A stretch of DNA of 64,000 nucleotides from Exiguobacterium acetylicum (GTDB lineage Bacteria; Bacillota; Bacilli; Exiguobacteriales; Exiguobacteriaceae). Position numbers and translations under genes: made by a program. The stretch spans positions 1,824,001 to 1,888,000 of the forward strand of contig NZ_CP081878.1 of NCBI RefSeq assembly GCF_022170825.1, given 5' to 3'. Of this stretch, positions 1 to 64,000 are shown piece by piece (positions within the stretch are counted from its first letter, which is position 1; every line of letters starts with the position of its first letter). The notes below the pieces were generated by a model. The model saw only the letters and a program-made list of their open reading frames with translations. It had not been told where the DNA came from and did not search any database.

Positions 1-362
1 AAATCAATGATTGTCCTAATATAACTCTTTAAAATGTCTACTTCGATGATTTCATTCACTTCTATCTGATTAATACGTTTCATTGCCTCTTCATATTTCT
101 CTTCACGAAGCAAATCGGATAAGAATCGATCAAGCTGAAAGAACTGCTCTTCATCTGTATGTTCTTGAAACAATAAAGAAATAGGAACTTGTAACCTTGT
201 AGCCAGTTGCTGCAACAAATTAACAGTCGGTGAATTTAAGCCATTTTCGATTTTACTGATTTCTGCCTGACTACATAAATCGGCACATAGTTCTTTTTGA
301 GAGTATCCTTTTTGAACCCGAAATCGTCTTACGTTTTCTCCAATCGGATTAGAAGTAACCAT
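1..362 (-). CDS. XRE-family HTH + TPR regulator (RNPP/PlcR-like), 3' part outside window
   Basis: Reads on the minus strand from ATG at 362 and runs off the left edge, so only the N-terminal ~120 residues are visible. They form a helix-turn-helix (about residues 8-62) with the core CSQAEISKIENGLNSPT, then the start of a helical, probably TPR, region. It is the third and last of three tandem paralogues on this strand (next at 411 and 1332), 48 bp after its neighbour. By family knowledge (PlcR, NprR, ComR) such proteins bind DNA through the HTH and a secreted, re-imported peptide through the TPRs. No peptide gene is visible between the copies, so peptide sensing is inference. Confidence 0.85.
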   Translation of the reverse strand, partial: MVTSNPIGENVRRFRVQKGYSQKELCADLCSQAEISKIENGLNSPTVNLLQQLATRLQVPISLLFQEHTDEEQFFQLDRFLSDLLREEKYEEAMKRINQIEVNEIIEVDILKSYIRTIID

Positions 363-410
363 CCTTATCAAACCCTCCAAACACCTTAAAACGTCATCGT
401 ATGTTTTGTA

Positions 411-1328
411 TCACTCTTTAAATGCATTAGTAGATTCAGTAGAATCAAAAGTAAATAACAAATATTTTCGCTTTAAGTCAACAACCAATTGTTTCGTCGT
501 TTGAAACTCAAATGCATGCAACAATGTATAGGCAACTGTATACGTTTTTTGAAATAAGGCGTTTCCGACGGCTTCTTGATAGTTACCTAGTTGAAAATAT
601 AAATGTCCTAAAAGAAAGGTTTGTTGAGAGTTTAAGCATAAGTTGATTCCTTTTTGAATAAACACAATCGCTTCTTCAAATAAATCTTGATATAAAAGAA
701 TTTGAGCATGGTTAAAATAAACCTTTATTAATGAAATTACATATGTCGAACTTTCGAGTTTCTCTAATAACGTTTCGATTTCTAAATAAATACTGGTTGT
801 AAAATGATACAACTCATGCTCAGCATATAAATTAGCAATTGCTGTTTTAATCCGAATGAATAAAGAGATGGATTCGTTCCAAACATCGTACTCTTGAATG
901 ATGTTACTTAATAAAGAAGCAGCAGTCCGAAAATCAAATCGTTCTTGTTTCATGTCCACGATGATTTGAAAATAAGCGCTTAATATGATTAAGTTTAAAT
1001 TTTCATTATTATAGTCATACTTTGAGAGCAGTTTAGTGACCTGAGCATACTTTTTTTCTCGAAGTAAATCTGAAACTGTCTTATCAAAAAAATCTATCTC
1101 TTCTTTCAATTGAGGATTTTCAAGCAAGAGCGCTATTGGCGTATTTAGTCGCTTGGCAATTTGCTGTAATAATTCTACAGTTGGTGAGTTGAGACTATTC
1201 TCAATTTTACTAATTTCAGCTTGACTACAAACACCTTCACATAGTTCTTTTTGAGTCATCTGCTTTTCAATGCGTAGTTGTTTGATCTTTGTACCAATCG
1301 ATGAAGTCAAATCATTCATCTTCATCAT
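411..1328 (-). CDS. XRE-family HTH + TPR regulator (RNPP/PlcR-like)
   Basis: 305 residues. HTH at about 10-66 with the same CSQAEISKIEN core as both neighbours, followed by a ~230-residue all-helical region of the size expected for five to six TPR units. The 3-bp gap to the upstream paralogue (1332-2228) suggests co-transcription and origin by tandem duplication. The AT-rich start region offers ATG at 1328 or, three codons on, at 1319; 1328 follows a GTGAGTG-type site. The function is probably sensing of a peptide or growth state and regulating unknown targets; no target operator could be recognised. Confidence 0.88.
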   Translation of the reverse strand: MMKMNDLTSSIGTKIKQLRIEKQMTQKELCEGVCSQAEISKIENSLNSPTVELLQQIAKRLNTPIALLLENPQLKEEIDFFDKTVSDLLREKKYAQVTKLLSKYDYNNENLNLIILSAYFQIIVDMKQERFDFRTAASLLSNIIQEYDVWNESISLFIRIKTAIANLYAEHELYHFTTSIYLEIETLLEKLESSTYVISLIKVYFNHAQILLYQDLFEEAIVFIQKGINLCLNSQQTFLLGHLYFQLGNYQEAVGNALFQKTYTVAYTLLHAFEFQTTKQLVVDLKRKYLLFTFDSTESTNAFKE

Positions 1329-1331
1329 TTT

Positions 1332-2228
1332 TCACTCACTTTCATCAATAGGAAATAGCAACAGATCTGATAAATGTGTTTCAAGAATTTTTCGGTATGC
1401 ATGATTATTAGTCGCAGTGAAAAACGAGTAAGCAATTGTATAGGCTTCCTTAATACTTTTCTCCGAAGCATTTAACGATTCTAAAAAGAACCCTTTTTGA
1501 TAATAAAAATGTCCGAGATATGTTAAGTCTTGTAGTTCTTTAGCCTCTTCAATCACTTGTTCAACTTTTTGTAATCCTTCTTCGAATCGCTTTAATCTAT
1601 AGATGTTCCGTAAATAGTTATACATTGTTTTCATTTTAATTTTTTTATACTCGCGCGTTCGATAAGGTAGTTTCAATAATTCTTCGTATATTTGGTGAGA
1701 ACGTGCGTAATCCATATGATTCGTATATAAAACTGCGATTGCCATTTGAATTCTAGTATAAAGAAGGAATGATTTTTCGACTAAATTTTCTTCAGCTACT
1801 AGTTTTAATAGCGCAGAAATGCAAGTTCTAAAATCGATGTTTCCTTTTTCATGCAATAATAGTTTTTGATGATACCGAATTAACACTTGAACTTCAAACG
1901 CTGTATTTGATTTCGCATATTTATCTAAATCCTTTTCCATAGCCGAGTAAGTTTTCTCTCTCATATGATGCAACATTTTTTGATCAATCTCATTCAATTT
2001 TTGTGAGACAATTTCATCTTCAAAAAACAATGAAATCGGTATGCGTAGTCTTCGACAAATCTGCTGGAGCAAATCGATCGTCGGAGAATTCCGACCGTTT
2101 TCAATTTTACTAATCTCAGCTTGACTACAAATTCCTTCACAGAGATCTTTTTGTGTCATTCTCTGCTTTTTTCTTTCCTGCTTAATTTTATCGCCAACGG
2201 AATGAATGACTGGATGCATGTGGGTCAC
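1332..2228 (-). CDS. XRE-family HTH + TPR regulator (RNPP/PlcR-like)
   Basis: 298 residues, first gene of the tandem trio in the transcription direction. N-terminal HTH (about 12-68) is almost identical in the recognition region to the two downstream copies (CSQAEISKIENGRNSPT), while the helical C-terminal half has diverged. That pattern suggests shared DNA targets but different effectors. ATG at 2228 follows a GAGGAGTG ribosome site. The coding start lies only ~30 bp after the tRNA terminator, so either a compact promoter or read-through feeds it. Confidence 0.88.
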   Translation of the reverse strand: MTHMHPVIHSVGDKIKQERKKQRMTQKDLCEGICSQAEISKIENGRNSPTIDLLQQICRRLRIPISLFFEDEIVSQKLNEIDQKMLHHMREKTYSAMEKDLDKYAKSNTAFEVQVLIRYHQKLLLHEKGNIDFRTCISALLKLVAEENLVEKSFLLYTRIQMAIAVLYTNHMDYARSHQIYEELLKLPYRTREYKKIKMKTMYNYLRNIYRLKRFEEGLQKVEQVIEEAKELQDLTYLGHFYYQKGFFLESLNASEKSIKEAYTIAYSFFTATNNHAYRKILETHLSDLLLFPIDESE

Positions 2229-2255
2229 TCCTCAAATCAAAAATAACGAACTCAC

Positions 2256-2301
2256 AAAAAAAGTCTTCCGTTTCAAGTATATATCACTTGAGACGGAAGA
2301 C
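2256..2301 (-). terminator. Intrinsic terminator of tRNA-Thr
   Basis: On the minus strand, arms of about 15 bp (GTCTTCCGTCTCAAGT with its complement, one mismatch) close a short AT loop and are followed by seven T. It lies just after the tRNA 3' end. Confidence 0.85.
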
Positions 2302-2308
2302 GCGTGTA

Positions 2309-2379
2309 TGCTTCCGGCGAGAATCGAACTCGCACTGCAGCATTACCATTGCTGAGGTCTGCCATTAACCTACGGAAGC
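2309..2379 (-). tRNA. tRNA-Thr (anticodon GGT)
   Basis: 71-nt cloverleaf on the minus strand. The 7-bp acceptor stem is GCTTCCG/CGGAAGC, and the D-arm is short (GGT/ACC) with a GG-containing loop. The anticodon stem CAGCA/TGCTG closes loop ATGGTAA, which puts GGT at positions 34-36. The variable loop is 4 nt and the T-arm is GCGAG-TTCGATT-CTCGC. The discriminator is A and CCA is not encoded. Anticodon GGT reads ACC (Thr). The small D-arm and short variable loop make it one of the shorter tRNAs but all arms pair. Confidence 0.9.
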
Positions 2380-2396
2380 CTATAAAATCTGATTCT

Positions 2397-2425
2397 AGTA
2401 TAACTTATGAAGAAAAACAAAACAA
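2397..2425 (-). promoter_or_regulatory. Sigma-A promoter of tRNA-Thr
   Basis: Minus strand -35 TTGTTT (2425-2420), 17-bp spacer, -10 TATACT (2402-2397), about 18 bp before the mature tRNA 5' end. The -35 overlaps the U-tract of the upstream terminator. Confidence 0.6.
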
Positions 2426-2456
2426 GAAGTTGATACGCTTACCGCTCAACTTCTTG
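2421..2456 (-). terminator. Intrinsic terminator after the 65-aa gene
   Basis: Minus strand stem AAGAAGTTGA/TCAACTTCTT with a 12-nt loop, followed by a T-rich tract (TTTTGTTTTT). Serves the gene ending at 2465. It can also act on the plus strand. Confidence 0.75.
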
Positions 2457-2464
2457 TCACTTTT

Positions 2465-2662
2465 TTACAGTGTGGTTTTCGTTAACGAGTTATCATAGAC
2501 GACTAAAACTGAATAATGTTCATCCGCTTTAGACGCGACGAATGTTGAAAACTTTAATGTGATGATGGCGTTTGACCCAACACCATTATTCTCAAAAAAT
2601 TCGTTTAGTCTTTCCTCTAATTCTTCAGGCGATCGCCCGACGACTACTTTAGAATGCAACAT
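2465..2662 (-). CDS. Small Cse60-like (DUF2758) protein
   Basis: 65 residues from ATG at 2662, which sits 8 nt after GGAG; upstream in-frame GTG/ATG codons overlap that site. The pattern is K-V-V-V then an E/N-rich helix (EELEERLNEFFENN), a V-F-like strand and a closing S-V-L-V-V-Y-D strand, resembling the ~60-aa Cse60 family of Bacillales. The role of this family is not established beyond sporulation-associated expression in Bacillus. Followed by a clear terminator. The family call is by overall pattern only. Confidence 0.6.
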   Translation of the reverse strand: MLHSKVVVGRSPEELEERLNEFFENNGVGSNAIITLKFSTFVASKADEHYSVLVVYDNSLTKTTL

Positions 2663-2818
2663 GATCATCACTCCGTTCCGTTATGGTAGGTTCGAATTTA
2701 GTAATTTCCTTATCGAATAAAAGTTAAACCTTTATTTTTCCGACTTGCCCGACGCTCTCTTCATCCGCTATGGTGAAATGGAGTAGAAAAATTTAAAAAG
2801 AACAGGAAGTGAAGTCTG

Positions 2819-3994
2819 ATGGAACATACCAATTTCGATGAACAAATTGAGAAACGAAATACGGGATCCGTTAAATGGGACGGACTCCATTCGCTTTATG
2901 GATCAGATGAACTGATTCCAATGTGGGTTGCGGATATGGATGTCCGTCCGCCACATCATCTGACAGAACGATTAACGAGACGTGCTGCTACTGGCCATTT
3001 CGGCTATTCGATGTTCGAAGATGAAGCAAAGCAAGCTATCCTGCACTGGTTTCAAAAACGATATGATATTCCCGTCAAAACCGAATCGATTCTTTACTCA
3101 AGCGGCGTCGTTCCTGGACTTGCGCATACTTTGCTTGCCTTGACTGAACCAGATGATCAAATCATCATCCAGACACCTGTCTATCCTCCATTTCACCAGA
3201 TCATCGAGTCCAATCAAAGACAGATTGTTGAAAACCCGCTCCTTCTAGAAGGCGAAACGTATCGAACTGACTTTGCTCTCCTTGCGCAACAAATGCAATC
3301 GGCACAGATGATGATTCTCTGTAGTCCACACAATCCAAGTGGTAAAGTCTTTTCGAAAGAAGAGTTATCTCAAATCGTGGAGTTAGCAAAACAACACGAC
3401 GTTTATCTTGTATCTGATGAAATTCATGCCGATCTTGTTTATAAAGGTTCCGTGCATACACCTATACTTGCCTTTGATTATGAAAAACTGGTTTTAGTCA
3501 GTGCTCCATCTAAAACATTTAATATTCCTGGGTTGTATGCCTCTTATCTGATCGTACCCGATCTTTCAATTCGTCAAAGGATTGAGAAAGTCCAGCAACG
3601 CCATTTCGTTCATCCCAATGCATTGGCTTCAACTGCTATCACAGCAGCATATGGTGATGCTATGAGTGAACAGTGGCTCTCACAATTGCTTGTTTATTTA
3701 GAAGGAAATCGTGACCATGCGATCCGTCGGCTTCGCCAAGAGATGCCAGAATTAGACGTCGTCATTCCAGAAGCAACCTTCCTGTTATGGATTGACTTCA
3801 AAGCACTCAAACTAGACAGTAAGTCACGTGCAGATTGGCTTGTCAAGGAAGCAAAAATCGCTCTAACACATGGTTCTTCGTTCGGATCAGGTGGCGAAAC
3901 ATTTGAACGCTTGAACATCGGATGTCCTCGTGCACAATTAGATCAAGCATTAGACCGTTTAAGCACCGCATACCAACGTTTTCGGACCAATTAA
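2819..3994 (+). CDS. patB: PLP-dependent C-S lyase / aminotransferase (MalY/PatB family)
   Basis: 391 residues, the normal family length. N-terminal MWVADMDVRPP is the MalY/PatB signature, the PLP-lysine lies in SAPSKTFNIPG (about residues 229-239), and CSPHNPSGKVF is the fold-type I cofactor-binding loop. Enzymes of this group split cystathionine or cysteine conjugates to homocysteine/thiol, pyruvate and ammonia in the cytosol. ATG at 2819 follows AGGAAGTGA. Monocistronic, ended by a terminator at 4003. MalY-type lyases can also moonlight as regulators, which sequence cannot decide. Confidence 0.9.
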   Translation: MEHTNFDEQIEKRNTGSVKWDGLHSLYGSDELIPMWVADMDVRPPHHLTERLTRRAATGHFGYSMFEDEAKQAILHWFQKRYDIPVKTESILYSSGVVPGLAHTLLALTEPDDQIIIQTPVYPPFHQIIESNQRQIVENPLLLEGETYRTDFALLAQQMQSAQMMILCSPHNPSGKVFSKEELSQIVELAKQHDVYLVSDEIHADLVYKGSVHTPILAFDYEKLVLVSAPSKTFNIPGLYASYLIVPDLSIRQRIEKVQQRHFVHPNALASTAITAAYGDAMSEQWLSQLLVYLEGNRDHAIRRLRQEMPELDVVIPEATFLLWIDFKALKLDSKSRADWLVKEAKIALTHGSSFGSGGETFERLNIGCPRAQLDQALDRLSTAYQRFRTN

Positions 3995-4002
3995 CATGAC
4001 AT

Positions 4003-4037
4003 AAATGATCCTAATTTCTTAGGGTCATTTTTAATTT
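4003..4037 (+). terminator. Intrinsic terminator of patB
   Basis: Stem AATGATCCT/AGGGTCATT (one G-U) with an 8-nt loop, followed by TTTTAATTT. Confidence 0.75.
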
Positions 4038-4059
4038 GATTTAATATTCAGAAAGTTTT

Positions 4060-4254
4060 GAGTAGTAGAACTTTAACAGGGACTAAAAGCGTCCCAACCC
4101 CTTAAGGCACTAGGTGTGGCGGCACTTTTTAAGAAAATGAAGCGACTTGCAAAGTCGTTTTATCCCCTGTAAGGTGGGGAACATATCATTTGGCGAACGA
4201 GGTGTTACACGCTTATTCGCTAAAAAAACTATTGCATTTGGAGGATTTAACTTT
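4060..4254 (+). promoter_or_regulatory. Long structured 5' leader of the putP-type symporter gene
   Basis: About 195 nt between the patB terminator and the symporter start, without a plausible ORF of its own. It holds consecutive hairpins: GGGAC/GTCCC near 4079; a CTTAA/TTAAG arm enclosing a G-rich loop (about 4100-4135); CGACTT-GCA-AAGTCG followed by TTTTAT (about 4141-4160), which looks like an attenuator; CCCC/GGGG; and GCGAA/TTCGC near 4193-4222. I do not recognise a known riboswitch or T-box core. Regulation by attenuation is inference. Confidence 0.45.
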
Positions 4255-5727
4255 ATGACGCAAGAATGGATTTCGATCATCCTGTATCTTGTTCTCATGT
4301 TGGCAATCGGTTATTTTGCCTACAAGCGAACAACGAATACAGAAGATTACATGTTAGGCGGACGCGATCTCGGTCCTGGTGTTACAGCACTATCTGCTGG
4401 TGCATCGGATATGAGTGGATGGATGCTCATGGGACTTCCCGGCGCCATGTATGCAACAGGTGTATCAGCACTTTGGCTAGCACTCGGATTATTGATTGGA
4501 TGTTACGTAAACTATATTGTACTCGCACCACGTTTCCGACTCTATACGGAAATGGCAAACGACTCGATTACGATTCCTGATTTCTTAGAGAATCGTTTTG
4601 AAGACAAATCACGTGTGCTTCGTACTGTATCAGCACTCGTCATCATCATCTTCTTCACGTTCTACACATCAGCCGGAATCGTATCTGGTGGAAAATTGTT
4701 CGTCAGCTCATTTGGATTTGATTACCACTATGGTATGCTCTTGACGATTGCGGTCGTAATCGCCTACACACTTTTCGGCGGTTTTCTCGCAGTAAGTTGG
4801 ACCGATTTCGTCCAGGGCTGTATCATGTTCATCGCACTCGTTCTCGTACCGATCGTCGCATTAACAGACGTCGGTGGAGTTGATGGTGCGTACAATTACG
4901 CTGAGAACCTAGACCCTTCGCTGTTTGATCCATTTAAAGGGACAACGATTCTCGGAATCATTGGATTCCTTGCCTGGGGACTTGGTTACTTTGGTCAACC
5001 ACATATCATTGTCCGCTTTATGGCAATTCGTTCTGTCAAAGATTTAAAAAGTGCCCGTCGGATCGGTATCGGTTGGATGTTCGTCTCAATCATCGGTGCA
5101 ATGGTGACCGGACTTGTCGGTATTGCGTATTTCGAAGGACAAGGCAATGGACTCGGTGATCCAGAAACAGTCTTCATCCGTTTCTCAGATGTTCTGTTCC
5201 ATCCGTATATCACAGGATTCTTGATGGCTGCGATTCTCGCGGCAATCATGTCGACGATTTCGTCACAATTGCTTGTCACATCAAGTGCGTTGACAGAGGA
5301 CTTTTATAAAACGTTCTTGAAAAAAAATGCATCGGATAAAGAACTCGTCCTGACAGGTCGAATTGCTGTTCTTGTCGTTGCCATCATCGCAAGTGTACTC
5401 GCTTGGAATCCCTCAGCAACGATTCTTGCACTTGTCGGTTATGCGTGGGCTGGATTCGGTTCTGCCTTTGGTCCGATCATCTTACTTTCACTTTACTGGA
5501 AACGCATGACGAAACAAGGTGCGTTAGCTGGTATCATCTCAGGTGCCTTGACCGTCATCATCTGGGTCCAACTCGGACTTAGCACAACACTTTACGAAAT
5601 GGTTCCTGGATTCTTCACAAGCTTGATCTTCACAGTTGTCGTCAGCTTAATGACGAAACAACCAGTCAATGCTGTTCAGGAAACGTTTGAAGAGATGGAA
5701 GATGAATTAAAAGACGCAGTTCAATGA
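4255..5727 (+). CDS. putP: Sodium/proline-type symporter (SSS family)
   Basis: 490 residues with about 13 hydrophobic segments, the LeuT-fold SSS architecture. Typical PutP stretches include YMLGGRDLGPGVTALSAGASD in the first third, a WTDFVQG motif, and GYFGQPHIIVRFMAI near the middle. It co-transports Na+ with proline or a related solute across the cytoplasmic membrane. ATG at 4255 follows GGAGGATTTAACTTT; an in-frame upstream ATG at 4147 lies inside the structured leader and lacks a site. Acidic C-terminus. A strong terminator follows at 5741. Confidence 0.92.
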   Translation: MTQEWISIILYLVLMLAIGYFAYKRTTNTEDYMLGGRDLGPGVTALSAGASDMSGWMLMGLPGAMYATGVSALWLALGLLIGCYVNYIVLAPRFRLYTEMANDSITIPDFLENRFEDKSRVLRTVSALVIIIFFTFYTSAGIVSGGKLFVSSFGFDYHYGMLLTIAVVIAYTLFGGFLAVSWTDFVQGCIMFIALVLVPIVALTDVGGVDGAYNYAENLDPSLFDPFKGTTILGIIGFLAWGLGYFGQPHIIVRFMAIRSVKDLKSARRIGIGWMFVSIIGAMVTGLVGIAYFEGQGNGLGDPETVFIRFSDVLFHPYITGFLMAAILAAIMSTISSQLLVTSSALTEDFYKTFLKKNASDKELVLTGRIAVLVVAIIASVLAWNPSATILALVGYAWAGFGSAFGPIILLSLYWKRMTKQGALAGIISGALTVIIWVQLGLSTTLYEMVPGFFTSLIFTVVVSLMTKQPVNAVQETFEEMEDELKDAVQ

Positions 5728-5740
5728 TCAAGAACTAGTA

Positions 5741-5777
5741 AGACCTCTGCCACTAAAACGGCAGAGGTCTTTTTTTA
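5741..5777 (+). terminator. Intrinsic terminator of putP
   Basis: Perfect stem AGACCTCTGCC.../...GGCAGAGGTCT with a short A-rich loop and seven T. Confidence 0.9.
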
Positions 5778-5778
5778 C

Positions 5779-6570
5779 TTAAAGTTCAATCACACCATAA
5801 TGTAACTTTGATGTTTTACGTCGCTGACGCTCGAAATTGAATTGATCAAAAAGTGGACTCTCATAATGCGCTTTGAGGACGATTCGCCGGCTCGCCACAC
5901 GTTTTGCTTCCATGATCGTTTCAGCAGATAACGCTTCATAGTTCGCAAGCGTCCGAAGCGGATCGAGGTGGGTTGATTCCGATACCGTCCGTTCGAACAT
6001 CGGATCAAAATAGATGACATCAAAACTATCGTCAGGACATTGCTTTAAAAATGCCAAATGGTGTTCCATTCGAACTTCAATTCGGCGCATCGCTTGATTG
6101 ATCGGAGCATAGGATTCTTCCCAGCGCTGTAACCCTTGTTTGACAACGTATGCGGTCTCAATTCGACTCTCAAGTCCAACGAGCTGTCCCGAATCACCAA
6201 CAGCATGACTCATGACAATCGCATCTGCTCCAAGACCAAGTGTACAGTCAAGCACACGCATTCCTTCAGATAAACGACCGATTGCAACTAATGGGTCTCC
6301 TCCACCTGCGTCGATTTGTTTAATGCGGAAGACGGCACTCGATGGATGAAAAAAGAAAGATGTCTTTTCTCCGAGCGGATATAAATCTAGTCGTTGTTTA
6401 TCGACGACTAACACCGGTAATCCTGTCTCTTGCTGTAATTGTTCAATCCCTTTTTTCTTACGCGCGATGTAGACAAAATGAATTATCTCCTCCGCTAACA
6501 GCTGCTGCACACGATGGTGGACGTCTTCGGTCGGACGTAGACACGTCGTCAATCCAATCGTTGGTTTCAT
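5779..6570 (-). CDS. Class I SAM-dependent methyltransferase, RsmJ-like
   Basis: 263 residues from ATG at 6570, which has GGAGG 8 nt upstream; the in-frame ATG at 6585 overlaps that site. Central VLDCTLGLGADAIVMSHAVG is the SAM-binding motif I region, LVGLESR is motif II, and VIYFDPMF is the motif IV variant (DPMF) seen in RsmJ, which methylates G1516 of 16S rRNA in E. coli. N-terminal ~90 residues are a family-specific extension. rRNA as substrate is inferred from family. Transcribed toward the putP terminator. Confidence 0.75.
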   Translation of the reverse strand: MKPTIGLTTCLRPTEDVHHRVQQLLAEEIIHFVYIARKKKGIEQLQQETGLPVLVVDKQRLDLYPLGEKTSFFFHPSSAVFRIKQIDAGGGDPLVAIGRLSEGMRVLDCTLGLGADAIVMSHAVGDSGQLVGLESRIETAYVVKQGLQRWEESYAPINQAMRRIEVRMEHHLAFLKQCPDDSFDVIYFDPMFERTVSESTHLDPLRTLANYEALSAETIMEAKRVASRRIVLKAHYESPLFDQFNFERQRRKTSKLHYGVIEL

Positions 6571-6587
6571 AATTCTTTCCTCCATAA

Positions 6588-6616
6588 AAAAATAAGCCAG
6601 CCGGAGCTAGCTTATT
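6588..6616 (-). terminator. Intrinsic terminator after the coiled-coil gene
   Basis: Minus strand AAATAAGC-TAGC/GGCTGGCTTATTT hairpin followed by T7. It overlaps the stop codon of the 104-aa gene and ends just before the ribosome site of the RsmJ-like gene. Confidence 0.7.
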
Positions 6617-6926
6617 TCTTTTTCTTTAATAATCCTTCGATGTCTTCAATCAATGCTTTTTTCGAAATCAGGTCTTCTTGCTTTTCCTGTTCGACTTTTG
6701 CATCTACTGTCGTCCGCTTCATAAGTGCTTGAAGTGTCTCATCGATGCTTGACTTTAAATGATCACGATCTTCTTTGTTAAGGGAAAGATCATGTTGAAC
6801 TTCGTCCCCTTGTTCATCTAATTGGCGTAAGCGTTCCGTCAATTGTTTCGCTTCACGATTCAAGTCCGAATACAATCGTTCGATTTGCTCTAGACGCAAT
6901 TTGATTCCGTCACGTTCTGTGAACAC
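6612..6926 (-). CDS. Small coiled-coil protein, unknown function
   Basis: 104 residues starting at GTG 6926 after AAGGGGCTGG. Almost entirely heptad-patterned charged helix (LRLEQIERLYSDLNREAKQL and onward) ending in KKKK, with no cysteines, no signal peptide and no membrane segment. I cannot assign a function. The terminator downstream separates it from the methyltransferase gene. Confidence 0.7.
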   Translation of the reverse strand: MFTERDGIKLRLEQIERLYSDLNREAKQLTERLRQLDEQGDEVQHDLSLNKEDRDHLKSSIDETLQALMKRTTVDAKVEQEKQEDLISKKALIEDIEGLLKKKK

Positions 6927-7061
6927 GTTTTCCAGCCCCTTCCAGTATGCAGTTGTCTACATCATTACTTTACCATATTCCGAGGCAATTAAAACAATCA
7001 CAAGATGATTACAAATTGACTTTTTTTAAATTTCTTCTTGCGGATCGGTTCCAGTTAATTT

Positions 7062-7091
7062 TTGCAATTGCAAGGAGGGTATCGCTATAAT
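7062..7091 (+). promoter_or_regulatory. Sigma-A promoter of the GNAT gene
   Basis: TTGCAA (7062-7067), 18-bp spacer, perfect TATAAT (7086-7091). A GGAGGG in the spacer is not followed by an ORF. Confidence 0.6.
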
Positions 7092-7128
7092 GTAAACGAA
7101 GCATCAATCGTTGAGGGAGGATTTTGTG

Positions 7129-7611
7129 ATGGAATTAAGACGTCGAGCATTACGTCATGTCGATCAAGCTGAGTATGACCATTTCTTGAAGTATGGCGAG
7201 CAAGCATATGGACTGACTCCGCAAGAAATCAAAGGGTATGACCATGAGCTTGGAGAAGAGCGGGCTTTTGATTCCGTCGAGCACAGTTATCCTGAAGATT
7301 ATTACTTTGATATCGTTGAAGCGGATACCATCGTTGGACGGGTTTTACTTTTAAAAATGGGTCACTACTTCCAACTGGACTTCATGGTATTTGATCCATA
7401 CACACGTCAAGGTTTAGCTACGCATGCCGTCGCTGAAGCATTGGCGCATTCCCAGGTACTAGAACGTCACGAAGTACGCGCACGTGTCCTCAATCAGTCA
7501 CCACACGCTTCTTATGCGAAACGAATTTTAGAAGCAAACGATTTTACGTGGACCGAGAACTATTACGTCAAAGGAAGACGTCGTCGTTATTCTTTGCAAC
7601 GACTTGGATAA
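7129..7611 (+). CDS. GNAT-family N-acetyltransferase
   Basis: 160 residues. VGRVLLLKMGHYFQLDFMVFDPYTRQGLATHAVAEAL contains the strand-4 and R/QGLA acetyl-CoA-binding segment (motif A) of GNAT enzymes, and YAKRILEANDFTWTENYYVKG is the usual C-terminal half. Substrate unknown; RimJ/RimL-like protein N-acetylation is one possibility. ATG 7129 lies 8 nt after GGGAGG; the adjacent GTG at 7126 is an alternative. Promoter at 7062, terminator at 7622: monocistronic. Confidence 0.8.
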   Translation: MELRRRALRHVDQAEYDHFLKYGEQAYGLTPQEIKGYDHELGEERAFDSVEHSYPEDYYFDIVEADTIVGRVLLLKMGHYFQLDFMVFDPYTRQGLATHAVAEALAHSQVLERHEVRARVLNQSPHASYAKRILEANDFTWTENYYVKGRRRRYSLQRLG

Positions 7612-7621
7612 GAATCTTTTG

Positions 7622-7648
7622 AAAGACCATGTGCTCATGGTCTTTTTT
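7622..7648 (+). terminator. Intrinsic terminator of the GNAT gene
   Basis: AAAGACCATG-TGCT-CATGGTCTTTTTT. Confidence 0.9.
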
Positions 7649-7673
7649 GTTGGGTTCTAATACACCATCGCCT

Positions 7674-7702
7674 TTGACAGGTGATCGATTTCAGCGTACA
7701 AT
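7674..7702 (+). promoter_or_regulatory. Sigma-A promoter of the queuosine-precursor transporter gene
   Basis: Perfect -35 TTGACA (7674-7679), 17-bp spacer, -10 TACAAT (7697-7702), 33 bp before the start codon. Confidence 0.75.
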
Positions 7703-7735
7703 TTTCATCTGTATGAACAGAAAGGAGTACACCTC

Positions 7736-8434
7736 ATGAACGAATGGTTATGGATCCCTTCTATCTTCTTGACGATGGGACTATTGGTTTTCAGTTATTA
7801 TCTTTTTGGAAAGACCGGGTTGTTGATGTGGATTGCCATCGCAACAATCATTGCAAACATTCAAGTCACTCAAACCGTCGATATTTTTGGTTTCGTCTTT
7901 ACGTTAGGAAACGTCGTCTATGGTAGTTGTTATCTTGCGACAGATATCCTCAACGAGAAATACGGAAAACAGGTTGCTCGTAAAGGAGTCTATATGGGAT
8001 TCTTCTCCCTCATCACGACGACCGTCCTCATGCAGTTCAGTCTCTTATATACACCACTTGCGGATAAAGCTGCACTCGAAACATCCAATTCCTTACATTT
8101 ATTGTTCGGACTCTTACCATGGATTGCGGTTGGTAGTCTTGCCGCTTATCTTGTCTCGCAACTATTCGATGTCTTTATCTATTCGAAGATCCGTCAGAAG
8201 ACAGGCGAACGGAAACTGTGGTTACGAACAACTGGTTCAACCGTCTTAAGCCAGTTACTCGATACGTTAACGTTTTGTGCGATTGCCTTTCACGATATGC
8301 CGTTCTCGATTTGGTGGCAAATCTTCGTGACGACGTATCTTGCGAAATTCGTAGTCGCTTGGTTCGCAACACCATTCATGTATTGGGCAAAACGCATTCA
8401 TCCGACGAAACAGTCGACAGATGCTGCTGCGTAA
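7736..8434 (+). CDS. yhhQ: Queuosine precursor transporter (YhhQ / VUT-1 family)
   Basis: 232 residues with about six membrane segments. Diagnostic segments are NVVYGSCYLATDILNEKYGK (D-I-L-N-E motif) and STVLSQLLDTLTFCAIAFH (S-Q-L-x-D-T). COG1738 proteins import preQ0/preQ1-type 7-deazaguanines for tRNA queuosine salvage. ATG 7736 follows AAAGGAGTACACCTC. No PreQ1 riboswitch was recognised in the 90-bp upstream gap, where a standard promoter fits. Ligand is inferred from family. Confidence 0.85.
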   Translation: MNEWLWIPSIFLTMGLLVFSYYLFGKTGLLMWIAIATIIANIQVTQTVDIFGFVFTLGNVVYGSCYLATDILNEKYGKQVARKGVYMGFFSLITTTVLMQFSLLYTPLADKAALETSNSLHLLFGLLPWIAVGSLAAYLVSQLFDVFIYSKIRQKTGERKLWLRTTGSTVLSQLLDTLTFCAIAFHDMPFSIWWQIFVTTYLAKFVVAWFATPFMYWAKRIHPTKQSTDAAA

Positions 8435-8494
8435 CATAAAAAATAACTAGATGACTTGACGAAATTGTCGGATAATGGGAGTGGAGGTGCCTGC

Positions 8495-8851
8495 ATGAAA
8501 ATCAAACGAAATGAACCGTTTCGTTATACGTTGAAAACGCCAGTAACAGGTGAATTTTATTTATTAAAAAACGACCAACGTACACCGAACGGACAAATGA
8601 AAATTCATAATGTCTCACCGAATGGCTTAGCAATCAGCACATCACTTAAACTTCCTATTCAGAAATCAATGAAAATCGTTGTCGAATTTTCGTTGATTGA
8701 AGGTCAGAAACCCCTTTGTATTGAAGGACAGTTATTGCATGAGAAGCCTGTCGGTCCCGAGCGTTTGTACGGCATCCGCCTTAATCCGTCAACGACAGAT
8801 CGTGAGACGATTATCGCTCAAGTTAAACAAGTTGCTCAACTCGAGCGATAA
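8495..8851 (+). CDS. PilZ-domain protein (c-di-GMP receptor candidate)
   Basis: 118 residues. Starts KIKRNEPFRYTL, a degenerate form of the RxxxR c-di-GMP loop, followed by NVSPNGLAIST, which matches the (D/N)xSxxG motif, then a beta-barrel-like remainder ending in a basic helix. Single-domain PilZ proteins bind c-di-GMP and signal to motility, matrix or membrane targets. The ATG at 8495 has GTGGAGGTG upstream; the upstream in-frame ATG (8456) has none. A GGDEF protein is encoded at 12.8 kb. Confidence 0.8.
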   Translation: MKIKRNEPFRYTLKTPVTGEFYLLKNDQRTPNGQMKIHNVSPNGLAISTSLKLPIQKSMKIVVEFSLIEGQKPLCIEGQLLHEKPVGPERLYGIRLNPSTTDRETIIAQVKQVAQLER

Positions 8852-8863
8852 CAATCCATTATT

Positions 8864-8902
8864 AAAAGAGACACTGCTCGTTCATGAGCAGTGTCTCTTT
8901 TT
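8864..8902 (+). terminator. Bidirectional terminator between PilZ gene and malL
   Basis: AAAAGAGACACTGCTC-GTTCAT-GAGCAGTGTCTCTTTTTT. A-rich 5' flank gives a U-tract for malL on the minus strand as well. Confidence 0.9.
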
Positions 8903-8914
8903 TCTGTTATAGAG

Positions 8915-10585
8915 TTATCCCTCAAACGTTCGAAAAACGACGGCTTCGTAAGGTCGAAGTGTCAGTTCGCCTGACACCACAGCCTCATCATAATTCCCGA
9001 TGACACGATCTGACGTATCGTGCGCAACTGGAATGGTTACATCGTGATCTGCAAACGAACAATAGACATACCATGTTTCTCCTTCAAGCGTCCGTGAGTA
9101 TGCGTATACTTCCGGATGGTCTTCGAGTATGAGTTCGTATCGTCCATACACGACGAGTTCATGATCGTGTCGTAGACGAATCAATTGTTGATAATAATAG
9201 AAAATCGATTGCTCATCTGCTAGCGCCTGTTCGACATTGATTTCCGGATAATTCGGATTAACCTTCAACCATGGTGTTCCAGTCGAGAAACCAGCATTCT
9301 CCGACGCATCCCACTGCATCGGTGTCCGAGCGTTGTCACGTCCCTTAATATGAATCGAGCGTAACAATTCAGCCGGTGATGCGCCTTGTTCCGTTCGTTC
9401 TTTCCACATGTTCCGAATTTCGATATCTTCATAGTCAGCAATGTCCTCAAAAGCGACGTTCGTCATCCCGATTTCTTCGCCTTGATAGATATATGGCGTC
9501 CCTTTTAACAGATGCAATAGCGTAGCAAGCATTTTCGCTGATTCGACGCGGTACGTCGAGTCATTACCAAAGCGACTGACGACACGTGGTTGGTCATGGT
9601 TGTTCCAGTAAAGAGAATTCCAGCCCGTCTCATGTAACGCTGTCTGCCATTTAGTGAAGTTTTGCTTTAGTTTGAGCAAATCAAACGGAATGACATCCCA
9701 TTTCCCATTCGGTCCAGAATCAAGATCCATATGCTCGAACGTAAAGACCATGTTGACCTCCTGACGTTCCGGGTCCGTATAAAGGATCGCATCATCCGTT
9801 GTTGCTCCTGGCATCTCACCGACTGTCAATACATCATACTTTCCAAACGATGCTTCATTCATCTCATGCAGAAATTCGTGGACGCGTGGTCCATTGATGT
9901 AATGTTCTCCACCATCTCCATACAGTGCTCCTGGATGAACGGTTGCATCTGGTAATCCAGGCGTCTTCGAAATTAAGTTGATGACATCCATCCGGAAACC
10001 ATCGATGCCTCGATCCAACCAACGGCGAATCATTCCATATACATCGTGGCGCATCTGCTCATTTTCCCAGTTTAAATCAGGTTGTTTCTTCGAGAACAAG
10101 TGTAAGTAATACTCATTCGTTGCTTCATCATACTCCCACGCTGGACCTGAGAAAATCGAACCCCAGTTATTCGGTAGAGAACCGTCGGGATTTGCTGGGC
10201 GCCACATGTAATAATCCCGATATGGATTGTCCTTACTTTGACGTGATTCAGCGAACCATTGGTGTTCATCCGACGAGTGATTGATGACGAGATCCATGAC
10301 GATTTTAATATCTCGTGCATGTGCCTCATCTAAAAGACGATCAAAATCAGCCATCGTTCCAAATTCCTTCATGATGGCTTCATAATCTCGGATATCGTAT
10401 CCATTATCGTCATTTGGTGAATCATAGACAGGACTCAGCCATATGACGTCGATGCCCAGTGTCTTTAAATAGTCTAGCTTCTCGATGATCCCGTTCAAGT
10501 CTCCGATTCCATCCCCATTCGAATCGTTATAACTACGTGGGTAAATTTGATAAACGACACTATCATGCCACCATTTTCGTTCCAT
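8915..10585 (-). CDS. malL: GH13 oligo-1,6-glucosidase / alpha-glucosidase
   Basis: 556 residues, the usual length. Family GH13 regions in order: DVIWLSPVYDSPNDDNGYD, MDLVINHSSDEHQWF (region I), GFRMDVIN with the nucleophile Asp (II), TVGEMPG with the acid/base Glu (III), and NNHDQPR (IV). The INHSS form of region I favours isomaltose/sucrose-type alpha-glucosidase over trehalose-6-phosphate hydrolase. Cytosolic: no signal peptide. A cre site and LacI-type operator lie upstream (10633-10667), so carbon catabolite control is expected. No transporter is adjacent. Confidence 0.88.
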   Translation of the reverse strand: MERKWWHDSVVYQIYPRSYNDSNGDGIGDLNGIIEKLDYLKTLGIDVIWLSPVYDSPNDDNGYDIRDYEAIMKEFGTMADFDRLLDEAHARDIKIVMDLVINHSSDEHQWFAESRQSKDNPYRDYYMWRPANPDGSLPNNWGSIFSGPAWEYDEATNEYYLHLFSKKQPDLNWENEQMRHDVYGMIRRWLDRGIDGFRMDVINLISKTPGLPDATVHPGALYGDGGEHYINGPRVHEFLHEMNEASFGKYDVLTVGEMPGATTDDAILYTDPERQEVNMVFTFEHMDLDSGPNGKWDVIPFDLLKLKQNFTKWQTALHETGWNSLYWNNHDQPRVVSRFGNDSTYRVESAKMLATLLHLLKGTPYIYQGEEIGMTNVAFEDIADYEDIEIRNMWKERTEQGASPAELLRSIHIKGRDNARTPMQWDASENAGFSTGTPWLKVNPNYPEINVEQALADEQSIFYYYQQLIRLRHDHELVVYGRYELILEDHPEVYAYSRTLEGETWYVYCSFADHDVTIPVAHDTSDRVIGNYDEAVVSGELTLRPYEAVVFRTFEG

Positions 10586-10632
10586 CCTCTACACACTCTC
10601 CTTTTTTATGTACCAATCGTGCCACAAGTTGA

Positions 10633-10667
10633 GCAAACGATTGCATCAAATTTTAAAAGCGCTTTCA
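10633..10667 (-). promoter_or_regulatory. cre site and LacI-type operator upstream of malL
   Basis: On the minus strand TGAAAGCGCTTTTA (10667-10654) matches the CcpA catabolite-responsive element in 13 of 14 positions. Ten bp closer to the gene is the dyad GCAAACGATTGC (10633-10644), typical for a LacI-family maltose/sugar repressor. A promoter TTGTGA-16 bp-TAAAAT overlaps the cre box. Binding is inferred from the motifs. Confidence 0.65.
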
Positions 10668-10811
10668 ATTCTCACAACGTCATCTTATCATGTCCATAAG
10701 TGGCACTCAAGCACGAACCGAAAGTTATTTGGTATCATGAAATACGAAATACATGCGTTTATGAACGTCACGATGATGGGAAAGAAAGGTATGAGAAAGG
10801 AGTGTGGACGA

Positions 10812-11429
10812 ATGTATCGTCGGTATTTGCTCTTCCTAGTGTGGGCGGTTTCTATTGTTTTTATTTTGTTATTTGGGAATAATCGTGTTTTCCCTGAAGG
10901 TTTTTTAATTTCTTTTCTACGATTTGATCAAAGTCAATTTGATACATCCGTTTTAAGTTTATTTTCCTTACTCGGTATCTACCCATTCGCTTTCTTTTTA
11001 TTATTCTTAGATGAAAAGCGATTCATGCGTCCTGGACCGCTCGTTGCAAGCATTGGGTCGTTTTTCTTAGGTGCTTTCGTATTGATGCCTTACGTTGCTC
11101 TCGCGATTCCAAGAAAAACATTTCTCCCTTTTCGTCGTCGAGGTTGGATTCCGACCGTCGTTGCCTTACTGAGCGTCGTGACGACCTTATTACTGTGGAT
11201 TGCCCTCGCGCGTTCCGATTGGAGTATTTTCCGTATCTATTTTGAGACGAATCAATTCGTTCGGACGATGACTGTCGATCTATTATTATTCTATATTTTA
11301 CAAGTCTATCTGTTGCGCCGAATTCGTCTCCGCAATGCGCAGACATTTCAGTGGCTAGACGCGATTCCTCTCTTTGGTTTATTCCGCTATCTGTTTGCAA
11401 GACATTTGCCAGCATCCTCAAAATCTTGA
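10812..11429 (+). CDS. Multi-pass membrane protein, unknown function
   Basis: 205 residues with about six hydrophobic helices: 7-23, 45-65, 72-105, 117-137, 150-165 and a C-terminal one. Short basic loops and a charged C-terminus. ATG 10812 follows AAAGGAGTG; longer in-frame starts run back into the malL promoter region and are not supported. No motif recognised. It sits directly before thyA (48 bp). Confidence 0.7.
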   Translation: MYRRYLLFLVWAVSIVFILLFGNNRVFPEGFLISFLRFDQSQFDTSVLSLFSLLGIYPFAFFLLFLDEKRFMRPGPLVASIGSFFLGAFVLMPYVALAIPRKTFLPFRRRGWIPTVVALLSVVTTLLLWIALARSDWSIFRIYFETNQFVRTMTVDLLLFYILQVYLLRRIRLRNAQTFQWLDAIPLFGLFRYLFARHLPASSKS

Positions 11430-11477
11430 TTTATGGTACAATGAAATTTGGATTTTTTGAAAAGGAGCTGTCATCCG

Positions 11478-12272
11478 ATGGAACAATATCATGCACTTTG
11501 CGAACACATTTTGGAACACGGAACAAAAAAAGAAGACCGGACGGGAACGGGGACGCTCAGCGTATTTGGTCATCAAATGCGCTTCTCCCTTCAAGATGGC
11601 TTTCCGCTCATTACGACGAAAAAGTTACATATGAAGTCGATCATCCATGAATTGATCTGGTTCATCTCTGGCGATACGAATATTCGTTATCTACAAGAAA
11701 ACGGCGTGCGTATTTGGAACGAATGGGCAGATGAGAATGGAGACTTGGGGCCTGTTTACGGGGCACAGTGGCGCTCTTTCCCGCGTCCTGATGGCACAAC
11801 GGTCGATCAACTCGCACAAGTCATCGAACAAATCAAAACGAACCCAGATTCACGTCGCTTGATCGTCAGTGCTTGGAACCCTGGACAAGTTGATGAGATG
11901 GCTTTACCTCCATGTCATCTCTTATTCCAGTTTTATGTAGCTGATGGAAAACTATCGTGCCAATTGTATCAACGTTCGGCTGATGTTTTCCTAGGTGTCC
12001 CATTTAATATTGCATCTTATGCCTTACTGACACATATGATTGCTCATGTCTGCGGTCTTGAAGTCGGTGACTTTGTACACACGCTTGGTGACGCTCACAT
12101 CTACTCAAACCATATCGAACAAGTCAATCTTCAGTTGACGCGTACACCAAAAAAATTACCAACGTTACGATTTGCTCGAACAGTCGAGCGAATTGAAGAC
12201 TTCCGCTTCGAAGACATCATTATTGAAGGTTATGATCCAGATCCACATATTAAAGGTGTGGTCGCCGTATGA
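11478..12272 (+). CDS. thyA: Thymidylate synthase (ThyA type)
   Basis: 264 residues, exact length of E. coli-type ThyA. Catalytic Cys in [12 protein letters not shown] (about residue 146), RQRSAD-like [20 protein letters not shown] for dUMP binding, and [12 protein letters not shown]. Converts dUMP and methylene-THF to dTMP and DHF. ATG 11478 follows AAAGGAGCTG. The ATGA overlap with dfrA couples translation with the enzyme that recycles DHF. Confidence 0.97.
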
Positions 12273-12745
12273 TCACACATATCGTAGCGTATACGAAAAA
12301 TCGTATCATCGGTCGTGACAATGCGATGCCTTGGCTTCTTCCAGCTGATTTGGCACACTTCAAGCGTACGACGATTGGCAAACCGATCATCATGGGACGA
12401 AAGACGTTCGAATCAATCGGACGCCCGTTGCCAGGTCGGGAGAACATCGTCATTACGCGCGATCAAACGTTTGCAGCAGAAGGCGTAACGATTTGGCACG
12501 ATCTATCTGCTTTACAATCGTACGTTGATTCAGAGGAAGAAGTCTTTTTGATTGGCGGAGGAGAATTGTTCGCCCAAACGCTTCCTCTTGCCCGACGTCT
12601 GTATGTGACCGAAATTGATGCGGTTCTGTCTGGAGATGTCCATTATCCTGAAATCCCGTCTTCCTTTCAGATCACTTCTGAAACCCGTTATGACGCGGTC
12701 GAGGGAAACGATTATCCGTTCATTATTCGTCGATATGATTTGTAA
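12269..12745 (+). CDS. folA: Dihydrofolate reductase
   Basis: 158 residues. N-terminal [25 protein letters not shown] carries the substrate-binding W/P loop and Asp/Glu region, followed by [18 protein letters not shown] (NADPH-binding) and FLIGGGELF. Reduces DHF to THF; second gene of the thyA-folA pair with a 4-bp ATGA overlap. This is the target of trimethoprim by family. Followed by a strong terminator. Confidence 0.97.
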
Positions 12746-12749
12746 ACAA

Positions 12750-12797
12750 AACCAGCCACCTTGCTCCGAATCCGGAAGCAGCGTGGCTGGTTTTTTA
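12750..12797 (+). terminator. Terminator of thyA-folA
   Basis: AAACCAGCCAC.../...GTGGCTGGTTTTTT with an internal imperfect helix; the A-rich 5' side also serves the convergent GGDEF gene. Confidence 0.88.
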
Positions 12798-14312
12798 CGG
12801 AATTTGTATAATCCATTCTGCAATCCATTCCTCCATATCGGTCTCTATGTTAGCAGTCATGATATAGTCTGTTGCACCGCGAGATAATGCATCTGCTAGA
12901 CGATCGTCTTCTTGATCCGTGACAACTAAAACATCAATAATCGACTCTCGTTGCTGTCTCCACTCTTCTAATCGCCAAAAGTTCTCTGTTGCTAACTCAG
13001 CGAGCGAAAGAATCGCCAATTGTAATGATGTCGTTCGTTGGTCGGCTAACGAAATCACTTCAATCTGGTATTTCGGATGATCGGGCAGTTCGAATTTATG
13101 TAACTGTTCAAGTAGCCCTTCCTCCACCCGGATATAAACCGGTGATTTTTCAATGGATATTGCTGTAGAATAGGAAATCACCTGATTACGCCCGTTACGT
13201 TTCGCTTGATATAGCGCTTCATCTGCCTCCGCTGTTGCTTGCGCAAGGGATGTGTGGAGATCAAAAGAAAAGGAGAGACCAATCGAAACCGTTACTTTTA
13301 AACCGTTCGCAAAAATATGACGCTCGACACGCTCGCGAATTTTATTCATACTCATAACGGCTTGAGATAAGGTTTCTGCCGAAAACAACAAAATGAATTC
13401 CTCACCACCGAAACGAATGAATTCGTCATCCAAGCGAGCCGCTTGTTGCACGACGGTAGCTAGTTCTGAGAGGACTAAGTCCCCTGTTGGATGTCCATGT
13501 AAATCATTGATGCGCTTAAAATGATCGATGTCAAAAATCGCTAGTCCGAATGTCCGCTGTTCACGTTCGAGACGTGCTAAGCGACGGTCAAAAGCATTTT
13601 GAAGATATTTACGGTTATACGCGCCCGTCAGCTCATCCACTAAGATCGTCGATGATACAATTCGTAGTTTTCGTAAAAGTCTTGCTAGACGAACATGCCG
13701 TTCCTCATTCGTCACCGTTTCATCCCAGTAGTCATCTGCCCCCATCTCATAGCTAACCTGACGAATTTCCGACCGATTCGGACCGACGATGATGACTGGA
13801 ACGAATGCAGATTCCATTTGCTTGATGAACTTTCGGAACAATTCTAACGAATCTATGATACAAGCATGGTCGATGATGACAGCGTCCATCGCAATATCAT
13901 GAGAAATCGATAAGGTGTCTTCAATCGAACTGAAAAAACGTGACATATAGCGTGCCTGTTCGAGCGACTTCTTCCATTTGATATTCTCAAGGAAACGTCT
14001 TGTCACGGTGACGACTAATTCCTTTCGAATTCGATTCGCGCGTGAGCGTTCCGACAACTGATCAACGATCGGTTGTAGTAATTCTTTGACGATCGGCTGC
14101 GAAATGACCGCATTCATTTGCTCCCAAGTAGCTTTTTCTCGACTCACTTGATCGGCAAGTCCTTTGAAGAGTTCTTCTCTACCGAGTCCTTCCATCCAGC
14201 TTGCTAATGCTAGTAATTCTGTCCGCGGTACGGTCGACATCCGAAGTAACGTCTCCACCATGATAATGGTTTGTTGAAGTTGCTTTTCTGTCCGCTTTCG
14301 ACCCCGTTCCAT
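12795..14312 (-). CDS. Receiver-like / GGDEF / receiver-like protein (diguanylate cyclase candidate)
   Basis: 505 residues. Helical N-terminus (1-110), a response-regulator-like fold (about 115-215; hydrophobic strand ...VPVIIVGPNRSE... and GADDYWDE), a GGDEF domain (about 225-390) with active site RFGGEEFILLF and an intact inhibitory RxxD (RLDD) five residues before it, then a C-terminal receiver-like domain (about 400-505; IDVLVVTDQEDDRLADALSRGATDYI). Makes c-di-GMP from 2 GTP if active; GGEEF and the I-site argue for activity and product inhibition. ATG 14312 follows GAGGGGATTTTC. No partner kinase nearby. Confidence 0.88.
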   Translation of the reverse strand: MERGRKRTEKQLQQTIIMVETLLRMSTVPRTELLALASWMEGLGREELFKGLADQVSREKATWEQMNAVISQPIVKELLQPIVDQLSERSRANRIRKELVVTVTRRFLENIKWKKSLEQARYMSRFFSSIEDTLSISHDIAMDAVIIDHACIIDSLELFRKFIKQMESAFVPVIIVGPNRSEIRQVSYEMGADDYWDETVTNEERHVRLARLLRKLRIVSSTILVDELTGAYNRKYLQNAFDRRLARLEREQRTFGLAIFDIDHFKRINDLHGHPTGDLVLSELATVVQQAARLDDEFIRFGGEEFILLFSAETLSQAVMSMNKIRERVERHIFANGLKVTVSIGLSFSFDLHTSLAQATAEADEALYQAKRNGRNQVISYSTAISIEKSPVYIRVEEGLLEQLHKFELPDHPKYQIEVISLADQRTTSLQLAILSLAELATENFWRLEEWRQQRESIIDVLVVTDQEDDRLADALSRGATDYIMTANIETDMEEWIAEWIIQIP

Positions 14313-14363
14313 GAAAATCCCCTCTCTTTCTATACATCCGAAGAACATTCCTCGGATAAAGAG

Positions 14364-14393
14364 AAAGCGAGGGCATTCCCCCGCTTTTTCAAC
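14364..14393 (-). terminator. Terminator of fumC
   Basis: Minus strand AGCGGGGG-AATG-CCCTCGCT followed by TTCTCTTT. Confidence 0.7.
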
Positions 14394-15788
14394 TCACGCT
14401 TTTAGATTTGGACGGACCATGTCTGCTGGTACGATCCATTGATCATATTGCTCTTCTGTTAGTAAACCCGTTGCAAGTGCCGCCTCTTTTAATGTCGAGC
14501 CCGACTGATGGGCTGCTTTCGCAATTTTCGCTGCATTTTCATACCCGATGTGCGGGTTAAGTGCTGTGACGAGCATAAGCGAACGTTCGACGTTTTCAGC
14601 GATGACCGATTGCTCTGGCTCAATTCCGATTGCACAATGGTCATTAAAGGAATGCAGGGCGTCTGTCAGTAAACGAACCGACTGGATGAAGTTATACATG
14701 ATGACCGGTTTGAAGACGTTTAGTTCAAAGTTCCCTTGGCTCGCAGCGAAACCAATCGTTGCATCGTTACCGAGAACTTGTGCTGCGACCATCGTCAACG
14801 CTTCACTTTGCGTCGGGTTGACTTTCCCTGGCATGATTGAACTACCTGGTTCGTTTTCTGGAATCGTGATCTCACCAATTCCCGCTCGCGGACCTGATGC
14901 GAGCCAGCGAACATCGTTTGCGATCTTCATCGCATCCATCGCTAGTGCTTTGACGGCACCATGCGTAAAGACAAGTTGATCGTGGCTCGTTAAGGCGTGG
15001 AATTTATTTTCCGCACTCGTAAACGCATAGCCCGTTTCTTCGCTCATCTTTTTCGCTGCCAAATCACCGAACTCGGGATGTGCATTGATACCAGTCCCAA
15101 CTGCTGTACCGCCGATTGCGAGTTCTGTTAATGGATCAAGCGTCCGTTCGACCATCTGCTTTGAGAGTTCAAGCATTCGTACCCATCCACTGATTTCTTG
15201 CCCGAGTGTAATAGGAGTTGCATCTTGTAAGTGCGTCCGTCCAATCTTGACGATATCCGCAAAGGCTTTCGCTTTTTCATCCAGTGTCGCGTGAAGCGCA
15301 TCGATCGCTGGGAACAATGATTCAAGTAATACCGTCTTCGCTGCTAAATGCATCGCTGTCGGATATGTATCGTTTGAACTTTGTGATTTGTTGACGTCAT
15401 CATTCGGATGGATCGTCGTTTCACTACCTTGTTCTTTTAGTTTTCGTGTCGCGACCCGAGCGATCACTTCATTGACGTTCATATTAGATTGTGTCCCTGA
15501 TCCCGTTTGCCAAACGACAAGCGGAAACTCATCATCGAATTTCCCCGCGATGATTTCGTCACAGACTTCAGCGATAACCCCGGCTTTTTCCGCCTCGAGT
15601 ACACCTAAGTCACGGTTCGCGAGTGCTGCTCCTTTTTTCAGGACTGCGAAGGCACGAATGACTTCAATCGGCATCTTTTCGGTTCCGATTTTAAAGTTTT
15701 CCAAACTACGTTGTGTTTGAGCGCCCCATTCTTGCGCTTCCGGTACACGAATTTCCCCCATCGTGTCACGTTCTAGACGGTATTCCAT
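14394..15788 (-). CDS. fumC: Class II fumarate hydratase
   Basis: 464 residues. The superfamily signature [15 protein letters not shown] (about residue 315) contains the mobile catalytic loop; the TH motif is [11 protein letters not shown], and SSNDTYPT and [12 protein letters not shown] are further class II boxes. Interconverts fumarate and malate in the TCA cycle, iron-independent. ATG 15788 has GGGGG 9 nt upstream; the in-frame TTG at 15794 is an alternative. Monocistronic. Confidence 0.96.
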
Positions 15789-15906
15789 AAACAAATTCCC
15801 CCTTTTGATTACTTCTCCTATAGTTTACCGCAAAAGCAGATAGAATGGGAATGAGAGAGACAGTTTTGGGGAATAGTTTATTATCGAAAAAAGGAGTGAA
15901 GATTTC

Positions 15907-17211
15907 ATGTGGTTGATCAATTTAATGATTGTTTTACTATTAATTCTAGCAAACGGCGTGTTCGCAATGACCGAACTCGCTTTGTTGTCTTCAAAACGGT
16001 CGAAATTAGAAAAAGCAGCGAATGATGGTAAAAAGTCAGCCCATGTTGCGTTAGAACTGCTCGATCGACCAACCGATCTGCTGTCGACCGTACAAGTCGG
16101 CATCACGTTGATTGGAATCATTAACGGTGCTTTTGGTGGTGCTGCTCTCTCAGGCCCAGTCATCAATTGGCTCGCACAATTCGGATTTCTCGCTCCTTAC
16201 GCTAGTACGATCGGCTATATTCTGGTCGTGACGGTCATCACTTATATCTCGCTCGTCATTGGTGAACTTGTTCCAAAACGGATTGCACTCGTCAGTCCTG
16301 AAAGGGTCACGATGTGGCTCGCCCCACCGATGCGCTTTTTCTCGATCATCCTTCGACCATTCATCTGGGTCCTTAGTAAATCAACTAGCTCCATCTTCCG
16401 CTTGATTGGTCTCGATCGATTACAAACGGAAGACGAAACAGAAGATGAAGTCCGCCAATTACTGATTCGTGGTACTCAAGAAGGCACGTTTAATCGATCA
16501 GAAGCCGAACAAGTCTCTCGTGTCTTTGATTTCCACGATTTATACGCTTACGAACTGATGGAGCCACGAACGGTTACCGAATGGATTGACTTAGCCGATG
16601 AACCTGATACGATCTTGCGCGAACTAAAAGAAGCGCGACATCGTAACTTACCTGTTGGTCATGGTGATTTGGATCACTTCGTCGGCTTCATCGATGCTAA
16701 AGAAGTCCTATCAACGGAACAACCTGTTCAAGAGCTTGAACGACTGATTCAATCCCCGCTGATCGTGCCTCGTCAATTGAAAGCAACGGTCTTGCTCGAG
16801 CGGATGCGAAAAGAGACGGTATCAATCGCTTTCGTCTTAGATGAGTATGGTGGTTTTCTCGGTATGATCACGTTATTCGATATCCTCGAGGCATTCGTCG
16901 GTGAGATTTCGAGCGTCGAAGAAGAACCGGAACTCGTCATGCGTAAGGATGGTTCCTTTCTTGCTGATGGATTACTGCACATCGATGATTTAAAGCGAAC
17001 GCTTGGTTATACAGACGATTTACCCGGTGAACAGTTAAACGCCTATCATACGGTTGCCGGTTTAATTTTGTATACGCTAGGTGATGTACCTTCTCGCGGT
17101 AGTACTGTCGAGATTGGTCCGTACCGATTTGAGGTCGTTGACTTAGACGGACGTCGCGTCGATCAAATCCTCATTGAACGAATTGAACATGAACAACCAC
17201 CCCTGCCGTGA
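15907..17211 (+). CDS. CNNM/CorC-family membrane protein (DUF21-CBS-CorC_HlyC)
   Basis: 434 residues. DUF21 membrane domain (about 1-190, four hydrophobic segments, NGVFAMTELALLSSKRSKLE near the N-terminus and VIGELVPKRIAL), two CBS motifs (about 210-335), and a C-terminal CorC_HlyC module (about 350-425). Homologues such as B. subtilis MpfA export Mg2+ or handle divalent metals; the historical name is hemolysin-like. ATG 15907 follows AAAGGAGTGAAGATTTC. Mg2+ as substrate is by family. Confidence 0.88.
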   Translation: MWLINLMIVLLLILANGVFAMTELALLSSKRSKLEKAANDGKKSAHVALELLDRPTDLLSTVQVGITLIGIINGAFGGAALSGPVINWLAQFGFLAPYASTIGYILVVTVITYISLVIGELVPKRIALVSPERVTMWLAPPMRFFSIILRPFIWVLSKSTSSIFRLIGLDRLQTEDETEDEVRQLLIRGTQEGTFNRSEAEQVSRVFDFHDLYAYELMEPRTVTEWIDLADEPDTILRELKEARHRNLPVGHGDLDHFVGFIDAKEVLSTEQPVQELERLIQSPLIVPRQLKATVLLERMRKETVSIAFVLDEYGGFLGMITLFDILEAFVGEISSVEEEPELVMRKDGSFLADGLLHIDDLKRTLGYTDDLPGEQLNAYHTVAGLILYTLGDVPSRGSTVEIGPYRFEVVDLDGRRVDQILIERIEHEQPPLP

Positions 17212-17226
17212 TGGTAGGGGTGGTTC
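17193..17226 (+). terminator. Hairpin at the end of the CNNM-type gene
   Basis: AACCACCCCTGCC-GTGAT-GGTAGGGGTGGTT spans the stop codon. It has no good U-tract on either strand, so it may be an RNA-stabilising hairpin or a weak terminator. Confidence 0.5.
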
Positions 17227-17234
17227 ACTGTACA

Positions 17235-17636
17235 TCAAACTTCATACAAGCGTAACGCCTCGCGTGCTACACGATCTGCCTTGTTCTCGGATCTTGGAAT
17301 CCACTTCACGAATGCAAGCGGTAAGAGTTGATAGCGCTCAAAGGCAGGATCAAAGATTGTCTGTGTTCGTTTGTTCTTGACGAATTCACGTTCGACTGCA
17401 AGTGCAACCGCTTCTGAATCGGTCCGAAACGATATGACGCTCTCTCCTTGCGCGATGAGTTCATGTGCCCACTCGACTGCTTTCGCAAAAGCGATGAATT
17501 CTGCTTCATGATTATTAATCGCTTGGATTTGATACATTTTCTCCGTGACTTCGCCTTCGGAGTTTTTACTAAAGAGTCCAACCGCCGCTTCGTCGTTTGA
17601 AGGACGGACCGTACCGTCAAAATAAAGTTCAACCAT
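17235..17636 (-). CDS. RNase HI-like protein
   Basis: 133 residues. The RNase H fold's acidic residues are visible: VELYFDGTVRP (Asp), NNHEAEFIAFAKAV (Glu), FRTDSEAVALAV (Asp) and ENKADRVAREA (Asp). Similar single-domain proteins in Bacillus (YpeP/YpdQ type) degrade RNA in RNA-DNA hybrids, though some have weak activity. ATG 17636 overlaps the end of the upstream GTPase gene by 8 nt, so the two are translationally coupled. Confidence 0.82.
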   Translation of the reverse strand: MVELYFDGTVRPSNDEAAVGLFSKNSEGEVTEKMYQIQAINNHEAEFIAFAKAVEWAHELIAQGESVISFRTDSEAVALAVEREFVKNKRTQTIFDPAFERYQLLPLAFVKWIPRSENKADRVAREALRLYEV

Positions 17637-18588
17637 GTTCAATTGCCGCCTCGATTCCTTTTCGTATCGCCTGTTCATCCAGCCCTTTCCCAATGAAGAC
17701 GAGCGTCGTCTTTGGTTGTTCGCTGAACGGTTCTCGGATGGCTGTTCCGTAAATCATTCCCGTTCCTTGTAGAATGACTTTTCGTTCCGTATCTGAAAAA
17801 TGAATGATCCCTTTATACCGATAGAGATCCTCCGCATACGCTTCTAAAACTTCACGCAGTACCATTCCAAACCGATTTCGATTCAACGGTCGTTCTTCGA
17901 CAATCGTCAGTGCCGTGAAATCATCGACTGACTGATGGACTTGATCTGTTTGCTGACTGAGCCGTACTTGTTCTTCTTTTGGAAAGTGGAACGTTTCGAA
18001 CAATTGATCGGATTCCACTTGTCCTAGTTCCGTCTCGATGATAGCTGCTGAGGGATTACGTTCGCGTAGCAAAGCAGTCAATGTTTCGCGATCCGACGCA
18101 TCGACTAAATCGATTTTGTTCAAGAGAAGAACATCGGCAAATCCGATTTGTTTCACATTTTCCTGGAACGTCAGTTGACGTTCTAAATGGTACGCATCGA
18201 TAACCGTAACGACACTTGAAATCTGATAGAACTGTTCAACGGCTGGTTCAAAATAAAACGTCTGCAGAATCGGTCCTGGATCGGCAACACCTGTCGTCTC
18301 AATCAATAATCGATCAAATGATAATTCGCCATCTCGACGCCGTTTCGCAATCCGAAGTAGTGCATCCCGTAAATCGCCTCGAATCGAACAACAAATGCAA
18401 CCATTCGTTAGCTCAATCATCTCTTCGTCACTACGTTCGATCAACGCTTCATCAATATGAACGGAACCGACTTCGTTGACGAGTAAGGCAAACTTCTCAG
18501 TCGGTTGAGAGACGAGGTGATTGAGTAACGTGGTTTTACCGGCACCTAAAAAACCAGTAATGATGGTCGTACGTATTTTGTCTTGCAT
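17629..18588 (-). CDS. COG0523 (CobW/ZNG1-like) metal-chaperone GTPase
   Basis: 319 residues. P-loop GFLGAGKTTLLNHL at the N-terminus, the family metal-binding CxCC in NGCICCSIRGDL, Walker B-like ETTGVADPGPI, NKID guanine-specificity box (LLNKIDLVD), and a C-terminal CobW_C domain (about 215-310). G3E GTPases of this group deliver Zn2+ or Co2+ to client enzymes. ATG 18588 has AAGGAGTG upstream. No Zur box was recognised. Middle gene of a YhaM-like/GTPase/RNase HI-like operon. Confidence 0.88.
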   Translation of the reverse strand: MQDKIRTTIITGFLGAGKTTLLNHLVSQPTEKFALLVNEVGSVHIDEALIERSDEEMIELTNGCICCSIRGDLRDALLRIAKRRRDGELSFDRLLIETTGVADPGPILQTFYFEPAVEQFYQISSVVTVIDAYHLERQLTFQENVKQIGFADVLLLNKIDLVDASDRETLTALLRERNPSAAIIETELGQVESDQLFETFHFPKEEQVRLSQQTDQVHQSVDDFTALTIVEERPLNRNRFGMVLREVLEAYAEDLYRYKGIIHFSDTERKVILQGTGMIYGTAIREPFSEQPKTTLVFIGKGLDEQAIRKGIEAAIEHG

Positions 18589-18599
18589 GATTTCACTCC

Positions 18600-19790
18600 T
18601 TAGCGTCCTTGTTGCTGACGCCATTTTTCTTTTCGTGCATCGAGCAGATCAATTGCATGGAGATACCAAGCATCTGTCGTTTGTGGTGTCACGCTTGATC
18701 CCCACTCACGTTTCCCGTGATGTGATAATACCATATGCATGAGACGATGGTAGACCGCACGCGGTAATCGAATGTCTTCTTCTCGGAGCGTTTGCTCGAG
18801 TACGAAACATCCGTAGGGCATATGACCAATCAATATACCGTCCGGATCAAGTGCAATGCCTGCTAGTTCTTCCTCTTCTTCCGTCACCTGCAACAGTCTC
18901 GAAAAACGATCTGCCGAAGCCCCTGCATGTGTATACTCCCATAGTTTTCCGATGTCATGCAACAAAATACCGAGTAACAATTCGTTCGGATTCGGACGTT
19001 GATCTAACAGCGCGATCCCTTTTGCCGCTTGATAGAGTGCATCAAAACTGTCATCCCAAGAAAATTGGCGCATCTCACGTTCATTTGCTTGGAATAGTTC
19101 ATTCTTATGATCAGCTTCTGCTTCTTGGATACATTTGAGTAGCGTCAAATAGGGTTGTTCACTATCGCAGATTCCGCGACCAATCGTCATCATACAAGCT
19201 GTATGTTTGAGTAGTCCACCAATATAGGCATGATGATGAAAAAGAGCAGCCGGTCGTGTTGAAAAGTCCGTCCAGTACTGCCGCAATATCGAAAGCGCAA
19301 TCTCTTGATACGGGGAATCGAGTTGACCGACTAATCCGAGCAATTGATCACGATATGCTTCAAGCAACTCATCTGCAGGTAGCTGTGGTAAGAACTGCGT
19401 CGGTGAGGCATCATGAATCGGTGTGACGCGTTGAACCGTCAACGATTTATTACCGGATTGCGGCGGATACTCCTCTACCTTTGCCTCGACTCGAACGATT
19501 CGTGTCTCGAGATACGGACGAAGTGCTTCTTCTGCTGTCCCTTGATTGATCCATTGTTTTCCCTTACAAGATCCTGCTGGTGAGTTGAACGTGAATTGTA
19601 ACCATTCTCGCCCGGTTTGACCAGTACGGATTTCACCAGAGGCAACGAGTAAGACTTCTTCAATTCGTTCACCGGGTGCAAGTGTATCAATCGAAAGTCC
19701 AATCGGTTGATCCGAATAGTTGATAGAAAAAGCATCATTTTCATAAGGAGGCATCGTCACTTCTGGAAGTGCCTTAAATAATTGAATCAC
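18600..19790 (-). CDS. YhaM-like OB-fold / HD-domain 3'-5' exoribonuclease
   Basis: 396 residues, longer than B. subtilis YhaM (about 314). N-terminal half fits an OB-fold (about 25-120), and the HD phosphohydrolase domain follows: HHHAYIGGLLKHT, LLHDIGKLWEY (metal-binding HD), and LSHHGKREWGS, all typical of YhaM. Family members trim RNA 3' ends with Mn2+. Start is GTG 19790, 9 nt after AAGGAG; an ATG-ATG-TGA triplet just upstream is out of frame. The N-terminal extra ~60 residues are not assigned. Confidence 0.8.
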   Translation of the reverse strand: MIQLFKALPEVTMPPYENDAFSINYSDQPIGLSIDTLAPGERIEEVLLVASGEIRTGQTGREWLQFTFNSPAGSCKGKQWINQGTAEEALRPYLETRIVRVEAKVEEYPPQSGNKSLTVQRVTPIHDASPTQFLPQLPADELLEAYRDQLLGLVGQLDSPYQEIALSILRQYWTDFSTRPAALFHHHAYIGGLLKHTACMMTIGRGICDSEQPYLTLLKCIQEAEADHKNELFQANEREMRQFSWDDSFDALYQAAKGIALLDQRPNPNELLLGILLHDIGKLWEYTHAGASADRFSRLLQVTEEEEELAGIALDPDGILIGHMPYGCFVLEQTLREEDIRLPRAVYHRLMHMVLSHHGKREWGSSVTPQTTDAWYLHAIDLLDARKEKWRQQQGR

Positions 19791-19863
19791 ATCATCTCAC
19801 TCCTTTTTCTTCATTCATATCATAGCAGACACGATTTCATCACGACTACTATTAAACAGATAT

Positions 19864-19877
19864 TGTAAGCGTTTTCT
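19864..19877 (+). promoter_or_regulatory. Candidate cre (CcpA) site
   Basis: TGTAAGCGTTTTCT agrees with the TGWAANCGNTNWCA consensus except at the last position. It lies in the divergent gap between the YhaM-like gene and the 19933 gene, 56 bp before the latter. Confidence 0.5.
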
Positions 19878-19932
19878 AAATGAATTATGATGAAACTGGA
19901 AGTCTACTTTAATGCCTAAAGGAGGAGAAAAG

Positions 19933-20418
19933 ATGATTCGACCACTTACTCATTTATACAGTGAAGCTGTTGCCACACTCGATCAATGGAATGCAACAGA
20001 AATCGTAACACGCGATCAAATTCGACAAGCTGTTCAATTGTACGATCCGTATCAAACGCAGACGTCATATGCATTAGAACAGTTGTTGATCCAAGAATTG
20101 CGCCAGGCTTGTCACCTTGTTCAAGAACAGGGACTACCATTAGCTGATGTGCAAACAGAATTACTCATCCTCTCTGCGTTTCAAAGTGATGCCGGCTATC
20201 AAGCAGAAGAAATTCAAGATATGTCACCTTCGACTATCAAAAGGCATTTATCTTCTCTTGACGCCGCCTTTAACCGACTATTACATCAGTTATTTTTACA
20301 TCAGTCTCAACCAGACATTCTGTGTCAACGGTTCTTGACGATCCTCGCAGGCGCGGTCGCCACAAAATGTGCAATCCGTGCTAAGCGTCTGAAGGAAGCG
20401 ATGCTTGTTCATCCATAA
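19933..20418 (+). CDS. Hypothetical helical protein
   Basis: 161 residues, nearly all helical by composition, no membrane segment and no recognised motif. Contains MSPSTIKRHLSSLDAAFNRLLHQL, which could be a winged or basic helix; a DNA-binding role is a guess. ATG 19933 follows AAAGGAGGAGAAAAG, a near-perfect ribosome site that rules out the upstream start at 19912. Possible CcpA control via 19864. Followed by a terminator. Confidence 0.7.
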   Translation: MIRPLTHLYSEAVATLDQWNATEIVTRDQIRQAVQLYDPYQTQTSYALEQLLIQELRQACHLVQEQGLPLADVQTELLILSAFQSDAGYQAEEIQDMSPSTIKRHLSSLDAAFNRLLHQLFLHQSQPDILCQRFLTILAGAVATKCAIRAKRLKEAMLVHP

Positions 20419-20421
20419 CAA

Positions 20422-20456
20422 AAAAATCCTGACTCATACGAGTCAGGATTTTTTAT
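20422..20456 (+). terminator. Bidirectional terminator at 20.44 kb
   Basis: AAAAAATCCTGACTC-ATAC-GAGTCAGGATTTTTT: ends the 19933 gene on plus and the tiny unit at 20457-20562 on minus. Confidence 0.9.
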
Positions 20457-20522
20457 TCAACGACCTGGCATTCCAGCTCCTTGATTGGCTTTGTATGAAA
20501 ATGCGGCGTTCCGCTTCGTCAT
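20457..20522 (-). CDS. Candidate 21-residue peptide or small RNA between two terminators
   Basis: An ATG-started 21-codon frame (MTKRNAAFSYKANQ..., then GAGMPGR, stop) lies entirely between a sigma-A-like promoter (20562-20534) and a strong minus-strand terminator (20456-20422). The ATG falls only a few nt after the predicted transcription start, with no Shine-Dalgarno site, so a leaderless peptide or a ~100-nt non-coding RNA are both possible. GCGG-AACG-CCGC can form a small hairpin near its 5' end. No homologue recognised. Confidence 0.35.
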   Translation of the reverse strand: MTKRNAAFSYKANQGAGMPGR

Positions 20523-20533
20523 ATTCTATAGTC

Positions 20534-20562
20534 ATCATGACAAACTATTCAAGCTCTGTCAA
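20534..20562 (-). promoter_or_regulatory. Promoter of the tiny unit
   Basis: Minus strand TTGACA (20562-20557), 17-bp spacer, CATGAT (20539-20534). Confidence 0.55.
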
Positions 20563-20571
20563 TTCTTTTCT

Positions 20572-20610
20572 AAAAAAAAGTGGACCGATTTTCGATTGAA
20601 AATCAGTCCG
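20572..20610 (-). terminator. Terminator of the deaminase gene
   Basis: Minus strand GGACTGATTTTC-AATC-GAAAATCGGTCC followed by ACTTTTTTTT. Between it and the deaminase stop codon lies a cre-like TGTAAACGCTTCCA of unknown meaning. Confidence 0.75.
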
Positions 20611-20689
20611 AATGGAAGAGTGAATAATTACCATGGCAATGCTTGATTTCATCATACAATGCAATGGAAGCGTTTACAACCCTTTTTCG

Positions 20690-21256
20690 TTAAATTTTTT
20701 CAAGAAAATATTCGTTCGCTAGTGGCAAGTGGATGACTTCGATTCCGCTTTGTCGCATCAGATTCAATCCGTCCCCATATTCATATCCTGTCGAATAGAC
20801 GACACGATCGATTTTGGAGGCAATCAGTGCTAAACTGCATGCGTGACATGGACTATGTGTGACATAAGCTGTCGCATGACGCGCACTTGTCGAGTCGGCT
20901 GCTAGTTTACCGAGTGCATTGATTTCAGCATGAATTTCATGTTGCTTCGACCACTCATGATGTTCCTCTTGATTTTCACAACGATAAAACGAAACGCCAT
21001 CTCGTTCCAGCGACTCTTCAACAATTGGATGATCAGGTCGTGATGTATAGAGAATGCCATCTTGCTTTAAGTAGATTTCGTTACAATTCACATGTTGGCT
21101 TGGTGTTCCGTTTATTCCAATTGAAATTGGCTTCTCATCTTTGACGATAACACATGCAACAGATTTCGATGCACATTTAGAATGACGATCTGCCATCATC
21201 CGTGCAAATAATAACCACGTCGTATCCCATTTTAACTGCTTCTCTTCGCTTTTCAT
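20690..21256 (-). CDS. comEB: Deoxycytidylate deaminase-type enzyme
   Basis: 188 residues. Zn2+ motif HAEINALGKL (His and catalytic Glu) and SPCHACSLAL (PCxxC) place it in the dCMP deaminase/ComEB group; an N-terminal PISIGINGTPSQHVNCNE segment is the usual substrate loop. Converts dCMP to dUMP for dTTP synthesis, which links to thyA at 11.5 kb. It is not next to a comE operon here. ATG 21256 follows AGGAAGGATTAGGA. Confidence 0.85.
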   Translation of the reverse strand: MKSEEKQLKWDTTWLLFARMMADRHSKCASKSVACVIVKDEKPISIGINGTPSQHVNCNEIYLKQDGILYTSRPDHPIVEESLERDGVSFYRCENQEEHHEWSKQHEIHAEINALGKLAADSTSARHATAYVTHSPCHACSLALIASKIDRVVYSTGYEYGDGLNLMRQSGIEVIHLPLANEYFLEKI

Positions 21257-21275
21257 TCCTAATCCTTCCTTTCAT

Positions 21276-21305
21276 GAAGGAAAGGAACACGAAAAATCGT
21301 GTTCC
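21276..21305 (-). terminator. Hairpin after yaaN
   Basis: AAGGAACACGA-AAAA-TCGTGTTCCTT with a weak TTCC-type tail on the minus strand. Confidence 0.6.
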
Positions 21306-22514
21306 TTAGTATGGTCGATTCGGTAGTTCTCTGCTTTTTGAAGCGACTTCGATGACTTTTTGTTTCAGTTCGTTCTCCATTCGCTCTAGTTCATGCTCCG
21401 CGTCACGACGCTTCTGTTTTCCTTCTTGTTGGATGCGTAATGTCTCGTCAAGTGTCTCGATCAAGTTTTGATGCGCAACCTTTAATGACTCAACAGATAC
21501 GATACCTTTTTCATTTTCTTCAGCAATCTCGATCGACGATTCCTTCAGTAACTTCGAATTTTGCTCCAGTAACTGGTTCGTCGTATTAGTGACATCCTTT
21601 TGCATTTCAAGAGCTGCCTTTTGACGCGACAAGCTCAAGGATAGGACTACTTGGTTCTTCCACAGTGGAATCGTATTGACGACGGCTGATTCGATTTTTT
21701 CCGCTAAAATTTGATTGTTTTGCTGGATGACTCGAATTTGCGGCGCCATTTGCAAACTGATCGTCCGTGACAATTTTAAATCATGGATTTTCTTTTCAAA
21801 ACGATCGGTTAATTGAATCAAGTCATTCAACTCTTGTAATTTCGTCTGATCCCGCGATACTTCCACTTCTGTTCGTAACGGTTCAATCTCATGTTGACGA
21901 ACGTGGGCAATTTTCGTTTCACCGGCTGCAATATAAACGTTCAATTCTTCGAAATAACGCTTATTTTTTTGGTACATTTGATCAAGTAATGTGATGTCCT
22001 TCATCAACCCGAACTTCGAACGATCTAAATTGTGTACGACTTCTTCCAAATACGCACTCATCTTCTCGTATTGTAAGAAGTACGTCTCCGCTTTTTTCTT
22101 CGCCCGACCAATGACCGGTACGTTCGACCAGAAACTCTTTTTTTCTTGGAGTGTGTCTGGATCCATTTGGCGGACACGTTGCATTAAATCACTCAACAAT
22201 TTTCCCGCTTCACCGCCATCCTTCATCTTCACTTCACTTAAGACTTGATCAGAGAATTGGGATAACTCACGTTGCACAGGCGCGCCAAACTGCATGACAG
22301 CATCCGTTTTTTGAAGATCAATCACCTGAAGCAAGCGTTCAATCTTTTGTCGTTGTTCTGACGGAACATCTGAAGGGATCATCTCTTCGACCGGTCGTGC
22401 CGGCATTTTTGGTGGTGTCTCTGCTACATTCAGGTCGACCGACGGATCAGAAATCGTCGGTTGATCTTGCTCATCAGGCCATTGTTGCCACGTATCTTTA
22501 TCAGAATGGGTCAT
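21306..22514 (-). CDS. yaaN: Toxic anion resistance (TelA/YaaN) family protein
   Basis: 402 residues, mostly coiled-coil helix. PF05816-type core with VIGRAKKKAETYFLQYEKMSAYLEEVV (about 130-165) and the conserved M-A-P-Q-I-R-x-I-Q-Q-N segment (about 260). Family proteins are linked to tellurite and nisin tolerance and co-occur with XpaC. ATG 22514 follows GGAGGAGAG and overlaps the end of xpaC by 14 nt, so both are co-translated. Cytosolic or membrane-peripheral; biochemical role unknown. Confidence 0.88.
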   Translation of the reverse strand: MTHSDKDTWQQWPDEQDQPTISDPSVDLNVAETPPKMPARPVEEMIPSDVPSEQRQKIERLLQVIDLQKTDAVMQFGAPVQRELSQFSDQVLSEVKMKDGGEAGKLLSDLMQRVRQMDPDTLQEKKSFWSNVPVIGRAKKKAETYFLQYEKMSAYLEEVVHNLDRSKFGLMKDITLLDQMYQKNKRYFEELNVYIAAGETKIAHVRQHEIEPLRTEVEVSRDQTKLQELNDLIQLTDRFEKKIHDLKLSRTISLQMAPQIRVIQQNNQILAEKIESAVVNTIPLWKNQVVLSLSLSRQKAALEMQKDVTNTTNQLLEQNSKLLKESSIEIAEENEKGIVSVESLKVAHQNLIETLDETLRIQQEGKQKRRDAEHELERMENELKQKVIEVASKSRELPNRPY

Positions 22515-23244
22515 GTCGGTAACTCTCCTCCTGTTTTCGTTGTTCAGTCTCTTGCGACAATACTTTTTCAATTGTCAAAAGTTCCCGTTCTAAATCAACG
22601 GTATCTCCTTCAAGTAACAAGGTTTGTTGCTGTTTCAACTTTTGACCAATCATTTTCAAGTTCGAAATCAATTGATTTTTCGTATCCAATTGAACTTGTG
22701 CACCACGGCGTTCCAAATCGGCATATTTTTCTGAAATCGACAATAAGGAATCCAGGTAGAATGTAAAGAAGTCTCGAACTTTTTTGACGTCGCGTGGACT
22801 TTCATATAACTCCTCGAACAACACATGCGCTTCACGCGAGACGATTCGCATCTCACTTCTGATTTCACTATCTCGAATGGACGGAACGATTTGATCGTAC
22901 GTCTGAATTTTCGTAAATCCTTCTTCAATTGTCCGCTGTAATACTTGAAGCTCCAAATCATCTGTCTCTTCAAAACGACGCGTTGCCCGTTCTGGTTTTA
23001 AAATGACACTTCCGACGAACTCCTCTTCATCGTCAAGAAGTAATTTCTTTTTCACATTTTTTCGCTTGATTTCAGTCGACTTCCGTTCTGTCCGATATCG
23101 TCGACCTGGTTTAGTCCGGTAACCGCTCCAAATGAACCACAACCCAAGAGCGATGAAGATTCCCGAGAAGTTGAACGTATCGGCTAATTGTAGAAATACG
23201 AACATCATACCGATGGAACCAAATATCCACCATGAAGACTTCAT
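22501..23244 (-). CDS. xpaC: XpaC-family membrane protein
   Basis: 247 residues: two N-terminal membrane segments (about 5-40), a basic linker, then a helical cytosolic domain (FEETDDLELQVLQRTIEEGFTKIQTYDQIVPSIRDSEI...). Matches the family annotated as hydrolysing X-phos, though a true enzymatic role is doubtful. The xpaC-yaaN pair is the same as in B. subtilis, supporting both calls. The 256-bp upstream gap to the next terminator holds its promoter (a TAAAAT-type -10 near 23305). Confidence 0.8.
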   Translation of the reverse strand: MKSSWWIFGSIGMMFVFLQLADTFNFSGIFIALGLWFIWSGYRTKPGRRYRTERKSTEIKRKNVKKKLLLDDEEEFVGSVILKPERATRRFEETDDLELQVLQRTIEEGFTKIQTYDQIVPSIRDSEIRSEMRIVSREAHVLFEELYESPRDVKKVRDFFTFYLDSLLSISEKYADLERRGAQVQLDTKNQLISNLKMIGQKLKQQQTLLLEGDTVDLERELLTIEKVLSQETEQRKQEESYRHDPF

Positions 23245-23449
23245 GTCATCCCCTCTTCCTTCGTGCTGATTCTTCTATCAGGTTTACGTGTCTTTATTTT
23301 AACATTACGTATGGTCTAACAAAAAGTTTCCCGTTTTTGCGAAATGTTATGCCTCATGTATTCATATTTCACCATACTTTTTAACGAATAACATCAGACT
23401 GAAGAATGAACTATTCGTTCTTTCCTTCTTGATATCATCTCACAACAAA

Positions 23450-23486
23450 TAAGGTAGTCGACAATGCTAGTCGACTACCTTATCAA
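23450..23486 (-). terminator. Terminator of the NSS transporter gene
   Basis: Perfect 13-bp arms GATAAGGTAGTCGAC.../...GTCGACTACCTTAT, tail TTTGTTG on minus. Confidence 0.75.
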
Positions 23487-23500
23487 GAATATTTCATTTG

Positions 23501-24844
23501 TTATCCGAACAATGGCCAGACAAGAATAACGAGAATCGCGACCGGACTCAAGTAACATACACTAAGTCGCCAGATCGGAACCATTTTTTTCATCATTGGA
23601 CTCGTTACGAGTTCCTGTTCGACAAGAGCTCGATCTAGTTTATAGCCAGCAAATATCGAGATCAATAAAGCACCGATTGGCATCAAAATATTCGAGACAA
23701 GAAAATCAACACTGTCAAAGAATGTTTTTCCCATGAATTGAGCATCACCTAAGATTCCGAACGAGAGGGCAGATGGAATGCCGACGATTGCGATGGCTAG
23801 TGTCGCTAGCCATGTTGTTCGTTTTTTATCATGCATCGTCGCATTTTCTTTACGATCGGTTAAGGAAGCAACAACGACTTCAAGCATGGCAATCGATGAG
23901 GTGATCGATGCGAAAGCGAATAAAAGGAAGAACAATGTCAAGAAGACTGAGCCAAACTGGATTTGACTGAAGACAGTTGGTAAGACGATAAAGAGTAACG
24001 CCGGTCCTTCTGCCGGATCAAGCCCCGAAGCAAAAACCGCTGGGAAAATCGCAAATCCTGCCAGTAATGAGACGGCGACGTTCATCGCGACGATCCATGC
24101 TGCAGAACGATTGATTTCTCCACGTTCCTTCATATAGGAAGCGTATGTCAGCATCGCTGATACACCAAGTGATAGTGAAAAGAACGCTTGACCGAGTGCA
24201 CTGAGCACCGATGTTCGATTCAAGACCGAGAAATCAGGTTGTATGAAGAACTTAACACCTTCCATTGCACCATCGAGTGTCAAAGAGCGGACTACGAGAA
24301 CAATGAAACAAACGAATAATAAGGGCATCATGATTTTACTCATTTTTTCAATACCAGATTGAACACCACGTAATACGATCCAGCACGTCAATGCGAGGAA
24401 TATTAATTGTCCTGAAATGACATACACTGGTGAGGCTGAAATCGTACCAAACAGTTCACCAAGCGCCCCACTGTCCATCGTCGTTAAGCGACCGGTAAAA
24501 CCAAGGATCGTATAAATCAAGACCCATCCGCCGATTACGCTGTAGAAAGAGAGCAACAAGAAACATGCGATGACACCAAGGACACCAATGAACGTAAACT
24601 TCTTATGACCAAGCGCCGAGAATGCCCGGAGTGCCGTTTTCCCGCTCGTTCGACCGATTAAAAATTCGGCAATCAAGACAGGCAGTCCAAGTAATAAGGT
24701 AAACACGAGGAATAAGAGTAAAAAGGCGCCTCCTCCGTTCGTCCCAGTCGTGTACGGAAATTTCCAGATGGCCCCCAGACCAATGGCGGATCCCGCTGCT
24801 GCTAAAATAAACCCAACTTTTGAAGCCCATGCGTTTCCTTTCAT
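23501..24844 (-). CDS. Neurotransmitter:sodium symporter (NSS/SNF) family transporter
   Basis: 447 residues, about 11 helices as in bacterial short NSS members. The TM1 signature AAAGSAIGLGAIWKFPYTTGTNGGGAFLL carries the unwound Na+/substrate site (G-x-G-x-x-W-K/R-F-P-Y). Couples Na+ to uptake of an amino acid or similar small molecule. ATG 24844 follows AAAGGAGGTGGAGC; the upstream in-frame start lacks a site. Monocistronic. Substrate not predictable. Confidence 0.92.
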   Translation of the reverse strand: MKGNAWASKVGFILAAAGSAIGLGAIWKFPYTTGTNGGGAFLLLFLVFTLLLGLPVLIAEFLIGRTSGKTALRAFSALGHKKFTFIGVLGVIACFLLLSFYSVIGGWVLIYTILGFTGRLTTMDSGALGELFGTISASPVYVISGQLIFLALTCWIVLRGVQSGIEKMSKIMMPLLFVCFIVLVVRSLTLDGAMEGVKFFIQPDFSVLNRTSVLSALGQAFFSLSLGVSAMLTYASYMKERGEINRSAAWIVAMNVAVSLLAGFAIFPAVFASGLDPAEGPALLFIVLPTVFSQIQFGSVFLTLFFLLFAFASITSSIAMLEVVVASLTDRKENATMHDKKRTTWLATLAIAIVGIPSALSFGILGDAQFMGKTFFDSVDFLVSNILMPIGALLISIFAGYKLDRALVEQELVTSPMMKKMVPIWRLSVCYLSPVAILVILVWPLFG

Positions 24845-24967
24845 GGTGCTCCACCTCCTTTTCAAAATACTTTTTCATTGTACAGAAAGAATCCGTGAAA
24901 GTCATCCTTTATCAAATATTTTCTTTAAAGCGTCAAAGCATAACCGCATACATGTATTGAACAAACA

Positions 24968-25008
24968 TAAAAAAAGAGAAAATCGTATGATTTTACGACT
25001 TTCTCTTC
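24968..25008 (-). terminator. Terminator of the EgtUV/OpuC-lipid kinase operon
   Basis: Minus strand AAGAGAAAGTCGTAAAATC.../...GATTTTCTCTTTTTTT with imperfect inner pairing and a T7 tail. Confidence 0.75.
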
Positions 25009-25020
25009 AATCTCACTTTA

Positions 25021-25893
25021 TTATAGTGTGCCTCCATACATTTGGAGATATTCTGGTAATACTTTGACTGTAACTGGCGTATGGATGGCTTTTTCACCAT
25101 CTGTATCGATGACTTTTGCATCTTTCGTTTTTAACTGAAAACCGCTCGTCAAGATGTGCGTAAAGGAAGGATCATTAGCAAGACCAATTTTTTGAAGGAT
25201 TACATCGCGAATGGTCGTCAAGTTCACTTCATCGACGATGACTAAATCAAGTTTCCCATCGTTATACGCTCCATCGGACAAGTTTGTTTCGATTCCACCG
25301 AGCGATTCTCCATTTGCTGCAAGAATTAGTACCGCTTCACCGGTCATATGACGCCCTTCGTCTAGGATCAATTCATATTCGAATGGTTTTGCTTCTAGAC
25401 TCGAACGGATAGTCGATAGATAATAACCCATCTTACCAAGACGTGCTTTTTCCTCTGTATCGATACCAATGGATGCTTCTGCGACAAGACCAACACCAAG
25501 GAAATTCAAAAAATAGCTATCTTCGACTTGTCCAAGATCGACTTGGACAACATGTTGCATCGCAATCGCTTCCGCAGCAAGGCGTGGCGCCATCGGTAAG
25601 CCAAGCGTTCGTGCGAAATCATTGCATGTCCCTCCAGGAATGATGCCAAGAATGGGTCGATCGTCTAGTTTTGCGACGCCGTTGATCGTTTCAAAGACAG
25701 TCCCATCTCCACCGATGACAACGACGGCGTCAAACGCGGACGAATCTTCCGCGAAGTGCATCGCATCCCCTGCTTGCTTCGTATTTTTTATGACGATTTC
25801 ATCGAATAAGGTACTTAACGGTTCAATGACTTCTCCAAGTAATCCTGTACCATTCGTTCCGGCTGTAGGATTGCTGATCAGTAACAGTTTCAT
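25021..25893 (-). CDS. Diacylglycerol kinase-family lipid kinase (YegS/DgkB-like)
   Basis: 290 residues. LLLISNPTAGTNG start, VVIGGDGTVFETINGV (nucleotide-binding GGDGT) and GIIPGGTCNDFARTLGLP (GGTxNDFA) are family hallmarks; the C-terminal half is the all-beta domain with LSDGAYNDGKLDLV. Phosphorylates diacylglycerol or a related lipid at the membrane. Unusually it is the third gene of an ABC transporter operon, with a 4-bp ATGA overlap. Confidence 0.88.
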   Translation of the reverse strand: MKLLLISNPTAGTNGTGLLGEVIEPLSTLFDEIVIKNTKQAGDAMHFAEDSSAFDAVVVIGGDGTVFETINGVAKLDDRPILGIIPGGTCNDFARTLGLPMAPRLAAEAIAMQHVVQVDLGQVEDSYFLNFLGVGLVAEASIGIDTEEKARLGKMGYYLSTIRSSLEAKPFEYELILDEGRHMTGEAVLILAANGESLGGIETNLSDGAYNDGKLDLVIVDEVNLTTIRDVILQKIGLANDPSFTHILTSGFQLKTKDAKVIDTDGEKAIHTPVTVKVLPEYLQMYGGTL

Positions 25894-27407
25894 TGAATGA
25901 TGCCTTCTTTCTTCAGGTAATCACGGGCGACCTCATTTGCTGTCTTCCCACCGTATGCGACCGCTTCATTCATCTTAGACATCTCTTCATCTGAAATTTT
26001 ACCTGATAATTGCTCAAGTGCTTGTTTTACTTCTGGATACTCCTCGATCGTCTCTTGTCGCAGAAGAGGAGCTCCTTCATATGGAGGGAATAGTTGCTGA
26101 TCGTCTTTTAAGACGACCATGTCGTATTTCGCAATCTCCGGATCTGTCGAGTAAGCATCAATGACATCGATCTCACCTGACTCGATTGCTTTATAGCGCA
26201 ATTTTGGTTCCATCGTGACCACTTTCTGGAAATTAACGTCATATTTATCTTGAATCCCTTTATACCCATCCTGTCGGTCCTTAAATTCTAACGTGAATCC
26301 AGCCGTCAACTGATTCGCGACCTGTTTTAAATCAGAGATCGTCTTCAAATCGTAACGGTCTGCTAATTTCTTTGGAACAGCTACAGCATAGGTATTGTTA
26401 TAGTTCATCGGTGGTAGCAAGGCTAAATCTTGTTTTTCAAGACCGGCTTTTGCCTGTTCATACACTTCTTTTGCATCATTCGACTTCGGTTTTTCATTCG
26501 TCAAACTAGCGAGCACCGTTCCTGTAAACTCTGGATACGCATCGATATCACCTGATTCGAGTGCCTTATAGACGAAGGTCGTCTTCCCGAAGTTCGGTTT
26601 GACTTGTACCGTCAAATCCGTTTCATCTTCAATGACAACCTTATACATATTCATTAAAATTTCTGGTTCTACGCCTAGTTTTCCGGCAACGACGAGATCC
26701 GGTCGTTCACTACGCCCGAACGCGAATGGAGCGGCGACGATTGCGACCATCAAGACGACTGCTGTCACGAGACGTGCTGTTTGTCGTTTACGTGTCGCGA
26801 CTTCCGTTTGACGTAACAATCCGTCAAATAACAGGGCAAGGAGTGCTGCTGGAATCGCACCAAGCAACAGTAGATAATTATCATTGCGGTCAATCCCGAG
26901 GAGAATGATGGATCCTAATCCTCCTGCACCAATCAAGGCAGCGATCGTTGCCGTACCAATGATCAGTACCATGGCGGTCCGAATCCCGGCCATCATGACA
27001 GGCAAAGCCAACGGGAGTTCGACTTTCCAAAGGCTCTGCATCGGAGTCATTCCACACGCTCGTGCTGCTTCCTTGATCGAAGGATCGACTTCGGCAAGAC
27101 CCGTGTAGGTATTACGAACGATTGGTAACAAGGAATATAAGACCAGTGCAATAATGGACGGGACTGTACCGATTCCAACGAGCGGGATCATCAGACCGAG
27201 TAATGCGAGAGATGGAATCGTCTGGATGACAGAGGTTACACCAATTGACCACTCACTCAGACGTTTGTTACGTGATAAGTAAATCCCGAGCGGAATAGCG
27301 ATGACACATGCGATCAGCAAGGAAATGACCGATAATTGAATATGCTCGATTAACGCTTGAAGCAATTCCGTCTTCCGGTCTTGGTACGTTTCGATCAATC
27401 CATTCAT
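25890..27407 (-). CDS. ABC transporter permease fused to substrate-binding domain (EgtU/OpuC family)
   Basis: 505 residues. Membrane half (about 1-215) with the EAA loop EAARACGMTPMQSLWKVELPLALP, another transmembrane helix (about 215-235), then a periplasmic-binding fold (about 238-505; DIDAYPEFTGTVLASL, GEIDVIDAYSTDPEIAKYDM) exposed outside the membrane. This fused layout and length match EgtU (ergothioneine) and older BilE/OpuC-like annotations for betaine, choline or carnitine. Sequence alone does not settle the ligand. ATGA overlaps on both sides. Confidence 0.88.
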   Translation of the reverse strand: MNGLIETYQDRKTELLQALIEHIQLSVISLLIACVIAIPLGIYLSRNKRLSEWSIGVTSVIQTIPSLALLGLMIPLVGIGTVPSIIALVLYSLLPIVRNTYTGLAEVDPSIKEAARACGMTPMQSLWKVELPLALPVMMAGIRTAMVLIIGTATIAALIGAGGLGSIILLGIDRNDNYLLLLGAIPAALLALLFDGLLRQTEVATRKRQTARLVTAVVLMVAIVAAPFAFGRSERPDLVVAGKLGVEPEILMNMYKVVIEDETDLTVQVKPNFGKTTFVYKALESGDIDAYPEFTGTVLASLTNEKPKSNDAKEVYEQAKAGLEKQDLALLPPMNYNNTYAVAVPKKLADRYDLKTISDLKQVANQLTAGFTLEFKDRQDGYKGIQDKYDVNFQKVVTMEPKLRYKAIESGEIDVIDAYSTDPEIAKYDMVVLKDDQQLFPPYEGAPLLRQETIEEYPEVKQALEQLSGKISDEEMSKMNEAVAYGGKTANEVARDYLKKEGIIQ

Positions 27408-28135
27408 TCGACACTCCCCCTAACTTGACGCATGAACTCTTGAACGAATGGATCGTTACTAGCTAGTACTTCTTCTTTCGTACCAATGAAAGCAATCTCC
27501 CCAGCGTTCATCAGACAAATGCGACTGCCCAGTTTTAATGCTTCGTTCATATCGTGTGTAACGAACAAGATTGTTTTGCCTAGTTCTTCGTTTAGATGCA
27601 ACAAATCATTTTGCAATTGTTCACGTGAAATGGGATCAAGCGCAGAGAACGGTTCATCCATCAAGATGACATCTTGTTCTGCTGCGAGTGCGCGCATGAC
27701 GCCGACACGTTGTTGTTGTCCACCAGAAAGTTCACTTGGGTATTTCTTTTTAAGTGATGTATTTAATCCAGTCAATCGGAATAATTCATCGACCCGTCGC
27801 GACACTTTTTCTTTATCCCACTTCAATAATTCGGGTACGACGCTGACATTTTCCTCAATCGTCATGTGTGGAAAAAGAGCAATCTGTTGCAAGACGTATC
27901 CAATTCGACGCCGGAGTTCATGTTCATTAATTGACATGATCGGTTCACCATCAATCCAAATTTGTCCCTCCGAGTGATCAATCAATCGATTAACCATTTT
28001 CATCGTCGTCGTTTTACCGCAACCTGAAGGACCAATCAAGCAAAAAATCTCACCTCGATCAACAGTAAAGTTGACGTGTTGTACTGCCTTTGTCCCGTCT
28101 GCATACGTTTTGCCGACATCCTTAAATTCAATCAC
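27404..28135 (-). CDS. ABC transporter ATP-binding protein (EgtV/OpuC-type, no CBS domains)
   Basis: 243 residues. Walker A GPSGCGKTTTM, signature LSGGQQQRVGVMRAL, Walker B VILMDEPFSALD, H-loop FVTHDMNEALKL. It lacks the C-terminal CBS pair that OpuCA/OpuAA use to sense ionic strength, which together with the fused partner favours an EgtV-like assignment. First gene of the three-gene operon; ATG 28135 follows AACGAGGGATG-type sequence. A SigB-like promoter lies 40 bp upstream. Confidence 0.88.
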   Translation of the reverse strand: MIEFKDVGKTYADGTKAVQHVNFTVDRGEIFCLIGPSGCGKTTTMKMVNRLIDHSEGQIWIDGEPIMSINEHELRRRIGYVLQQIALFPHMTIEENVSVVPELLKWDKEKVSRRVDELFRLTGLNTSLKKKYPSELSGGQQQRVGVMRALAAEQDVILMDEPFSALDPISREQLQNDLLHLNEELGKTILFVTHDMNEALKLGSRICLMNAGEIAFIGTKEEVLASNDPFVQEFMRQVRGSVE

Positions 28136-28174
28136 GTATCATCCCTCGTTTCCCCTGTTTATTATCTTTGTAAA

Positions 28175-28201
28175 ATTCCCCTTTCTCTGGGGTTCTAAAA
28201 C
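28175..28201 (-). promoter_or_regulatory. Possible sigma-B-type promoter upstream of the ABC operon
   Basis: Minus strand GTTTTA (28201-28196), 15-bp spacer, GGGAAT (28180-28175); consensus is GTTTAA-N12-15-GGGTAT. It would fit stress control of a compatible-solute or antioxidant importer. Imperfect -10, so tentative. Confidence 0.35.
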
Positions 28202-28268
28202 CTATTCCGTTCATTTGTTCCCCTGTTTTTATAAATCTTTCCTTGAGTAGATAAATCATCGCAATAAC

Positions 28269-28296
28269 AAAAAGGACGGTGGAGAATATCCACCGT
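28269..28296 (-). terminator. Terminator of the 3D-domain gene
   Basis: Minus strand GACGGTGGA-TATTC-TCCACCGTC followed by CTTTTTG. Confidence 0.85.
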
Positions 28297-28313
28297 CTGA
28301 CTGTATGATGCTT

Positions 28314-28937
28314 TTATTCGAACGTCACCGTTACATGTCGGCGACCCCATTCTAACGCTTCTTGTTTAGAACCTACTAAAAGATCCATGATTTTCCCACG
28401 AATTGCACCACCCGTATCGAGGGCAATCGCATCTCCGAAACCTTCTACATGTACCTTAGTTCCAAGTGGAACGACTGATGGATCGACTGCTACGATTCGA
28501 CGTCCTTCGTATGTAATCGTATTCGTGACGTCATAACCCGATGCCGTTAATGCACGACCATTATACAAGCGACTACCATTGTTTTCTGGATTTGTCGTAT
28601 ATGCTGTCGTCTCAAACGTTTCCGTCCGTTTCGAGGAAGAATTACTCTGTGCTTGCACATGACTTTGTTTCGTAGCTTGCTGCGCTTTCTTTTTAGCATC
28701 CAATTTAGCTCTCTGCTCTGTTTTAGCTTTCTGCTCTGCTTGTAAGCGTGCCTGTTTTCGTGCCTCTGCTTGTTCACGCTTCTCTTGAGCAGCTTGACGT
28801 TTCATCTCTAATGGATTTTGGACGATCGTTTTCTCCGTACCGATCCCGATTTGTGCGGCTGACGCTTCATGTTGCGGCAAAAGAATAAATATGAATCCCG
28901 CTATACAAAGGGATAAAAGGAATGATGTTCGTTTCAT
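28314..28937 (-). CDS. Secreted 3D-domain cell-wall protein (YocH/RpfB-like)
   Basis: 207 residues. Signal peptide (KR, hydrophobic core, cleavage after ASA at about 26), a K/Q/A-rich coiled linker (about 45-105), then a C-terminal 3D domain (about 125-207) with the three Asp regions: VDPSVVPLGTKVHVEGFG, AIALDTGG and GKIMDLLVGS. Fits muralytic/lytic-transglycosylase-like proteins of the YocH group, but without LysM repeats. ATG 28937 follows AAAGGTTGG. WalR-like boxes lie upstream (29041, 29107), matching the known WalR control of yocH in B. subtilis. Confidence 0.85.
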   Translation of the reverse strand: MKRTSFLLSLCIAGFIFILLPQHEASAAQIGIGTEKTIVQNPLEMKRQAAQEKREQAEARKQARLQAEQKAKTEQRAKLDAKKKAQQATKQSHVQAQSNSSSKRTETFETTAYTTNPENNGSRLYNGRALTASGYDVTNTITYEGRRIVAVDPSVVPLGTKVHVEGFGDAIALDTGGAIRGKIMDLLVGSKQEALEWGRRHVTVTFE

Positions 28938-29250
28938 GTTGATGCCAACCTTTCTCGCCGTTTTACGACCCGGACAACGTATCACGGTGACAAATAGTTT
29001 GAAAAGCGAACACTATGAATTGAAATATATCTGTCAAAAAGTAACGAAATGGTTACACGCTTACAAAAAACGCTCTCATCCGTTGTGTAGCAACGTTTTT
29101 ATATTTTGTAACCATTCTGTTACGATTTATTCTTTGTTACTCTTCTGTAATAAATGTATCTTTTCGATGTTTTCAGTCATTTCGTCCAATTCTTGCTTCA
29201 CTCGTCTAAAGTAACAGTTTATTATTATTCACCTATCTGAATGAACATGA
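28938..29250 (-). promoter_or_regulatory. Long upstream region of the 3D-domain gene with two WalR-like boxes
   Basis: The gap of about 310 bp holds no credible ORF. TGTAACCATTCTGTTAC (plus, 29107-29123) fits the WalR consensus TGTWAH-N5-TGTWAH exactly. TGTAACCATTTCGTTAC (minus, 29057-29041) fits with one mismatch, giving two boxes in opposite orientation 50 bp apart. A small CGTTG/CAACG hairpin with T5 on the plus strand lies between them. WalR control is inferred from the motifs. Confidence 0.55.
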
Positions 29251-29282
29251 AAAAAGCACACCGTATCAACTGGTGTGCTCTC
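29251..29282 (-). terminator. Terminator of the DUF2187 gene
   Basis: Minus strand GAGCACACC-AGTTGATAC-GGTGTGCTTTTTT. Confidence 0.85.
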
Positions 29283-29287
29283 ATGCA

Positions 29288-29497
29288 TTATTTTGTTTTA
29301 CGTTCTAATAGTTCAATTTCTGACTTTAATAACACTTGTTTTTCGAACTCCAAACCAAGTGACTCAAAGTTTTTCGTGTGAGATACATCACCAACGACCG
29401 TATTTGTCAATACAGCTGTCACTTCCGCAACCCAGCCATCTTTTGTTTTTACCATATCGCCAACGATATAATCGAATAACTCTTCTGTTTCTTCCAT
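29288..29497 (-). CDS. DUF2187-like small protein
   Basis: 69 residues from ATG 29497, which is 9 nt after AGGAG; the ATG at 29506 abuts that site. DYIVGDMVKTKDGWVAEVTAVLTNTVVGDVS is the short SH3/KOW-like beta core of DUF2187 proteins common in Bacillales, followed by a charged helix. Function unknown; a KOW-like role in nucleic-acid binding is only a possibility. Confidence 0.7.
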   Translation of the reverse strand: MEETEELFDYIVGDMVKTKDGWVAEVTAVLTNTVVGDVSHTKNFESLGLEFEKQVLLKSEIELLERKTK

Positions 29498-29557
29498 CTG
29501 ACTCATCTCCTGACACGTTCAATTACAGTTAATCATATAAAATAACGACCGAAAAAG

Positions 29558-30169
29558 CTAGTCACGCGTTAATTGCGCCAAGAACTGGCGCAATATTTTA
29601 GCCGTAAGTCCCCAAATCAGATAGTCCCCATGCTCATAAAAATGCTCCGTGACCGTATACGTTCGATCCAAGTATGCTTCCCGATTCGCCATTCGTTCTG
29701 TTGGGACCTCTTTTCCAGGTCGGATCCGCCACTCCATATCCCCTTTGATTGGTTTTGAAGTCATTAACTCGTTTAACGATACGAGAAAGACATGATCGAC
29801 TTCTGCTGGTGAAGGGGTAAAATCCGTCGCGTGGAGGATGCCGAGATACGGGTAAATGATCGACCGGTTCGGTGTCACAAGGGGTTCTAGCGTCCCAATT
29901 AGTTCAACTTCTGAAGCTTTGACATTTAATTCTTCGACCGTCTCGCGGATAGCTGCTGCTTTGGGGGATTCGCCCAAGTCGATTCGCCCACCAGGAAAGG
30001 CGATTTCACCTGGCTGTGAACGCAGTGTCTTGGCTCGTACTTGAAATAACAAATAGACTTCGCCATCCTGTTCGACCAACGGAACGAGTACGGCTGCCGC
30101 ATGACGAGGTAAACGTTCTTCAGAATCTACATATTGCTTTCGGATATCGGCTAAGTTCACCTGTTTCAT
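29558..30169 (-). CDS. Nudix hydrolase, CoA pyrophosphatase type
   Basis: 203 residues. The Nudix box GGRIDLGESPKAAAIRETVEEL matches GX5EX7REUXEE, and the preceding LLFQVRAKTLRSQPGEIAFPG is the CoA-pyrophosphatase (UPF0035) signature. Such enzymes cleave CoA or oxidised CoA to phosphopantetheine and 3',5'-ADP. Starts at ATG 30169 overlapping the stop of the small upstream gene (ATGA). Closing residues are hydrophobic, as in the family. Confidence 0.87.
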   Translation of the reverse strand: MKQVNLADIRKQYVDSEERLPRHAAAVLVPLVEQDGEVYLLFQVRAKTLRSQPGEIAFPGGRIDLGESPKAAAIRETVEELNVKASEVELIGTLEPLVTPNRSIIYPYLGILHATDFTPSPAEVDHVFLVSLNELMTSKPIKGDMEWRIRPGKEVPTERMANREAYLDRTYTVTEHFYEHGDYLIWGLTAKILRQFLAQLTRD

Positions 30170-30396
30170 CGCCCTTCTTGTGCAACGTGTTGATAGGCCT
30201 CTTCAAGATGGCGCATACGAACGATGAGATCCGCATTTTTAGCAATTCGATCTGATAAGATCGATCCTGCTACCGTCTTGTAGTAGGCGTTTAAGGCATG
30301 TCGTTTTGTCAGGTGTGCCTCGTTCTGACGGATATATTCCTTAAAATTCGCAATTAATCGTTCTGTCGTAAAAAGTTGTTCGTTCACAAGTTTCAT
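30166..30396 (-). CDS. Small helical protein, unknown
   Basis: 76 residues from ATG 30396, or 73 from GTG 30387, which has better spacing (8 nt) to AAAGGA. Predicted all-helical and charged, no motifs. Couples to the Nudix gene through a 4-bp overlap. No function recognised. Confidence 0.6.
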   Translation of the reverse strand: MKLVNEQLFTTERLIANFKEYIRQNEAHLTKRHALNAYYKTVAGSILSDRIAKNADLIVRMRHLEEAYQHVAQEGR

Positions 30397-30475
30397 CCTT
30401 TCACACGTCGAGCGTGTCATCAATAGTTTAATGGTAACGAGTTTTGGCTAAGATGTAAATTAAGGGGGGTTATCC

Positions 30476-32050
30476 GTGAATAAAAAATTAGATGTCCTCA
30501 TTATCGGCGCCGGACCAACCGGTTTAACACTCGCACTCGCACTCTCTCGCTACGGATTATCTTTCCGCATCGTCGAACGTGCAAGTGGACCATCTGTCGT
30601 CTCCAAAGCGATCGGTATTCAAGCACGTTCCCTTGAATTGTTCGCAAGACTTGGTGTGGCAGAAGAATTAATGGAAAATGCGATTAAAATCAATCAGGGA
30701 AACCTCTATGTCAATGGTGCATGGCAGGCAAAACTTGATTTTACTGATTTAAACACACCCTTTCCGTTCGTTACGCTGTTGCCTCAAAGTGAGACGGAAC
30801 GGATTCTCGAAGCACGTCTTGCCACTTACGGTCATACAGTAGAACGAGAAACGGAATTAACGGGATTCGCCCAATTCCCAACCTTCGTCACTGCTTCATT
30901 ACAACATAAAGGGGCAACGGAGACAGTCGATGCCTCTTTCATCATCGGAGCAGATGGTGCAAACAGTTTCGTCCGTCGAGAACTCGGACTTCCATTTAGC
31001 GGTAAGTCGTTTAAAGAATCGTGGGCGCTCGCCGACATTGAGGTCGATTGGCCTCTTTCTTCTGAGGAAGTACACATTTTCTTCTCTGATCATGGCGTCA
31101 TCGAATCGTTTCCTCTTCAATCGAATCTGTTTCGCATCACCGGCAATCTAACAAGCGGACCTGTTCCGACGGATCATAATGCCATTGATGATTTTTTACA
31201 AAATCGAGCTAAAGTCCCGTTTAAGCTTAAAAAAGTCCACTGGTACTCGATGTTCCGCGTTCATAATCGGATCATCGAGAAGTTCGGACATCATCGCATC
31301 TATTTGATTGGGGATGCGGCTCACATCAATTCACCCGTCGGTGGTCAAGGAATGAATACCGGTATTGCCGATGCGATGAATCTCGCATGGAAACTTTGGT
31401 GTGTCCATCAGTTCAAGGCGAGCTTTCCGTTACTCGATTCTTATAGCGTCGAACGCCGAGAAGCGGCACAAGGCATTCTGAGATCAACGAACCTTGCGAC
31501 GGAACTCTTGCAAATCAATATTCCTTTTTTATTACCGTTACAGGAAAAAGTCATTCGAAATAGCCTCAAAATCGCACCACTGCATCATTTCGTGACGAAT
31601 CGAATCGCTCAGCTTAACAGTCACTACCCAGCGAGCTCAACATTTGTCACACAAGGACACTTCAGTCCATTGACGCCAAAACCAGGTGAACCGATGCCTT
31701 ATAGTGAAGTCGTTCATCCGCGAACGAAAAAAAACGAGCTCTTGTTACGTCGTGCGGACCGGAACTTCTTATTACTATTGTTCTTACCGAAGAACGCATC
31801 CGATAATCTTCTTGAACCATTCAAGGAACTCGCCTATACCTATCCCGATCTCTTTGAAACAGTTCCGATTCACCAATCCTTAAAAGAAGATGGTGTCGTC
31901 GATCAAGGCGGTGAACTGGCACGACGCTTCGGTATCAAACAGTCCGGATTATACTTGATTCGCCCTGACGGTTATATCGCTTATCGCCAACAAGGCTTAA
32001 AAAGTAAATCATTCGCTCGGTATGTTGAACGTTTACTTTATGCGCGATAA
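30476..32050 (+). CDS. FAD-dependent aromatic/polyketide-type monooxygenase
   Basis: 524 residues. Rossmann GAGPTGLTLALALSRYG, the DG-type FIIGADGANSFVRREL, and GDAAHINSPVGGQGMNTGIADAMNLAWKL (GD motif for FAD ribityl) define the class A flavoprotein hydroxylase (PheA/TfdB/MhpA) group. The C-terminal thioredoxin-like domain (about 400-520) is present. Uses NAD(P)H and O2 to hydroxylate an aromatic ring; substrate unknown. Starts at GTG 30476 after GGGGGG. Solitary gene with no catabolic cluster, possibly acquired or involved in detoxification. Confidence 0.88.
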   Translation: MNKKLDVLIIGAGPTGLTLALALSRYGLSFRIVERASGPSVVSKAIGIQARSLELFARLGVAEELMENAIKINQGNLYVNGAWQAKLDFTDLNTPFPFVTLLPQSETERILEARLATYGHTVERETELTGFAQFPTFVTASLQHKGATETVDASFIIGADGANSFVRRELGLPFSGKSFKESWALADIEVDWPLSSEEVHIFFSDHGVIESFPLQSNLFRITGNLTSGPVPTDHNAIDDFLQNRAKVPFKLKKVHWYSMFRVHNRIIEKFGHHRIYLIGDAAHINSPVGGQGMNTGIADAMNLAWKLWCVHQFKASFPLLDSYSVERREAAQGILRSTNLATELLQINIPFLLPLQEKVIRNSLKIAPLHHFVTNRIAQLNSHYPASSTFVTQGHFSPLTPKPGEPMPYSEVVHPRTKKNELLLRRADRNFLLLLFLPKNASDNLLEPFKELAYTYPDLFETVPIHQSLKEDGVVDQGGELARRFGIKQSGLYLIRPDGYIAYRQQGLKSKSFARYVERLLYAR

Positions 32051-32083
32051 CTCGGTATGATAGTAGATGAGGTGAACATCTAA

Positions 32084-32401
32084 ATGGATATACAACTGAT
32101 CCGCACAGCTTTAATCATTCTTCTCATTATTGCGTTTCTTGTCATCGTCAGCAGACGAACAAAAGAAAATCTTCGCTGGTCACTTCTTGGAGAGGCTTTC
32201 GGTGAAAAAGGGGAAGATCTATTGAAGGACGCTGCTCGACTCGAGGCAGCTGAACTAGACATTCGTGTCGAACGTGGTATTAAGACTTCGTTTTTATTCC
32301 GACGTTTCAGCAAAGACTTGGATGATCGCGTTGCGGTCTATGTCTTAAAAGAAGATCTAGCACAAGCTGAGGAAATTCTTGCGACACGACCGAGACGTTA
32401 A
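32084..32401 (+). CDS. Small membrane-anchored protein, unknown
   Basis: 105 residues: one N-terminal membrane helix (about 5-24), then a charged alpha/beta domain with VAVYVLKEDLAQAEEIL, reminiscent of small ACT/DUF2007-like signal-transducing domains, but not convincingly. ATG 32084 follows GATGAGGTGAAC. Followed by a strong terminator. Confidence 0.6.
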   Translation: MDIQLIRTALIILLIIAFLVIVSRRTKENLRWSLLGEAFGEKGEDLLKDAARLEAAELDIRVERGIKTSFLFRRFSKDLDDRVAVYVLKEDLAQAEEILATRPRR

Positions 32402-32408
32402 ATATCAC

Positions 32409-32449
32409 CAAAAAGACAGTGAAGCGAATCGCCTTCACTGTCTTTTTTT
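32409..32449 (+). terminator. Terminator at 32.43 kb
   Basis: AAAGACAGTGAAG-CGAATCGC-CTTCACTGTCTTTTTTTA; bidirectional between convergent genes. Confidence 0.9.
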
Positions 32450-33002
32450 ATTCTTGGTGCTGGGCAAGATAAAATGCAACTTGCTTTCGTTCTTGTTCCT
32501 GAACGGGTGAAGATTTCTTTGACACGATGAATGCTCGTACATCTTTGAACGTATGCCCCGTCGGAAATTTAATGCGTTCCGTCCGCATCTGTGGTGCCTT
32601 CGGGAAAAGTGTCATAGCATGAATCGGAATGATCACACCTTGCTCCTTCAATGCTTTACGAACAGCTTGGACGATTCGCTTCGATTGACTAATCGGATGA
32701 GGCGTAAACAGTCTTTTTCCATGGACAGGATCCATCACGTAGCACGATTCCTCTGTCATCCATTCTACAGCAGCATCGTTTTGCAACAAGAGAAACAGTC
32801 CTTTTGGTCCAACTAAAGCAAAAGGAATGGTAATCGCGTCAGTTAGGCGAATGCGTTCAAATAACATCCAATCAAAACGACATACATGACGGATTTCATT
32901 ACAGAGCGCATCTGTTTCGTACGTCGTCGTATTCACTTGTTTATTTCCGAAGAAACGGCGGCGTGGTAGTTCCGGAACCGAAGCTGTCATGACTTGTAAC
33001 AT
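32448..33002 (-). CDS. Hypothetical protein with NERD-like core
   Basis: 184 residues. Segment ITIPFALVGPKGLFLLLQNDAA resembles the V-x-x-x-G-P-x-G-x-F-x-(I/L)-x-x-K core of NERD (nuclease-related) domains, but the catalytic E/K pair expected there is replaced (LLQND), so activity is doubtful. No membrane segment. Not otherwise recognised. Confidence 0.5.
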   Translation of the reverse strand: MLQVMTASVPELPRRRFFGNKQVNTTTYETDALCNEIRHVCRFDWMLFERIRLTDAITIPFALVGPKGLFLLLQNDAAVEWMTEESCYVMDPVHGKRLFTPHPISQSKRIVQAVRKALKEQGVIIPIHAMTLFPKAPQMRTERIKFPTGHTFKDVRAFIVSKKSSPVQEQERKQVAFYLAQHQE

Positions 33003-33085
33003 GGTTCATCATCCTTTGTAGTATGTATTATTAGTTATCTTAACACCGTTTCCCTTCAGATGATGATTCTTTCAAAAAGAAGGCA

Positions 33086-33133
33086 ATCAAAAAAGATATT
33101 CCTGACCGATCGGCAGAAATATCTTTTTGATTC
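33086..33133 (-). terminator. Terminator of gpsB
   Basis: Long stem AATCAAAAAGATATTTCTG.../...AGGAATATCTTTTTTGATT around CCGATCGG. The 130-bp space after gpsB leaves no room for rnpB, which follows gpsB in Bacillus. Confidence 0.8.
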
Positions 33134-33134
33134 A

Positions 33135-33449
33135 TTAGTCTTGATGCGGACGTCCGAAAACCGCCTTCTCGAGATTTGAGATGCGACGCAACATGTCATA
33201 GTTGGATGAACTAGAGACTTGTGGCTCCGCTTGTTCGACACGGCGTTCCTCCCGCTTTTCCGGTTGAACAGGTGCTTGTTTCAACGTCTCATTCTCTTTC
33301 TTCAGACGCTCGATTTCACGTTCGAATCCTTCGTAATCTTTAATGATTTGATCCAAGTATCCATCGACATCCTCGATGACATAGCCACGGAGGCCGGTCT
33401 TGAATTCTTTTTTATAAATATCGTCCGCTGTCAACAATGGCTTATACAT
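33135..33449 (-). CDS. gpsB: Cell division protein GpsB
   Basis: 104 residues. The DivIVA-like membrane-binding N-terminus [34 protein letters not shown] is near-canonical, followed by coiled coil, a Q/E-rich linker, and the short C-terminal trimerisation helix ([16 protein letters not shown]). Links PBP1 and other wall synthases to septum and pole; ponA is in the same region. ATG 33449 after GGGAGTGAAGAGG. Gene order ypsA-gpsB as in B. subtilis. Confidence 0.95.
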
Positions 33450-33454
33450 CCTCT

Positions 33455-34015
33455 TCACTCCCACTGGTCATTGTGTTGTAATTCTTGTTCGAGCCAAGAT
33501 AAATCATCTTGTGTAATCAAAAACAACTGATAATCGGATTGTTCCATTTCCATTCTAGCACGCTCTACTAAAAATTTCGCTGATCCTCCATGTTCTTCAT
33601 CAAAAACCGATAACAACCCTTGGCTTTTTTGAATCATGAATTCCGTTTTATTGCGTAACTGTGATGGATCCGTGTACGGTTTCTGACTAATTGCTTCCAC
33701 AAAGTCAGCTTGTTCAAGGATTGAAAGGTACTGTGCTTGAACAGGTTCTTTCCAGCGAGCCTCCTGTTCTAGGAATGGCAAGAGAATGCCTAGACGAATA
33801 TCTGGATACTCTTCCTTCAATTCCAGTATGACTTCGCATGCCCAGATTTCGCAACCCGGTGACGCACTCGTAATGAACCACTCCGTTCCACGATCTTCAA
33901 TCAAACGAATCATCCGCTCTCGGTATGCTGCCTTTAAGACACGGATACCGGGATGTTTTTGATCGAAGATGCCTAGTTCATTTGGCTTGTATCCTGTGAT
34001 GGCAACAACTTTCAC
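33455..34015 (-). CDS. ypsA: YpsA (DUF1273) SLOG-superfamily protein
   Basis: 186 residues. Begins [16 protein letters not shown] and contains [25 protein letters not shown], the glycine-rich nucleotide-sugar/NAD-binding motif of the SLOG superfamily. YpsA in Bacillus and Staphylococcus is implicated in cell division and oxidative stress. Starts with GTG overlapping the stop of mrfB (GTGA). Followed closely by gpsB. Confidence 0.9.
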
Positions 34016-35217
34016 ACGTCACACTTCCTTTTCAACCGACGTCCTCGATGATCAAGCTCTGCTAAGATTCGTTCTTTTTTAGTAATTAACCAATGATGAC
34101 GTTCGACTTGGTGTCGTGCTCGTTCAGTATAATCATAAGCAAGCACCGGATCTTTTGCAATGTGCTCCGCCCACTTCGCGAGTTCGATGTATCCCAAGTA
34201 ACTATCACTCTTTAAGAAACAATCTCGAGCTTGTTCATAGTTCTTCATTTTTTTATGCAAATAGCCTTGGCGTAGCCATCCTTCTGGCGACAACTCTTTG
34301 ACCTGTCGAAAATGAGCATGGGATCCTTCGTGGATTCCAAGATCCGCTAACCAAATCGCGATGTTTTCTTGAATCGGTGAAGGTGCCTCTGCCCGATGCG
34401 TGACGAGTCGGTTGCACGCATCATAGAGCCCAACGAGTGTCAGACAGTCATCAAGATGATGTTGCAAGACGCCTGTCATGATATCGGGATGCTGGTGTTC
34501 GACGTACTGGAAGTAATGCATCGGCGCTAAAAATCCAGGTAAGTCTCCTTCTCGTTCGAACCCGATTCGTTCTTCCATCGCTGTCAATCGATAGGAGTCG
34601 TACATCCCCTTGAAGATTCGCCGTGCAACATGCAGTAAATCGAGATGACCGACTTTTGGTAATCGCGGAACGCGTTCTCGTACGAAGACATGTCGTGTTT
34701 TGATTTGCGGCCAGTCAAAACTTTTACCGTTGTAAGTTACGAACCGGACATCATCTCCGATATCGTGCAGAAAGTGATGATAAAAGGCAGCTTCAAAGTG
34801 TGGATGTGGTAAGAAATACTGCCGCATCAGTAACCCGCCCTGCTCAAAGCGAGCAAACCCAAGCAAAAAGATCGTCGTTCCGGTTCCCCGCAATCCTGTC
34901 GTCTCCGTATCGAAGAAGATGACCTGCTCGAGCGGGACATCTAGCGCAAGCGGTGGATGCGGCAGTTGTAAGGACTCATACACTTCAGCAAAGCTTCGGT
35001 CTCCATGCCGATCTGTTAATGCATATCGCTTGTCAATCCTGACGATCCACTCTTCTTCAAACGTCAAGATGTCGGCCCCTCGATCAATCCAAGCCTGCTG
35101 CTCGTCGTTCCAGCTAACTGGTGTCTGCGCTGTTTCCGCCTCAGAAGTGGAGGACGCTGGAGCATCTGGTGCGACGTCTGATGTAGATTTCAGCATTCGT
35201 CTAAGACGATTTTTCAT
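34012..35217 (-). CDS. mrfB: MrfB (YprB) DEDD exonuclease with TPR-like C-terminus
   Basis: 401 residues. Exonuclease core: VIFFDTETTGLRGTG (DEDD Asp/Glu), FVTYNGKSFDWPQIKTRH, and LDDCLTLVGLYD supply the acidic residues; the C-terminal ~90 residues look like TPR helices (LRQGYLHKKMKNYEQARDCFLKS). In B. subtilis MrfA/MrfB act in mitomycin C adduct removal independent of UvrABC. ATGA overlaps with mrfA upstream and GTGA with ypsA downstream show one operon. Confidence 0.92.
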   Translation of the reverse strand: MKNRLRRMLKSTSDVAPDAPASSTSEAETAQTPVSWNDEQQAWIDRGADILTFEEEWIVRIDKRYALTDRHGDRSFAEVYESLQLPHPPLALDVPLEQVIFFDTETTGLRGTGTTIFLLGFARFEQGGLLMRQYFLPHPHFEAAFYHHFLHDIGDDVRFVTYNGKSFDWPQIKTRHVFVRERVPRLPKVGHLDLLHVARRIFKGMYDSYRLTAMEERIGFEREGDLPGFLAPMHYFQYVEHQHPDIMTGVLQHHLDDCLTLVGLYDACNRLVTHRAEAPSPIQENIAIWLADLGIHEGSHAHFRQVKELSPEGWLRQGYLHKKMKNYEQARDCFLKSDSYLGYIELAKWAEHIAKDPVLAYDYTERARHQVERHHWLITKKERILAELDHRGRRLKRKCDV

Positions 35218-37478
35218 GATAGTTCCTTCTCCATTTCTGCTAATAGCTGAATCGTTCGTTCTTTCTCATCTGCGACACCTACCATACCGATACAAGCAGG
35301 ACAGCCGTCCTGACAAGGACACGTGACGATCGAATCCCGTGCTGCACGTAACATGACACCGCGTTGCTTGTAGATCGACTGCGCAAGTCCAACACCACCA
35401 GGGTAACGATCATACAAGTAGACCGTCGGTTGTTGTGTGTGTGTCGCTTTGACTTGCGGCACGACGAAGACATCACTAGCATCACACATCAAATAAAGCG
35501 GTGCGACACGCCGTAGACTATTCGCGACGCCCTCTAACACTTGCTCGAGTTCCGTCGAGGAGCGTGCATGATCGGGTAAAGTGAACCAGACACCCGTTGT
35601 ATGAATTTCTCGTTCCGGTAGGTGAATCGGACCCGATCCGATATTCTCATGAGTGCCGAACTTAATTTTCTTGAACATCGTCGCCATCCCACGAACGCTG
35701 ACATCGCCACGGGCAACACTATATTCTCCATCTGCGTATCGTTCATCTTCTTCGAGTACGGAAAGGTCGACTGAAAAATTAGCATCTGTATAATAATCGA
35801 CGTCTACAGCACGGACGAAGGCTTTTTTCTCTTCAAAATCCAAATGTTCGACTTGATATTGATCGGCTCCATGCAAATAGATCGCCTCGTCATGCAACAA
35901 CGTCATTGCACTGAACGTATCCATCTCACCGATGACCCGATTCGGTACTTCGGTCTGATCGACGATGATGACGTTCTCTTGATCACTCGATCGAAGCGAA
36001 ATCCCGTGTGCTGGGAACGCATCGTTCATCCAATAAAAGCGATCGCCTCGTTCGTGCAAGACGCGTTCCTCGACTAAGTATTCAAGGATATCCTCCGTCT
36101 CAAGCGACCCGAATGATTCTCCTTTTGTAAAGGGGAGTTCGAACGCTGCACATTTGACGTGATCGACAGCAATGATCAGGTTATCCGGGTCAAGTCGTGC
36201 TGCTTCGGGTGACTGGTTCAAGAACAGTTCTGGACGTTCTGCGACGTATTGATCGAGCATCCCGGAAGAAGCGACAAGAATGATCAACGCATCATCTTGG
36301 CGGCGCCCCGCTCGTCCTGCTTGTTGCCAGAGTGAAGCAATCGTTCCCGGATAACCGTTCATGATACAGACTTGCAGTTGACCAATATCAACACCAAGTT
36401 CGAGAGCATTCGTCGAGACGATACCCGTGATCTCTCCTTGGCGTAACCGACGTTCGATATCGCGACGTTCACTTGGCAAATAGCCTCCTCGATATCCTTC
36501 GATTGATCGTGGACCGAGTTCATGTGGGTAGATGCTTCGCAAATACGTCAGTAAGACTTCGACGCGGACGCGTGACCGTGCAAAGACGATTGTTTGGAAC
36601 TTTTTTTTGATGAAACGCATCGCTAATTGTTTCGTCTCGAGTGTCGCTGAACGTCGTATCCCGAGTTGTGCATTGACGATCGGCGGTTGATAAACGAGAA
36701 AATGTTTACGACCAGTCGGTGCACCGTTGTCATCAATCAGACCGACTGATTTTTCTGTTAACCGCTCTGCTAACTCCTTTGGATTGGCAATCGTCGCACT
36801 CGTCATGATAAAGACCGGGTCACTGCCGTAATAACGACAAATCCGTCGGAGCCGACGAATCACATTCGCGACATGACTACCAAACACTCCACGGTACGTG
36901 TGTAACTCATCGATGACAATGTATTTCAAGTTCTCAAATAGTTCGATCCATTTGGTGTGGTGTGGCAAAATCCCGGAATGCAACATGTCTGGATTCGTAA
37001 TGACGATGTTTCCTGCTTTTCGCACTTTTGTCCGAATCGTGGGAGATGTGTCGCCATCATAGGTAAAACAACGGATTGGCGCTTCTAATTGATCAATCAG
37101 TTCCAGTAACTCACTATTTTGATCTTGTGCGAGAGCTTTTGTCGGGTAAAGATACAACGCTCGCGCGTTCGGATGCTCTAGCAAATGTGATAAGACCGGT
37201 AAGTTAAAACAATAGGTCTTTCCTGAAGCGGTCGGCGTGACGATGACCGTCGACTCTCCCGCTTGTACACGTTCATACGCTAGCCCTTGATGACGGTATA
37301 ACTGGTTTATTCCACGTGTACGTAGCGCTTGCCGCAAACGTTCCGGTAGTTGTTCTGGAAAATCGACGTAGCGTCCAGCTGTCGCTTCCATCGTTTTCAT
37401 ATACGTAATCCGCTCCATGAACGAGCGGTCCTGTTTCAGTTCTTCGAGAAATGCAACGAGCGTTTGTTTCGCTTGCAT
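35214..37478 (-). CDS. mrfA: MrfA (YprA) DEAD-family DNA helicase
   Basis: 754 residues. Motif I TPTASGKTYCFNLP, Ia YLYPTKALAQDQ, II IVIDELHTYRG, III TSATIANP, IV-VI FARSRVRVE, STNALELGVDIGQL and QQAGRAGRRQDDA; C-terminal domain with four-Cys cluster CPCQDGCPACIG (DUF1998/MZB). Mg-ATP dependent helicase for DNA repair with MrfB. ATG 37478 follows AAGGAAG; the in-frame start at 37496 lies in the 5' untranslated part of the likely transcript. Confidence 0.94.
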   Translation of the reverse strand: MQAKQTLVAFLEELKQDRSFMERITYMKTMEATAGRYVDFPEQLPERLRQALRTRGINQLYRHQGLAYERVQAGESTVIVTPTASGKTYCFNLPVLSHLLEHPNARALYLYPTKALAQDQNSELLELIDQLEAPIRCFTYDGDTSPTIRTKVRKAGNIVITNPDMLHSGILPHHTKWIELFENLKYIVIDELHTYRGVFGSHVANVIRRLRRICRYYGSDPVFIMTSATIANPKELAERLTEKSVGLIDDNGAPTGRKHFLVYQPPIVNAQLGIRRSATLETKQLAMRFIKKKFQTIVFARSRVRVEVLLTYLRSIYPHELGPRSIEGYRGGYLPSERRDIERRLRQGEITGIVSTNALELGVDIGQLQVCIMNGYPGTIASLWQQAGRAGRRQDDALIILVASSGMLDQYVAERPELFLNQSPEAARLDPDNLIIAVDHVKCAAFELPFTKGESFGSLETEDILEYLVEERVLHERGDRFYWMNDAFPAHGISLRSSDQENVIIVDQTEVPNRVIGEMDTFSAMTLLHDEAIYLHGADQYQVEHLDFEEKKAFVRAVDVDYYTDANFSVDLSVLEEDERYADGEYSVARGDVSVRGMATMFKKIKFGTHENIGSGPIHLPEREIHTTGVWFTLPDHARSSTELEQVLEGVANSLRRVAPLYLMCDASDVFVVPQVKATHTQQPTVYLYDRYPGGVGLAQSIYKQRGVMLRAARDSIVTCPCQDGCPACIGMVGVADEKERTIQLLAEMEKELS

Positions 37479-37501
37479 GCCTTCACTTCCTTCCACTTCT
37501 C

Positions 37502-37530
37502 ATTATACAAAAAAAGAGGCAAGACCAAAG
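37502..37530 (-). promoter_or_regulatory. Promoter of mrfA overlapping the ponA-side terminator
   Basis: Minus strand -10 TATAAT (37507-37502), 23 nt before the mrfA ATG; the best -35 (TCTTTG, spacer 18) lies in the 3' arm of the hairpin at 37508-37558. mrfA is thus expressed from its own start with a very short leader. Confidence 0.45.
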
Positions 37531-37558
37531 AACGATCTACTCGTCTTTGGTCTTGTCT
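37508..37558 (-). terminator. Terminator of recU-ponA
   Basis: Minus strand AGACAAGACCAAAGA...TCTTTGGTCTTGCCT, tail TTTTTTTG. Confidence 0.9.
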
Positions 37559-37581
37559 GCTTTACAGGTGATGATCTTTCA

Positions 37582-40245
37582 TTACTCTTCAGAGTCATCT
37601 CCACTATCATTCGAATTATTGTTGTTATTTCGTTCCGTCGAACCATTCGAATTGTTTTGCGCGTTTGCGCCATCATTTGAATTCGGTTCATCTGTTGCTG
37701 GTTCGTCCGTCGTCGGTTCGTCTGTTACCGGCTCATCCGTCGTCGGTTCGTCCGTTGTCGGTTCGTCCGTTGCCGGTTCGTCCGTTGTCGGTTCGTCCGT
37801 TGCCGGCTCGTCCGTCGTCGGTTCATCCGTCGCTGGCTCGTCCGTCGCTGGTTCGTCCGTTGTTGGCTCATCCGTCGCTGGTTCATCCGTCGCTGGTTCG
37901 TCCGTTGTCGGTTCATCCGTTGTCGGTTCTTCTGCTTCAGGATCCGTGACCGTGACCGTTGTCGAGACCGGACCTGATTCTTCTCCAGAAGCTTTTGCTA
38001 CGACTTGGAACGTCGATCGCCCTGGCTTCAATCCATTGATAGCGATTCGATTCGTCGTACTCGTACCAATCGTTGATGTTTCGCCGTCAGCATCTGTCAT
38101 CGTCACTTCGAACGATACATCATCATAGCCATTGGCACGAAGCGCAGCATCATTGTAGTTCCAAGTCAGTTCACCGCTCTTTGTGTCTTCATCGTAAGAT
38201 GCTTGTAATCCAGTCGGAGCGGGTACTGTCTTTTTTTCAACGACAGGTTCCTTCGTCCCTTTCACGTACAATTCATTTCCGATACTAAGGACAGAACTTG
38301 GTTGTTCGAATGGTGCGGGTGTACGATCGCGCGTTTTTGTAATGAAATCTTTCCAGATTTGCTGTGCCATCGTACTGTTATACGGACCACTGAGTCCAGA
38401 TCCGTTGTTGTTTCCAGATTTCGTTGTTCCTGTCCAAACACTGATTGAGACATCAGACGTATATCCTGCAAACCAAACATCTTTATAGGCATTCGTCGTT
38501 CCGGTCTTACCGGCTGCATCAAATGACAATCCAGCACTTGGGAACGTACCGCCTGGTTTTAAGACATCACGAAGCATGTCCGTCAACATATAAGCTGTAT
38601 AGTCTTCCATCGCTTTTTTCGATTTGATTGGTGATTTGATTTTTGATCCATCACTGTACTCAATCGATTTGATGACGTGTGGTTTGATATAATCGCCACC
38701 GTTACCAAGTGTTGCATAAGCTCCAGCCATCTGCGTCGTATTGAAACCGTGTTTCATTCCACCAATCGCATACGCTGGAGAAATCGACTCATCATCTTTC
38801 ATTTTCAAACCAGATTTTTCAGCGAATGCTTCGACTGAATCACCACCGATTTCTTGGAACGTTTGAATGGCTGGTGTGTTTGCTGAGATTTTCAACCAGT
38901 GACGAATCGTGTTCGTGCCACGGTATCCATCGTAGTAGTTTCCAATCTCTTTACCGTTGACTTCTGTTGGTTTATCCGTCAATTGTTTCGCAGTCGACCA
39001 TTTATCGTTCTCGATTGCTGGTCCATAGGCAAAGAATGGTTTTGCAGATGAACCCGGTTGATGCGGTTCATTCGCAAAGTTTCGTCGCGCTGTTCCCTTA
39101 CCTGGATTTTTACCATCGACGACCGCAAGGATTTCTCCTGATTGCGTATTGACTGCTGTCGCAGCCGTTTCAGCGTATTCCGGTAATTGGACGATTTGGT
39201 CTTTCTTAATTGCTTCATTCATATAGTCGTGCATCGGTTTATCAATCGATGTATAGATCTTTAACCCTTGACCATAGATATCTTTACCTTCAAGACCAAA
39301 ATCATCTTCTAACTCTTTAGACACCATGTCGAAGATGACACTATCGTAGGACTCATCCTTCGTTGACTTCGGTGCCGGATTGATTAATTTTGAAATCGGT
39401 TGTTTTACTGCTTTATCGCGTTGTGCTTCTGTAATGACGCCTGTCGTTTGCATCGCATTGAGAACTTGCGTCTGACGCCATTTCGTTAGCTTAGGGTCTC
39501 CTTTGATTGGATCGTAAGCGGTCGGACGTTGCGGAAGTCCTGCAAGCATCGCGGCTTCCGCATAATTCAACTTATCAACAGACTTGTTGAAGTAAGCCTT
39601 TGAAGCCGTCTGGATTCCAAACGAGTTTTGACCATAATAGTTTTTGTTCAAATACATCTCTAAAATTTGATCTTTTGTATAGTCCTGCTCTAAACGAATC
39701 GCGAGCCATTGCTCCTGCACTTTCCGCGTAATCGTTTTATCAAAGCTGAGGAACGACTGTTTGACGACCTGTTGCGTGATCGTCGAAGCCCCTTCTGATC
39801 CGAATCCATCTGTCACGTTTGCAATGATTGCTCCGCCAAGACGACGGATATCAATCCCGTTGTGTTGATAGAAACGACGGTCCTCAATCGAGATGAATGC
39901 GTCTTTGACGACTTCTGGTACTTCATCGATTGAGACATACTCTCGACTCGTTCCGCCTTTTGTAATCTCTTCCTTGTTGCTTGCGTAAATTTTGAGCGGT
40001 AGCGCATCTCGAAGTTCTGTCTCATCGAGCTCAGGTGCCGTCGCGATCGCGTAAGCTGCAAATCCACCTCCGACTAACATCATCACGATGAATAATCCGG
40101 TAGCAATCAACAATATTTTTTTCCAAAGTGGACCTTTCCCACCGGAACCTCCACCTGACTTCTTCTTTTGAGGACGTTTCGTCCGTTTCATCTTTTTCTC
40201 AGATGACTTCGTCTCTTCACGACGTGCGACACGACTTCTTTCCAT
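37582..40245 (-). CDS. ponA: Class A penicillin-binding protein 1A/1B with acidic repeat tail
   Basis: 887 residues. Basic cytosolic N-terminus (1-44), membrane anchor (about 45-70), glycosyltransferase domain (about 80-265; EDRRFYQHNGID catalytic Glu, GASTITQQVVKQ), transpeptidase domain (about 340-650; SSAKPF SxxK, SANTP SxN, KTGTTN KTG), a fibronectin type III-like domain (about 690-770), then 16 copies of (T/A)TDEP (about 772-854) and an N/S/G/D tail. Builds and cross-links peptidoglycan at the outer membrane face. Start ATG 40245 after GGAGAAGG. Second gene after recU, as in Bacillus. Confidence 0.95.
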   Translation of the reverse strand: MERSRVARREETKSSEKKMKRTKRPQKKKSGGGSGGKGPLWKKILLIATGLFIVMMLVGGGFAAYAIATAPELDETELRDALPLKIYASNKEEITKGGTSREYVSIDEVPEVVKDAFISIEDRRFYQHNGIDIRRLGGAIIANVTDGFGSEGASTITQQVVKQSFLSFDKTITRKVQEQWLAIRLEQDYTKDQILEMYLNKNYYGQNSFGIQTASKAYFNKSVDKLNYAEAAMLAGLPQRPTAYDPIKGDPKLTKWRQTQVLNAMQTTGVITEAQRDKAVKQPISKLINPAPKSTKDESYDSVIFDMVSKELEDDFGLEGKDIYGQGLKIYTSIDKPMHDYMNEAIKKDQIVQLPEYAETAATAVNTQSGEILAVVDGKNPGKGTARRNFANEPHQPGSSAKPFFAYGPAIENDKWSTAKQLTDKPTEVNGKEIGNYYDGYRGTNTIRHWLKISANTPAIQTFQEIGGDSVEAFAEKSGLKMKDDESISPAYAIGGMKHGFNTTQMAGAYATLGNGGDYIKPHVIKSIEYSDGSKIKSPIKSKKAMEDYTAYMLTDMLRDVLKPGGTFPSAGLSFDAAGKTGTTNAYKDVWFAGYTSDVSISVWTGTTKSGNNNGSGLSGPYNSTMAQQIWKDFITKTRDRTPAPFEQPSSVLSIGNELYVKGTKEPVVEKKTVPAPTGLQASYDEDTKSGELTWNYNDAALRANGYDDVSFEVTMTDADGETSTIGTSTTNRIAINGLKPGRSTFQVVAKASGEESGPVSTTVTVTDPEAEEPTTDEPTTDEPATDEPATDEPTTDEPATDEPATDEPTTDEPATDEPTTDEPATDEPTTDEPTTDEPVTDEPTTDEPATDEPNSNDGANAQNNSNGSTERNNNNNSNDSGDDSEE
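37683..37929 (-). repeat. 15-bp tandem repeat array inside ponA (TDEP units)
   Basis: About 16 in-frame copies of a 15-bp unit encoding T-D-E-P-T/A(/V/N), with variation mostly at third positions and at the final residue. Extracellular, extremely acidic and proline-rich. A length-variable spacer through the wall is the simplest reading. Confidence 0.9.
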
Positions 40246-40265
40246 ATGCTATCCTTCTCCTTCAA

Positions 40266-40886
40266 TCAAAAAGTGTCTGAATTGAAATATAGTTCGTCCA
40301 CTGCCTTTAAATAATCGATGGCAGGGTACGCTCCAGTCTCGACCTTAATACCGTCTTGTTCGATTGCTGTCAGCGGAATCGATTTCCGTCCGCTTTCTAA
40401 CTGATCCCACCAGGGGAACACGTGCTCGACTGAAAGCACATATTGCACATTATACAGACTGAACCGAATGATGACAAAACAAATTCCTCCATGTTCGACA
40501 CATTGACGCATGTGTGCGATTTGATGGGGGTGAAAATTTTTTATTGGGAAGGAGGTTTTATTCGTCGTCTCCTTCGCTTCGAAATCAATATATTTTCCAC
40601 GATACACACCATTATAATCCGTCGTCGACGGTTGCTTGAAATAGGCTTCCTTAACGACAGCAGCCGACCGTTTCGGATAATCGACTTGGACGATTTGTAA
40701 CGGAGTGGGTTTCTTGTGAATGATTGCCCGATTATGGGTTAGGTAAAACGTATTACTTTCATTCAATAATTTTTCGAGCGTCATTCCTCGGTTTGAAAAG
40801 GTTGAATCGGTTGATCGCGCCTTCTTAATTCGGGTTCCATGCGACTCGAGCGGCTTTTGAAATTTTTTCCCATTCGGGTAATTCAA
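40266..40886 (-). CDS. recU: Holliday junction resolvase RecU
   Basis: 206 residues, same length as B. subtilis RecU. Start is TTG 40886 ([12 protein letters not shown] aligns with the RecU N-terminus) after [40 protein letters not shown], the stalk region, and the nuclease triad in [15 protein letters not shown] (Asp...Glu-x-Lys) are present. Resolves junctions in recombination and segregation. 20 bp separate it from ponA. Confidence 0.95.
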
Positions 40887-40966
40887 AACGATTCCCCTCC
40901 TATCGCGTTTATTGTACCATGATATGTGATTGTACCGTATCGGCCGAGAGGAGTAGTTAAAAACCA

Positions 40967-41269
40967 ATGACAATTGAACCGTTATTACAAGAGATTGAAC
41001 GAATTTATCAAGAAGGACGTGCCGGAACCGAATATGACTTCAATCGAGACGTCGTGCCGTTCGTTGAACGAGCTGATCAATTGATAGCTGAGTGGCAAAC
41101 GAATGCTCAAGATAGTCCTTACTTACGACCGAGCATGGTTGAAAGTGCAGTTGATCAACTGAAGCAAATTTCCGTCCAAGCCTTTCAGCCAAAAACGAGT
41201 CTGAAACGTTTTAACGAAACGATTAAATCAGTTCGTTATATTGATCGATTAATGAACGGTGAAGAATAA
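40967..41269 (+). CDS. yppE: YppE-family (DUF1798) protein
   Basis: 100 residues, four-helix-bundle pattern typical of DUF1798: [20 protein letters not shown]-like [16 protein letters not shown], and a final [10 protein letters not shown]. Located divergently next to recU-ponA, as yppE is near recU in B. subtilis. Function unknown. Last clear host gene before the prophage boundary. Confidence 0.8.
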
Positions 41270-41445
41270 AGATAAAAAAAACAGGAATTATCTTCCTTAA
41301 GTCGAACACCTTATCTATGAGGAAATGTTTCTTATGTTTCCACTTGTCGGGCTATAGCTTTTCAGCCGCCTAGCGTGTAAAGTGGCATCAAGAGCATTTC
41401 TTTTTAAAAGACTGTGTAATTATCGTGCAATTGGAGGAGATTCAT
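41270..41445. other. Gene-free host/prophage border segment
   Basis: 176 bp after yppE without a credible ORF. A short AGGAA-TTATC-TTCCT hairpin follows the stop codon (41283-41297). The rest (GTTTCCACTTGTCGGGCTAT..., GTGTAAAGTGGCATCAAG) shows no recognised RNA. It may hold the promoter of the 41446 frame. Confidence 0.4.
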
Positions 41446-41562
41446 TTGAACAAACGGGTACAATCGAACGTCAAAGGCGTTGATGTCAAAGGATTTCCTA
41501 AGAACTCAACCCCTGCCCCGAAGAAATACATCATGTTCGTCGACGAGACGGGGAAACTCTAA
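41446..41562 (+). CDS. 38-residue ORF resembling a truncated DUF3800 N-terminus
   Basis: TTG start 6 nt after GGAGGAGA, then a basic lead and APKKYIMFVDETGKL-stop. Y-I-x-F-V-D-E-(S/T)-G is the opening strand and catalytic-like Asp/Glu of DUF3800 (RNase H-like) proteins, which normally run ~200 residues. The frame stops immediately after that motif, 4 bp before a near-palindrome and at the point where AT content rises. Either a host gene cut by integration or a genuine micro-protein. Confidence 0.5.
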   Translation: MNKRVQSNVKGVDVKGFPKNSTPAPKKYIMFVDETGKL

Positions 41563-41565
41563 TTG

Positions 41566-41581
41566 CCTACTATATAATAGG
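41566..41581. repeat. Near-palindrome, candidate attachment core
   Basis: CCTACTATATAATAGG, symmetric apart from one base pair, 4 bp after the stop of the 38-residue ORF. Its place at the prophage edge makes it an attachment-core candidate; the other end is not in view. Confidence 0.3.
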
Positions 41582-41651
41582 AAGTTACACGAAACTGTTC
41601 TCAAATATGATTGATTCCATGTCACTTTTAAATGTATTGCTAGTGTGAAAT

Positions 41652-41723
41652 CAGGTGTGCAATCGCACGTTTTTACTATAAGTGTGCAATGAGGTGTGCA
41701 ATTTAAAATTGCACACCTCATTG
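41652..41723. repeat. GTGTGCAAT motif cluster with a 37-bp inverted repeat
   Basis: GTGTGCAAT occurs at 41655, 41683 and 41694 on plus and inverted at 41707-41715. The last two copies form a 37-bp hairpin (41687-41723) with 18-bp perfect arms around one central base. No long U-tract follows on either strand, so it is an odd terminator; iterated binding sites for an integrase or repressor are an alternative. Confidence 0.7.
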
Positions 41724-41811
41724 TGTTTCTAAGTTTTCTATAGGTGGTAAATACCCATAAATTTATGTAATTGCGCAGCTGCTCGTCGTGGGAACGGGAG
41801 GCAAAGAGAAA

Positions 41812-42012
41812 ATGAAGATTTTACTACTTGGAGAAAATCAGCTAGCGATCACTGGGGATGTTACTGAAATAAAGCGCGTCGTCGATACACTCACGACAGG
41901 TAGTCAAGTTGATCTTCTACTCAAAACTTCATGCATGAAAAAAATCAATGTCATCCTTCCGAATAATCGAGATATCGTTACAAGTGAGCAAGTTACCTTC
42001 GTTTTTGAATAA
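41812..42012 (+). CDS. Hypothetical 66-residue prophage-end protein
   Basis: ATG 41812 has GGGAGG about 10 nt upstream. Beta-rich pattern KILLLGENQLAITGDVTEIKRVVDTL, ending in QVTFVFE, like a small alpha/beta sandwich. No cysteine pairs beyond one Cys, no signal peptide. Not recognised. Encoded opposite to the phage late genes, as are lysogeny/accessory cargo genes. Confidence 0.55.
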   Translation: MKILLLGENQLAITGDVTEIKRVVDTLTTGSQVDLLLKTSCMKKINVILPNNRDIVTSEQVTFVFE

Positions 42013-42120
42013 TAAACGGGAAAGGTGAGGTCCCCTTTCGCGAATTCCAGTCGCTACACCCTCTCGACTTCGCCCGACCTCTCCCTGGATTCCCTTATGG
42101 GGAGTCTTAATCATATCATC
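42013..42120. other. GC-rich foldable segment in an AT-rich setting
   Basis: Between two accessory ORFs. It can form AAAGG/CCTTT right after the stop codon and a larger helix GAATTCCAG (about 42040) with CTGGATTCC (about 42086), enclosing CGACTTCGCCCGACC. No tRNA cloverleaf can be drawn and no coding frame is convincing. Possibly an RNA element or the remnant of another insertion. Confidence 0.3.
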
Positions 42121-42210
42121 AATTATCCATATTCACCCAAATTAAAAAGTGTTGTAATCTCCTAAATTATTCTTTATTTTTAAAGAATGACATATTAAGG
42201 AGTATTGAAA

Positions 42211-43050
42211 ATGAATGAATGGATTAAAGGCGGAATTGAGATATCTTCTGCAATAGGTGCTGTATGGGCAGCAGTTGCAGCACGAAAATCAGCGAGTGTT
42301 AGTTCTAAGCAATTAGAGCAACAAATTATTCAACAAGAAAAAATCGATTTACCTCGACTAGTTCCTTTGAATACCTTCATACAAACTGAAGTAATAAAAA
42401 TGAATAGTGATTGGAAAAAAATAGATTCAACATTAATAAATAATAACGTTGAAAAAGAACAAACACCGGTAAAAGAATTGAGATTAAAGGAAAAATTCAG
42501 TTCTTATCCTCTACCTTTGATTAATACAGGAAAGATGTTTGCGCTTGATGTTAAATATAATTATGTATTAGAAGGTGGGCGTGACTCAATTACTGAATAC
42601 TCTTTTGACAAAATAAAGTTAAAAGTTCTAGATCCAGAAAAAGGACAGCTAGAAAGTGATGAGTTTCGGTTCTTTTTTTATCAAGATTATCAAGGTTACA
42701 ACAGTAACCAATCAATTGAAAATCAAATTATAACAGTAAAACCTTATGTCAGATATATACCAATAATTAAAAGTGAAGAAACAGTAGACCTACTAATCCC
42801 TTCTTATTTTGTACTATTAAGTAATATTTATATAAAAAGTAACTGGATTCATCAAAGAAAGTCGATGAAGCGCCCGTGTTTAATACTTACCATCATGTAT
42901 ACTGATCAATTTTATCAAGTCCATACATTGGTATATAGAATGGCTTTAAGCCTTAAACAACTTCGTACAAAAGGGTTTGAAACGGAATATATCGAAACAT
43001 GGGTAGACTTCGAACTCATAAAATCCGAAATAGAAAACAAGCCCACCTAA
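42211..43050 (+). CDS. AT-rich orphan accessory protein with N-terminal hydrophobic segment
   Basis: 279 residues from ATG 42211, which has AAGGAG 9 nt upstream. N-terminal IEISSAIGAVWAAVAARKSA is a weak membrane/amphipathic helix, followed by a coiled SSKQLEQQIIQQEK and a large beta-rich domain (about 50-230). Codon use (ATA, AAA, TTA rich) is unlike both host and phage late genes. Located after the lysis genes on the opposite strand, the usual site of lysogenic-conversion, exclusion or defence cargo. No family recognised; has its own terminator. Confidence 0.75.
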   Translation: MNEWIKGGIEISSAIGAVWAAVAARKSASVSSKQLEQQIIQQEKIDLPRLVPLNTFIQTEVIKMNSDWKKIDSTLINNNVEKEQTPVKELRLKEKFSSYPLPLINTGKMFALDVKYNYVLEGGRDSITEYSFDKIKLKVLDPEKGQLESDEFRFFFYQDYQGYNSNQSIENQIITVKPYVRYIPIIKSEETVDLLIPSYFVLLSNIYIKSNWIHQRKSMKRPCLILTIMYTDQFYQVHTLVYRMALSLKQLRTKGFETEYIETWVDFELIKSEIENKPT

Positions 43051-43071
43051 ATTGGTGAGCTTGTTTTTTTC
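43034..43071 (+). terminator. Terminator of the orphan gene, convergent with endolysin
   Basis: ACAAGC-CCACC-TAAATT-GGTG-AGCTTG followed by TTTTTTT. Confidence 0.85.
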
Positions 43072-43097
43072 ATACACTCTTACTTTCCCTTTTACTT

Positions 43098-43772
43098 TCA
43101 GAAAAGTGTGTTCCAAGTAGCTAGTCCAACAACGCCATCTGTGTCGAGTTTCTTTCGCTTCTGATATGCGCTGACTTTCGTTTCTGTCTGTTTATCGTAC
43201 TTACCTGTGACCAACGCACCTACTGCGCGTTGGATCCGCTCGACGTCTTTCTGTTTCATTCCTTTTGCTCCGATATACAACGGTTTGCCCGGGAATGGGA
43301 CGATGGCTTTTCCGTCTCCGTGTGCCGGTTTTGATTTAGCTGCTGGAGCAGTTCCGAGCATTTTGTCCGTACCGTATCCTTTGTACTCATACTGCAGATG
43401 CGGGGAATCGATGAAGGTCTCGTCGCGTTGGTTGCCGTCCGAATCCCAGTCCCCGCCCCACGTGAAGCCGAGACGTTGCGCTTCCTTGATGGCTTTTTTG
43501 ATGTCAGCACGCCCGTAGCCACTCCAGTAGACTTTACCGCTCTTGTCAGCTGGTACGAAGTCGAGTGCTTGTCCGACCAAATGATAAGAATACATTGTCT
43601 GTGACGCGCCCGAGTCAACATTGTCCTGTTGTTCTTTGAGAGTACGTCGTGCATCATATACCAGGATCTCGATACCATTTTTGACCAGGTATTCGTACCA
43701 TTTCATGGCTAGGGCGCGTGTGTTTGGTGCAAGTTCAGCTAGGGTCGTGCGGTTTCGTTTGTCGTAATACAT
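43098..43772 (-). CDS. Phage endolysin: M15 L,D-peptidase + PG-binding domain
   Basis: 224 residues. Catalytic M15C/VanY-like domain (about 1-135): the Zn ligands are in YSYHLVGQALDF (HxxxxxxD) and SPHLQYEY (His); YDARRTLKEQQ is the usual lead-in. Cleaves peptide bridges or stems of peptidoglycan. A linker with K/P and then a PG_binding_1 domain (about 165-224; VERIQRAVGALVTGKYD...DGVVGLATWNTLF) anchors it. No signal peptide, so release depends on the adjacent holin (1-bp overlap). Confidence 0.92.
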   Translation of the reverse strand: MYYDKRNRTTLAELAPNTRALAMKWYEYLVKNGIEILVYDARRTLKEQQDNVDSGASQTMYSYHLVGQALDFVPADKSGKVYWSGYGRADIKKAIKEAQRLGFTWGGDWDSDGNQRDETFIDSPHLQYEYKGYGTDKMLGTAPAAKSKPAHGDGKAIVPFPGKPLYIGAKGMKQKDVERIQRAVGALVTGKYDKQTETKVSAYQKRKKLDTDGVVGLATWNTLF

Positions 43773-44302
43773 TATTTTGCCTCCTTTTGATTTTCATCGT
43801 GATGAACATCCGACTTCACTTCTGCAATACTCACTTCACTTGAAATCGGAGTGACCTGTTCTTCTTGTGTGGCTGCTGTCTCAATGATCGTGTCGACAGT
43901 GCGTGGTTCCTTTTCTCCTTGAAGCTGTGTCAATGCATCAATCATTTGTTGCGGCATCGGTACGTTCAAGAGACCTAGATTTTCCGCAACAGATAGTCCT
44001 TCTCGTGCGATGTAATAATACAAAGCTAGCGTCCGGACAATCGGCAGTCCACCATTGATCAATTCATCGAGTAAGACCGCAATGATGACGACGATAAACA
44101 CGACGCCCTTTCGAATGCCACCCCAGAACATGACATCACTGTTCACACGTTTGTACTTATACGCTGCTAAAAATCCCGTTACATAATCGACAATCATTAA
44201 AAATACTAGAATCTTCAATGCAGCGTCCCAACCTCCAAACAATGCTGTTACTACAGTACCTAGCACCGCAAAAGCACCTTCAATTAAATGATGTGTCCTC
44301 AA
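43772..44302 (-). CDS. Phage holin (holin family 4 / Cph1-like)
   Basis: 176 residues with three hydrophobic segments (about 8-25, 32-48, 62-85) and the family motif MIVDYVTGFLAAYKYKRVNSDVMFWGGIRKG. The C-terminal ~60 residues are an acidic, extended tail longer than in many holins. TTG start at 44302 after GAGGTGAAGGACA. Forms membrane lesions for endolysin access. Confidence 0.9.
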   Translation of the reverse strand: MRTHHLIEGAFAVLGTVVTALFGGWDAALKILVFLMIVDYVTGFLAAYKYKRVNSDVMFWGGIRKGVVFIVVIIAVLLDELINGGLPIVRTLALYYYIAREGLSVAENLGLLNVPMPQQMIDALTQLQGEKEPRTVDTIIETAATQEEQVTPISSEVSIAEVKSDVHHDENQKEAK

Positions 44303-44355
44303 TGTCCTTCACCTCAACTCTTCATTTTTATAATAAAGTCCGTGCGTTACCACCA

Positions 44356-44391
44356 ATACAAAAGAGCGATACCTAATGGATATCGCCCTTT
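44356..44391 (-). terminator. Hairpin after the lectin-fold fibre gene
   Basis: Minus strand AAAGGGCGATA-TCCATTAGG-TATCGCTCTTT then TGTATTGG; weak U-tract, so partial termination before the lysis genes is possible. Confidence 0.6.
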
Positions 44392-44427
44392 ACGCTTGAC
44401 TGGTTATCTACTACTCACTAACAAAAA

Positions 44428-45483
44428 TCAACCAATGAATGCAGACCGGAATCCAGCTGTTGAAGATAGCTGTGTACGAGGACGCGCAACATTTAAGAAA
44501 AACAGTCCAGTTGCTGAACCACTAGACCAGTCACCACCACGAAATGCGATTCTTGTCCCATAGTTACGAACTTCTAAGGTATCTAAACCATGAGATCCTG
44601 CAGTCGGAGCGACTGCCAAGTATTTTAATAATTCCGGAACAGTGTAACCACTTTTTGATGGCATTAATTCAAACGTCTGGAAGTTATAGACGTAGACATT
44701 ATCTAAATCACCAAGTGTCGACATTGAATTTGTTCGATCTGCTGCAAATTGAATAGATCCAGGCGCTCTTGTAGCAGTTGTATCCGCACTTCCGGGTAAT
44801 GTACTGTCAATAAATACGCCAGTATCAACCCATGTTGCTAAGCTATTCGGATCCGTTCCAAAATCATTGTCTTTGTGCGTCCAAATTTTTCCGTTTACGA
44901 GTCGAAGACCATCAACAAATTCACTTACATTTCCGTTTAAATCGTAAATTCCAGATGTTGTACCATCATGAGACCACGCTACAGGACCAGATCCGGTTAA
45001 CACCTTATCCGGTGTGCTCGGATTCACGAGTCGACCAGATTCATGAGTTGATGCATGATCTTTACCAAAAGCATTGTTTCCTCGTGGCAAAAATCCATTT
45101 TTCTTACACCATAGTGCGATGGCCGCCCATTCGGCATTTGTCATCAAGTGCCAGCCTGTTCCTTTTGCTTTGCAAGCTGCTGAAGCTGCATCGATGTTTA
45201 GATTAGTGGCTGGGTTCATGCCAGGGAGACTGTACGCTCGTCCATCATGAATGATGTTCTGATACTTAGAAATCCAAATCCCGTCCTTGACGACACCATT
45301 GACGATGAACGCCGGGTGTGGGGATGCTGGTGCGCCGTCGATGACGTCCGCTAAATTGAAACGTGGTACGAACACCATGATGGATGGATTGCCTTTGTCG
45401 TCATATATGACGGTATTTCGACCGCCGGACGCGGCTTCTACTGCTTGACGATACGTGTCTTTTACTGAGAGTACGAATGGCAT
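44428..45483 (-). CDS. C-type-lectin/FGE-fold phage protein resembling a diversity-generating retroelement target
   Basis: 351 residues. Central NAEWAAIALWCKKNGFLPRGNN, GIYDLNGNVSEFVDGLRL and the C-terminal RIAFRGGDWSSGSATGLFFL...GFRSAFIG are the formylglycine-enzyme-like (SUMF1/FGE) C-type lectin signature. In DGR variable proteins this same final ~40 residues form the receptor-contact surface. N-terminal ~60 residues likely attach it to the fibre. No reverse transcriptase or template repeat is seen within the window. Probable receptor-binding tip; activity as a DGR target is inference. Confidence 0.85.
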   Translation of the reverse strand: MPFVLSVKDTYRQAVEAASGGRNTVIYDDKGNPSIMVFVPRFNLADVIDGAPASPHPAFIVNGVVKDGIWISKYQNIIHDGRAYSLPGMNPATNLNIDAASAACKAKGTGWHLMTNAEWAAIALWCKKNGFLPRGNNAFGKDHASTHESGRLVNPSTPDKVLTGSGPVAWSHDGTTSGIYDLNGNVSEFVDGLRLVNGKIWTHKDNDFGTDPNSLATWVDTGVFIDSTLPGSADTTATRAPGSIQFAADRTNSMSTLGDLDNVYVYNFQTFELMPSKSGYTVPELLKYLAVAPTAGSHGLDTLEVRNYGTRIAFRGGDWSSGSATGLFFLNVARPRTQLSSTAGFRSAFIG

Positions 45484-45869
45484 TATTCTACGACCTCCAC
45501 GACTTCATTTTGTGATGTTTCTTGCTCCGATTCTTGTTCCGCACGCTTTCGCTCGAGATACACTTGCGGGAGTGGCCATAAGTTCAGGATGACCTTTTGC
45601 ATGTCGAGTGGTAGGTCGACTACTTCGCCCCCCTCGTCCGTTTCGATGTATTCCTGTTGACGCGCTGGTACGATGATTGTCGCGACATACCAAGCGCCTA
45701 GTCCTTCGCGCATCGTCTCTAGGCTGTTATCGAGACAGACATCAATCGTACGATCGATATCCCCTTGACGTGATGCCAAATCAATTTCTACTTGATCCTC
45801 AAAACGTAAGACGCCGTTCCGGAGCGAAAAGGCAACCGTTTCACCGGCTGCCACTTTTTGAATAATCAT
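45483..45869 (-). CDS. Phage fibre-region protein, unknown
   Basis: 128 residues from ATG 45869 with GGAGG upstream. Beta-rich N-terminal half and acidic, E/Q/V-rich C-terminus. Position between fibre gene 45889 and the lectin-fold gene suggests a role in fibre assembly. No motif recognised. Confidence 0.65.
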   Translation of the reverse strand: MIIQKVAAGETVAFSLRNGVLRFEDQVEIDLASRQGDIDRTIDVCLDNSLETMREGLGAWYVATIIVPARQQEYIETDEGGEVVDLPLDMQKVILNLWPLPQVYLERKRAEQESEQETSQNEVVEVVE

Positions 45870-45888
45870 TATTTGTTCCTCCAATCAC

Positions 45889-46389
45889 TCATGAAATTTG
45901 TGGGTTGAGCAAGGTCCAGGTAAACGAAATCGATTTAGACGTGCTAGTCGACATGACCTTGAACCCGTTCTGCGTTTTCTCGATAACGCTCAACGTCCCA
46001 GCATCTGCTGGATCGTTCGGTGTCACGATGACTTCATAGTCCGGTGCATTGGCTTGTGGGAACCCGGTCAAGGCGACCATGACGACCGGATCAGCTGAAC
46101 GGTAATAGCCATTGTCTACCGTTGTATTCGTGATTGTCGCTTTTCCTTGCAAGAACTTCTGCTTCTTCAACTTCTGTAATTCGAATTCGTTCGACGTAGC
46201 GATTTGAGTTGCAATCATGGCGAGCAGACCGATATCATAATGACCAATCAAGACGCCCGCTTCTAAGTTGTTCATGTTTTCTTCGTCAATCGGCGTCCCT
46301 TGTACGAGGACAGATCCGTTCTGATCGTCTAGGACCCGGTCTTCCCATTCGGTTGGTTCATAAAAACGACTGCGATGTAATTGTGACAT
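45889..46389 (-). CDS. Phage tail fibre-like protein
   Basis: 166 residues. N-terminal MSQLHRSRFYEPTEWEDRVLD...GTPIDEENMNNLEAG pattern is common in short Gram-positive phage fibre/neck proteins (G-T-P-x-x-x-x-x-x-M/L-N-N), with a C-terminal beta-sandwich-like portion. Downstream of baseplate gene I. Function by position. Confidence 0.6.
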   Translation of the reverse strand: MSQLHRSRFYEPTEWEDRVLDDQNGSVLVQGTPIDEENMNNLEAGVLIGHYDIGLLAMIATQIATSNEFELQKLKKQKFLQGKATITNTTVDNGYYRSADPVVMVALTGFPQANAPDYEVIVTPNDPADAGTLSVIEKTQNGFKVMSTSTSKSISFTWTLLNPQIS

Positions 46390-46392
46390 GTT

Positions 46393-46695
46393 TTACGTCA
46401 CCTCCAATTTGAATTTAAACTCGAACAATCTTCCTTTGAGGGCTTCGTGTTGCACGTTCGGGTTGATTTGAGCATATACTTGCCCAGCTTCGTTAAATAA
46501 TCGAACGCGCGACACCAGTCCAATTGGTGATCGCGTCGTCAAGTAGACATGCTTGATCACGGTATCACCGGAAACAATTGATCTTCGAACTTTTGCCGGA
46601 TAGGTCGTCGCGCCAATCGTGAAGTCTGCTGACACGCAATTCGTATCAATCGTCTTAGCGAGATCGTTGACTGCAATCGGTTGAAGAATACTCAT
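46393..46695 (-). CDS. Phage tail/baseplate-region protein, unknown
   Basis: 100 residues, beta-rich (YPAKVRRSIVSGDTVIKHVYL...GLVSRVRLFNEAGQVY). Overlaps the stop region of gene I by 4 bp (ATGA). No family recognised. Confidence 0.6.
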   Translation of the reverse strand: MSILQPIAVNDLAKTIDTNCVSADFTIGATTYPAKVRRSIVSGDTVIKHVYLTTRSPIGLVSRVRLFNEAGQVYAQINPNVQHEALKGRLFEFKFKLEVT

Positions 46696-47675
46696 CCGTT
46701 TTCTCCTTTCGTTGTATACGTGACGCCTGAGAACGACAACGTGGACAATCCACCTTTATACGTACTTTGCGTCCGGTTCAAGGCGTCTTCCAGCACGCCG
46801 TCGTTACTCGACTGGTAGGATGTCTTCGGTGGACTCGCCGTTCCGGCTTGTTGTGCGGATTGCCACCCCACCTCTTCTTGGGTCGCCGTTCCCGTAAATC
46901 CGTTCAGCAATTCATTTGCCACTTGCGGCACCGATGCGGTTCCAAGACTCCGTTCTTCCACGACAAAAAGCGTCGTGTCGTTTTTTCGACCGACGTTTAC
47001 GTGATTTTCTTTTTCTCCGGAGAAGATACTGCCGCTGATCCGAATCGCACCCGTTCCGTTTTTGTACGAGCTGACTGCTCGTGAGAGGACGAGCGTTGAG
47101 CGTCCGGGCATTCGAATCCCGCAGCGGACAGCGATGACCGGATGGATATGAATCTTACCGTTTTTATAGATGACGCGGTAATAAATCCCTTCACCACGCT
47201 TGAACCAGATGGCTTCGAGACGAGAACTAAACCGTTTGTTGGCGTTGACTGCACGGAAAACGACAGGCAAGTCTTTCTCGCTCCGTAGCGGCCCATCAAT
47301 CTCGATCTTGAAGAAGTAGGGTTCTCCGTCATAATCAAACCACTCGACGATTTGGGCACGATCCAAGAGAATCGATACTACTTCTTCGATGGCGGCGACT
47401 GTTCCCTTCCGGCGGTGGATTCGCCATGAGTTCCGGATCAGTTGTCGTTTTTGATCCGGCGATAGAGTCTCGTCGTAATAATCGACGTGATTTTCTTTAG
47501 CGACGATATCCAGTAAGCGTTCAGCAAGCGGCATCCGTGGATCCAGTATCGATGTCTCATCAAATACCTGCTGCAACATCAATGTGATGGCTTCGGCAAG
47601 CGCATGGTTTTCTTCGTTATTCTTAATCGATGCTGGCAGGATGTCATTGAGTGAAAAATTATTGAGATCAATCAC
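46692..47675 (-). CDS. P2 gpI-like tail/baseplate protein
   Basis: 327 residues from GTG 47675 after GGAGGG, overlapping the end of J. LDPRMPLAERLLDIVAKENHVDYYDETLSPDQKRQLI resembles the gpI core; P2 I is about 176 residues, so the C-terminal ~150 residues are an addition, possibly a beta domain that holds the fibre. Confidence 0.78.
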   Translation of the reverse strand: MIDLNNFSLNDILPASIKNNEENHALAEAITLMLQQVFDETSILDPRMPLAERLLDIVAKENHVDYYDETLSPDQKRQLIRNSWRIHRRKGTVAAIEEVVSILLDRAQIVEWFDYDGEPYFFKIEIDGPLRSEKDLPVVFRAVNANKRFSSRLEAIWFKRGEGIYYRVIYKNGKIHIHPVIAVRCGIRMPGRSTLVLSRAVSSYKNGTGAIRISGSIFSGEKENHVNVGRKNDTTLFVVEERSLGTASVPQVANELLNGFTGTATQEEVGWQSAQQAGTASPPKTSYQSSNDGVLEDALNRTQSTYKGGLSTLSFSGVTYTTKGENG

Positions 47676-48780
47676 TGACGAACCCTCCAAACGTGACGTT
47701 GATCGTCCGTTCGAACGCGACCTGATGTTTCGCTAAGGCGATGAACTGGTTCGGCTCGACGATGACGCGTTTCGCGCCTGCCTGTTGGATGCGTGCATAC
47801 AGTTCACCGGGATCTACGCCCCGTCCCATCTTCGAACGCTGCCAGAGATGGTATTCATGGATTGCGTCCGTCACCTGTTGTTGATAATACGATTGCAAGG
47901 AACGTGCGCTTTCTGGCAGGTAATAAGATACCGACAAGTCATAGGGAACCCGAACGGCAGCGGCGACCGTCACGTAGTCCGTTAGCGGACGAATCGATTT
48001 GTCGTTGCATGTCTCACTGACCTTTTGTAGGACTTCCGTTGACGGGAGTGCACCTTGTTCCATCAAGACATACAAAACGACACGTCCTTGTGATGGGGTG
48101 ACCGTTGCGACATCGATGATGCCTTGATGCGCGGATTTGGCATGATAGATATACGCTAGTTCAGGACCTGCCGTCGAGAACCCTTCTGGTGATAACCAAA
48201 TCCGTTCTGCATACGGGTCGTCCTCTTCTCGGTCTGTCCCACCGAAGCTCTCCGTCACGTTAGAGACAGCTGCGACGTGCGGTACCGGTTCAATCAATTG
48301 ATTGATTTGACCTGGTAGGTAACCGTTACCTAATAAACCACTCTCGACACAACGACCGACAATATCGATTTGTCCGATATTCGCCGGAACGAGCGTATCG
48401 GTCTTAATCTCGAACTGTACGTCTCCTGCCCCGATCAAAAATCCTTGAAAAATCGTGAATGGTACCGTATTCGTCACCTCGAACCGGAAAGTAGCTTCTG
48501 CCGCTTGCGCTTCCAGTCGCGGTACCTCACGTTCCGAACCGATGTGATCAAGGTAATCATCTTGTGCATAGGTCAGGCGGGTCTGTTTACCGGTGAAATC
48601 GATGTTATTCGCAAGCATCGAGGCGACAAGTGCGACCGATTGCAATAACTTCCGGCGCGGATCGGCTTCATTCAACGTCGTTCCGATCAGTCCTTCGAAC
48701 GTCGAGACACCTAAGTTCTCTAATTCTTCGACGTCACTCGAGATGTACTCAATTTCTGGCAGGTTAAACCTCGCTGTCAT
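47668..48780 (-). CDS. Baseplate J-like protein
   Basis: 370 residues, normal gpJ size. Contains the family blocks LENLGVSTFEGLIG...DPRRKLLQSVA, a beta region with GLLGNGYLPGQINQLIEPVPHVAAVSNV, and SFGGTDREEDDPYAERIWLSPEGFSTAGP. Forms the baseplate periphery. ATG 48780 overlaps the W gene by 17 bp. Confidence 0.93.
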   Translation of the reverse strand: MTARFNLPEIEYISSDVEELENLGVSTFEGLIGTTLNEADPRRKLLQSVALVASMLANNIDFTGKQTRLTYAQDDYLDHIGSEREVPRLEAQAAEATFRFEVTNTVPFTIFQGFLIGAGDVQFEIKTDTLVPANIGQIDIVGRCVESGLLGNGYLPGQINQLIEPVPHVAAVSNVTESFGGTDREEDDPYAERIWLSPEGFSTAGPELAYIYHAKSAHQGIIDVATVTPSQGRVVLYVLMEQGALPSTEVLQKVSETCNDKSIRPLTDYVTVAAAVRVPYDLSVSYYLPESARSLQSYYQQQVTDAIHEYHLWQRSKMGRGVDPGELYARIQQAGAKRVIVEPNQFIALAKHQVAFERTINVTFGGFVSD

Positions 48781-49087
48781 TTGTAATCACCACCTTCACC
48801 GTTGCGGATAGCTTGCCTTCTAATGGTTTGTCTTCAATCAAGACATCTACTACATCGACCTCTGGAATCGACCGTTCGATTTTCTCGATGATTTGCGCTG
48901 ATAGAGATGCCCTCGCATACGACGTCGGATCATCGATTGGTGGATCCAATCCGAATTCGCGGTGCATAGGACAAGAATCGACCAGCGTAGATAAGAGGAA
49001 CGCGATACTTTGCAACGTAGCGAACGTGCCCGTCGCGCCATAATCAATCGCACCATCGACGGATGACGATACGCTGTAGGTGTCCAT
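48764..49087 (-). CDS. GpW/gp25-family baseplate protein
   Basis: 107 residues from ATG 49087 after GAAGGAGGG. Core FATLQSIAFLLSTLVDSCPMHREFGLDPPIDDPT matches the gp25/W inner-baseplate wedge domain; initiates baseplate wedge assembly. Confidence 0.85.
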   Translation of the reverse strand: MDTYSVSSSVDGAIDYGATGTFATLQSIAFLLSTLVDSCPMHREFGLDPPIDDPTSYARASLSAQIIEKIERSIPEVDVVDVLIEDKPLEGKLSATVKVVITNDSEV

Positions 49088-49104
49088 GCCTTCCCTCCTT
49101 CGAA

Positions 49105-49767
49105 TCACGATTTTTTAAAGTTGGTATACGTCGAAACAGCTGAGACGTACTGACCGTTCCCGAGATAATACCATTTGATGCCGCTACCTGATACGATCTT
49201 GTACACCTTGAACGAATAGCCCTTCCGCAAGACGCGGACAATCCGGGCATTCAAGTTCGGACTGACCCGACAGTTCAACATCCCGACTTTCACCGTAGCG
49301 GTACCGGTCGTTGATTTCTTCGTCGGTTTTTTCGCAGGCGGTTTCTTCTTCGGTTTGTTCCGGACTGGCTTATTCTTCGGATATTCCTTCAGGGTCAATG
49401 TCGCTTCGATCGTATGCGATACGCCTCTGTTGTCGATGTTCCGGTGTGTCTCTTGAATATCTTCCAAGTAGAAGTATCCACTCGTGACCGGTTTGCTTCC
49501 GATGATCAACGAGGAGTACTTGCCTGCATCTCGAAAAGCGCGCAGCTTCTTCATCGTCGATTCCGGATTGACACCATGCGATCCTTTGAGCAGCACCTTA
49601 AAGCTGACACTTTCTTGACCAGCTCCCACGAATTCGGGGAGTGGCTTCTGAAGATTGATGTCATGTACCGCCCAACGGGCACTACTGGACCGCGAGAAGT
49701 CGTCGAAGGTCAACGCTTTCTTCGAAGAGACCTCGAACACGACACCAGCAAAACTTCCAATCCGCAT
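49105..49767 (-). CDS. P2 gpU-like tail protein fused to SH3-type domain
   Basis: 220 residues. N-terminal ~130 residues match the gpU tail-terminator/completion family (ARWAVHDINLQKPLPEFVGAGQESVSF, LKKLRAFRDAGK-like). A K/P-rich linker of ~25 residues (NKPKKKPPAKKPTKK) leads to a bacterial SH3-like domain (about 158-215; VGMLNCRVSPNLNARIVRVLRKG, IKWYYLGNGQYVS), a cell-wall-binding module. P2 gpU lacks this extension. Confidence 0.85.
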   Translation of the reverse strand: MRIGSFAGVVFEVSSKKALTFDDFSRSSSARWAVHDINLQKPLPEFVGAGQESVSFKVLLKGSHGVNPESTMKKLRAFRDAGKYSSLIIGSKPVTSGYFYLEDIQETHRNIDNRGVSHTIEATLTLKEYPKNKPVRNKPKKKPPAKKPTKKSTTGTATVKVGMLNCRVSPNLNARIVRVLRKGYSFKVYKIVSGSGIKWYYLGNGQYVSAVSTYTNFKKS

Positions 49768-49786
49768 CCGGATTCCCCCTTCTTAC

Positions 49787-50191
49787 TCATTTCGTGACGA
49801 AGGCATTCGCCTTGATCGTGCCATTGACAATCAATTCGCCATCCGGATGTAGGTTGACCGTCATCTTTTTGGTTTTCTCGTCGTATTCGACGAACGCACC
49901 ATCCTTGAACTGCAGATGTCGTTTCGTCTTGACCTTCGTCGGTGGTAGATCTACCTCGTTATAGGCACTCCCTAACACGTACCCTCGCTTGGATGTCCCT
50001 TCTAAAAAGCAACACAAAACGAGTTCATCGATGTCCGGATACCAGATGTCTTTATCCTTTTGCGCACCACGGACGAGCATCGAGAGTTCACGCGACACGA
50101 CGTCATCTGACCCTTTGTCTTCGAACCGGACGCGGACCGTCGCACGATCCGGATAGATGGCCGTAACATATCCATGATCCAGCAACCGCAT
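49787..50191 (-). CDS. Baseplate spike/assembly protein (gpV-like)
   Basis: 134 residues from ATG 50191 after GGAGGG, overlapping the D stop codon (TAATG). OB-fold N-terminus (HGYVTAIYPDRATVRVRFEDKG) and a beta repeat C-terminus (KMTVNLHPDGELIVNGTIKA), as in gpV/gp45 spikes. Pierces the envelope during injection. Confidence 0.82.
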   Translation of the reverse strand: MRLLDHGYVTAIYPDRATVRVRFEDKGSDDVVSRELSMLVRGAQKDKDIWYPDIDELVLCCFLEGTSKRGYVLGSAYNEVDLPPTKVKTKRHLQFKDGAFVEYDEKTKKMTVNLHPDGELIVNGTIKANAFVTK

Positions 50192-51213
50192 TAATATCCC
50201 TCCAAGCATTTGCGTAATTCGAGTGAGGTATCAGTTCCCTTGCCTACGCTTGCGGACATCGACGTGACGAGATACTTGCCATTGAATGACCCGAAATCTT
50301 TCAACGTAACGACTTGACCTGCGAAGACGTTCAAGAACCCTGCCAATACGACAGAAAAGGTGATCGCATCCTTATTCGCTTCACGTAGCTTTTTACGAGC
50401 AAGCGTCGCCGCTGCCGCTGATGATTTGACCTCTTCATTGATGTAAAGGACGCGAGACGTCGCGGGTGCCTTCGATGGCGTGAAAACATAGCGATAGGTC
50501 TTCTTCTTTTTGGGGTCGGTATATTTGACGGAACACGAGCGGTACATCGTCGTCAAAGCGTCTTTACCACTATATGACTTCATTGCTTTATCCTTACGCG
50601 AGATGATCATGACACTCGTTCCTTTTTCCAAACGTTCCTCATCCAAGATGATGATCTTCTTGTTCGCTACCTTCAGGGACAGACCAGCATCTCCGCATAA
50701 CTTCATCAGAAACGCCAGATCCGTCTGTCCTTCCTGGTCAATCCGGTCGTACGACGGGTTCTCGTCTGCTGAAAAGTAGAGAGACATTCCATTCGCTTTC
50801 GCGATGGCTCCCGCTATCGCTTTCAGACTACTTTTCTCCCACGCGCGTGACTTACCAGATTTCCGCAAAGAAGAACTTTCAGGAACTGACAAGCCGCGGA
50901 CGTTCGACGTCATCGGTGGTCCACTGATACCGAGTTCGTCAATTTCAAAGATGCCCAGGAAGCGGGATTTCGCTTTCGAGTCGTCCCATCCCGTCGAAAC
51001 GAGCAAGGACGCCTTCAAGACCGAACCTTTTTTCGGACGCCATTGATTGTTCCAGCGTCCTTCCCGATCACTGAGCGTCAAGCTGAGACTATCCGATTCA
51101 CCCGATAAGTTGTCTCTGAAAGACAACGACTCGATGAAGTCTTCAATCTCAGTCGTGACGTTGACATTGTCATAGATGACATCTGGTCGAATTCTTCTCC
51201 CGACGCTGCTCAT
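50191..51213 (-). CDS. Phage late control D / tail hub protein (gpD)
   Basis: 340 residues from ATG 51213, overlapping gene X by 4 bp (ATGA). LSLTLSDREGRW, LGIFEIDELGISGP and the LKAIAGAIAKANGM...YDRIDQEGQTDLAFLMKLCGDAGLSLKVANKKI block are typical of the gpD/gp27-like hub. Sits between tape measure and spike. Confidence 0.88.
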   Translation of the reverse strand: MSSVGRRIRPDVIYDNVNVTTEIEDFIESLSFRDNLSGESDSLSLTLSDREGRWNNQWRPKKGSVLKASLLVSTGWDDSKAKSRFLGIFEIDELGISGPPMTSNVRGLSVPESSSLRKSGKSRAWEKSSLKAIAGAIAKANGMSLYFSADENPSYDRIDQEGQTDLAFLMKLCGDAGLSLKVANKKIIILDEERLEKGTSVMIISRKDKAMKSYSGKDALTTMYRSCSVKYTDPKKKKTYRYVFTPSKAPATSRVLYINEEVKSSAAAATLARKKLREANKDAITFSVVLAGFLNVFAGQVVTLKDFGSFNGKYLVTSMSASVGKGTDTSLELRKCLEGY

Positions 51214-51467
51214 CCGTATGCACCTGCCCCGAGTGATGGTTCCGTCATTTCGGCATCCCCATCGCCTTCGAGCCATTCGGGTTCATCTGTGTAGATCATT
51301 TCTTGTGGTGGTTCCGGGATTTGCAACGACACACCCGCTGAAAAGATGAGGGTCAGACGATGCCGCGGATTACTCGCTACAATCTCCGGGAACAAATATT
51401 CACTTCCAAGTTCGCGTAGGGCGATCCGATCAAACGTATCGCCCGACAACGTGACATAGGTTTTCAT
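51210..51467 (-). CDS. Tail protein X (LysM-like)
   Basis: 85 residues. TYVTLSGDTFDRIALRELGSEYLFPEIVASNPRHR is the gpX LysM-type fold. Acidic C-terminus. ATG 51467 12 bp after the tape measure stop, with GGAGGTGCAGGG upstream. Confidence 0.88.
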   Translation of the reverse strand: MKTYVTLSGDTFDRIALRELGSEYLFPEIVASNPRHRLTLIFSAGVSLQIPEPPQEMIYTDEPEWLEGDGDAEMTEPSLGAGAYG

Positions 51468-51479
51468 CCCTGCACCTCC

Positions 51480-54400
51480 TTATGCAAACCGTGTCCGGTT
51501 CCGATCTGATTCATGTTGGCGTAACCAGCGCATGAACTTCGCTTCTAAATCTGCTTCTTTTTCTTCATCGATCCGTCTGAGCATCTCTTCATCGACATTG
51601 CCTTTGATGTGATAGACAGGCGAGTAGACGAACTGAGCGGAGGTACTCATCGAACCATTCGAGACTGGTGAAGCATCTGACGTGAACAAGCTCCGCAACG
51701 GGTTGATGCCTTGTTCCTTTTTCATGCCGAGTCGTGAACCGATCGTCGACAGCAGGTGTGCCGCTCGTCCTCGCTTACTTGGTGACAGCGGGATGATGGC
51801 TTCCGGACCAGCTTCACCGACGAGCCCCATGTGTGGGCGATTGATGATGCCACCGTTTTTATACGGTAAGTAAGCACCACCACGCATCATGCTCCGAATA
51901 CCCGGATGATTCATGATTCCACCATACCGACCATCCATGTAGCGGATTGCGGCAAGAGCGGAATCGAGCGGGTTTCTCCGGTTATTGTGACCCGGGTACT
52001 TCCAGCGCTGGAACGTCGAGTTGATGATCTGGAAGAGTCCGACGGACGGATCACCACGCTGGGCGTTGATGTCCCAATCATTGATCGCGTTCGGATTGAA
52101 TCCAGATTCCTTTTGCGCGATCGTCATCATCGGACCAAGCAAGCTAAGCGGTTTACTCGTCATCATCAACGCTTGTGAGATGGCTTTTCTCGCCATTTCG
52201 GCACCTTGCCCGTTGAAGGCTGCACCGAGACTCGATGCAGACATGTCCGGTAGTTTTCCTTTAAGGTACTTCGTTGCATGTTTTTTGATCATCGAGAACG
52301 CGCCACTTGCGATAGCACTTAAATTTTTCGGTAAGGTTGGTACACCGACACCGAACACTTCTAATGCTTTCGATAGCAGTTTAGATGGATTCGAAACGTA
52401 ATCGTAGACATCAAACGCAATGTCCTTCGCTTTTCCAGCCTTGTCCATCGCGTAATCTTTCGCTGTTGTCGCCTTATCCTTGACGTAACTGCCTGCTGTT
52501 TTCAACGCATCCGTCACCGTACCGTTTTTGTAGGCAGGTATGTTGTACCGCTCCATCAGCATCCGTGTATCACGGGCATTGATGACTTGCGTACCTTTCG
52601 GAAGGTTCATCAACGTGTCGCGTGCTGGACTCATCCCGACAAAGCCACTTGGTGTGCGATACAATTCGGGACCTGCGTTTGTTCCACGTCCATCGCCGAG
52701 GATTGCTGGACCACCTGGGTGTCCTTTCGTTCCTCTAGCGTATTGCGGAACGGGCCACTGTTCGAGCGTGATATCGACACCCACTTTTCCGAGTGCCCAG
52801 TTCAGACCTTTGATGACGCCATTGACCACTTTTCCGATTCCTTTTAGCAATTTGTTGCCAAGCGATGTAATCCCAGATTGCGCTTTGCTTGCCATGTTTC
52901 GGATTCCTTCACCCATTTTCCCAGGTAAAGCACGTGCCCCGGAAACGATGTCATCGAAAATCTTTTTGACACCATTCCACATCGATCTGGCAATCGAAAC
53001 CGCCGATTCTTTTGCACTGCGGAATCCACTTGCAATTCGCGAACCCATATTGGTCACGAAATTTTGAGCACTCGTCACACCTGATGAAAATGCCGATTTA
53101 ATAGCGGACCATAAATTTGAGATGATCGTTGTCGCGTTTGATTTCAGATTCCCGAAGATTCTAAGTGCTTTCGAGACAAGACCGGAAGCATATCCGTAGG
53201 CTGCATTCGCTCCTGATAAGAAATAAGACTTCACAGAACTCCATAGCTGCATGATTATATTAACTGCATTCGATTTCAAACTACGGAAAATTTGTAACGC
53301 TCTCGTCACAAGACTCATTGCATAACCATAAGCCGCACTTGCTCCGGACAAGAAGAAAGATTTCACTGAATTCCAGAGTTGAAGGACGATGCCAACGATA
53401 CTCGATCGCGCATTCTGGAACCGTATGATCGTCTTGACGAACATTCCCAGCACGAAGTTATACGCTCCAGTCGCACCAGCGGAAAAGAAGGACTTTATTC
53501 CAGACCACATGCCGGAAATCTGCGAGACAGCACCCGTCTTCAAACGAACCAAGGCTTGTCCGATTTTTGAACCCCATCCACTGACCAGTAGATAAGCGTC
53601 ATCAATTCCTCGGGTGAACCACGATTTAATCGAAACCCACAATGCCTTGACGCTTGTGACCATTCCGAGACCCATCGCCTTGACTCCACCAATGATTCGT
53701 CCGAGAAACATCAAATTGACGTAGTTCCAGACGAACTGAATCGCTCCGAAGAAGAGTTGCTTGACGCCTTGCCACATTTTCGAAAAATCACCCGTAAACA
53801 ACCCAGCAAAAATCCGTACAATTCCCATGATCATATTTATCGCGCCCTGGATGACGCCTTGGACGTTTTTCCAGATCGACATCAGAATCGGGACAATTAC
53901 CGGTGCCAAAAATTGAATGATTTTTGAAATTCCGGAAAACACATTTTGGACCGCTTGAACAATTTGCGCACCGTCCGTCGCCCAGAATGAGATAATTTGC
54001 CGAGCAATTCCCATAATGAACGTCCCGATTTGTACAAAAATCGGCTTCAGAACCGTTAAAATCGTACGCACGACGCCAATGATTCCGCCAATGACTGCAC
54101 CAACTGTTTTAAACACATTCGAAACAGCCGAGACGATCATCGGACCGTTATTCTGCCAAAATGTATACAGCGTCATAAAGGCTTGCGTCGCAACCGACGC
54201 AATACTTCGAAACGCGCTCAACGCCTGGGCACCAAGTGCGCGGAAGGTCGGAGCGATATTTTGGAGGACACTTGACACGCGAGACCGCAAGGAATCGAAC
54301 TGTCCAGTCGAACCAGTGACCATCTCTTGGATGATTTGTGCAAAGCTCTTGATGGCAATCCCTGCGTTCAAAGCTTTACTGATCAATCCGGTGAGCGCGT

Positions 54401-55391
54401 CGAGTCCGGTCAAGACCGCTGGACCTAATGGCGCGACCTGTTTGATCACACCACCTAAAATACCGCCTAGATTCCCGAGTAGACTCAGGAAAGTCGGTGT
54501 ATTCTGTTTCGCGTATTCGATGAACGTCTTGAAACCTTCTGATTTCGAGAGACTGGCTGCCCATTGCGAAAAGCCACGTGCCGCTCCGACCATCCCACTT
54601 TCGACGGATGCTGTGATCGGTGTGAACGCCTGCAAGAGGCTGAACAAGCCTTTTGTCGTATGACCGATCGTCTTCATCAGCGCTACGAGCGAACCCGCTG
54701 CACTATCTGAAATCCAATTGAAGATGCTTTTCATATCCTTCGAACCGAGATCGTTCTGCATATCTTTCAGCAATCCATTCACCGCACCGCTGACGTTGTG
54801 AATCGTCGGCTTCATCAACTCGAGTCCTTGCTTGGCAATCGAGAGTGACGTGGCGAATCCTTTAAAGATTGGCTCTTCGAAACTGGTGACGAATCCCTTC
54901 CAGTACTTCTTGAAGTTCTGCAGGTTCTTCAGCGCACCTTGTTGCGCCTTACTCATGTCCGCATAGACGGCCGCTAGTTCTTGCTGGGCTTTCTTTCGCT
55001 CTTCAGCTGTATCGGCATCCGCGATCTTGTCTTCTGCTTTCTTCACTTCGTCCGCTGCGTCAAACACCTTTCGTAGTGCAGCCGCCGCGACGACACCATA
55101 TGCCGCTGCTCCAGCTCCCGCTGACGCAAAGGATGCACCGACCGCACCGACACCTGCGACGACGGGCGCTGTCATAGCGGTGACGCCACCAAGCGCGTTC
55201 GTGATCGCAGAAACGGCACTGACTGCTTTTAATGTCGTCACAGACATCTTCGCCATCTTGTCACGCGCATCTTCCGTCTTTTCTTCCAGCTTCGAAATCT
55301 GTCTCTGCGCAGAACTGAAAGCGGCACGCATCGAGGAATTGACCTGACCCGCTAAATGGAACGCAATCTCATATACCCGTGGACTAGCCAT
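51480..55391 (-). CDS. Tail tape measure protein with internal repeats and SLT domain
   Basis: 1303 residues. N-terminal coiled coil (about 10-50), a chain of hydrophobic helices (60-110, 410-560), four 44-residue repeats (617-792; consensus K-S/x-x-W-S-x-V/I-K-S-F-F-x-S-G-A-x-A-A-Y), a glycine-rich segment with PGGPAILGDGRG, and near the C-terminus a soluble lytic transglycosylase-like domain (about 1085-1160; AQKESGFNPNAIND with catalytic Glu, GLFQIINSTF, AAIRYMDGRYG). Sets tail length and locally opens the wall. Overlaps the chaperone -1 frame by 8 bp. Confidence 0.93.
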   Translation of the reverse strand: MASPRVYEIAFHLAGQVNSSMRAAFSSAQRQISKLEEKTEDARDKMAKMSVTTLKAVSAVSAITNALGGVTAMTAPVVAGVGAVGASFASAGAGAAAYGVVAAAALRKVFDAADEVKKAEDKIADADTAEERKKAQQELAAVYADMSKAQQGALKNLQNFKKYWKGFVTSFEEPIFKGFATSLSIAKQGLELMKPTIHNVSGAVNGLLKDMQNDLGSKDMKSIFNWISDSAAGSLVALMKTIGHTTKGLFSLLQAFTPITASVESGMVGAARGFSQWAASLSKSEGFKTFIEYAKQNTPTFLSLLGNLGGILGGVIKQVAPLGPAVLTGLDALTGLISKALNAGIAIKSFAQIIQEMVTGSTGQFDSLRSRVSSVLQNIAPTFRALGAQALSAFRSIASVATQAFMTLYTFWQNNGPMIVSAVSNVFKTVGAVIGGIIGVVRTILTVLKPIFVQIGTFIMGIARQIISFWATDGAQIVQAVQNVFSGISKIIQFLAPVIVPILMSIWKNVQGVIQGAINMIMGIVRIFAGLFTGDFSKMWQGVKQLFFGAIQFVWNYVNLMFLGRIIGGVKAMGLGMVTSVKALWVSIKSWFTRGIDDAYLLVSGWGSKIGQALVRLKTGAVSQISGMWSGIKSFFSAGATGAYNFVLGMFVKTIIRFQNARSSIVGIVLQLWNSVKSFFLSGASAAYGYAMSLVTRALQIFRSLKSNAVNIIMQLWSSVKSYFLSGANAAYGYASGLVSKALRIFGNLKSNATTIISNLWSAIKSAFSSGVTSAQNFVTNMGSRIASGFRSAKESAVSIARSMWNGVKKIFDDIVSGARALPGKMGEGIRNMASKAQSGITSLGNKLLKGIGKVVNGVIKGLNWALGKVGVDITLEQWPVPQYARGTKGHPGGPAILGDGRGTNAGPELYRTPSGFVGMSPARDTLMNLPKGTQVINARDTRMLMERYNIPAYKNGTVTDALKTAGSYVKDKATTAKDYAMDKAGKAKDIAFDVYDYVSNPSKLLSKALEVFGVGVPTLPKNLSAIASGAFSMIKKHATKYLKGKLPDMSASSLGAAFNGQGAEMARKAISQALMMTSKPLSLLGPMMTIAQKESGFNPNAINDWDINAQRGDPSVGLFQIINSTFQRWKYPGHNNRRNPLDSALAAIRYMDGRYGGIMNHPGIRSMMRGGAYLPYKNGGIINRPHMGLVGEAGPEAIIPLSPSKRGRAAHLLSTIGSRLGMKKEQGINPLRSLFTSDASPVSNGSMSTSAQFVYSPVYHIKGNVDEEMLRRIDEEKEADLEAKFMRWLRQHESDRNRTRFA
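53016..53543 (-). repeat. Four 132-bp direct repeats in the tape measure gene
   Basis: Units at 53543-53412, 53411-53280, 53279-53148 and 53147-53016, each 44 codons. Units 2 and 3 are the most similar (SGAxAAYGYA shared); units 1 and 4 are more diverged. Would let tail length change in 44-residue steps by recombination. Confidence 0.85.
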
Positions 55392-55907
55392 CCTTGCTCA
55401 CCTCTTTCATGTCTGTCACAAAGTCACTCAACTCGTACAAGCGCAACTTCAAAAAATAATCGACACTCGTATGCGAGGCAGACGAAAGACGGATGCATAC
55501 TTTACGTACGATCCGTCCAGTCACCTTGATGTAGTGTCGATAGTTCTGTGTTTCAATGATGCCTAGGCGTTCAAAAAAGTGATCACCGTATTCTTGACGA
55601 TGATCGCTTCTTTTGCTGGGAGCTTGTCGAAAAACTGTGTTGGTTGTTTCAATACGTTCGCCGCAATGGCGAAGGCATATCCCATCGAGAGTTCTGGGAT
55701 TGGTGACATGTTGCCCCCAGCAGAGTACACACGATCCGCTTCTAGTAGATCCTCTCCTGTCAGGTCTTCGATGCCAGACAAATCGATGGATGCATACGTC
55801 TTTCCTTCGAAGTTGTACGGTTTTTTGAAGACGATGACGCCTTCCTTCTTTTCGATTGGCTCCTGTGTTGCATCGACTGGTGTTTCTAACGTAGTAGTAT
55901 CTTTCAT
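55384..55907 (-). CDS. Tail assembly chaperone, -1 frameshift fusion product (GT/E+E' type)
   Basis: Long product of a programmed -1 shift: residues 1-112 come from the 55563-55907 frame, then the ribosome slips on T TTT TTG (55578-55572) and continues as ERLGIIETQNYRHYIKVTGRIV... for ~61 residues to the TAG at 55384. This is the arrangement and the same heptamer used by P2 E/E+E'. The fused form bridges tube subunits and tape measure during assembly. Confidence 0.75.
55563..55907 (-). CDS. Tail assembly chaperone, short form (gpE/TAC family)
   Basis: 114 residues. GVIVFKKPYNFEGKTYASIDLSGIEDLTGEDLLEADRVY is the TAC_7-type core; APELSMGYAFAIAANVLKQP-like helix follows. Located between tube and tape measure, as required for this role. 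ATG 55907 follows AGAGGAGAATG. Stop TAG at 55563, three codons after the slippery heptamer. Confidence 0.88.
   Translation of the reverse strand: MKDTTTLETPVDATQEPIEKKEGVIVFKKPYNFEGKTYASIDLSGIEDLTGEDLLEADRVYSAGGNMSPIPELSMGYAFAIAANVLKQPTQFFDKLPAKEAIIVKNTVITFLNA
55572..55578 (-). promoter_or_regulatory. -1 ribosomal frameshift heptamer
   Basis: Zero-frame codons ACT TTT TTG contain T TTT TTG (X XXY YYZ) nine nt before the zero-frame stop; the -1 frame stays open for ~60 codons. GCCTAGGC immediately downstream is self-complementary; no long pseudoknot was derived by eye. Confidence 0.8.
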
Positions 55908-55938
55908 CGCAAATCATTCTCCTCTGTTTGGTTAGTTT

Positions 55939-56457
55939 TTAGATCAGTTTCTTCATGCCGCCGAGTTGGTCTTCCCCATTGAGCTTGTAGATGAAGTTGA
56001 TTTTGTCGAGCTCGAGTAAGACTTTACCGTCTAGTTCGACTTTCATGTAGATGACTTCAAGAACGCTCGTCGTTTCCGTCTGGACGTTGACGCCGATCTT
56101 CCCTGGATTCAGTCCCTTCGGTTGACCTTTCAGTGTGATTTTTAGACCGCGGAAGGATACGACACCTGATGCAAGGTCATAACTTTGTTGCGCTGCTCGC
56201 AGGACAATCGAGCGGTTCTTGTTGCGTTGCAAGTCGAATGATTTATCAAGCAATGCGCGGAACTGCAGTTCGATGGACATCGGACCGAAATGTCCGATGG
56301 AGACACTGTCGTACTCCCCGAGAATACCCGCTCCGGAAACAGTCTCCGTGAGCGGTTCAAGGTTTGGTAACGTCACTTCGCCTGTGACGGCGACCAGTTT
56401 GTTCGTATCGTCATAGACGTTATAGTTGACAATTTTTTCAGGGATTGGATTACTCAT
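55939..56457 (-). CDS. Contractile tail tube protein (P2 FII-like)
   Basis: 172 residues, normal length. NYNVYDDTNKLVAVTGEVTLPNLEPLTETVSGAGILGEY and the C-terminal KVELDGKVLLELDKINFIYKLNGEDQL match the FII tube family. Forms the inner tube. Overlaps the sheath stop by one base (TAATG). Confidence 0.93.
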   Translation of the reverse strand: MSNPIPEKIVNYNVYDDTNKLVAVTGEVTLPNLEPLTETVSGAGILGEYDSVSIGHFGPMSIELQFRALLDKSFDLQRNKNRSIVLRAAQQSYDLASGVVSFRGLKITLKGQPKGLNPGKIGVNVQTETTSVLEVIYMKVELDGKVLLELDKINFIYKLNGEDQLGGMKKLI

Positions 56458-57908
56458 TATTGCCCTCCTCCAAATAATGCGTTAGTCAAGATCGTCGGAT
56501 CGAACTCTAGGATGTTCGTGATTTGTTCCGCTGGTGAGTATGCTGCGAAACGTTGGATGAAGACGATCTTGCCGTTCAGGATATTCGTGACCGGGTTGAG
56601 TTCTTCACGGAACTCCATGACCGCACCCGCGATTTGACCACGTGCGACATAGCCGTTCGCTCGGAGGTTCTCGCTGTCGACGATCGATTCGATAAGACGG
56701 AAGTTCGTCGGATCATCGACTTTCTGGAAGTACGTCAAGATGAACGTGTTGCCCCACCAGTTGAACATGCGACGGATCGTGATGAAACGGTCTTTTGGGT
56801 CGGTCGTGTTCGGATATGCCGCGGTGTTGTTCCCCCATGTCTTCCAGCCATTCCAGTTCAACGCTGTGACAATCCCACTTCCGTTGAGATGGTTCGCTTC
56901 CAACTGATCGAGGTAGACTTCGACGCCATCTTTCCGGACTGCTGCCGTGATTGGGAATCGTTCGTTCGATGGTGATTCGAATGGGACGGAATCGTTCCGC
57001 GCATCGACCGATGCAATCGTCGCTGCGTAAACACTCGAGAAATGGAGTTTCCGGTCACCGATCTTGACCATTGGCCAACAAGCAATCGTGTATTCACTCG
57101 TATAGCCGTTCGTCTCTTTCCATGCCGATACGTCTTCGTACGACTTGACGGTATCGCTGTTCAAGTCACTGACCGCCATCGCCTTGAACGTACCGTTGAT
57201 GCTTTTCGCTTTCGCATCGAGGATGATGCCGACCTCCGGGATGTGACTCCAACCCGGTGCAAGGATCAATCCAGGCAACACATTGAACATCGGATAGACC
57301 GAGCGAATCAATTCAGCACCCTTATATTTTTTCGTGATGGCGTCATATCCGCCGATAATGTCCGTTTTCGTGACAAGTGACGGATCTAATTTGTCGAAGG
57401 TAAGCGTCAAGGCGGCATTCACTGGGACAACCGTACTAAGGAGCGTCAATACTGGTTTACCGTCTTGATTGAAGGCAATGATGTAGTCAACGTTCTTGAC
57501 CAGCGTCGTCGTGTTCTGTTTGACGACGACCGAACTCAATAGGACGCCATCGACATTGACGACACCTTTCCCCGCGACGAGCGTCAGCGGATGCGACGGG
57601 ACATTGACTTTATGGACTGCTGGGTCCAAGACGTTAATGAAGACGACAGGTGCGACGGACGCGACTTGGAACGACGCATAGATGGCTTCACATAATGTAA
57701 ACGCGCTGAAGTTATCGCTGTAGCCGAGCATATCGACTGCGGCACTCCGCGTATACGCTAGGATAGGTTTGTTGACGGCTGCCGTCGGATCCGCTGTCAA
57801 GTGGACCGGTGCCGTACCGATGACGACTTGGATACTTGAATCCGCTGTGATCGGTGGCGTAACGGACGTCGGGTTTTCCAGTAGGTTAATTCCGTGTTCG
57901 TAAGGCAT
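56457..57908 (-). CDS. Tail sheath protein (P2 FI-like)
   Basis: 483 residues. HGINLLENPTSVTPPITADSSIQVVIGTAPVH start, LILAPGWSHIPEVGIILDAKAKSI, and ...NTTDPKDRFITIRRMFNWWGNTFILTYFQKVDDPTNFRLIESIVDS near the C-terminus are contractile sheath blocks. Stacks as rings around the tube. Confidence 0.95.
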   Translation of the reverse strand: MPYEHGINLLENPTSVTPPITADSSIQVVIGTAPVHLTADPTAAVNKPILAYTRSAAVDMLGYSDNFSAFTLCEAIYASFQVASVAPVVFINVLDPAVHKVNVPSHPLTLVAGKGVVNVDGVLLSSVVVKQNTTTLVKNVDYIIAFNQDGKPVLTLLSTVVPVNAALTLTFDKLDPSLVTKTDIIGGYDAITKKYKGAELIRSVYPMFNVLPGLILAPGWSHIPEVGIILDAKAKSINGTFKAMAVSDLNSDTVKSYEDVSAWKETNGYTSEYTIACWPMVKIGDRKLHFSSVYAATIASVDARNDSVPFESPSNERFPITAAVRKDGVEVYLDQLEANHLNGSGIVTALNWNGWKTWGNNTAAYPNTTDPKDRFITIRRMFNWWGNTFILTYFQKVDDPTNFRLIESIVDSENLRANGYVARGQIAGAVMEFREELNPVTNILNGKIVFIQRFAAYSPAEQITNILEFDPTILTNALFGGGQ

Positions 57909-58222
57909 TATTGTTCACTCCCTGCGTATTCTAAAATGGCTTGCGATAGGACGGCTTCTTTAGAACCTAATTCTTTCGCTGATTGCTCGGATGCCGCCAG
58001 TTGGTCGACTGGAATCAACATTCCGCGGATCGCTGGACATTTTGAGATGTGTTCCTCGACGTAAGGTGGTAATCCGTTTTGGAAGACGGCGTATTTTTGA
58101 AGGTTCTTCAAACTGGGACCGACATAGATCGACGTGACCACTTGTTGTCGCACTTCCGGTACATCCACTGGTGCGACGTCGACTTGCTCGACATCGACTT
58201 GTTTGTCTTTTCGTGTACTCAT
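57908..58222 (-). CDS. Small phage protein upstream of sheath
   Basis: 104 residues. V/D-rich N-terminus then VTSIYVGPSLKNLQKYAVFQNGLPPYVEEHISKCPAIRGMLIP, a compact alpha/beta pattern seen in short proteins just before sheath genes in Bacillales myophages. Role unknown. ATG overlaps the neighbour's stop (4 bp). Confidence 0.7.
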   Translation of the reverse strand: MSTRKDKQVDVEQVDVAPVDVPEVRQQVVTSIYVGPSLKNLQKYAVFQNGLPPYVEEHISKCPAIRGMLIPVDQLAASEQSAKELGSKEAVLSQAILEYAGSEQ

Positions 58223-58701
58223 AAGAGAGATTCCACATCCGTTCTCGTGTGATTTGGTGTTGCAAAGTCTAATTCAAGGACGCCGATGAAATACGGGTCG
58301 GTGTCTTCTTCATTGATCCGCCATTTCAGAGGTAATTCCAGTTCATACTTGCCATCGATGATGGGACGTTTGATCAAATCCTCTTCAATGTCGTTCATGA
58401 TCTGAACGAGATCGATGTACCCGTTGTTGCTCGAGATGCCTGATACCTCGAACGCATCGAACGTTCCGACGATCAGACCGATTTTCGACATCGGTTGAAT
58501 CTGTTCCGTCTGCCCACTTCCCTCGATCATCTTGACGATGATGAATGGGAACGGCGAATCTTCCTCACTCGTCTTCTCTGGCAAGCGTTGCTTGTGAATG
58601 GTGACGGGTGCCGTCTCGCCGCTCGGTGTCGGAAACTGCTTATTCGCGAACAACATCCGTAATCGGTCTTCTAGCGTCGTCTGTAATCCAATCGGAATCA
58701 T
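58219..58701 (-). CDS. Phage tail-completion-region protein
   Basis: 160 residues, mixed alpha/beta; contains FPFIIVKMIEGSGQT and VQIMNDIEEDLIKRPIIDGKYELELPLKWRINEEDTDPYFIGVLELDF, the layout of head-tail or tail terminator-like proteins. Between minor tail Z-like and the 57908 gene. Assignment by position. Confidence 0.65.
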   Translation of the reverse strand: MIPIGLQTTLEDRLRMLFANKQFPTPSGETAPVTIHKQRLPEKTSEEDSPFPFIIVKMIEGSGQTEQIQPMSKIGLIVGTFDAFEVSGISSNNGYIDLVQIMNDIEEDLIKRPIIDGKYELELPLKWRINEEDTDPYFIGVLELDFATPNHTRTDVESLL

Positions 58702-59264
58702 TCTTGTAACCCCCTGCTCAAGATGCGGTCGATTTCGTGATCCAACCGACGATAGAAGGTGTTGCGTCCTTCAATATTGATTTGTCTTCGGTTGACGTCG
58801 TTGTCGAGCATCTGCGGCACCGACGGACCGAACAATCGATCAATCGGTAACCGACGGTCCGTTTGCCGCTTGAAGACCTTGATGCCATGGACATCAGCGA
58901 CGAAAGCGCCTTTCAGTTTCTTGGCACCCGTCTTCTTGACGGCTGCCTTGATTGGTGTTTTTCGGTTCGGTGACACTTTTCTCGGGGATACCTTGAACCG
59001 GTCGAGCGGAATCAGATTGCCGCGACTGACGACGATGGCATCGATGTTGGCACGTGTAGCACGTGTTTTCGAAATCGTCTTTTTGATGTCCGTTGCCTTG
59101 ATGTGATAGCTCTTCCGCGTTTCCTTGCTGATGTTCGTCGCAACATTCGTCATGGCACGGTTCAAAGCGGAAGCGACGACTTGCGGGGCTTTCTTCTCGA
59201 ACGCGCCCAGTCGCCGTTTCACTTCATCCGTAACGGACTCGTTAACATTGATGGTCGGTCTCAT
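58698..59264 (-). CDS. Minor tail protein Z-like (HK97 gp10/GpZ type)
   Basis: 188 residues. FEKKAPQVVASALNRAMTNVATNISKETRKSYHIKATDIKKTI at the N-terminus matches the prophage minor tail Z family; basic and helical. Completes the tail at the neck. 4-bp overlaps with both neighbours. Confidence 0.78.
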   Translation of the reverse strand: MRPTINVNESVTDEVKRRLGAFEKKAPQVVASALNRAMTNVATNISKETRKSYHIKATDIKKTISKTRATRANIDAIVVSRGNLIPLDRFKVSPRKVSPNRKTPIKAAVKKTGAKKLKGAFVADVHGIKVFKRQTDRRLPIDRLFGPSVPQMLDNDVNRRQINIEGRNTFYRRLDHEIDRILSRGLQE

Positions 59265-59581
59265 GACATCATCCCTTCGAGCACAATCGTGTATACACCA
59301 GCGGACTCTCTCAATTCCATGATGGAATAACTAACATTCTTGATGAGCAACCGCTGTCCTCGGAACGGACGTTTCGTGAACAAGACGCTCGGCGCATAGA
59401 AAAGGAGCTCACCACGTGTAAGCCCCTCACCATCTGCTTTGAAGTTGTATTTTTCTAACGCATATTCATCAAACACGACCGGGAGGGTATCGACACCGAT
59501 GATCACTTCGTCTGCGAATTCCTCCGCGTTGAAGAAGGTACCGAACAAGTCCACTGTGATTTGTTCCTTGAACATACTCAT
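59261..59581 (-). CDS. Phage head-tail joining-region protein
   Basis: 106 residues: FGTFFNAEEFADEVIIGVDTLPVVFDEYALEKYNF then a beta-rich end (GQRLLIKNVSYSIMELRESAGVYTIVLEG), resembling the lambda FII-like connector size class. Family not certain. Confidence 0.65.
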   Translation of the reverse strand: MSMFKEQITVDLFGTFFNAEEFADEVIIGVDTLPVVFDEYALEKYNFKADGEGLTRGELLFYAPSVLFTKRPFRGQRLLIKNVSYSIMELRESAGVYTIVLEGMMS

Positions 59582-59590
59582 GACGCGACC

Positions 59591-59965
59591 TTACTCGTCT
59601 TCAAGCATTGCAAGGAACGCGTCTGCTTTTCCTTCTTCAATGATTTTCTTGATGGCTGCCTCTTTCGATGTCACTTTTTCTAAGTCGACCTCATGAAGGA
59701 CTGCATCAGTCTTCAATTCCTTGAGCGTCCAGTTCGCGTCGAGTTCTTTCGCAAGTGCTTCTTCGTCCACCGGAGAGGCAGACGCTTTGCCCGAATCACT
59801 TGCACCGTCGTTCGCTTCGGATTCGTTCGGTAGACCGACAACGAACGCAAGTCCACCTGAGACGAGCACTTCCGTCTCCTCTTTCGAGAAACCATCGACG
59901 ACCGCGTTGACTGGATATCGTTTCCCTTGGAAGCGAACTCCTGTCGTGAATTTGAGTTTCGTCAT
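59591..59965 (-). CDS. Phage head-region protein
   Basis: 124 residues from ATG 59965 after AAGGTGGTG. KLKFTTGVRFQGKRYPVNAVVDGFSKEETEVLVSGGLAFVV is a compact N-terminal beta fold common in short proteins after capsid genes; the acidic helical tail (VTSKEAAIKKIIEEGKADAFLAML) looks like a protein-interaction helix. Unknown role. Confidence 0.65.
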   Translation of the reverse strand: MTKLKFTTGVRFQGKRYPVNAVVDGFSKEETEVLVSGGLAFVVGLPNESEANDGASDSGKASASPVDEEALAKELDANWTLKELKTDAVLHEVDLEKVTSKEAAIKKIIEEGKADAFLAMLEDE

Positions 59966-59967
59966 GC

Positions 59968-61002
59968 TTACACCACCTTCGCTGAGAACCAAGCATCGAT
60001 GTCGTTAGGCTTCGGAATCGGGCGACTCGACAAGCGCATCATGACCGCTTCCGCGTTTTCATCTGCCCACATTTTCGGGACGCGTGATCCTTCGTATGTC
60101 TTGAACGTCTTGTCTTCGAGTTGCGTGACCGCTCCGTAGACGAACGTACCGAGGTTCGGTGTTCCAAGTAGGACGTGGTCTTGTGGGACGAACGGCTTCA
60201 TGACGCCGAGTTCATCTTTGTACCACGCATCGTACGTGTACAGGTCGAGACCAAACTCAGCGAGACGACCGATGAACGTCGTACCGTCCGCTTGCACACT
60301 TGGTTTCAGTTCCCCGAAGTTCATGTTTCGGATGTCAAGGAGCTTACGCATGTTCTCATCGTTGCGAAGCTTTTGCATCGCCGTACGTCCGAGGACCATC
60401 ACTGTCGGAGCGACACCCGTCTTCTGGATGAGATCGAGGCGCCATTCTTCGATTTGGGCGTAGATGTCACCACCCGCTCCCCATTGTTCCGCACCGACGA
60501 GCTCTTCCTTGTTCGTGAACGAGTAGTCGAGCATCTGTTCGACGAAGCGTTTGTCATCTGAGTCCGTATATCCTTTGAGGATGGCTTTCCCGTAGAAGAG
60601 AATTTGTGCAGCCATCCACTCTTCCCGGCGGCTGATCATCTCATCGAATTCTTGCATGTCCTTCGCGACAATCTCAGACTGACGTTGAGCAGGTGTCTTC
60701 GTGCTGATGACGTTCTCCCCGTAACCGCGAGACGAGATATCATCAATCGTGACGGGACGTTGTGGTGCGATTCGTGGTGCTTTGTATTTATCCGTCCGGA
60801 ATCCTTCGCGTTCGATTGTGACTCCCCCGACGCGTGGTGCGACGAAAGGTGCCATCTTCTGTGATCCTTTTTTAACATCGAGCAATACTTCTTCCGTGAC
60901 GAATGTCTCGACACCTGGAAAGAACGTGTCTTTCAAGAATGAACGCACGGGTGGCATTTGTTCTGCTGCTTTTAGCAACGTGAGCGTTTTGTACAACGGC
61001 AT
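59968..61002 (-). CDS. Major capsid protein E (lambda gpE family)
   Basis: 344 residues, typical size. FVAPRVGGVTIEREGFRTDKYKAPRIAPQRPVTIDDI, REEWMAAQILFYGKAILKG and LGRTAMQKLRNDENMRKLLDIRN are Phage_cap_E features. Forms the icosahedral shell with the decoration protein encoded just before it. Confidence 0.93.
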   Translation of the reverse strand: MPLYKTLTLLKAAEQMPPVRSFLKDTFFPGVETFVTEEVLLDVKKGSQKMAPFVAPRVGGVTIEREGFRTDKYKAPRIAPQRPVTIDDISSRGYGENVISTKTPAQRQSEIVAKDMQEFDEMISRREEWMAAQILFYGKAILKGYTDSDDKRFVEQMLDYSFTNKEELVGAEQWGAGGDIYAQIEEWRLDLIQKTGVAPTVMVLGRTAMQKLRNDENMRKLLDIRNMNFGELKPSVQADGTTFIGRLAEFGLDLYTYDAWYKDELGVMKPFVPQDHVLLGTPNLGTFVYGAVTQLEDKTFKTYEGSRVPKMWADENAEAVMMRLSSRPIPKPNDIDAWFSAKVV

Positions 61003-61017
61003 GTTGGTTCCTCCTAA

Positions 61018-61392
61018 TTAAAGTTTATCTTTGAGATAAATTCCGACTTCTCGTAAACGTAGTTCATGGTCTTCGACAACGTCATCTGCACCAACGAATA
61101 GCGCTTTGCGGTTGAAGCTTCCCGATGAATAGGCGACTTCGACGAGCGTTCCTGTCGTGTTCGTGTCGACATCATTCGCAAGGACGCAATCCGCTTTGTT
61201 CGATCCGTCCACCGCGTCTTTATCGACTGGTACTGCTTTCCCTGTCGCCGTGACAATACCGAGTACTGTCCCACGCAACAAAACACCTTGATTCAACTTG
61301 AGTTCGACACCCTTGGTTGCTAACGGATGTGTCGTGTCATAGATCAACTCATCCGAGTTCGATTGATCGACCGTTTCGATTAATTGTTTCAT
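61018..61392 (-). CDS. Head decoration protein (lambda gpD-type)
   Basis: 124 residues. GVELKLNQGVLLRGTVLGIVTATGKAV and ADCVLANDVDTNTTGTLVEVAYSSGSFNRKALFVG match the HDPD family. Trimeric cement protein that stabilises the capsid. 4-bp overlap with the protease gene. Confidence 0.9.
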   Translation of the reverse strand: MKQLIETVDQSNSDELIYDTTHPLATKGVELKLNQGVLLRGTVLGIVTATGKAVPVDKDAVDGSNKADCVLANDVDTNTTGTLVEVAYSSGSFNRKALFVGADDVVEDHELRLREVGIYLKDKL

Positions 61393-61783
61393 GCTCGTTT
61401 CCCTCCTCCGAATGCTGCGACGAGATCATTAACCTGCTCGTCTTCTCTCGATGCGTGTTGGTTCGATGCATCGCCACCTGGTACTTTGTCCATGTCTGAT
61501 GCATCCGCCTTCACGTTCTCCAAGAAATGGTCTTTCGATTGTTGCGCATTGAGTGACGCACTGTTCAAAATCTTCATTGCTGTGTCGCCTGCTGTCGCAT
61601 TCGATACGAACTTCGCGTCATGAATGATTTCGTTGAAGGCTTCCGCTGAGATGTCCTGTGGTTTCTTCAAACTATCGATGGCTTCGATACGTTTGCCTTC
61701 TGCTGTGACACCTTCTGCTCGTCCAAGTGCGATGACTTGTTCATATAGTGCTGGGTGTTCATTTTTCAACTCTTCTAATTCCA
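61389..61783 (-). CDS. Possible nested scaffold protein within the protease gene
   Basis: In the same frame, NQKEGNSNMELEELKNEH is encoded by a stretch with AAGGAGGGCAATTCAAAC before ATG 61783, a strong internal ribosome site 8-10 nt upstream. Translation from it would give ~131 residues matching the helical C-terminal half, parallel to lambda Nu3 inside C. Confidence 0.6.
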
Positions 61784-62459
61784 TGTTTGAATTGCCCTCC
61801 TTCTGATTCGACGGTGTCGTCGATGCTACTGGTTTACTAGTCTGTGCATCCGGTCGGAACCGGGTATCATTCCGGATTTTGTCGATGAATGCTTGTGGCA
61901 GTGTGATCGAGTCCGTCGAAGCGACGGCTTGAATCGGACTATCGAACAACACTTCATCAACGAGACCGTTCTTCAACGCCTGTTCTGCCGTGAACCATGT
62001 CTCTTCGTCCATCAATGCTAGTAGTTCCTCGTCCGTCTTTCCTGACTTCAGTCGGTATGCTGCCGCAATCGTCTTGTTCGTATTCTTCAGGAATTCTGCC
62101 GTGTGCTGCATGTCACGATGGTCGCCCATTTGAATCGTCGAGGCGTTGTGAATCATCATCTGCGCCGTCGGAGTGATTCGAACGACCTTACCGGCCATCG
62201 CAATGACAGATGCCGCACTAGCTGCTAGACCAACAATCGTGACCGTGACGTCTCCTGCATAACTTTTAAGAGCATGGTAGATTTCTGATGCATCAAAGAC
62301 AGAACCGCCACCACTATTGATTTCGATATCGAGGGGTTCACCCTTCGCTTGCTCAATCAAATCGGCTACCCGTTTCGGGCTCGTCGCTTCCATCTCGAAG
62401 TAGTCGTAAATCCATTGACTCGACGTCGGAATGATTGGTCCTTTGATATTAATTTTCAT
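61389..62459 (-). CDS. ClpP-type prohead protease with scaffold-like C-terminus
   Basis: 356 residues from ATG 62459 after GGGAGGTG. ClpP fold at about 1-190: LDIEINSGGGSVFDASEIYHALK, VGLAASAASVIAMAG (nucleophile Ser), TPTAQMMIHNAS (His). The C-terminal ~150 residues (MELEELKNEHPALYEQVIALGRAEG...) are helical and charged like scaffolding proteins, with a methionine plus GGAGGG site near 61783 that could give a separate scaffold (lambda C/Nu3 style). Confidence 0.9.
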   Translation of the reverse strand: MKINIKGPIIPTSSQWIYDYFEMEATSPKRVADLIEQAKGEPLDIEINSGGGSVFDASEIYHALKSYAGDVTVTIVGLAASAASVIAMAGKVVRITPTAQMMIHNASTIQMGDHRDMQHTAEFLKNTNKTIAAAYRLKSGKTDEELLALMDEETWFTAEQALKNGLVDEVLFDSPIQAVASTDSITLPQAFIDKIRNDTRFRPDAQTSKPVASTTPSNQKEGNSNMELEELKNEHPALYEQVIALGRAEGVTAEGKRIEAIDSLKKPQDISAEAFNEIIHDAKFVSNATAGDTAMKILNSASLNAQQSKDHFLENVKADASDMDKVPGGDASNQHASREDEQVNDLVAAFGGGKRA

Positions 62460-64000
62460 CTTCTTCACCTCCCTTCTCGTCCTCTGTCACTACCAGTTGC
62501 CCACTGGCGTCCGTCACCAGATTACCTTCGCGGCGTAAGCGTTCTTCTGCGACCCGCAGTTCATGATTCCGGAACCAATCGCCACCACCTAATGCGACCG
62601 TTTCTTGTGTCCGTGTCGTGAAACCGTTGTTGACGCGCTTCTCAGCTGCGTTTACTTCTTTCAACGGATCGAGTTGTCCCTGTGAAGGACCATTCCATTC
62701 CGCTTGGGCATAGGCTTTACGAATCAGTGGATCCGTGAAGAAGCCGGGAGCCTCTATGCGCCCTTTAGCGACCGCTTCAGCTAAGAACTCTTCGTAGATC
62801 GGCTGACAGAAGGAATCTGCCATCCATTGCCGGCGCATCTTAAACATCTTCCACGCTTCAAGCAATGCGCCACGAGAGGCTGAATAGGACGACGTAAAGT
62901 TCTTCATCAGGACTTCATACGGGATTTCGAGTGCAGCCCCGATTTGCCGGCACATCGCCGTAACAAACCCGTCAAAGTTAGCATTCGGTCGTCCCGGACT
63001 TGCTTCTTGTACCTTTTCGCCTTCTGCTAGAAAGTTCACCGTACCGGTCCCGAGTTCGATTTGTGTATCTTCGCCTCCAGCAAGCTCATCTTCAGGTGCA
63101 ATGCTTCCGAAATCATCGGTGTCACTATCTCCATCCGTCGTGATGAAAACAGAGTAGAAGGCGTTAATAACGGCAGCCATCAATTCAGCATCACTGTACC
63201 GTGCGAGTTGCTTCATCGTCTCGATGACAGGTGCTAAGACAGGTACGCCGCGTCGTTGTTCCGGTCGTTCCAGCTCAATCAGGTGCAAGACATTCGCACG
63301 TCCGGTCTTCTTGCCGAACTTCTCGATGCGTGTCCACTTGTTGATGTCACCTGCAATCGAATTCGGATGTCGATCCGCGATGTGATAGGCAACGACTTCA
63401 CCTGTCAGATTGATTTCAACCCCATTGACGACTTTCGTGTCGAACATGGAGATGAACTGATTCGGATCACTGACCCGGTCCGCTTCAATCAACTGGATGC
63501 GCAAGTCATACGGCATGTTCTTTCGTGGAATCAAGGGCAGCAAGCAGAACGTATCGCCACTCATCATCCAAGAGAGAAAGGCGAGTTGCTGCAGTTGATA
63601 AAAGTTACTCATGCGTTGTGAATCACAGTGGATCGAGTCTGCCCAAAGCGAAAACTCGCGTTCGACCTTCGTTTCCCATTGATCCGCTTGTTCTCGCGTC
63701 ATCCCGAGCAAATCGGAATCAATCTGTGCATTCAACTTCAGTCCAGATCCGATGACGTTCGTCCGTAACGTCTTCAGCGCACCTGTTGCTAACGGCGCTC
63801 CCATGTATAAATCGCGTGACCGTTCCCGTAAGGTGGGAATGTTACGTTCAATGTCTTCGAGTGCCGATCCGCTATTCGTCAACCAGCCAATCATGCTGTT
63901 CTTCTTCCCGCTAGCACCGTGATTCCCATATCCCTCGTTCAGGATGACTTGCTTCTTTCGTGCCAACGTTCGTTCCAGTCCAGCGCGTGGATTGAAATAA
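62449..64000 (-). CDS. Portal protein (lambda gpB family), 5' end outside window
   Basis: At least 516 residues; the open frame reads through the right edge (…YFNPRAGLERTLARKKQVILN…), so the TTG at 63966 is not the real start. ERNIPTLRERSRDLYMGAPLATGALKTLRTNVIGSGLKLNA and GAALEIPYEVLMKNFTSSYSASRGALLEAWKMFKMRRQWM are lambda-type portal features. Forms the dodecameric DNA gate at the head vertex. Confidence 0.95.
   Translation of the reverse strand, partial: YFNPRAGLERTLARKKQVILNEGYGNHGASGKKNSMIGWLTNSGSALEDIERNIPTLRERSRDLYMGAPLATGALKTLRTNVIGSGLKLNAQIDSDLLGMTREQADQWETKVEREFSLWADSIHCDSQRMSNFYQLQQLAFLSWMMSGDTFCLLPLIPRKNMPYDLRIQLIEADRVSDPNQFISMFDTKVVNGVEINLTGEVVAYHIADRHPNSIAGDINKWTRIEKFGKKTGRANVLHLIELERPEQRRGVPVLAPVIETMKQLARYSDAELMAAVINAFYSVFITTDGDSDTDDFGSIAPEDELAGGEDTQIELGTGTVNFLAEGEKVQEASPGRPNANFDGFVTAMCRQIGAALEIPYEVLMKNFTSSYSASRGALLEAWKMFKMRRQWMADSFCQPIYEEFLAEAVAKGRIEAPGFFTDPLIRKAYAQAEWNGPSQGQLDPLKEVNAAEKRVNNGFTTRTQETVALGGGDWFRNHELRVAEERLRREGNLVTDASGQLVVTEDEKGGEEDEN

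Follow-up and report, generated by a model that had tools for sequence, protein, structure and literature searches.

Among described systems, the one closest in structure to the gene considered here is TaqVP, the variable protein of a diversity-generating retroelement (DGR) in a Thermus aquaticus prophage (PDB 5VF4), whose C-terminal variable region (VR) includes the variable residues D348, N351 and V354 according to the available text of its description (PMC6328139), and whose gene is adjoined by avd, the template repeat (TR) and the reverse transcriptase (RT). The homologous receptor of Bacillus phage BalMu-1 (43%) is followed, in order, by Avd, RT, holin and endolysin. The Pseudoalteromonas phages ACA1, ACA2 and proACA1-A carry a homologous antireceptor (35%) with a DGR; according to the accessible part of that article, siblings differ mainly in the VR and the RT of one prophage is frameshifted, and its authors note that recombination lets phages borrow antireceptors and that upkeep of a DGR needs repeated benefit (PMC10612066). 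Orphan DGR targets have also been reported: in the available excerpts, those of Treponema denticola are described as remnants for which the authors suggest loss (PMC4891356), and for all3226 of Nostoc it is suggested that the diversifier was removed once a good variant had been chosen (PMC7517822).

Here we analyse a prophage receptor gene of Exiguobacterium acetylicum, located in a window of 64,000 nucleotides (the whole stretch of DNA under study; contig NZ_CP081878.1, positions 1,824,001 to 1,888,000). Its product has a whole-length fold in common with TaqVP (TM 0.94, 38% identity) and a C-terminal VR as well, but the gene is adjoined by none of avd, TR and RT; compared with BalMu-1, the stretch from receptor to holin has lost Avd, TR and RT in what is very probably a deletion. 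Very probably, this receptor was once hypermutated by an adjacent DGR whose Avd-TR-RT block has been deleted, with the binding surface now fixed except for point mutation and allele exchange.

The receptor gene and the search for its retroelement

The open reading frame, which starts with ATG and contains zero internal stops (Table 1), matches phrog_2889 of PHROGs over residues 6-350 (E 1.6e-116), and FGE-sulfatase of Pfam barely above the cut-off (residues 83-190, 24.1 bits). An AlphaFold2 model, computed from an alignment of 41 window and locus proteins, reached a mean pLDDT of 90.4 and a pTM of 0.92, and its top three Foldseek matches in the PDB were TaqVP chains (TM 0.93-0.94, 38% identity), with the PvdO and EgtB enzymes, TvpA (2y3c) and Mtd (1yu0-1yu4) far below. 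A phmmer search of PDB sequences (E 0.001) returned 5vf4 (TaqVP) as the sole match (E 2.8e-64). PHROGs, model, Foldseek and phmmer thus place an FGE-type C-type lectin fold over the whole receptor length. The TaqVP residues D348, N351 and V354 align to D318, S321 and A324 of the window (with an inferred chain numbering offset of 4). The catalytic Ser-Cys-Cys of FGE (PF03781) is absent from the receptor: mapped through TaqVP on the basis of the available text of PMC6328139, the equivalents of human FGE Ser333 and Cys336 are D318 and S321, and A324 lies near the third catalytic position. By predicted fold, sequence and VR, the protein is a DGR variable protein, which bears out the sequence-only reading of a DGR-type lectin-fold receptor with a C-terminal R-G-G-D-W...G-F-R-S-A module, a motif present in the translation. 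The locus itself is not a DGR, because RT, template and Avd were searched for and not found.

Table 1. Coordinates of the receptor, its former variable region and neighbouring prophage features within the window.
Feature	Coordinates	Strand	Remark
DGR-type receptor (variable protein, FGE/C-type lectin fold, phrog_2889)	44428..45483	(-)	intact ORF, 351 aa
Former VR, residues 311-349, homologous to VR of template-bearing relatives	44437..44553	(-)	
Span of ten template-AAY-equivalent codons	44458..44532	(-)	by L011 template
Gap between receptor and holin, 125 bp	44303..44427	(-)	site of Avd-TR-RT in relatives
Holin (Phage_holin_4_1, PF05105)	43772..44302	(-)	now next gene after receptor
Endolysin (Peptidase_M15_4 and PG_binding_1)	43098..43772	(-)	
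Rest of prophage structural module inside window	45483..63966	(-)	baseplate I and J, hub, tape measure, sheath, head, portal; also some genes of unknown function

The gene neighbourhood is that of a contractile-tailed prophage: upstream of the receptor are genes for the portal, the head protease and major head protein, the sheath and tape measure, and the hub and baseplate J and I, with the terminase located outside the window. A search of the genus with baseplate J, aimed at the corresponding slot in sibling prophages, returned, besides itself, only two distant matches. The location after the baseplate genes and the annotation of homologues as antireceptor point to a putative receptor-binding tail protein of this prophage. 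As had been read from the sequence alone, holin and endolysin, not an RT, follow the receptor, and a profile search of the receptor-holin gap found no Avd or RT remnant. A terminator-like hairpin with a T run was read by eye between receptor and holin at about 44360-44392, and a different terminator-like hairpin occupies the same place in the sibling locus L010.

The host genome searched for DGR components comprises 3.36 Mb in 2 contigs and is estimated to be 100% complete. It yielded zero RVT_1 matches, both at E 0.001 and at E 10. Queried with proteins of L011, a relative with a complete cassette, it gave a lone RT match of 15.3 bits (E 0.015) with four in-frame stops at C1:1060366, far from the prophage and taken as chance, and zero Avd matches in a search that had no positive control by the same tool. 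Avd is common in DGR systems, though not universal. With all filters off, RT and Avd profiles, validated by the recovery of both in L120 and L121, found neither component in the window, and nothing convincing in the flanking 20 kb on each side (best Avd E 0.1). BLAST of the last 400 nt of the receptor against the genome returned, besides itself, only matches of 15-21 bp, at chance level; a similar DNA search of the L011 record, serving as positive control, did recover its template (E 2e-34). When the window and its 20-kb flanks were scanned on both strands with an adenine-tolerant ungapped comparison, the best score was 15, versus 57-108 for true templates. The RT with Avd and the near-copy template that the sequence-only reading proposed to seek in the rest of the genome were thus not found. 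No RVT_1 match occurs in the 36.7-kb, possibly incomplete record that holds L010, and the scan of 16 kb of it found no template above chance. Across the genus, 5 of 19 genomes searched have RVT_1 matches, and the window's own genome belongs to the other 14; on the DGR-RT profile built here, these matches score at most about 110 bits versus 519-592 for two DGR RTs, and the short stretches around them contain no Avd. Relatives of the receptor, sought in the order, occur in 1 of 38 genomes, which is the window's own.

The cassette among relatives

We compared the locus with the best 80 of 83 IMG/VR loci, 25 genome loci and five phage records picked from 52. The counts exclude four genome loci that duplicate viral records, and also L120 and L121, fragments of the L022 and L011 records. 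Each of the 75 relatives counted has an entire 3' end followed by 1900 bp or more of sequence, and together they amount to 70 distinct proteins when the VR is disregarded. A full RT, called where the profile built here matched over more than 200 positions, adjoins the receptor in 64 of them, including L119 despite its RT frameshift reported in the accessible part of PMC10612066; Avd and a detectable template accompany it in all 64. The remaining 11, all distinct, are without a full RT. In 77 VR/TR pairs, 978 of 1032 mismatches fall at TR adenines, so that 978 of 1810 adenines are changed versus 54 of 6805 other bases, a ratio that leans upward in that the scan score penalises non-adenine mismatches; the matches are 71-120 nt long and sit at a near-constant place (+430 to +593), as expected of DGRs. 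L011 (66% identical), the nearest relative beyond the pair formed by the window and L010, has a receptor directly followed by complete Avd, TR and RT. Somewhat more distant relatives are mixed, the cassette being present in some and absent in others, and the distant relatives L044, L085, L103 and L111 are also without it.

A protein tree of 99 rows, built without the VR and without duplicates and genes incomplete at the 3' end (quick IQ-TREE, SH-aLRT only, unrooted), has 18 rows labelled as lost, six of them with only 600-1200 bp downstream (L016, L017, L019, L033, L073 and L084), 73 as DGR, some of these resting on an RT cut by a contig end, and 8 as unknown. The cassette state changes 14 times on this tree, with at least 11 changes forced by starred branches; label shuffles require a mean of 16.6 changes and were as low as 14 in 21 of 500, the losses being only mildly clustered. 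The window and L010 are sisters and adjoin the template-bearing L011 (starred support of 99) within a set of 8 rows that includes 6 DGR carriers (starred support of 96). Gain and loss are indistinguishable on an unrooted tree; loss is favoured because partial cassette remnants persist in relatives. By profile, L098 has the start of Avd only, L033 the end of RT only, and L013 and L020 have Avd together with the RT end. In L073, Avd positions 1-46 and RT positions 294-355 occur in one open frame 76-318 bp past the receptor match, as if a deletion had joined two genes. Homology to DGR-bearing relatives ends 4-37 bp past the receptor match in L033, L099, L018, L016, L019 and L084, and later in L013 and L020 (+405 to +417), L073 (+220) and L098 (+209). 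Overall, the relatives suggest that DGR loss happens repeatedly in this receptor family.

Two further observations concern individual loci. In L013 (11513-12533) and L020 (5845-6865), a short ORF and a gene for a 254-aa LAGLIDADG endonuclease (PF14528, PF00961) replace the template and most of the RT, which raises the possibility that a homing endonuclease disrupted the DGR. L016 and L017 (the same as L092 and L091) are two contigs of one Parageobacillus thermantarcticus assembly with receptors identical in the tree and in the VR, possibly representing two prophages or an assembly fork; no Avd occurs in the 611 bp downstream of their receptors.

Divergence of the former variable region

Both the window prophage and L010 have the holin directly after the receptor, with no cassette between. 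Their proteins are 96-99% identical in 12 of 15 neighbouring genes and less so in baseplate J (93.2%), g177 (87.5%) and the endolysin (87.2%). Nucleotide identity in 150-bp bins is 93-99% in the tape measure gene and 88-96% in tail I, declines across the receptor (86, 81, 77, 75, 75 and 69%, then 63% in the bin with most of the VR) and recovers downstream (holin 84-93%, endolysin 77-88%). Judged from these alignments, the mosaic would most simply be accounted for by exchange of a diverged receptor allele; branch lengths in the protein tree are 0.14 for the window and 0.027 for L010. One shared loss and two separate losses are indistinguishable because the intergenic junctions of the two do not align beyond chance, and the search found no DGR-bearing sibling close enough to reveal deletion breakpoints. 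When L122, a sibling of the window, is aligned with the window, a gap of about 133 bp falls between the receptor start and the upstream gene near position 3850 of L122; the genes overlap in the window, and we read this as extra sequence in L122.

By homology to the templates of relatives, codons of the C-terminal VR match template AAY codons. Ten such sites follow from the L011 template (D318, S320, S321, A324, N331, A333, R334, Q338, S340 and T342), each being AAY in 51-75 of 77 templates; about seven of the 13 variable residues listed in the sequence-only reading fit them, and N331, A333 and R334 had been missed. The comparison with a sibling allele that had been proposed to reveal diversification shows differences between the window and L010 at 8 of 10 AAY sites, 7 of 29 other VR sites and 43 of 310 residues outside the VR (Fisher 0.003 and 9e-6 for AAY sites against the latter two), and at 14 of 20 first and second bases of AAY sites versus 11 of 58 in other VR codons and 53 of 620 elsewhere. 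At fourfold-degenerate sites of codons 1-310, 80 of 132 differ, and the change at AAY sites is not above this neutral level (p 0.47). The excess at adenine-equivalent sites anticipated for a diversified gene is therefore present relative to other coding sites, not relative to fourfold sites, while neither RT nor template was found. The AAY-site change could also stem from old, unconstrained divergence, the fourfold sites being comparably diverged, and hypermutation after the split of window and L010 is not demonstrated by rate alone, with fourfold sites nearly as diverged. The pattern says that the AAY sites are unconstrained or rewritten and gives no date for rewriting. In 11 other hand-picked, template-bearing pairs (87-100% identical outside the VR), 9-17 of the 20 bases differ.

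The third base is informative in another way: C or T is expected at AAY sites of a VR, since rewriting affects adenines alone and leaves the final T or C of AAY in place. Among 77 template-bearing relatives, 749 of 767 codons at these sites end in C or T (8-10 per gene). The window has 6 of 10, below all 77 and close to its own background of 53%; L010 has 9. Across the 17 cassette-lacking genes, the count is 6 in the window, L103 and L111, 8 in L097, 9 in L010, L016 and L099, and 10 in ten genes, a spread that we read as fresh and old losses. Both the window and L010 have GCA at site 324, and their ancestor may never have carried AAY there.

Explanations and known systems

The history that we favour would begin with the ancestral order receptor, Avd, template repeat, reverse transcriptase, in which the DGR would have rewritten about ten codons at the 3' end of the receptor by adenine-directed mutagenesis. 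Deletion of the Avd-TR-RT block would then have left the receptor ORF whole with the holin directly behind it, and a binding surface presumably frozen apart from point mutation and recombinational exchange of whole receptor alleles. The block was probably deleted in the window's own lineage, as opposed to an already-orphan allele having been acquired, and recombination probably now supplies receptor variation. Of the fates that the sequence-only reading had left side by side (a retroelement at another place in the prophage, one acting in trans, or its loss), loss is the one favoured by the DGR-free genome and the complete L011 cassette; the other two are disfavoured.

We regard it as very improbable that a DGR on another replicon or a co-infecting phage still diversifies the receptor in trans. 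The available parts of two articles do report DGR targets far from their RT (PMC4891356, PMC12629997), the VR scaffold is conserved, and L010 retains nearly all of its C/T-ending codons; yet RT, Avd and template are missing from the genome, second contig included, the RVT_1 matches of other genus genomes are weak on the DGR-RT profile, and the third-base pattern of the window has decayed. Equally improbable is a receptor lineage that never had a DGR, the window being an ancestral DGR-free member and its relatives having gained the cassette: state changes on an unrooted tree would fit this as well, and some distant relatives are cassette-free, but the window and L010 fall inside a group of DGR carriers, next to L011 with its complete cassette, the partial cassettes of L098, L073 and L033 indicate loss, and the adenine-equivalent sites are the most variable among coding sites. 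Finally, VR and TR are near-repeats able to mislead assemblers, and a cassette could in principle have collapsed out of the assembly. Such a collapse between VR and TR would have left an RT behind, which was not found, and the separate sibling contig with L010 shows the same cassette-free gene order, making an artefact extremely unlikely.

A broader proposal can be made, tentatively and with more doubt than confidence: DGR loss may be a recurrent, receptor-sparing route to specialisation in this phage family. Excision of the cassette behind the stop codon would leave a frozen receptor on which selection continues to act, and new specificities would arrive through recombinational allele exchange, of which the drop in nucleotide identity from about 97% in the tape measure gene to 63% in the VR, with recovery to 84-93% in the holin, would be the trace. 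Were this true, decay of the C/T third-base pattern would act as a clock for the time since DGR loss. With intact, partly deleted and fully deleted cassettes, the receptor family makes the cost and benefit of a DGR comparable, and the window and L010 provide two DGR-free receptors in closely related phages.

We recognised no report on this prophage or on repeated DGR loss in its receptor family in the accessible portions of the open-access literature, and found none pairing DGR topics with Exiguobacterium. Orphan DGR targets are already published, as far as the available text of PMC4891356 and PMC7517822 describes them, and the window receptor is another clear example. Compared with the ACA phages, in which the cassette is retained and broken by one frameshift (accessible part of PMC10612066), the cassette is absent from the window. 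According to the available excerpts, the targets of Treponema denticola and Nostoc all3226 resemble the window receptor in having no RT and TR in the genome or nearby; these cases come from bacterial genomes, whereas the window gene encodes the tail receptor of a phage that has a sibling, and its relatives show graded decay of the cassette.
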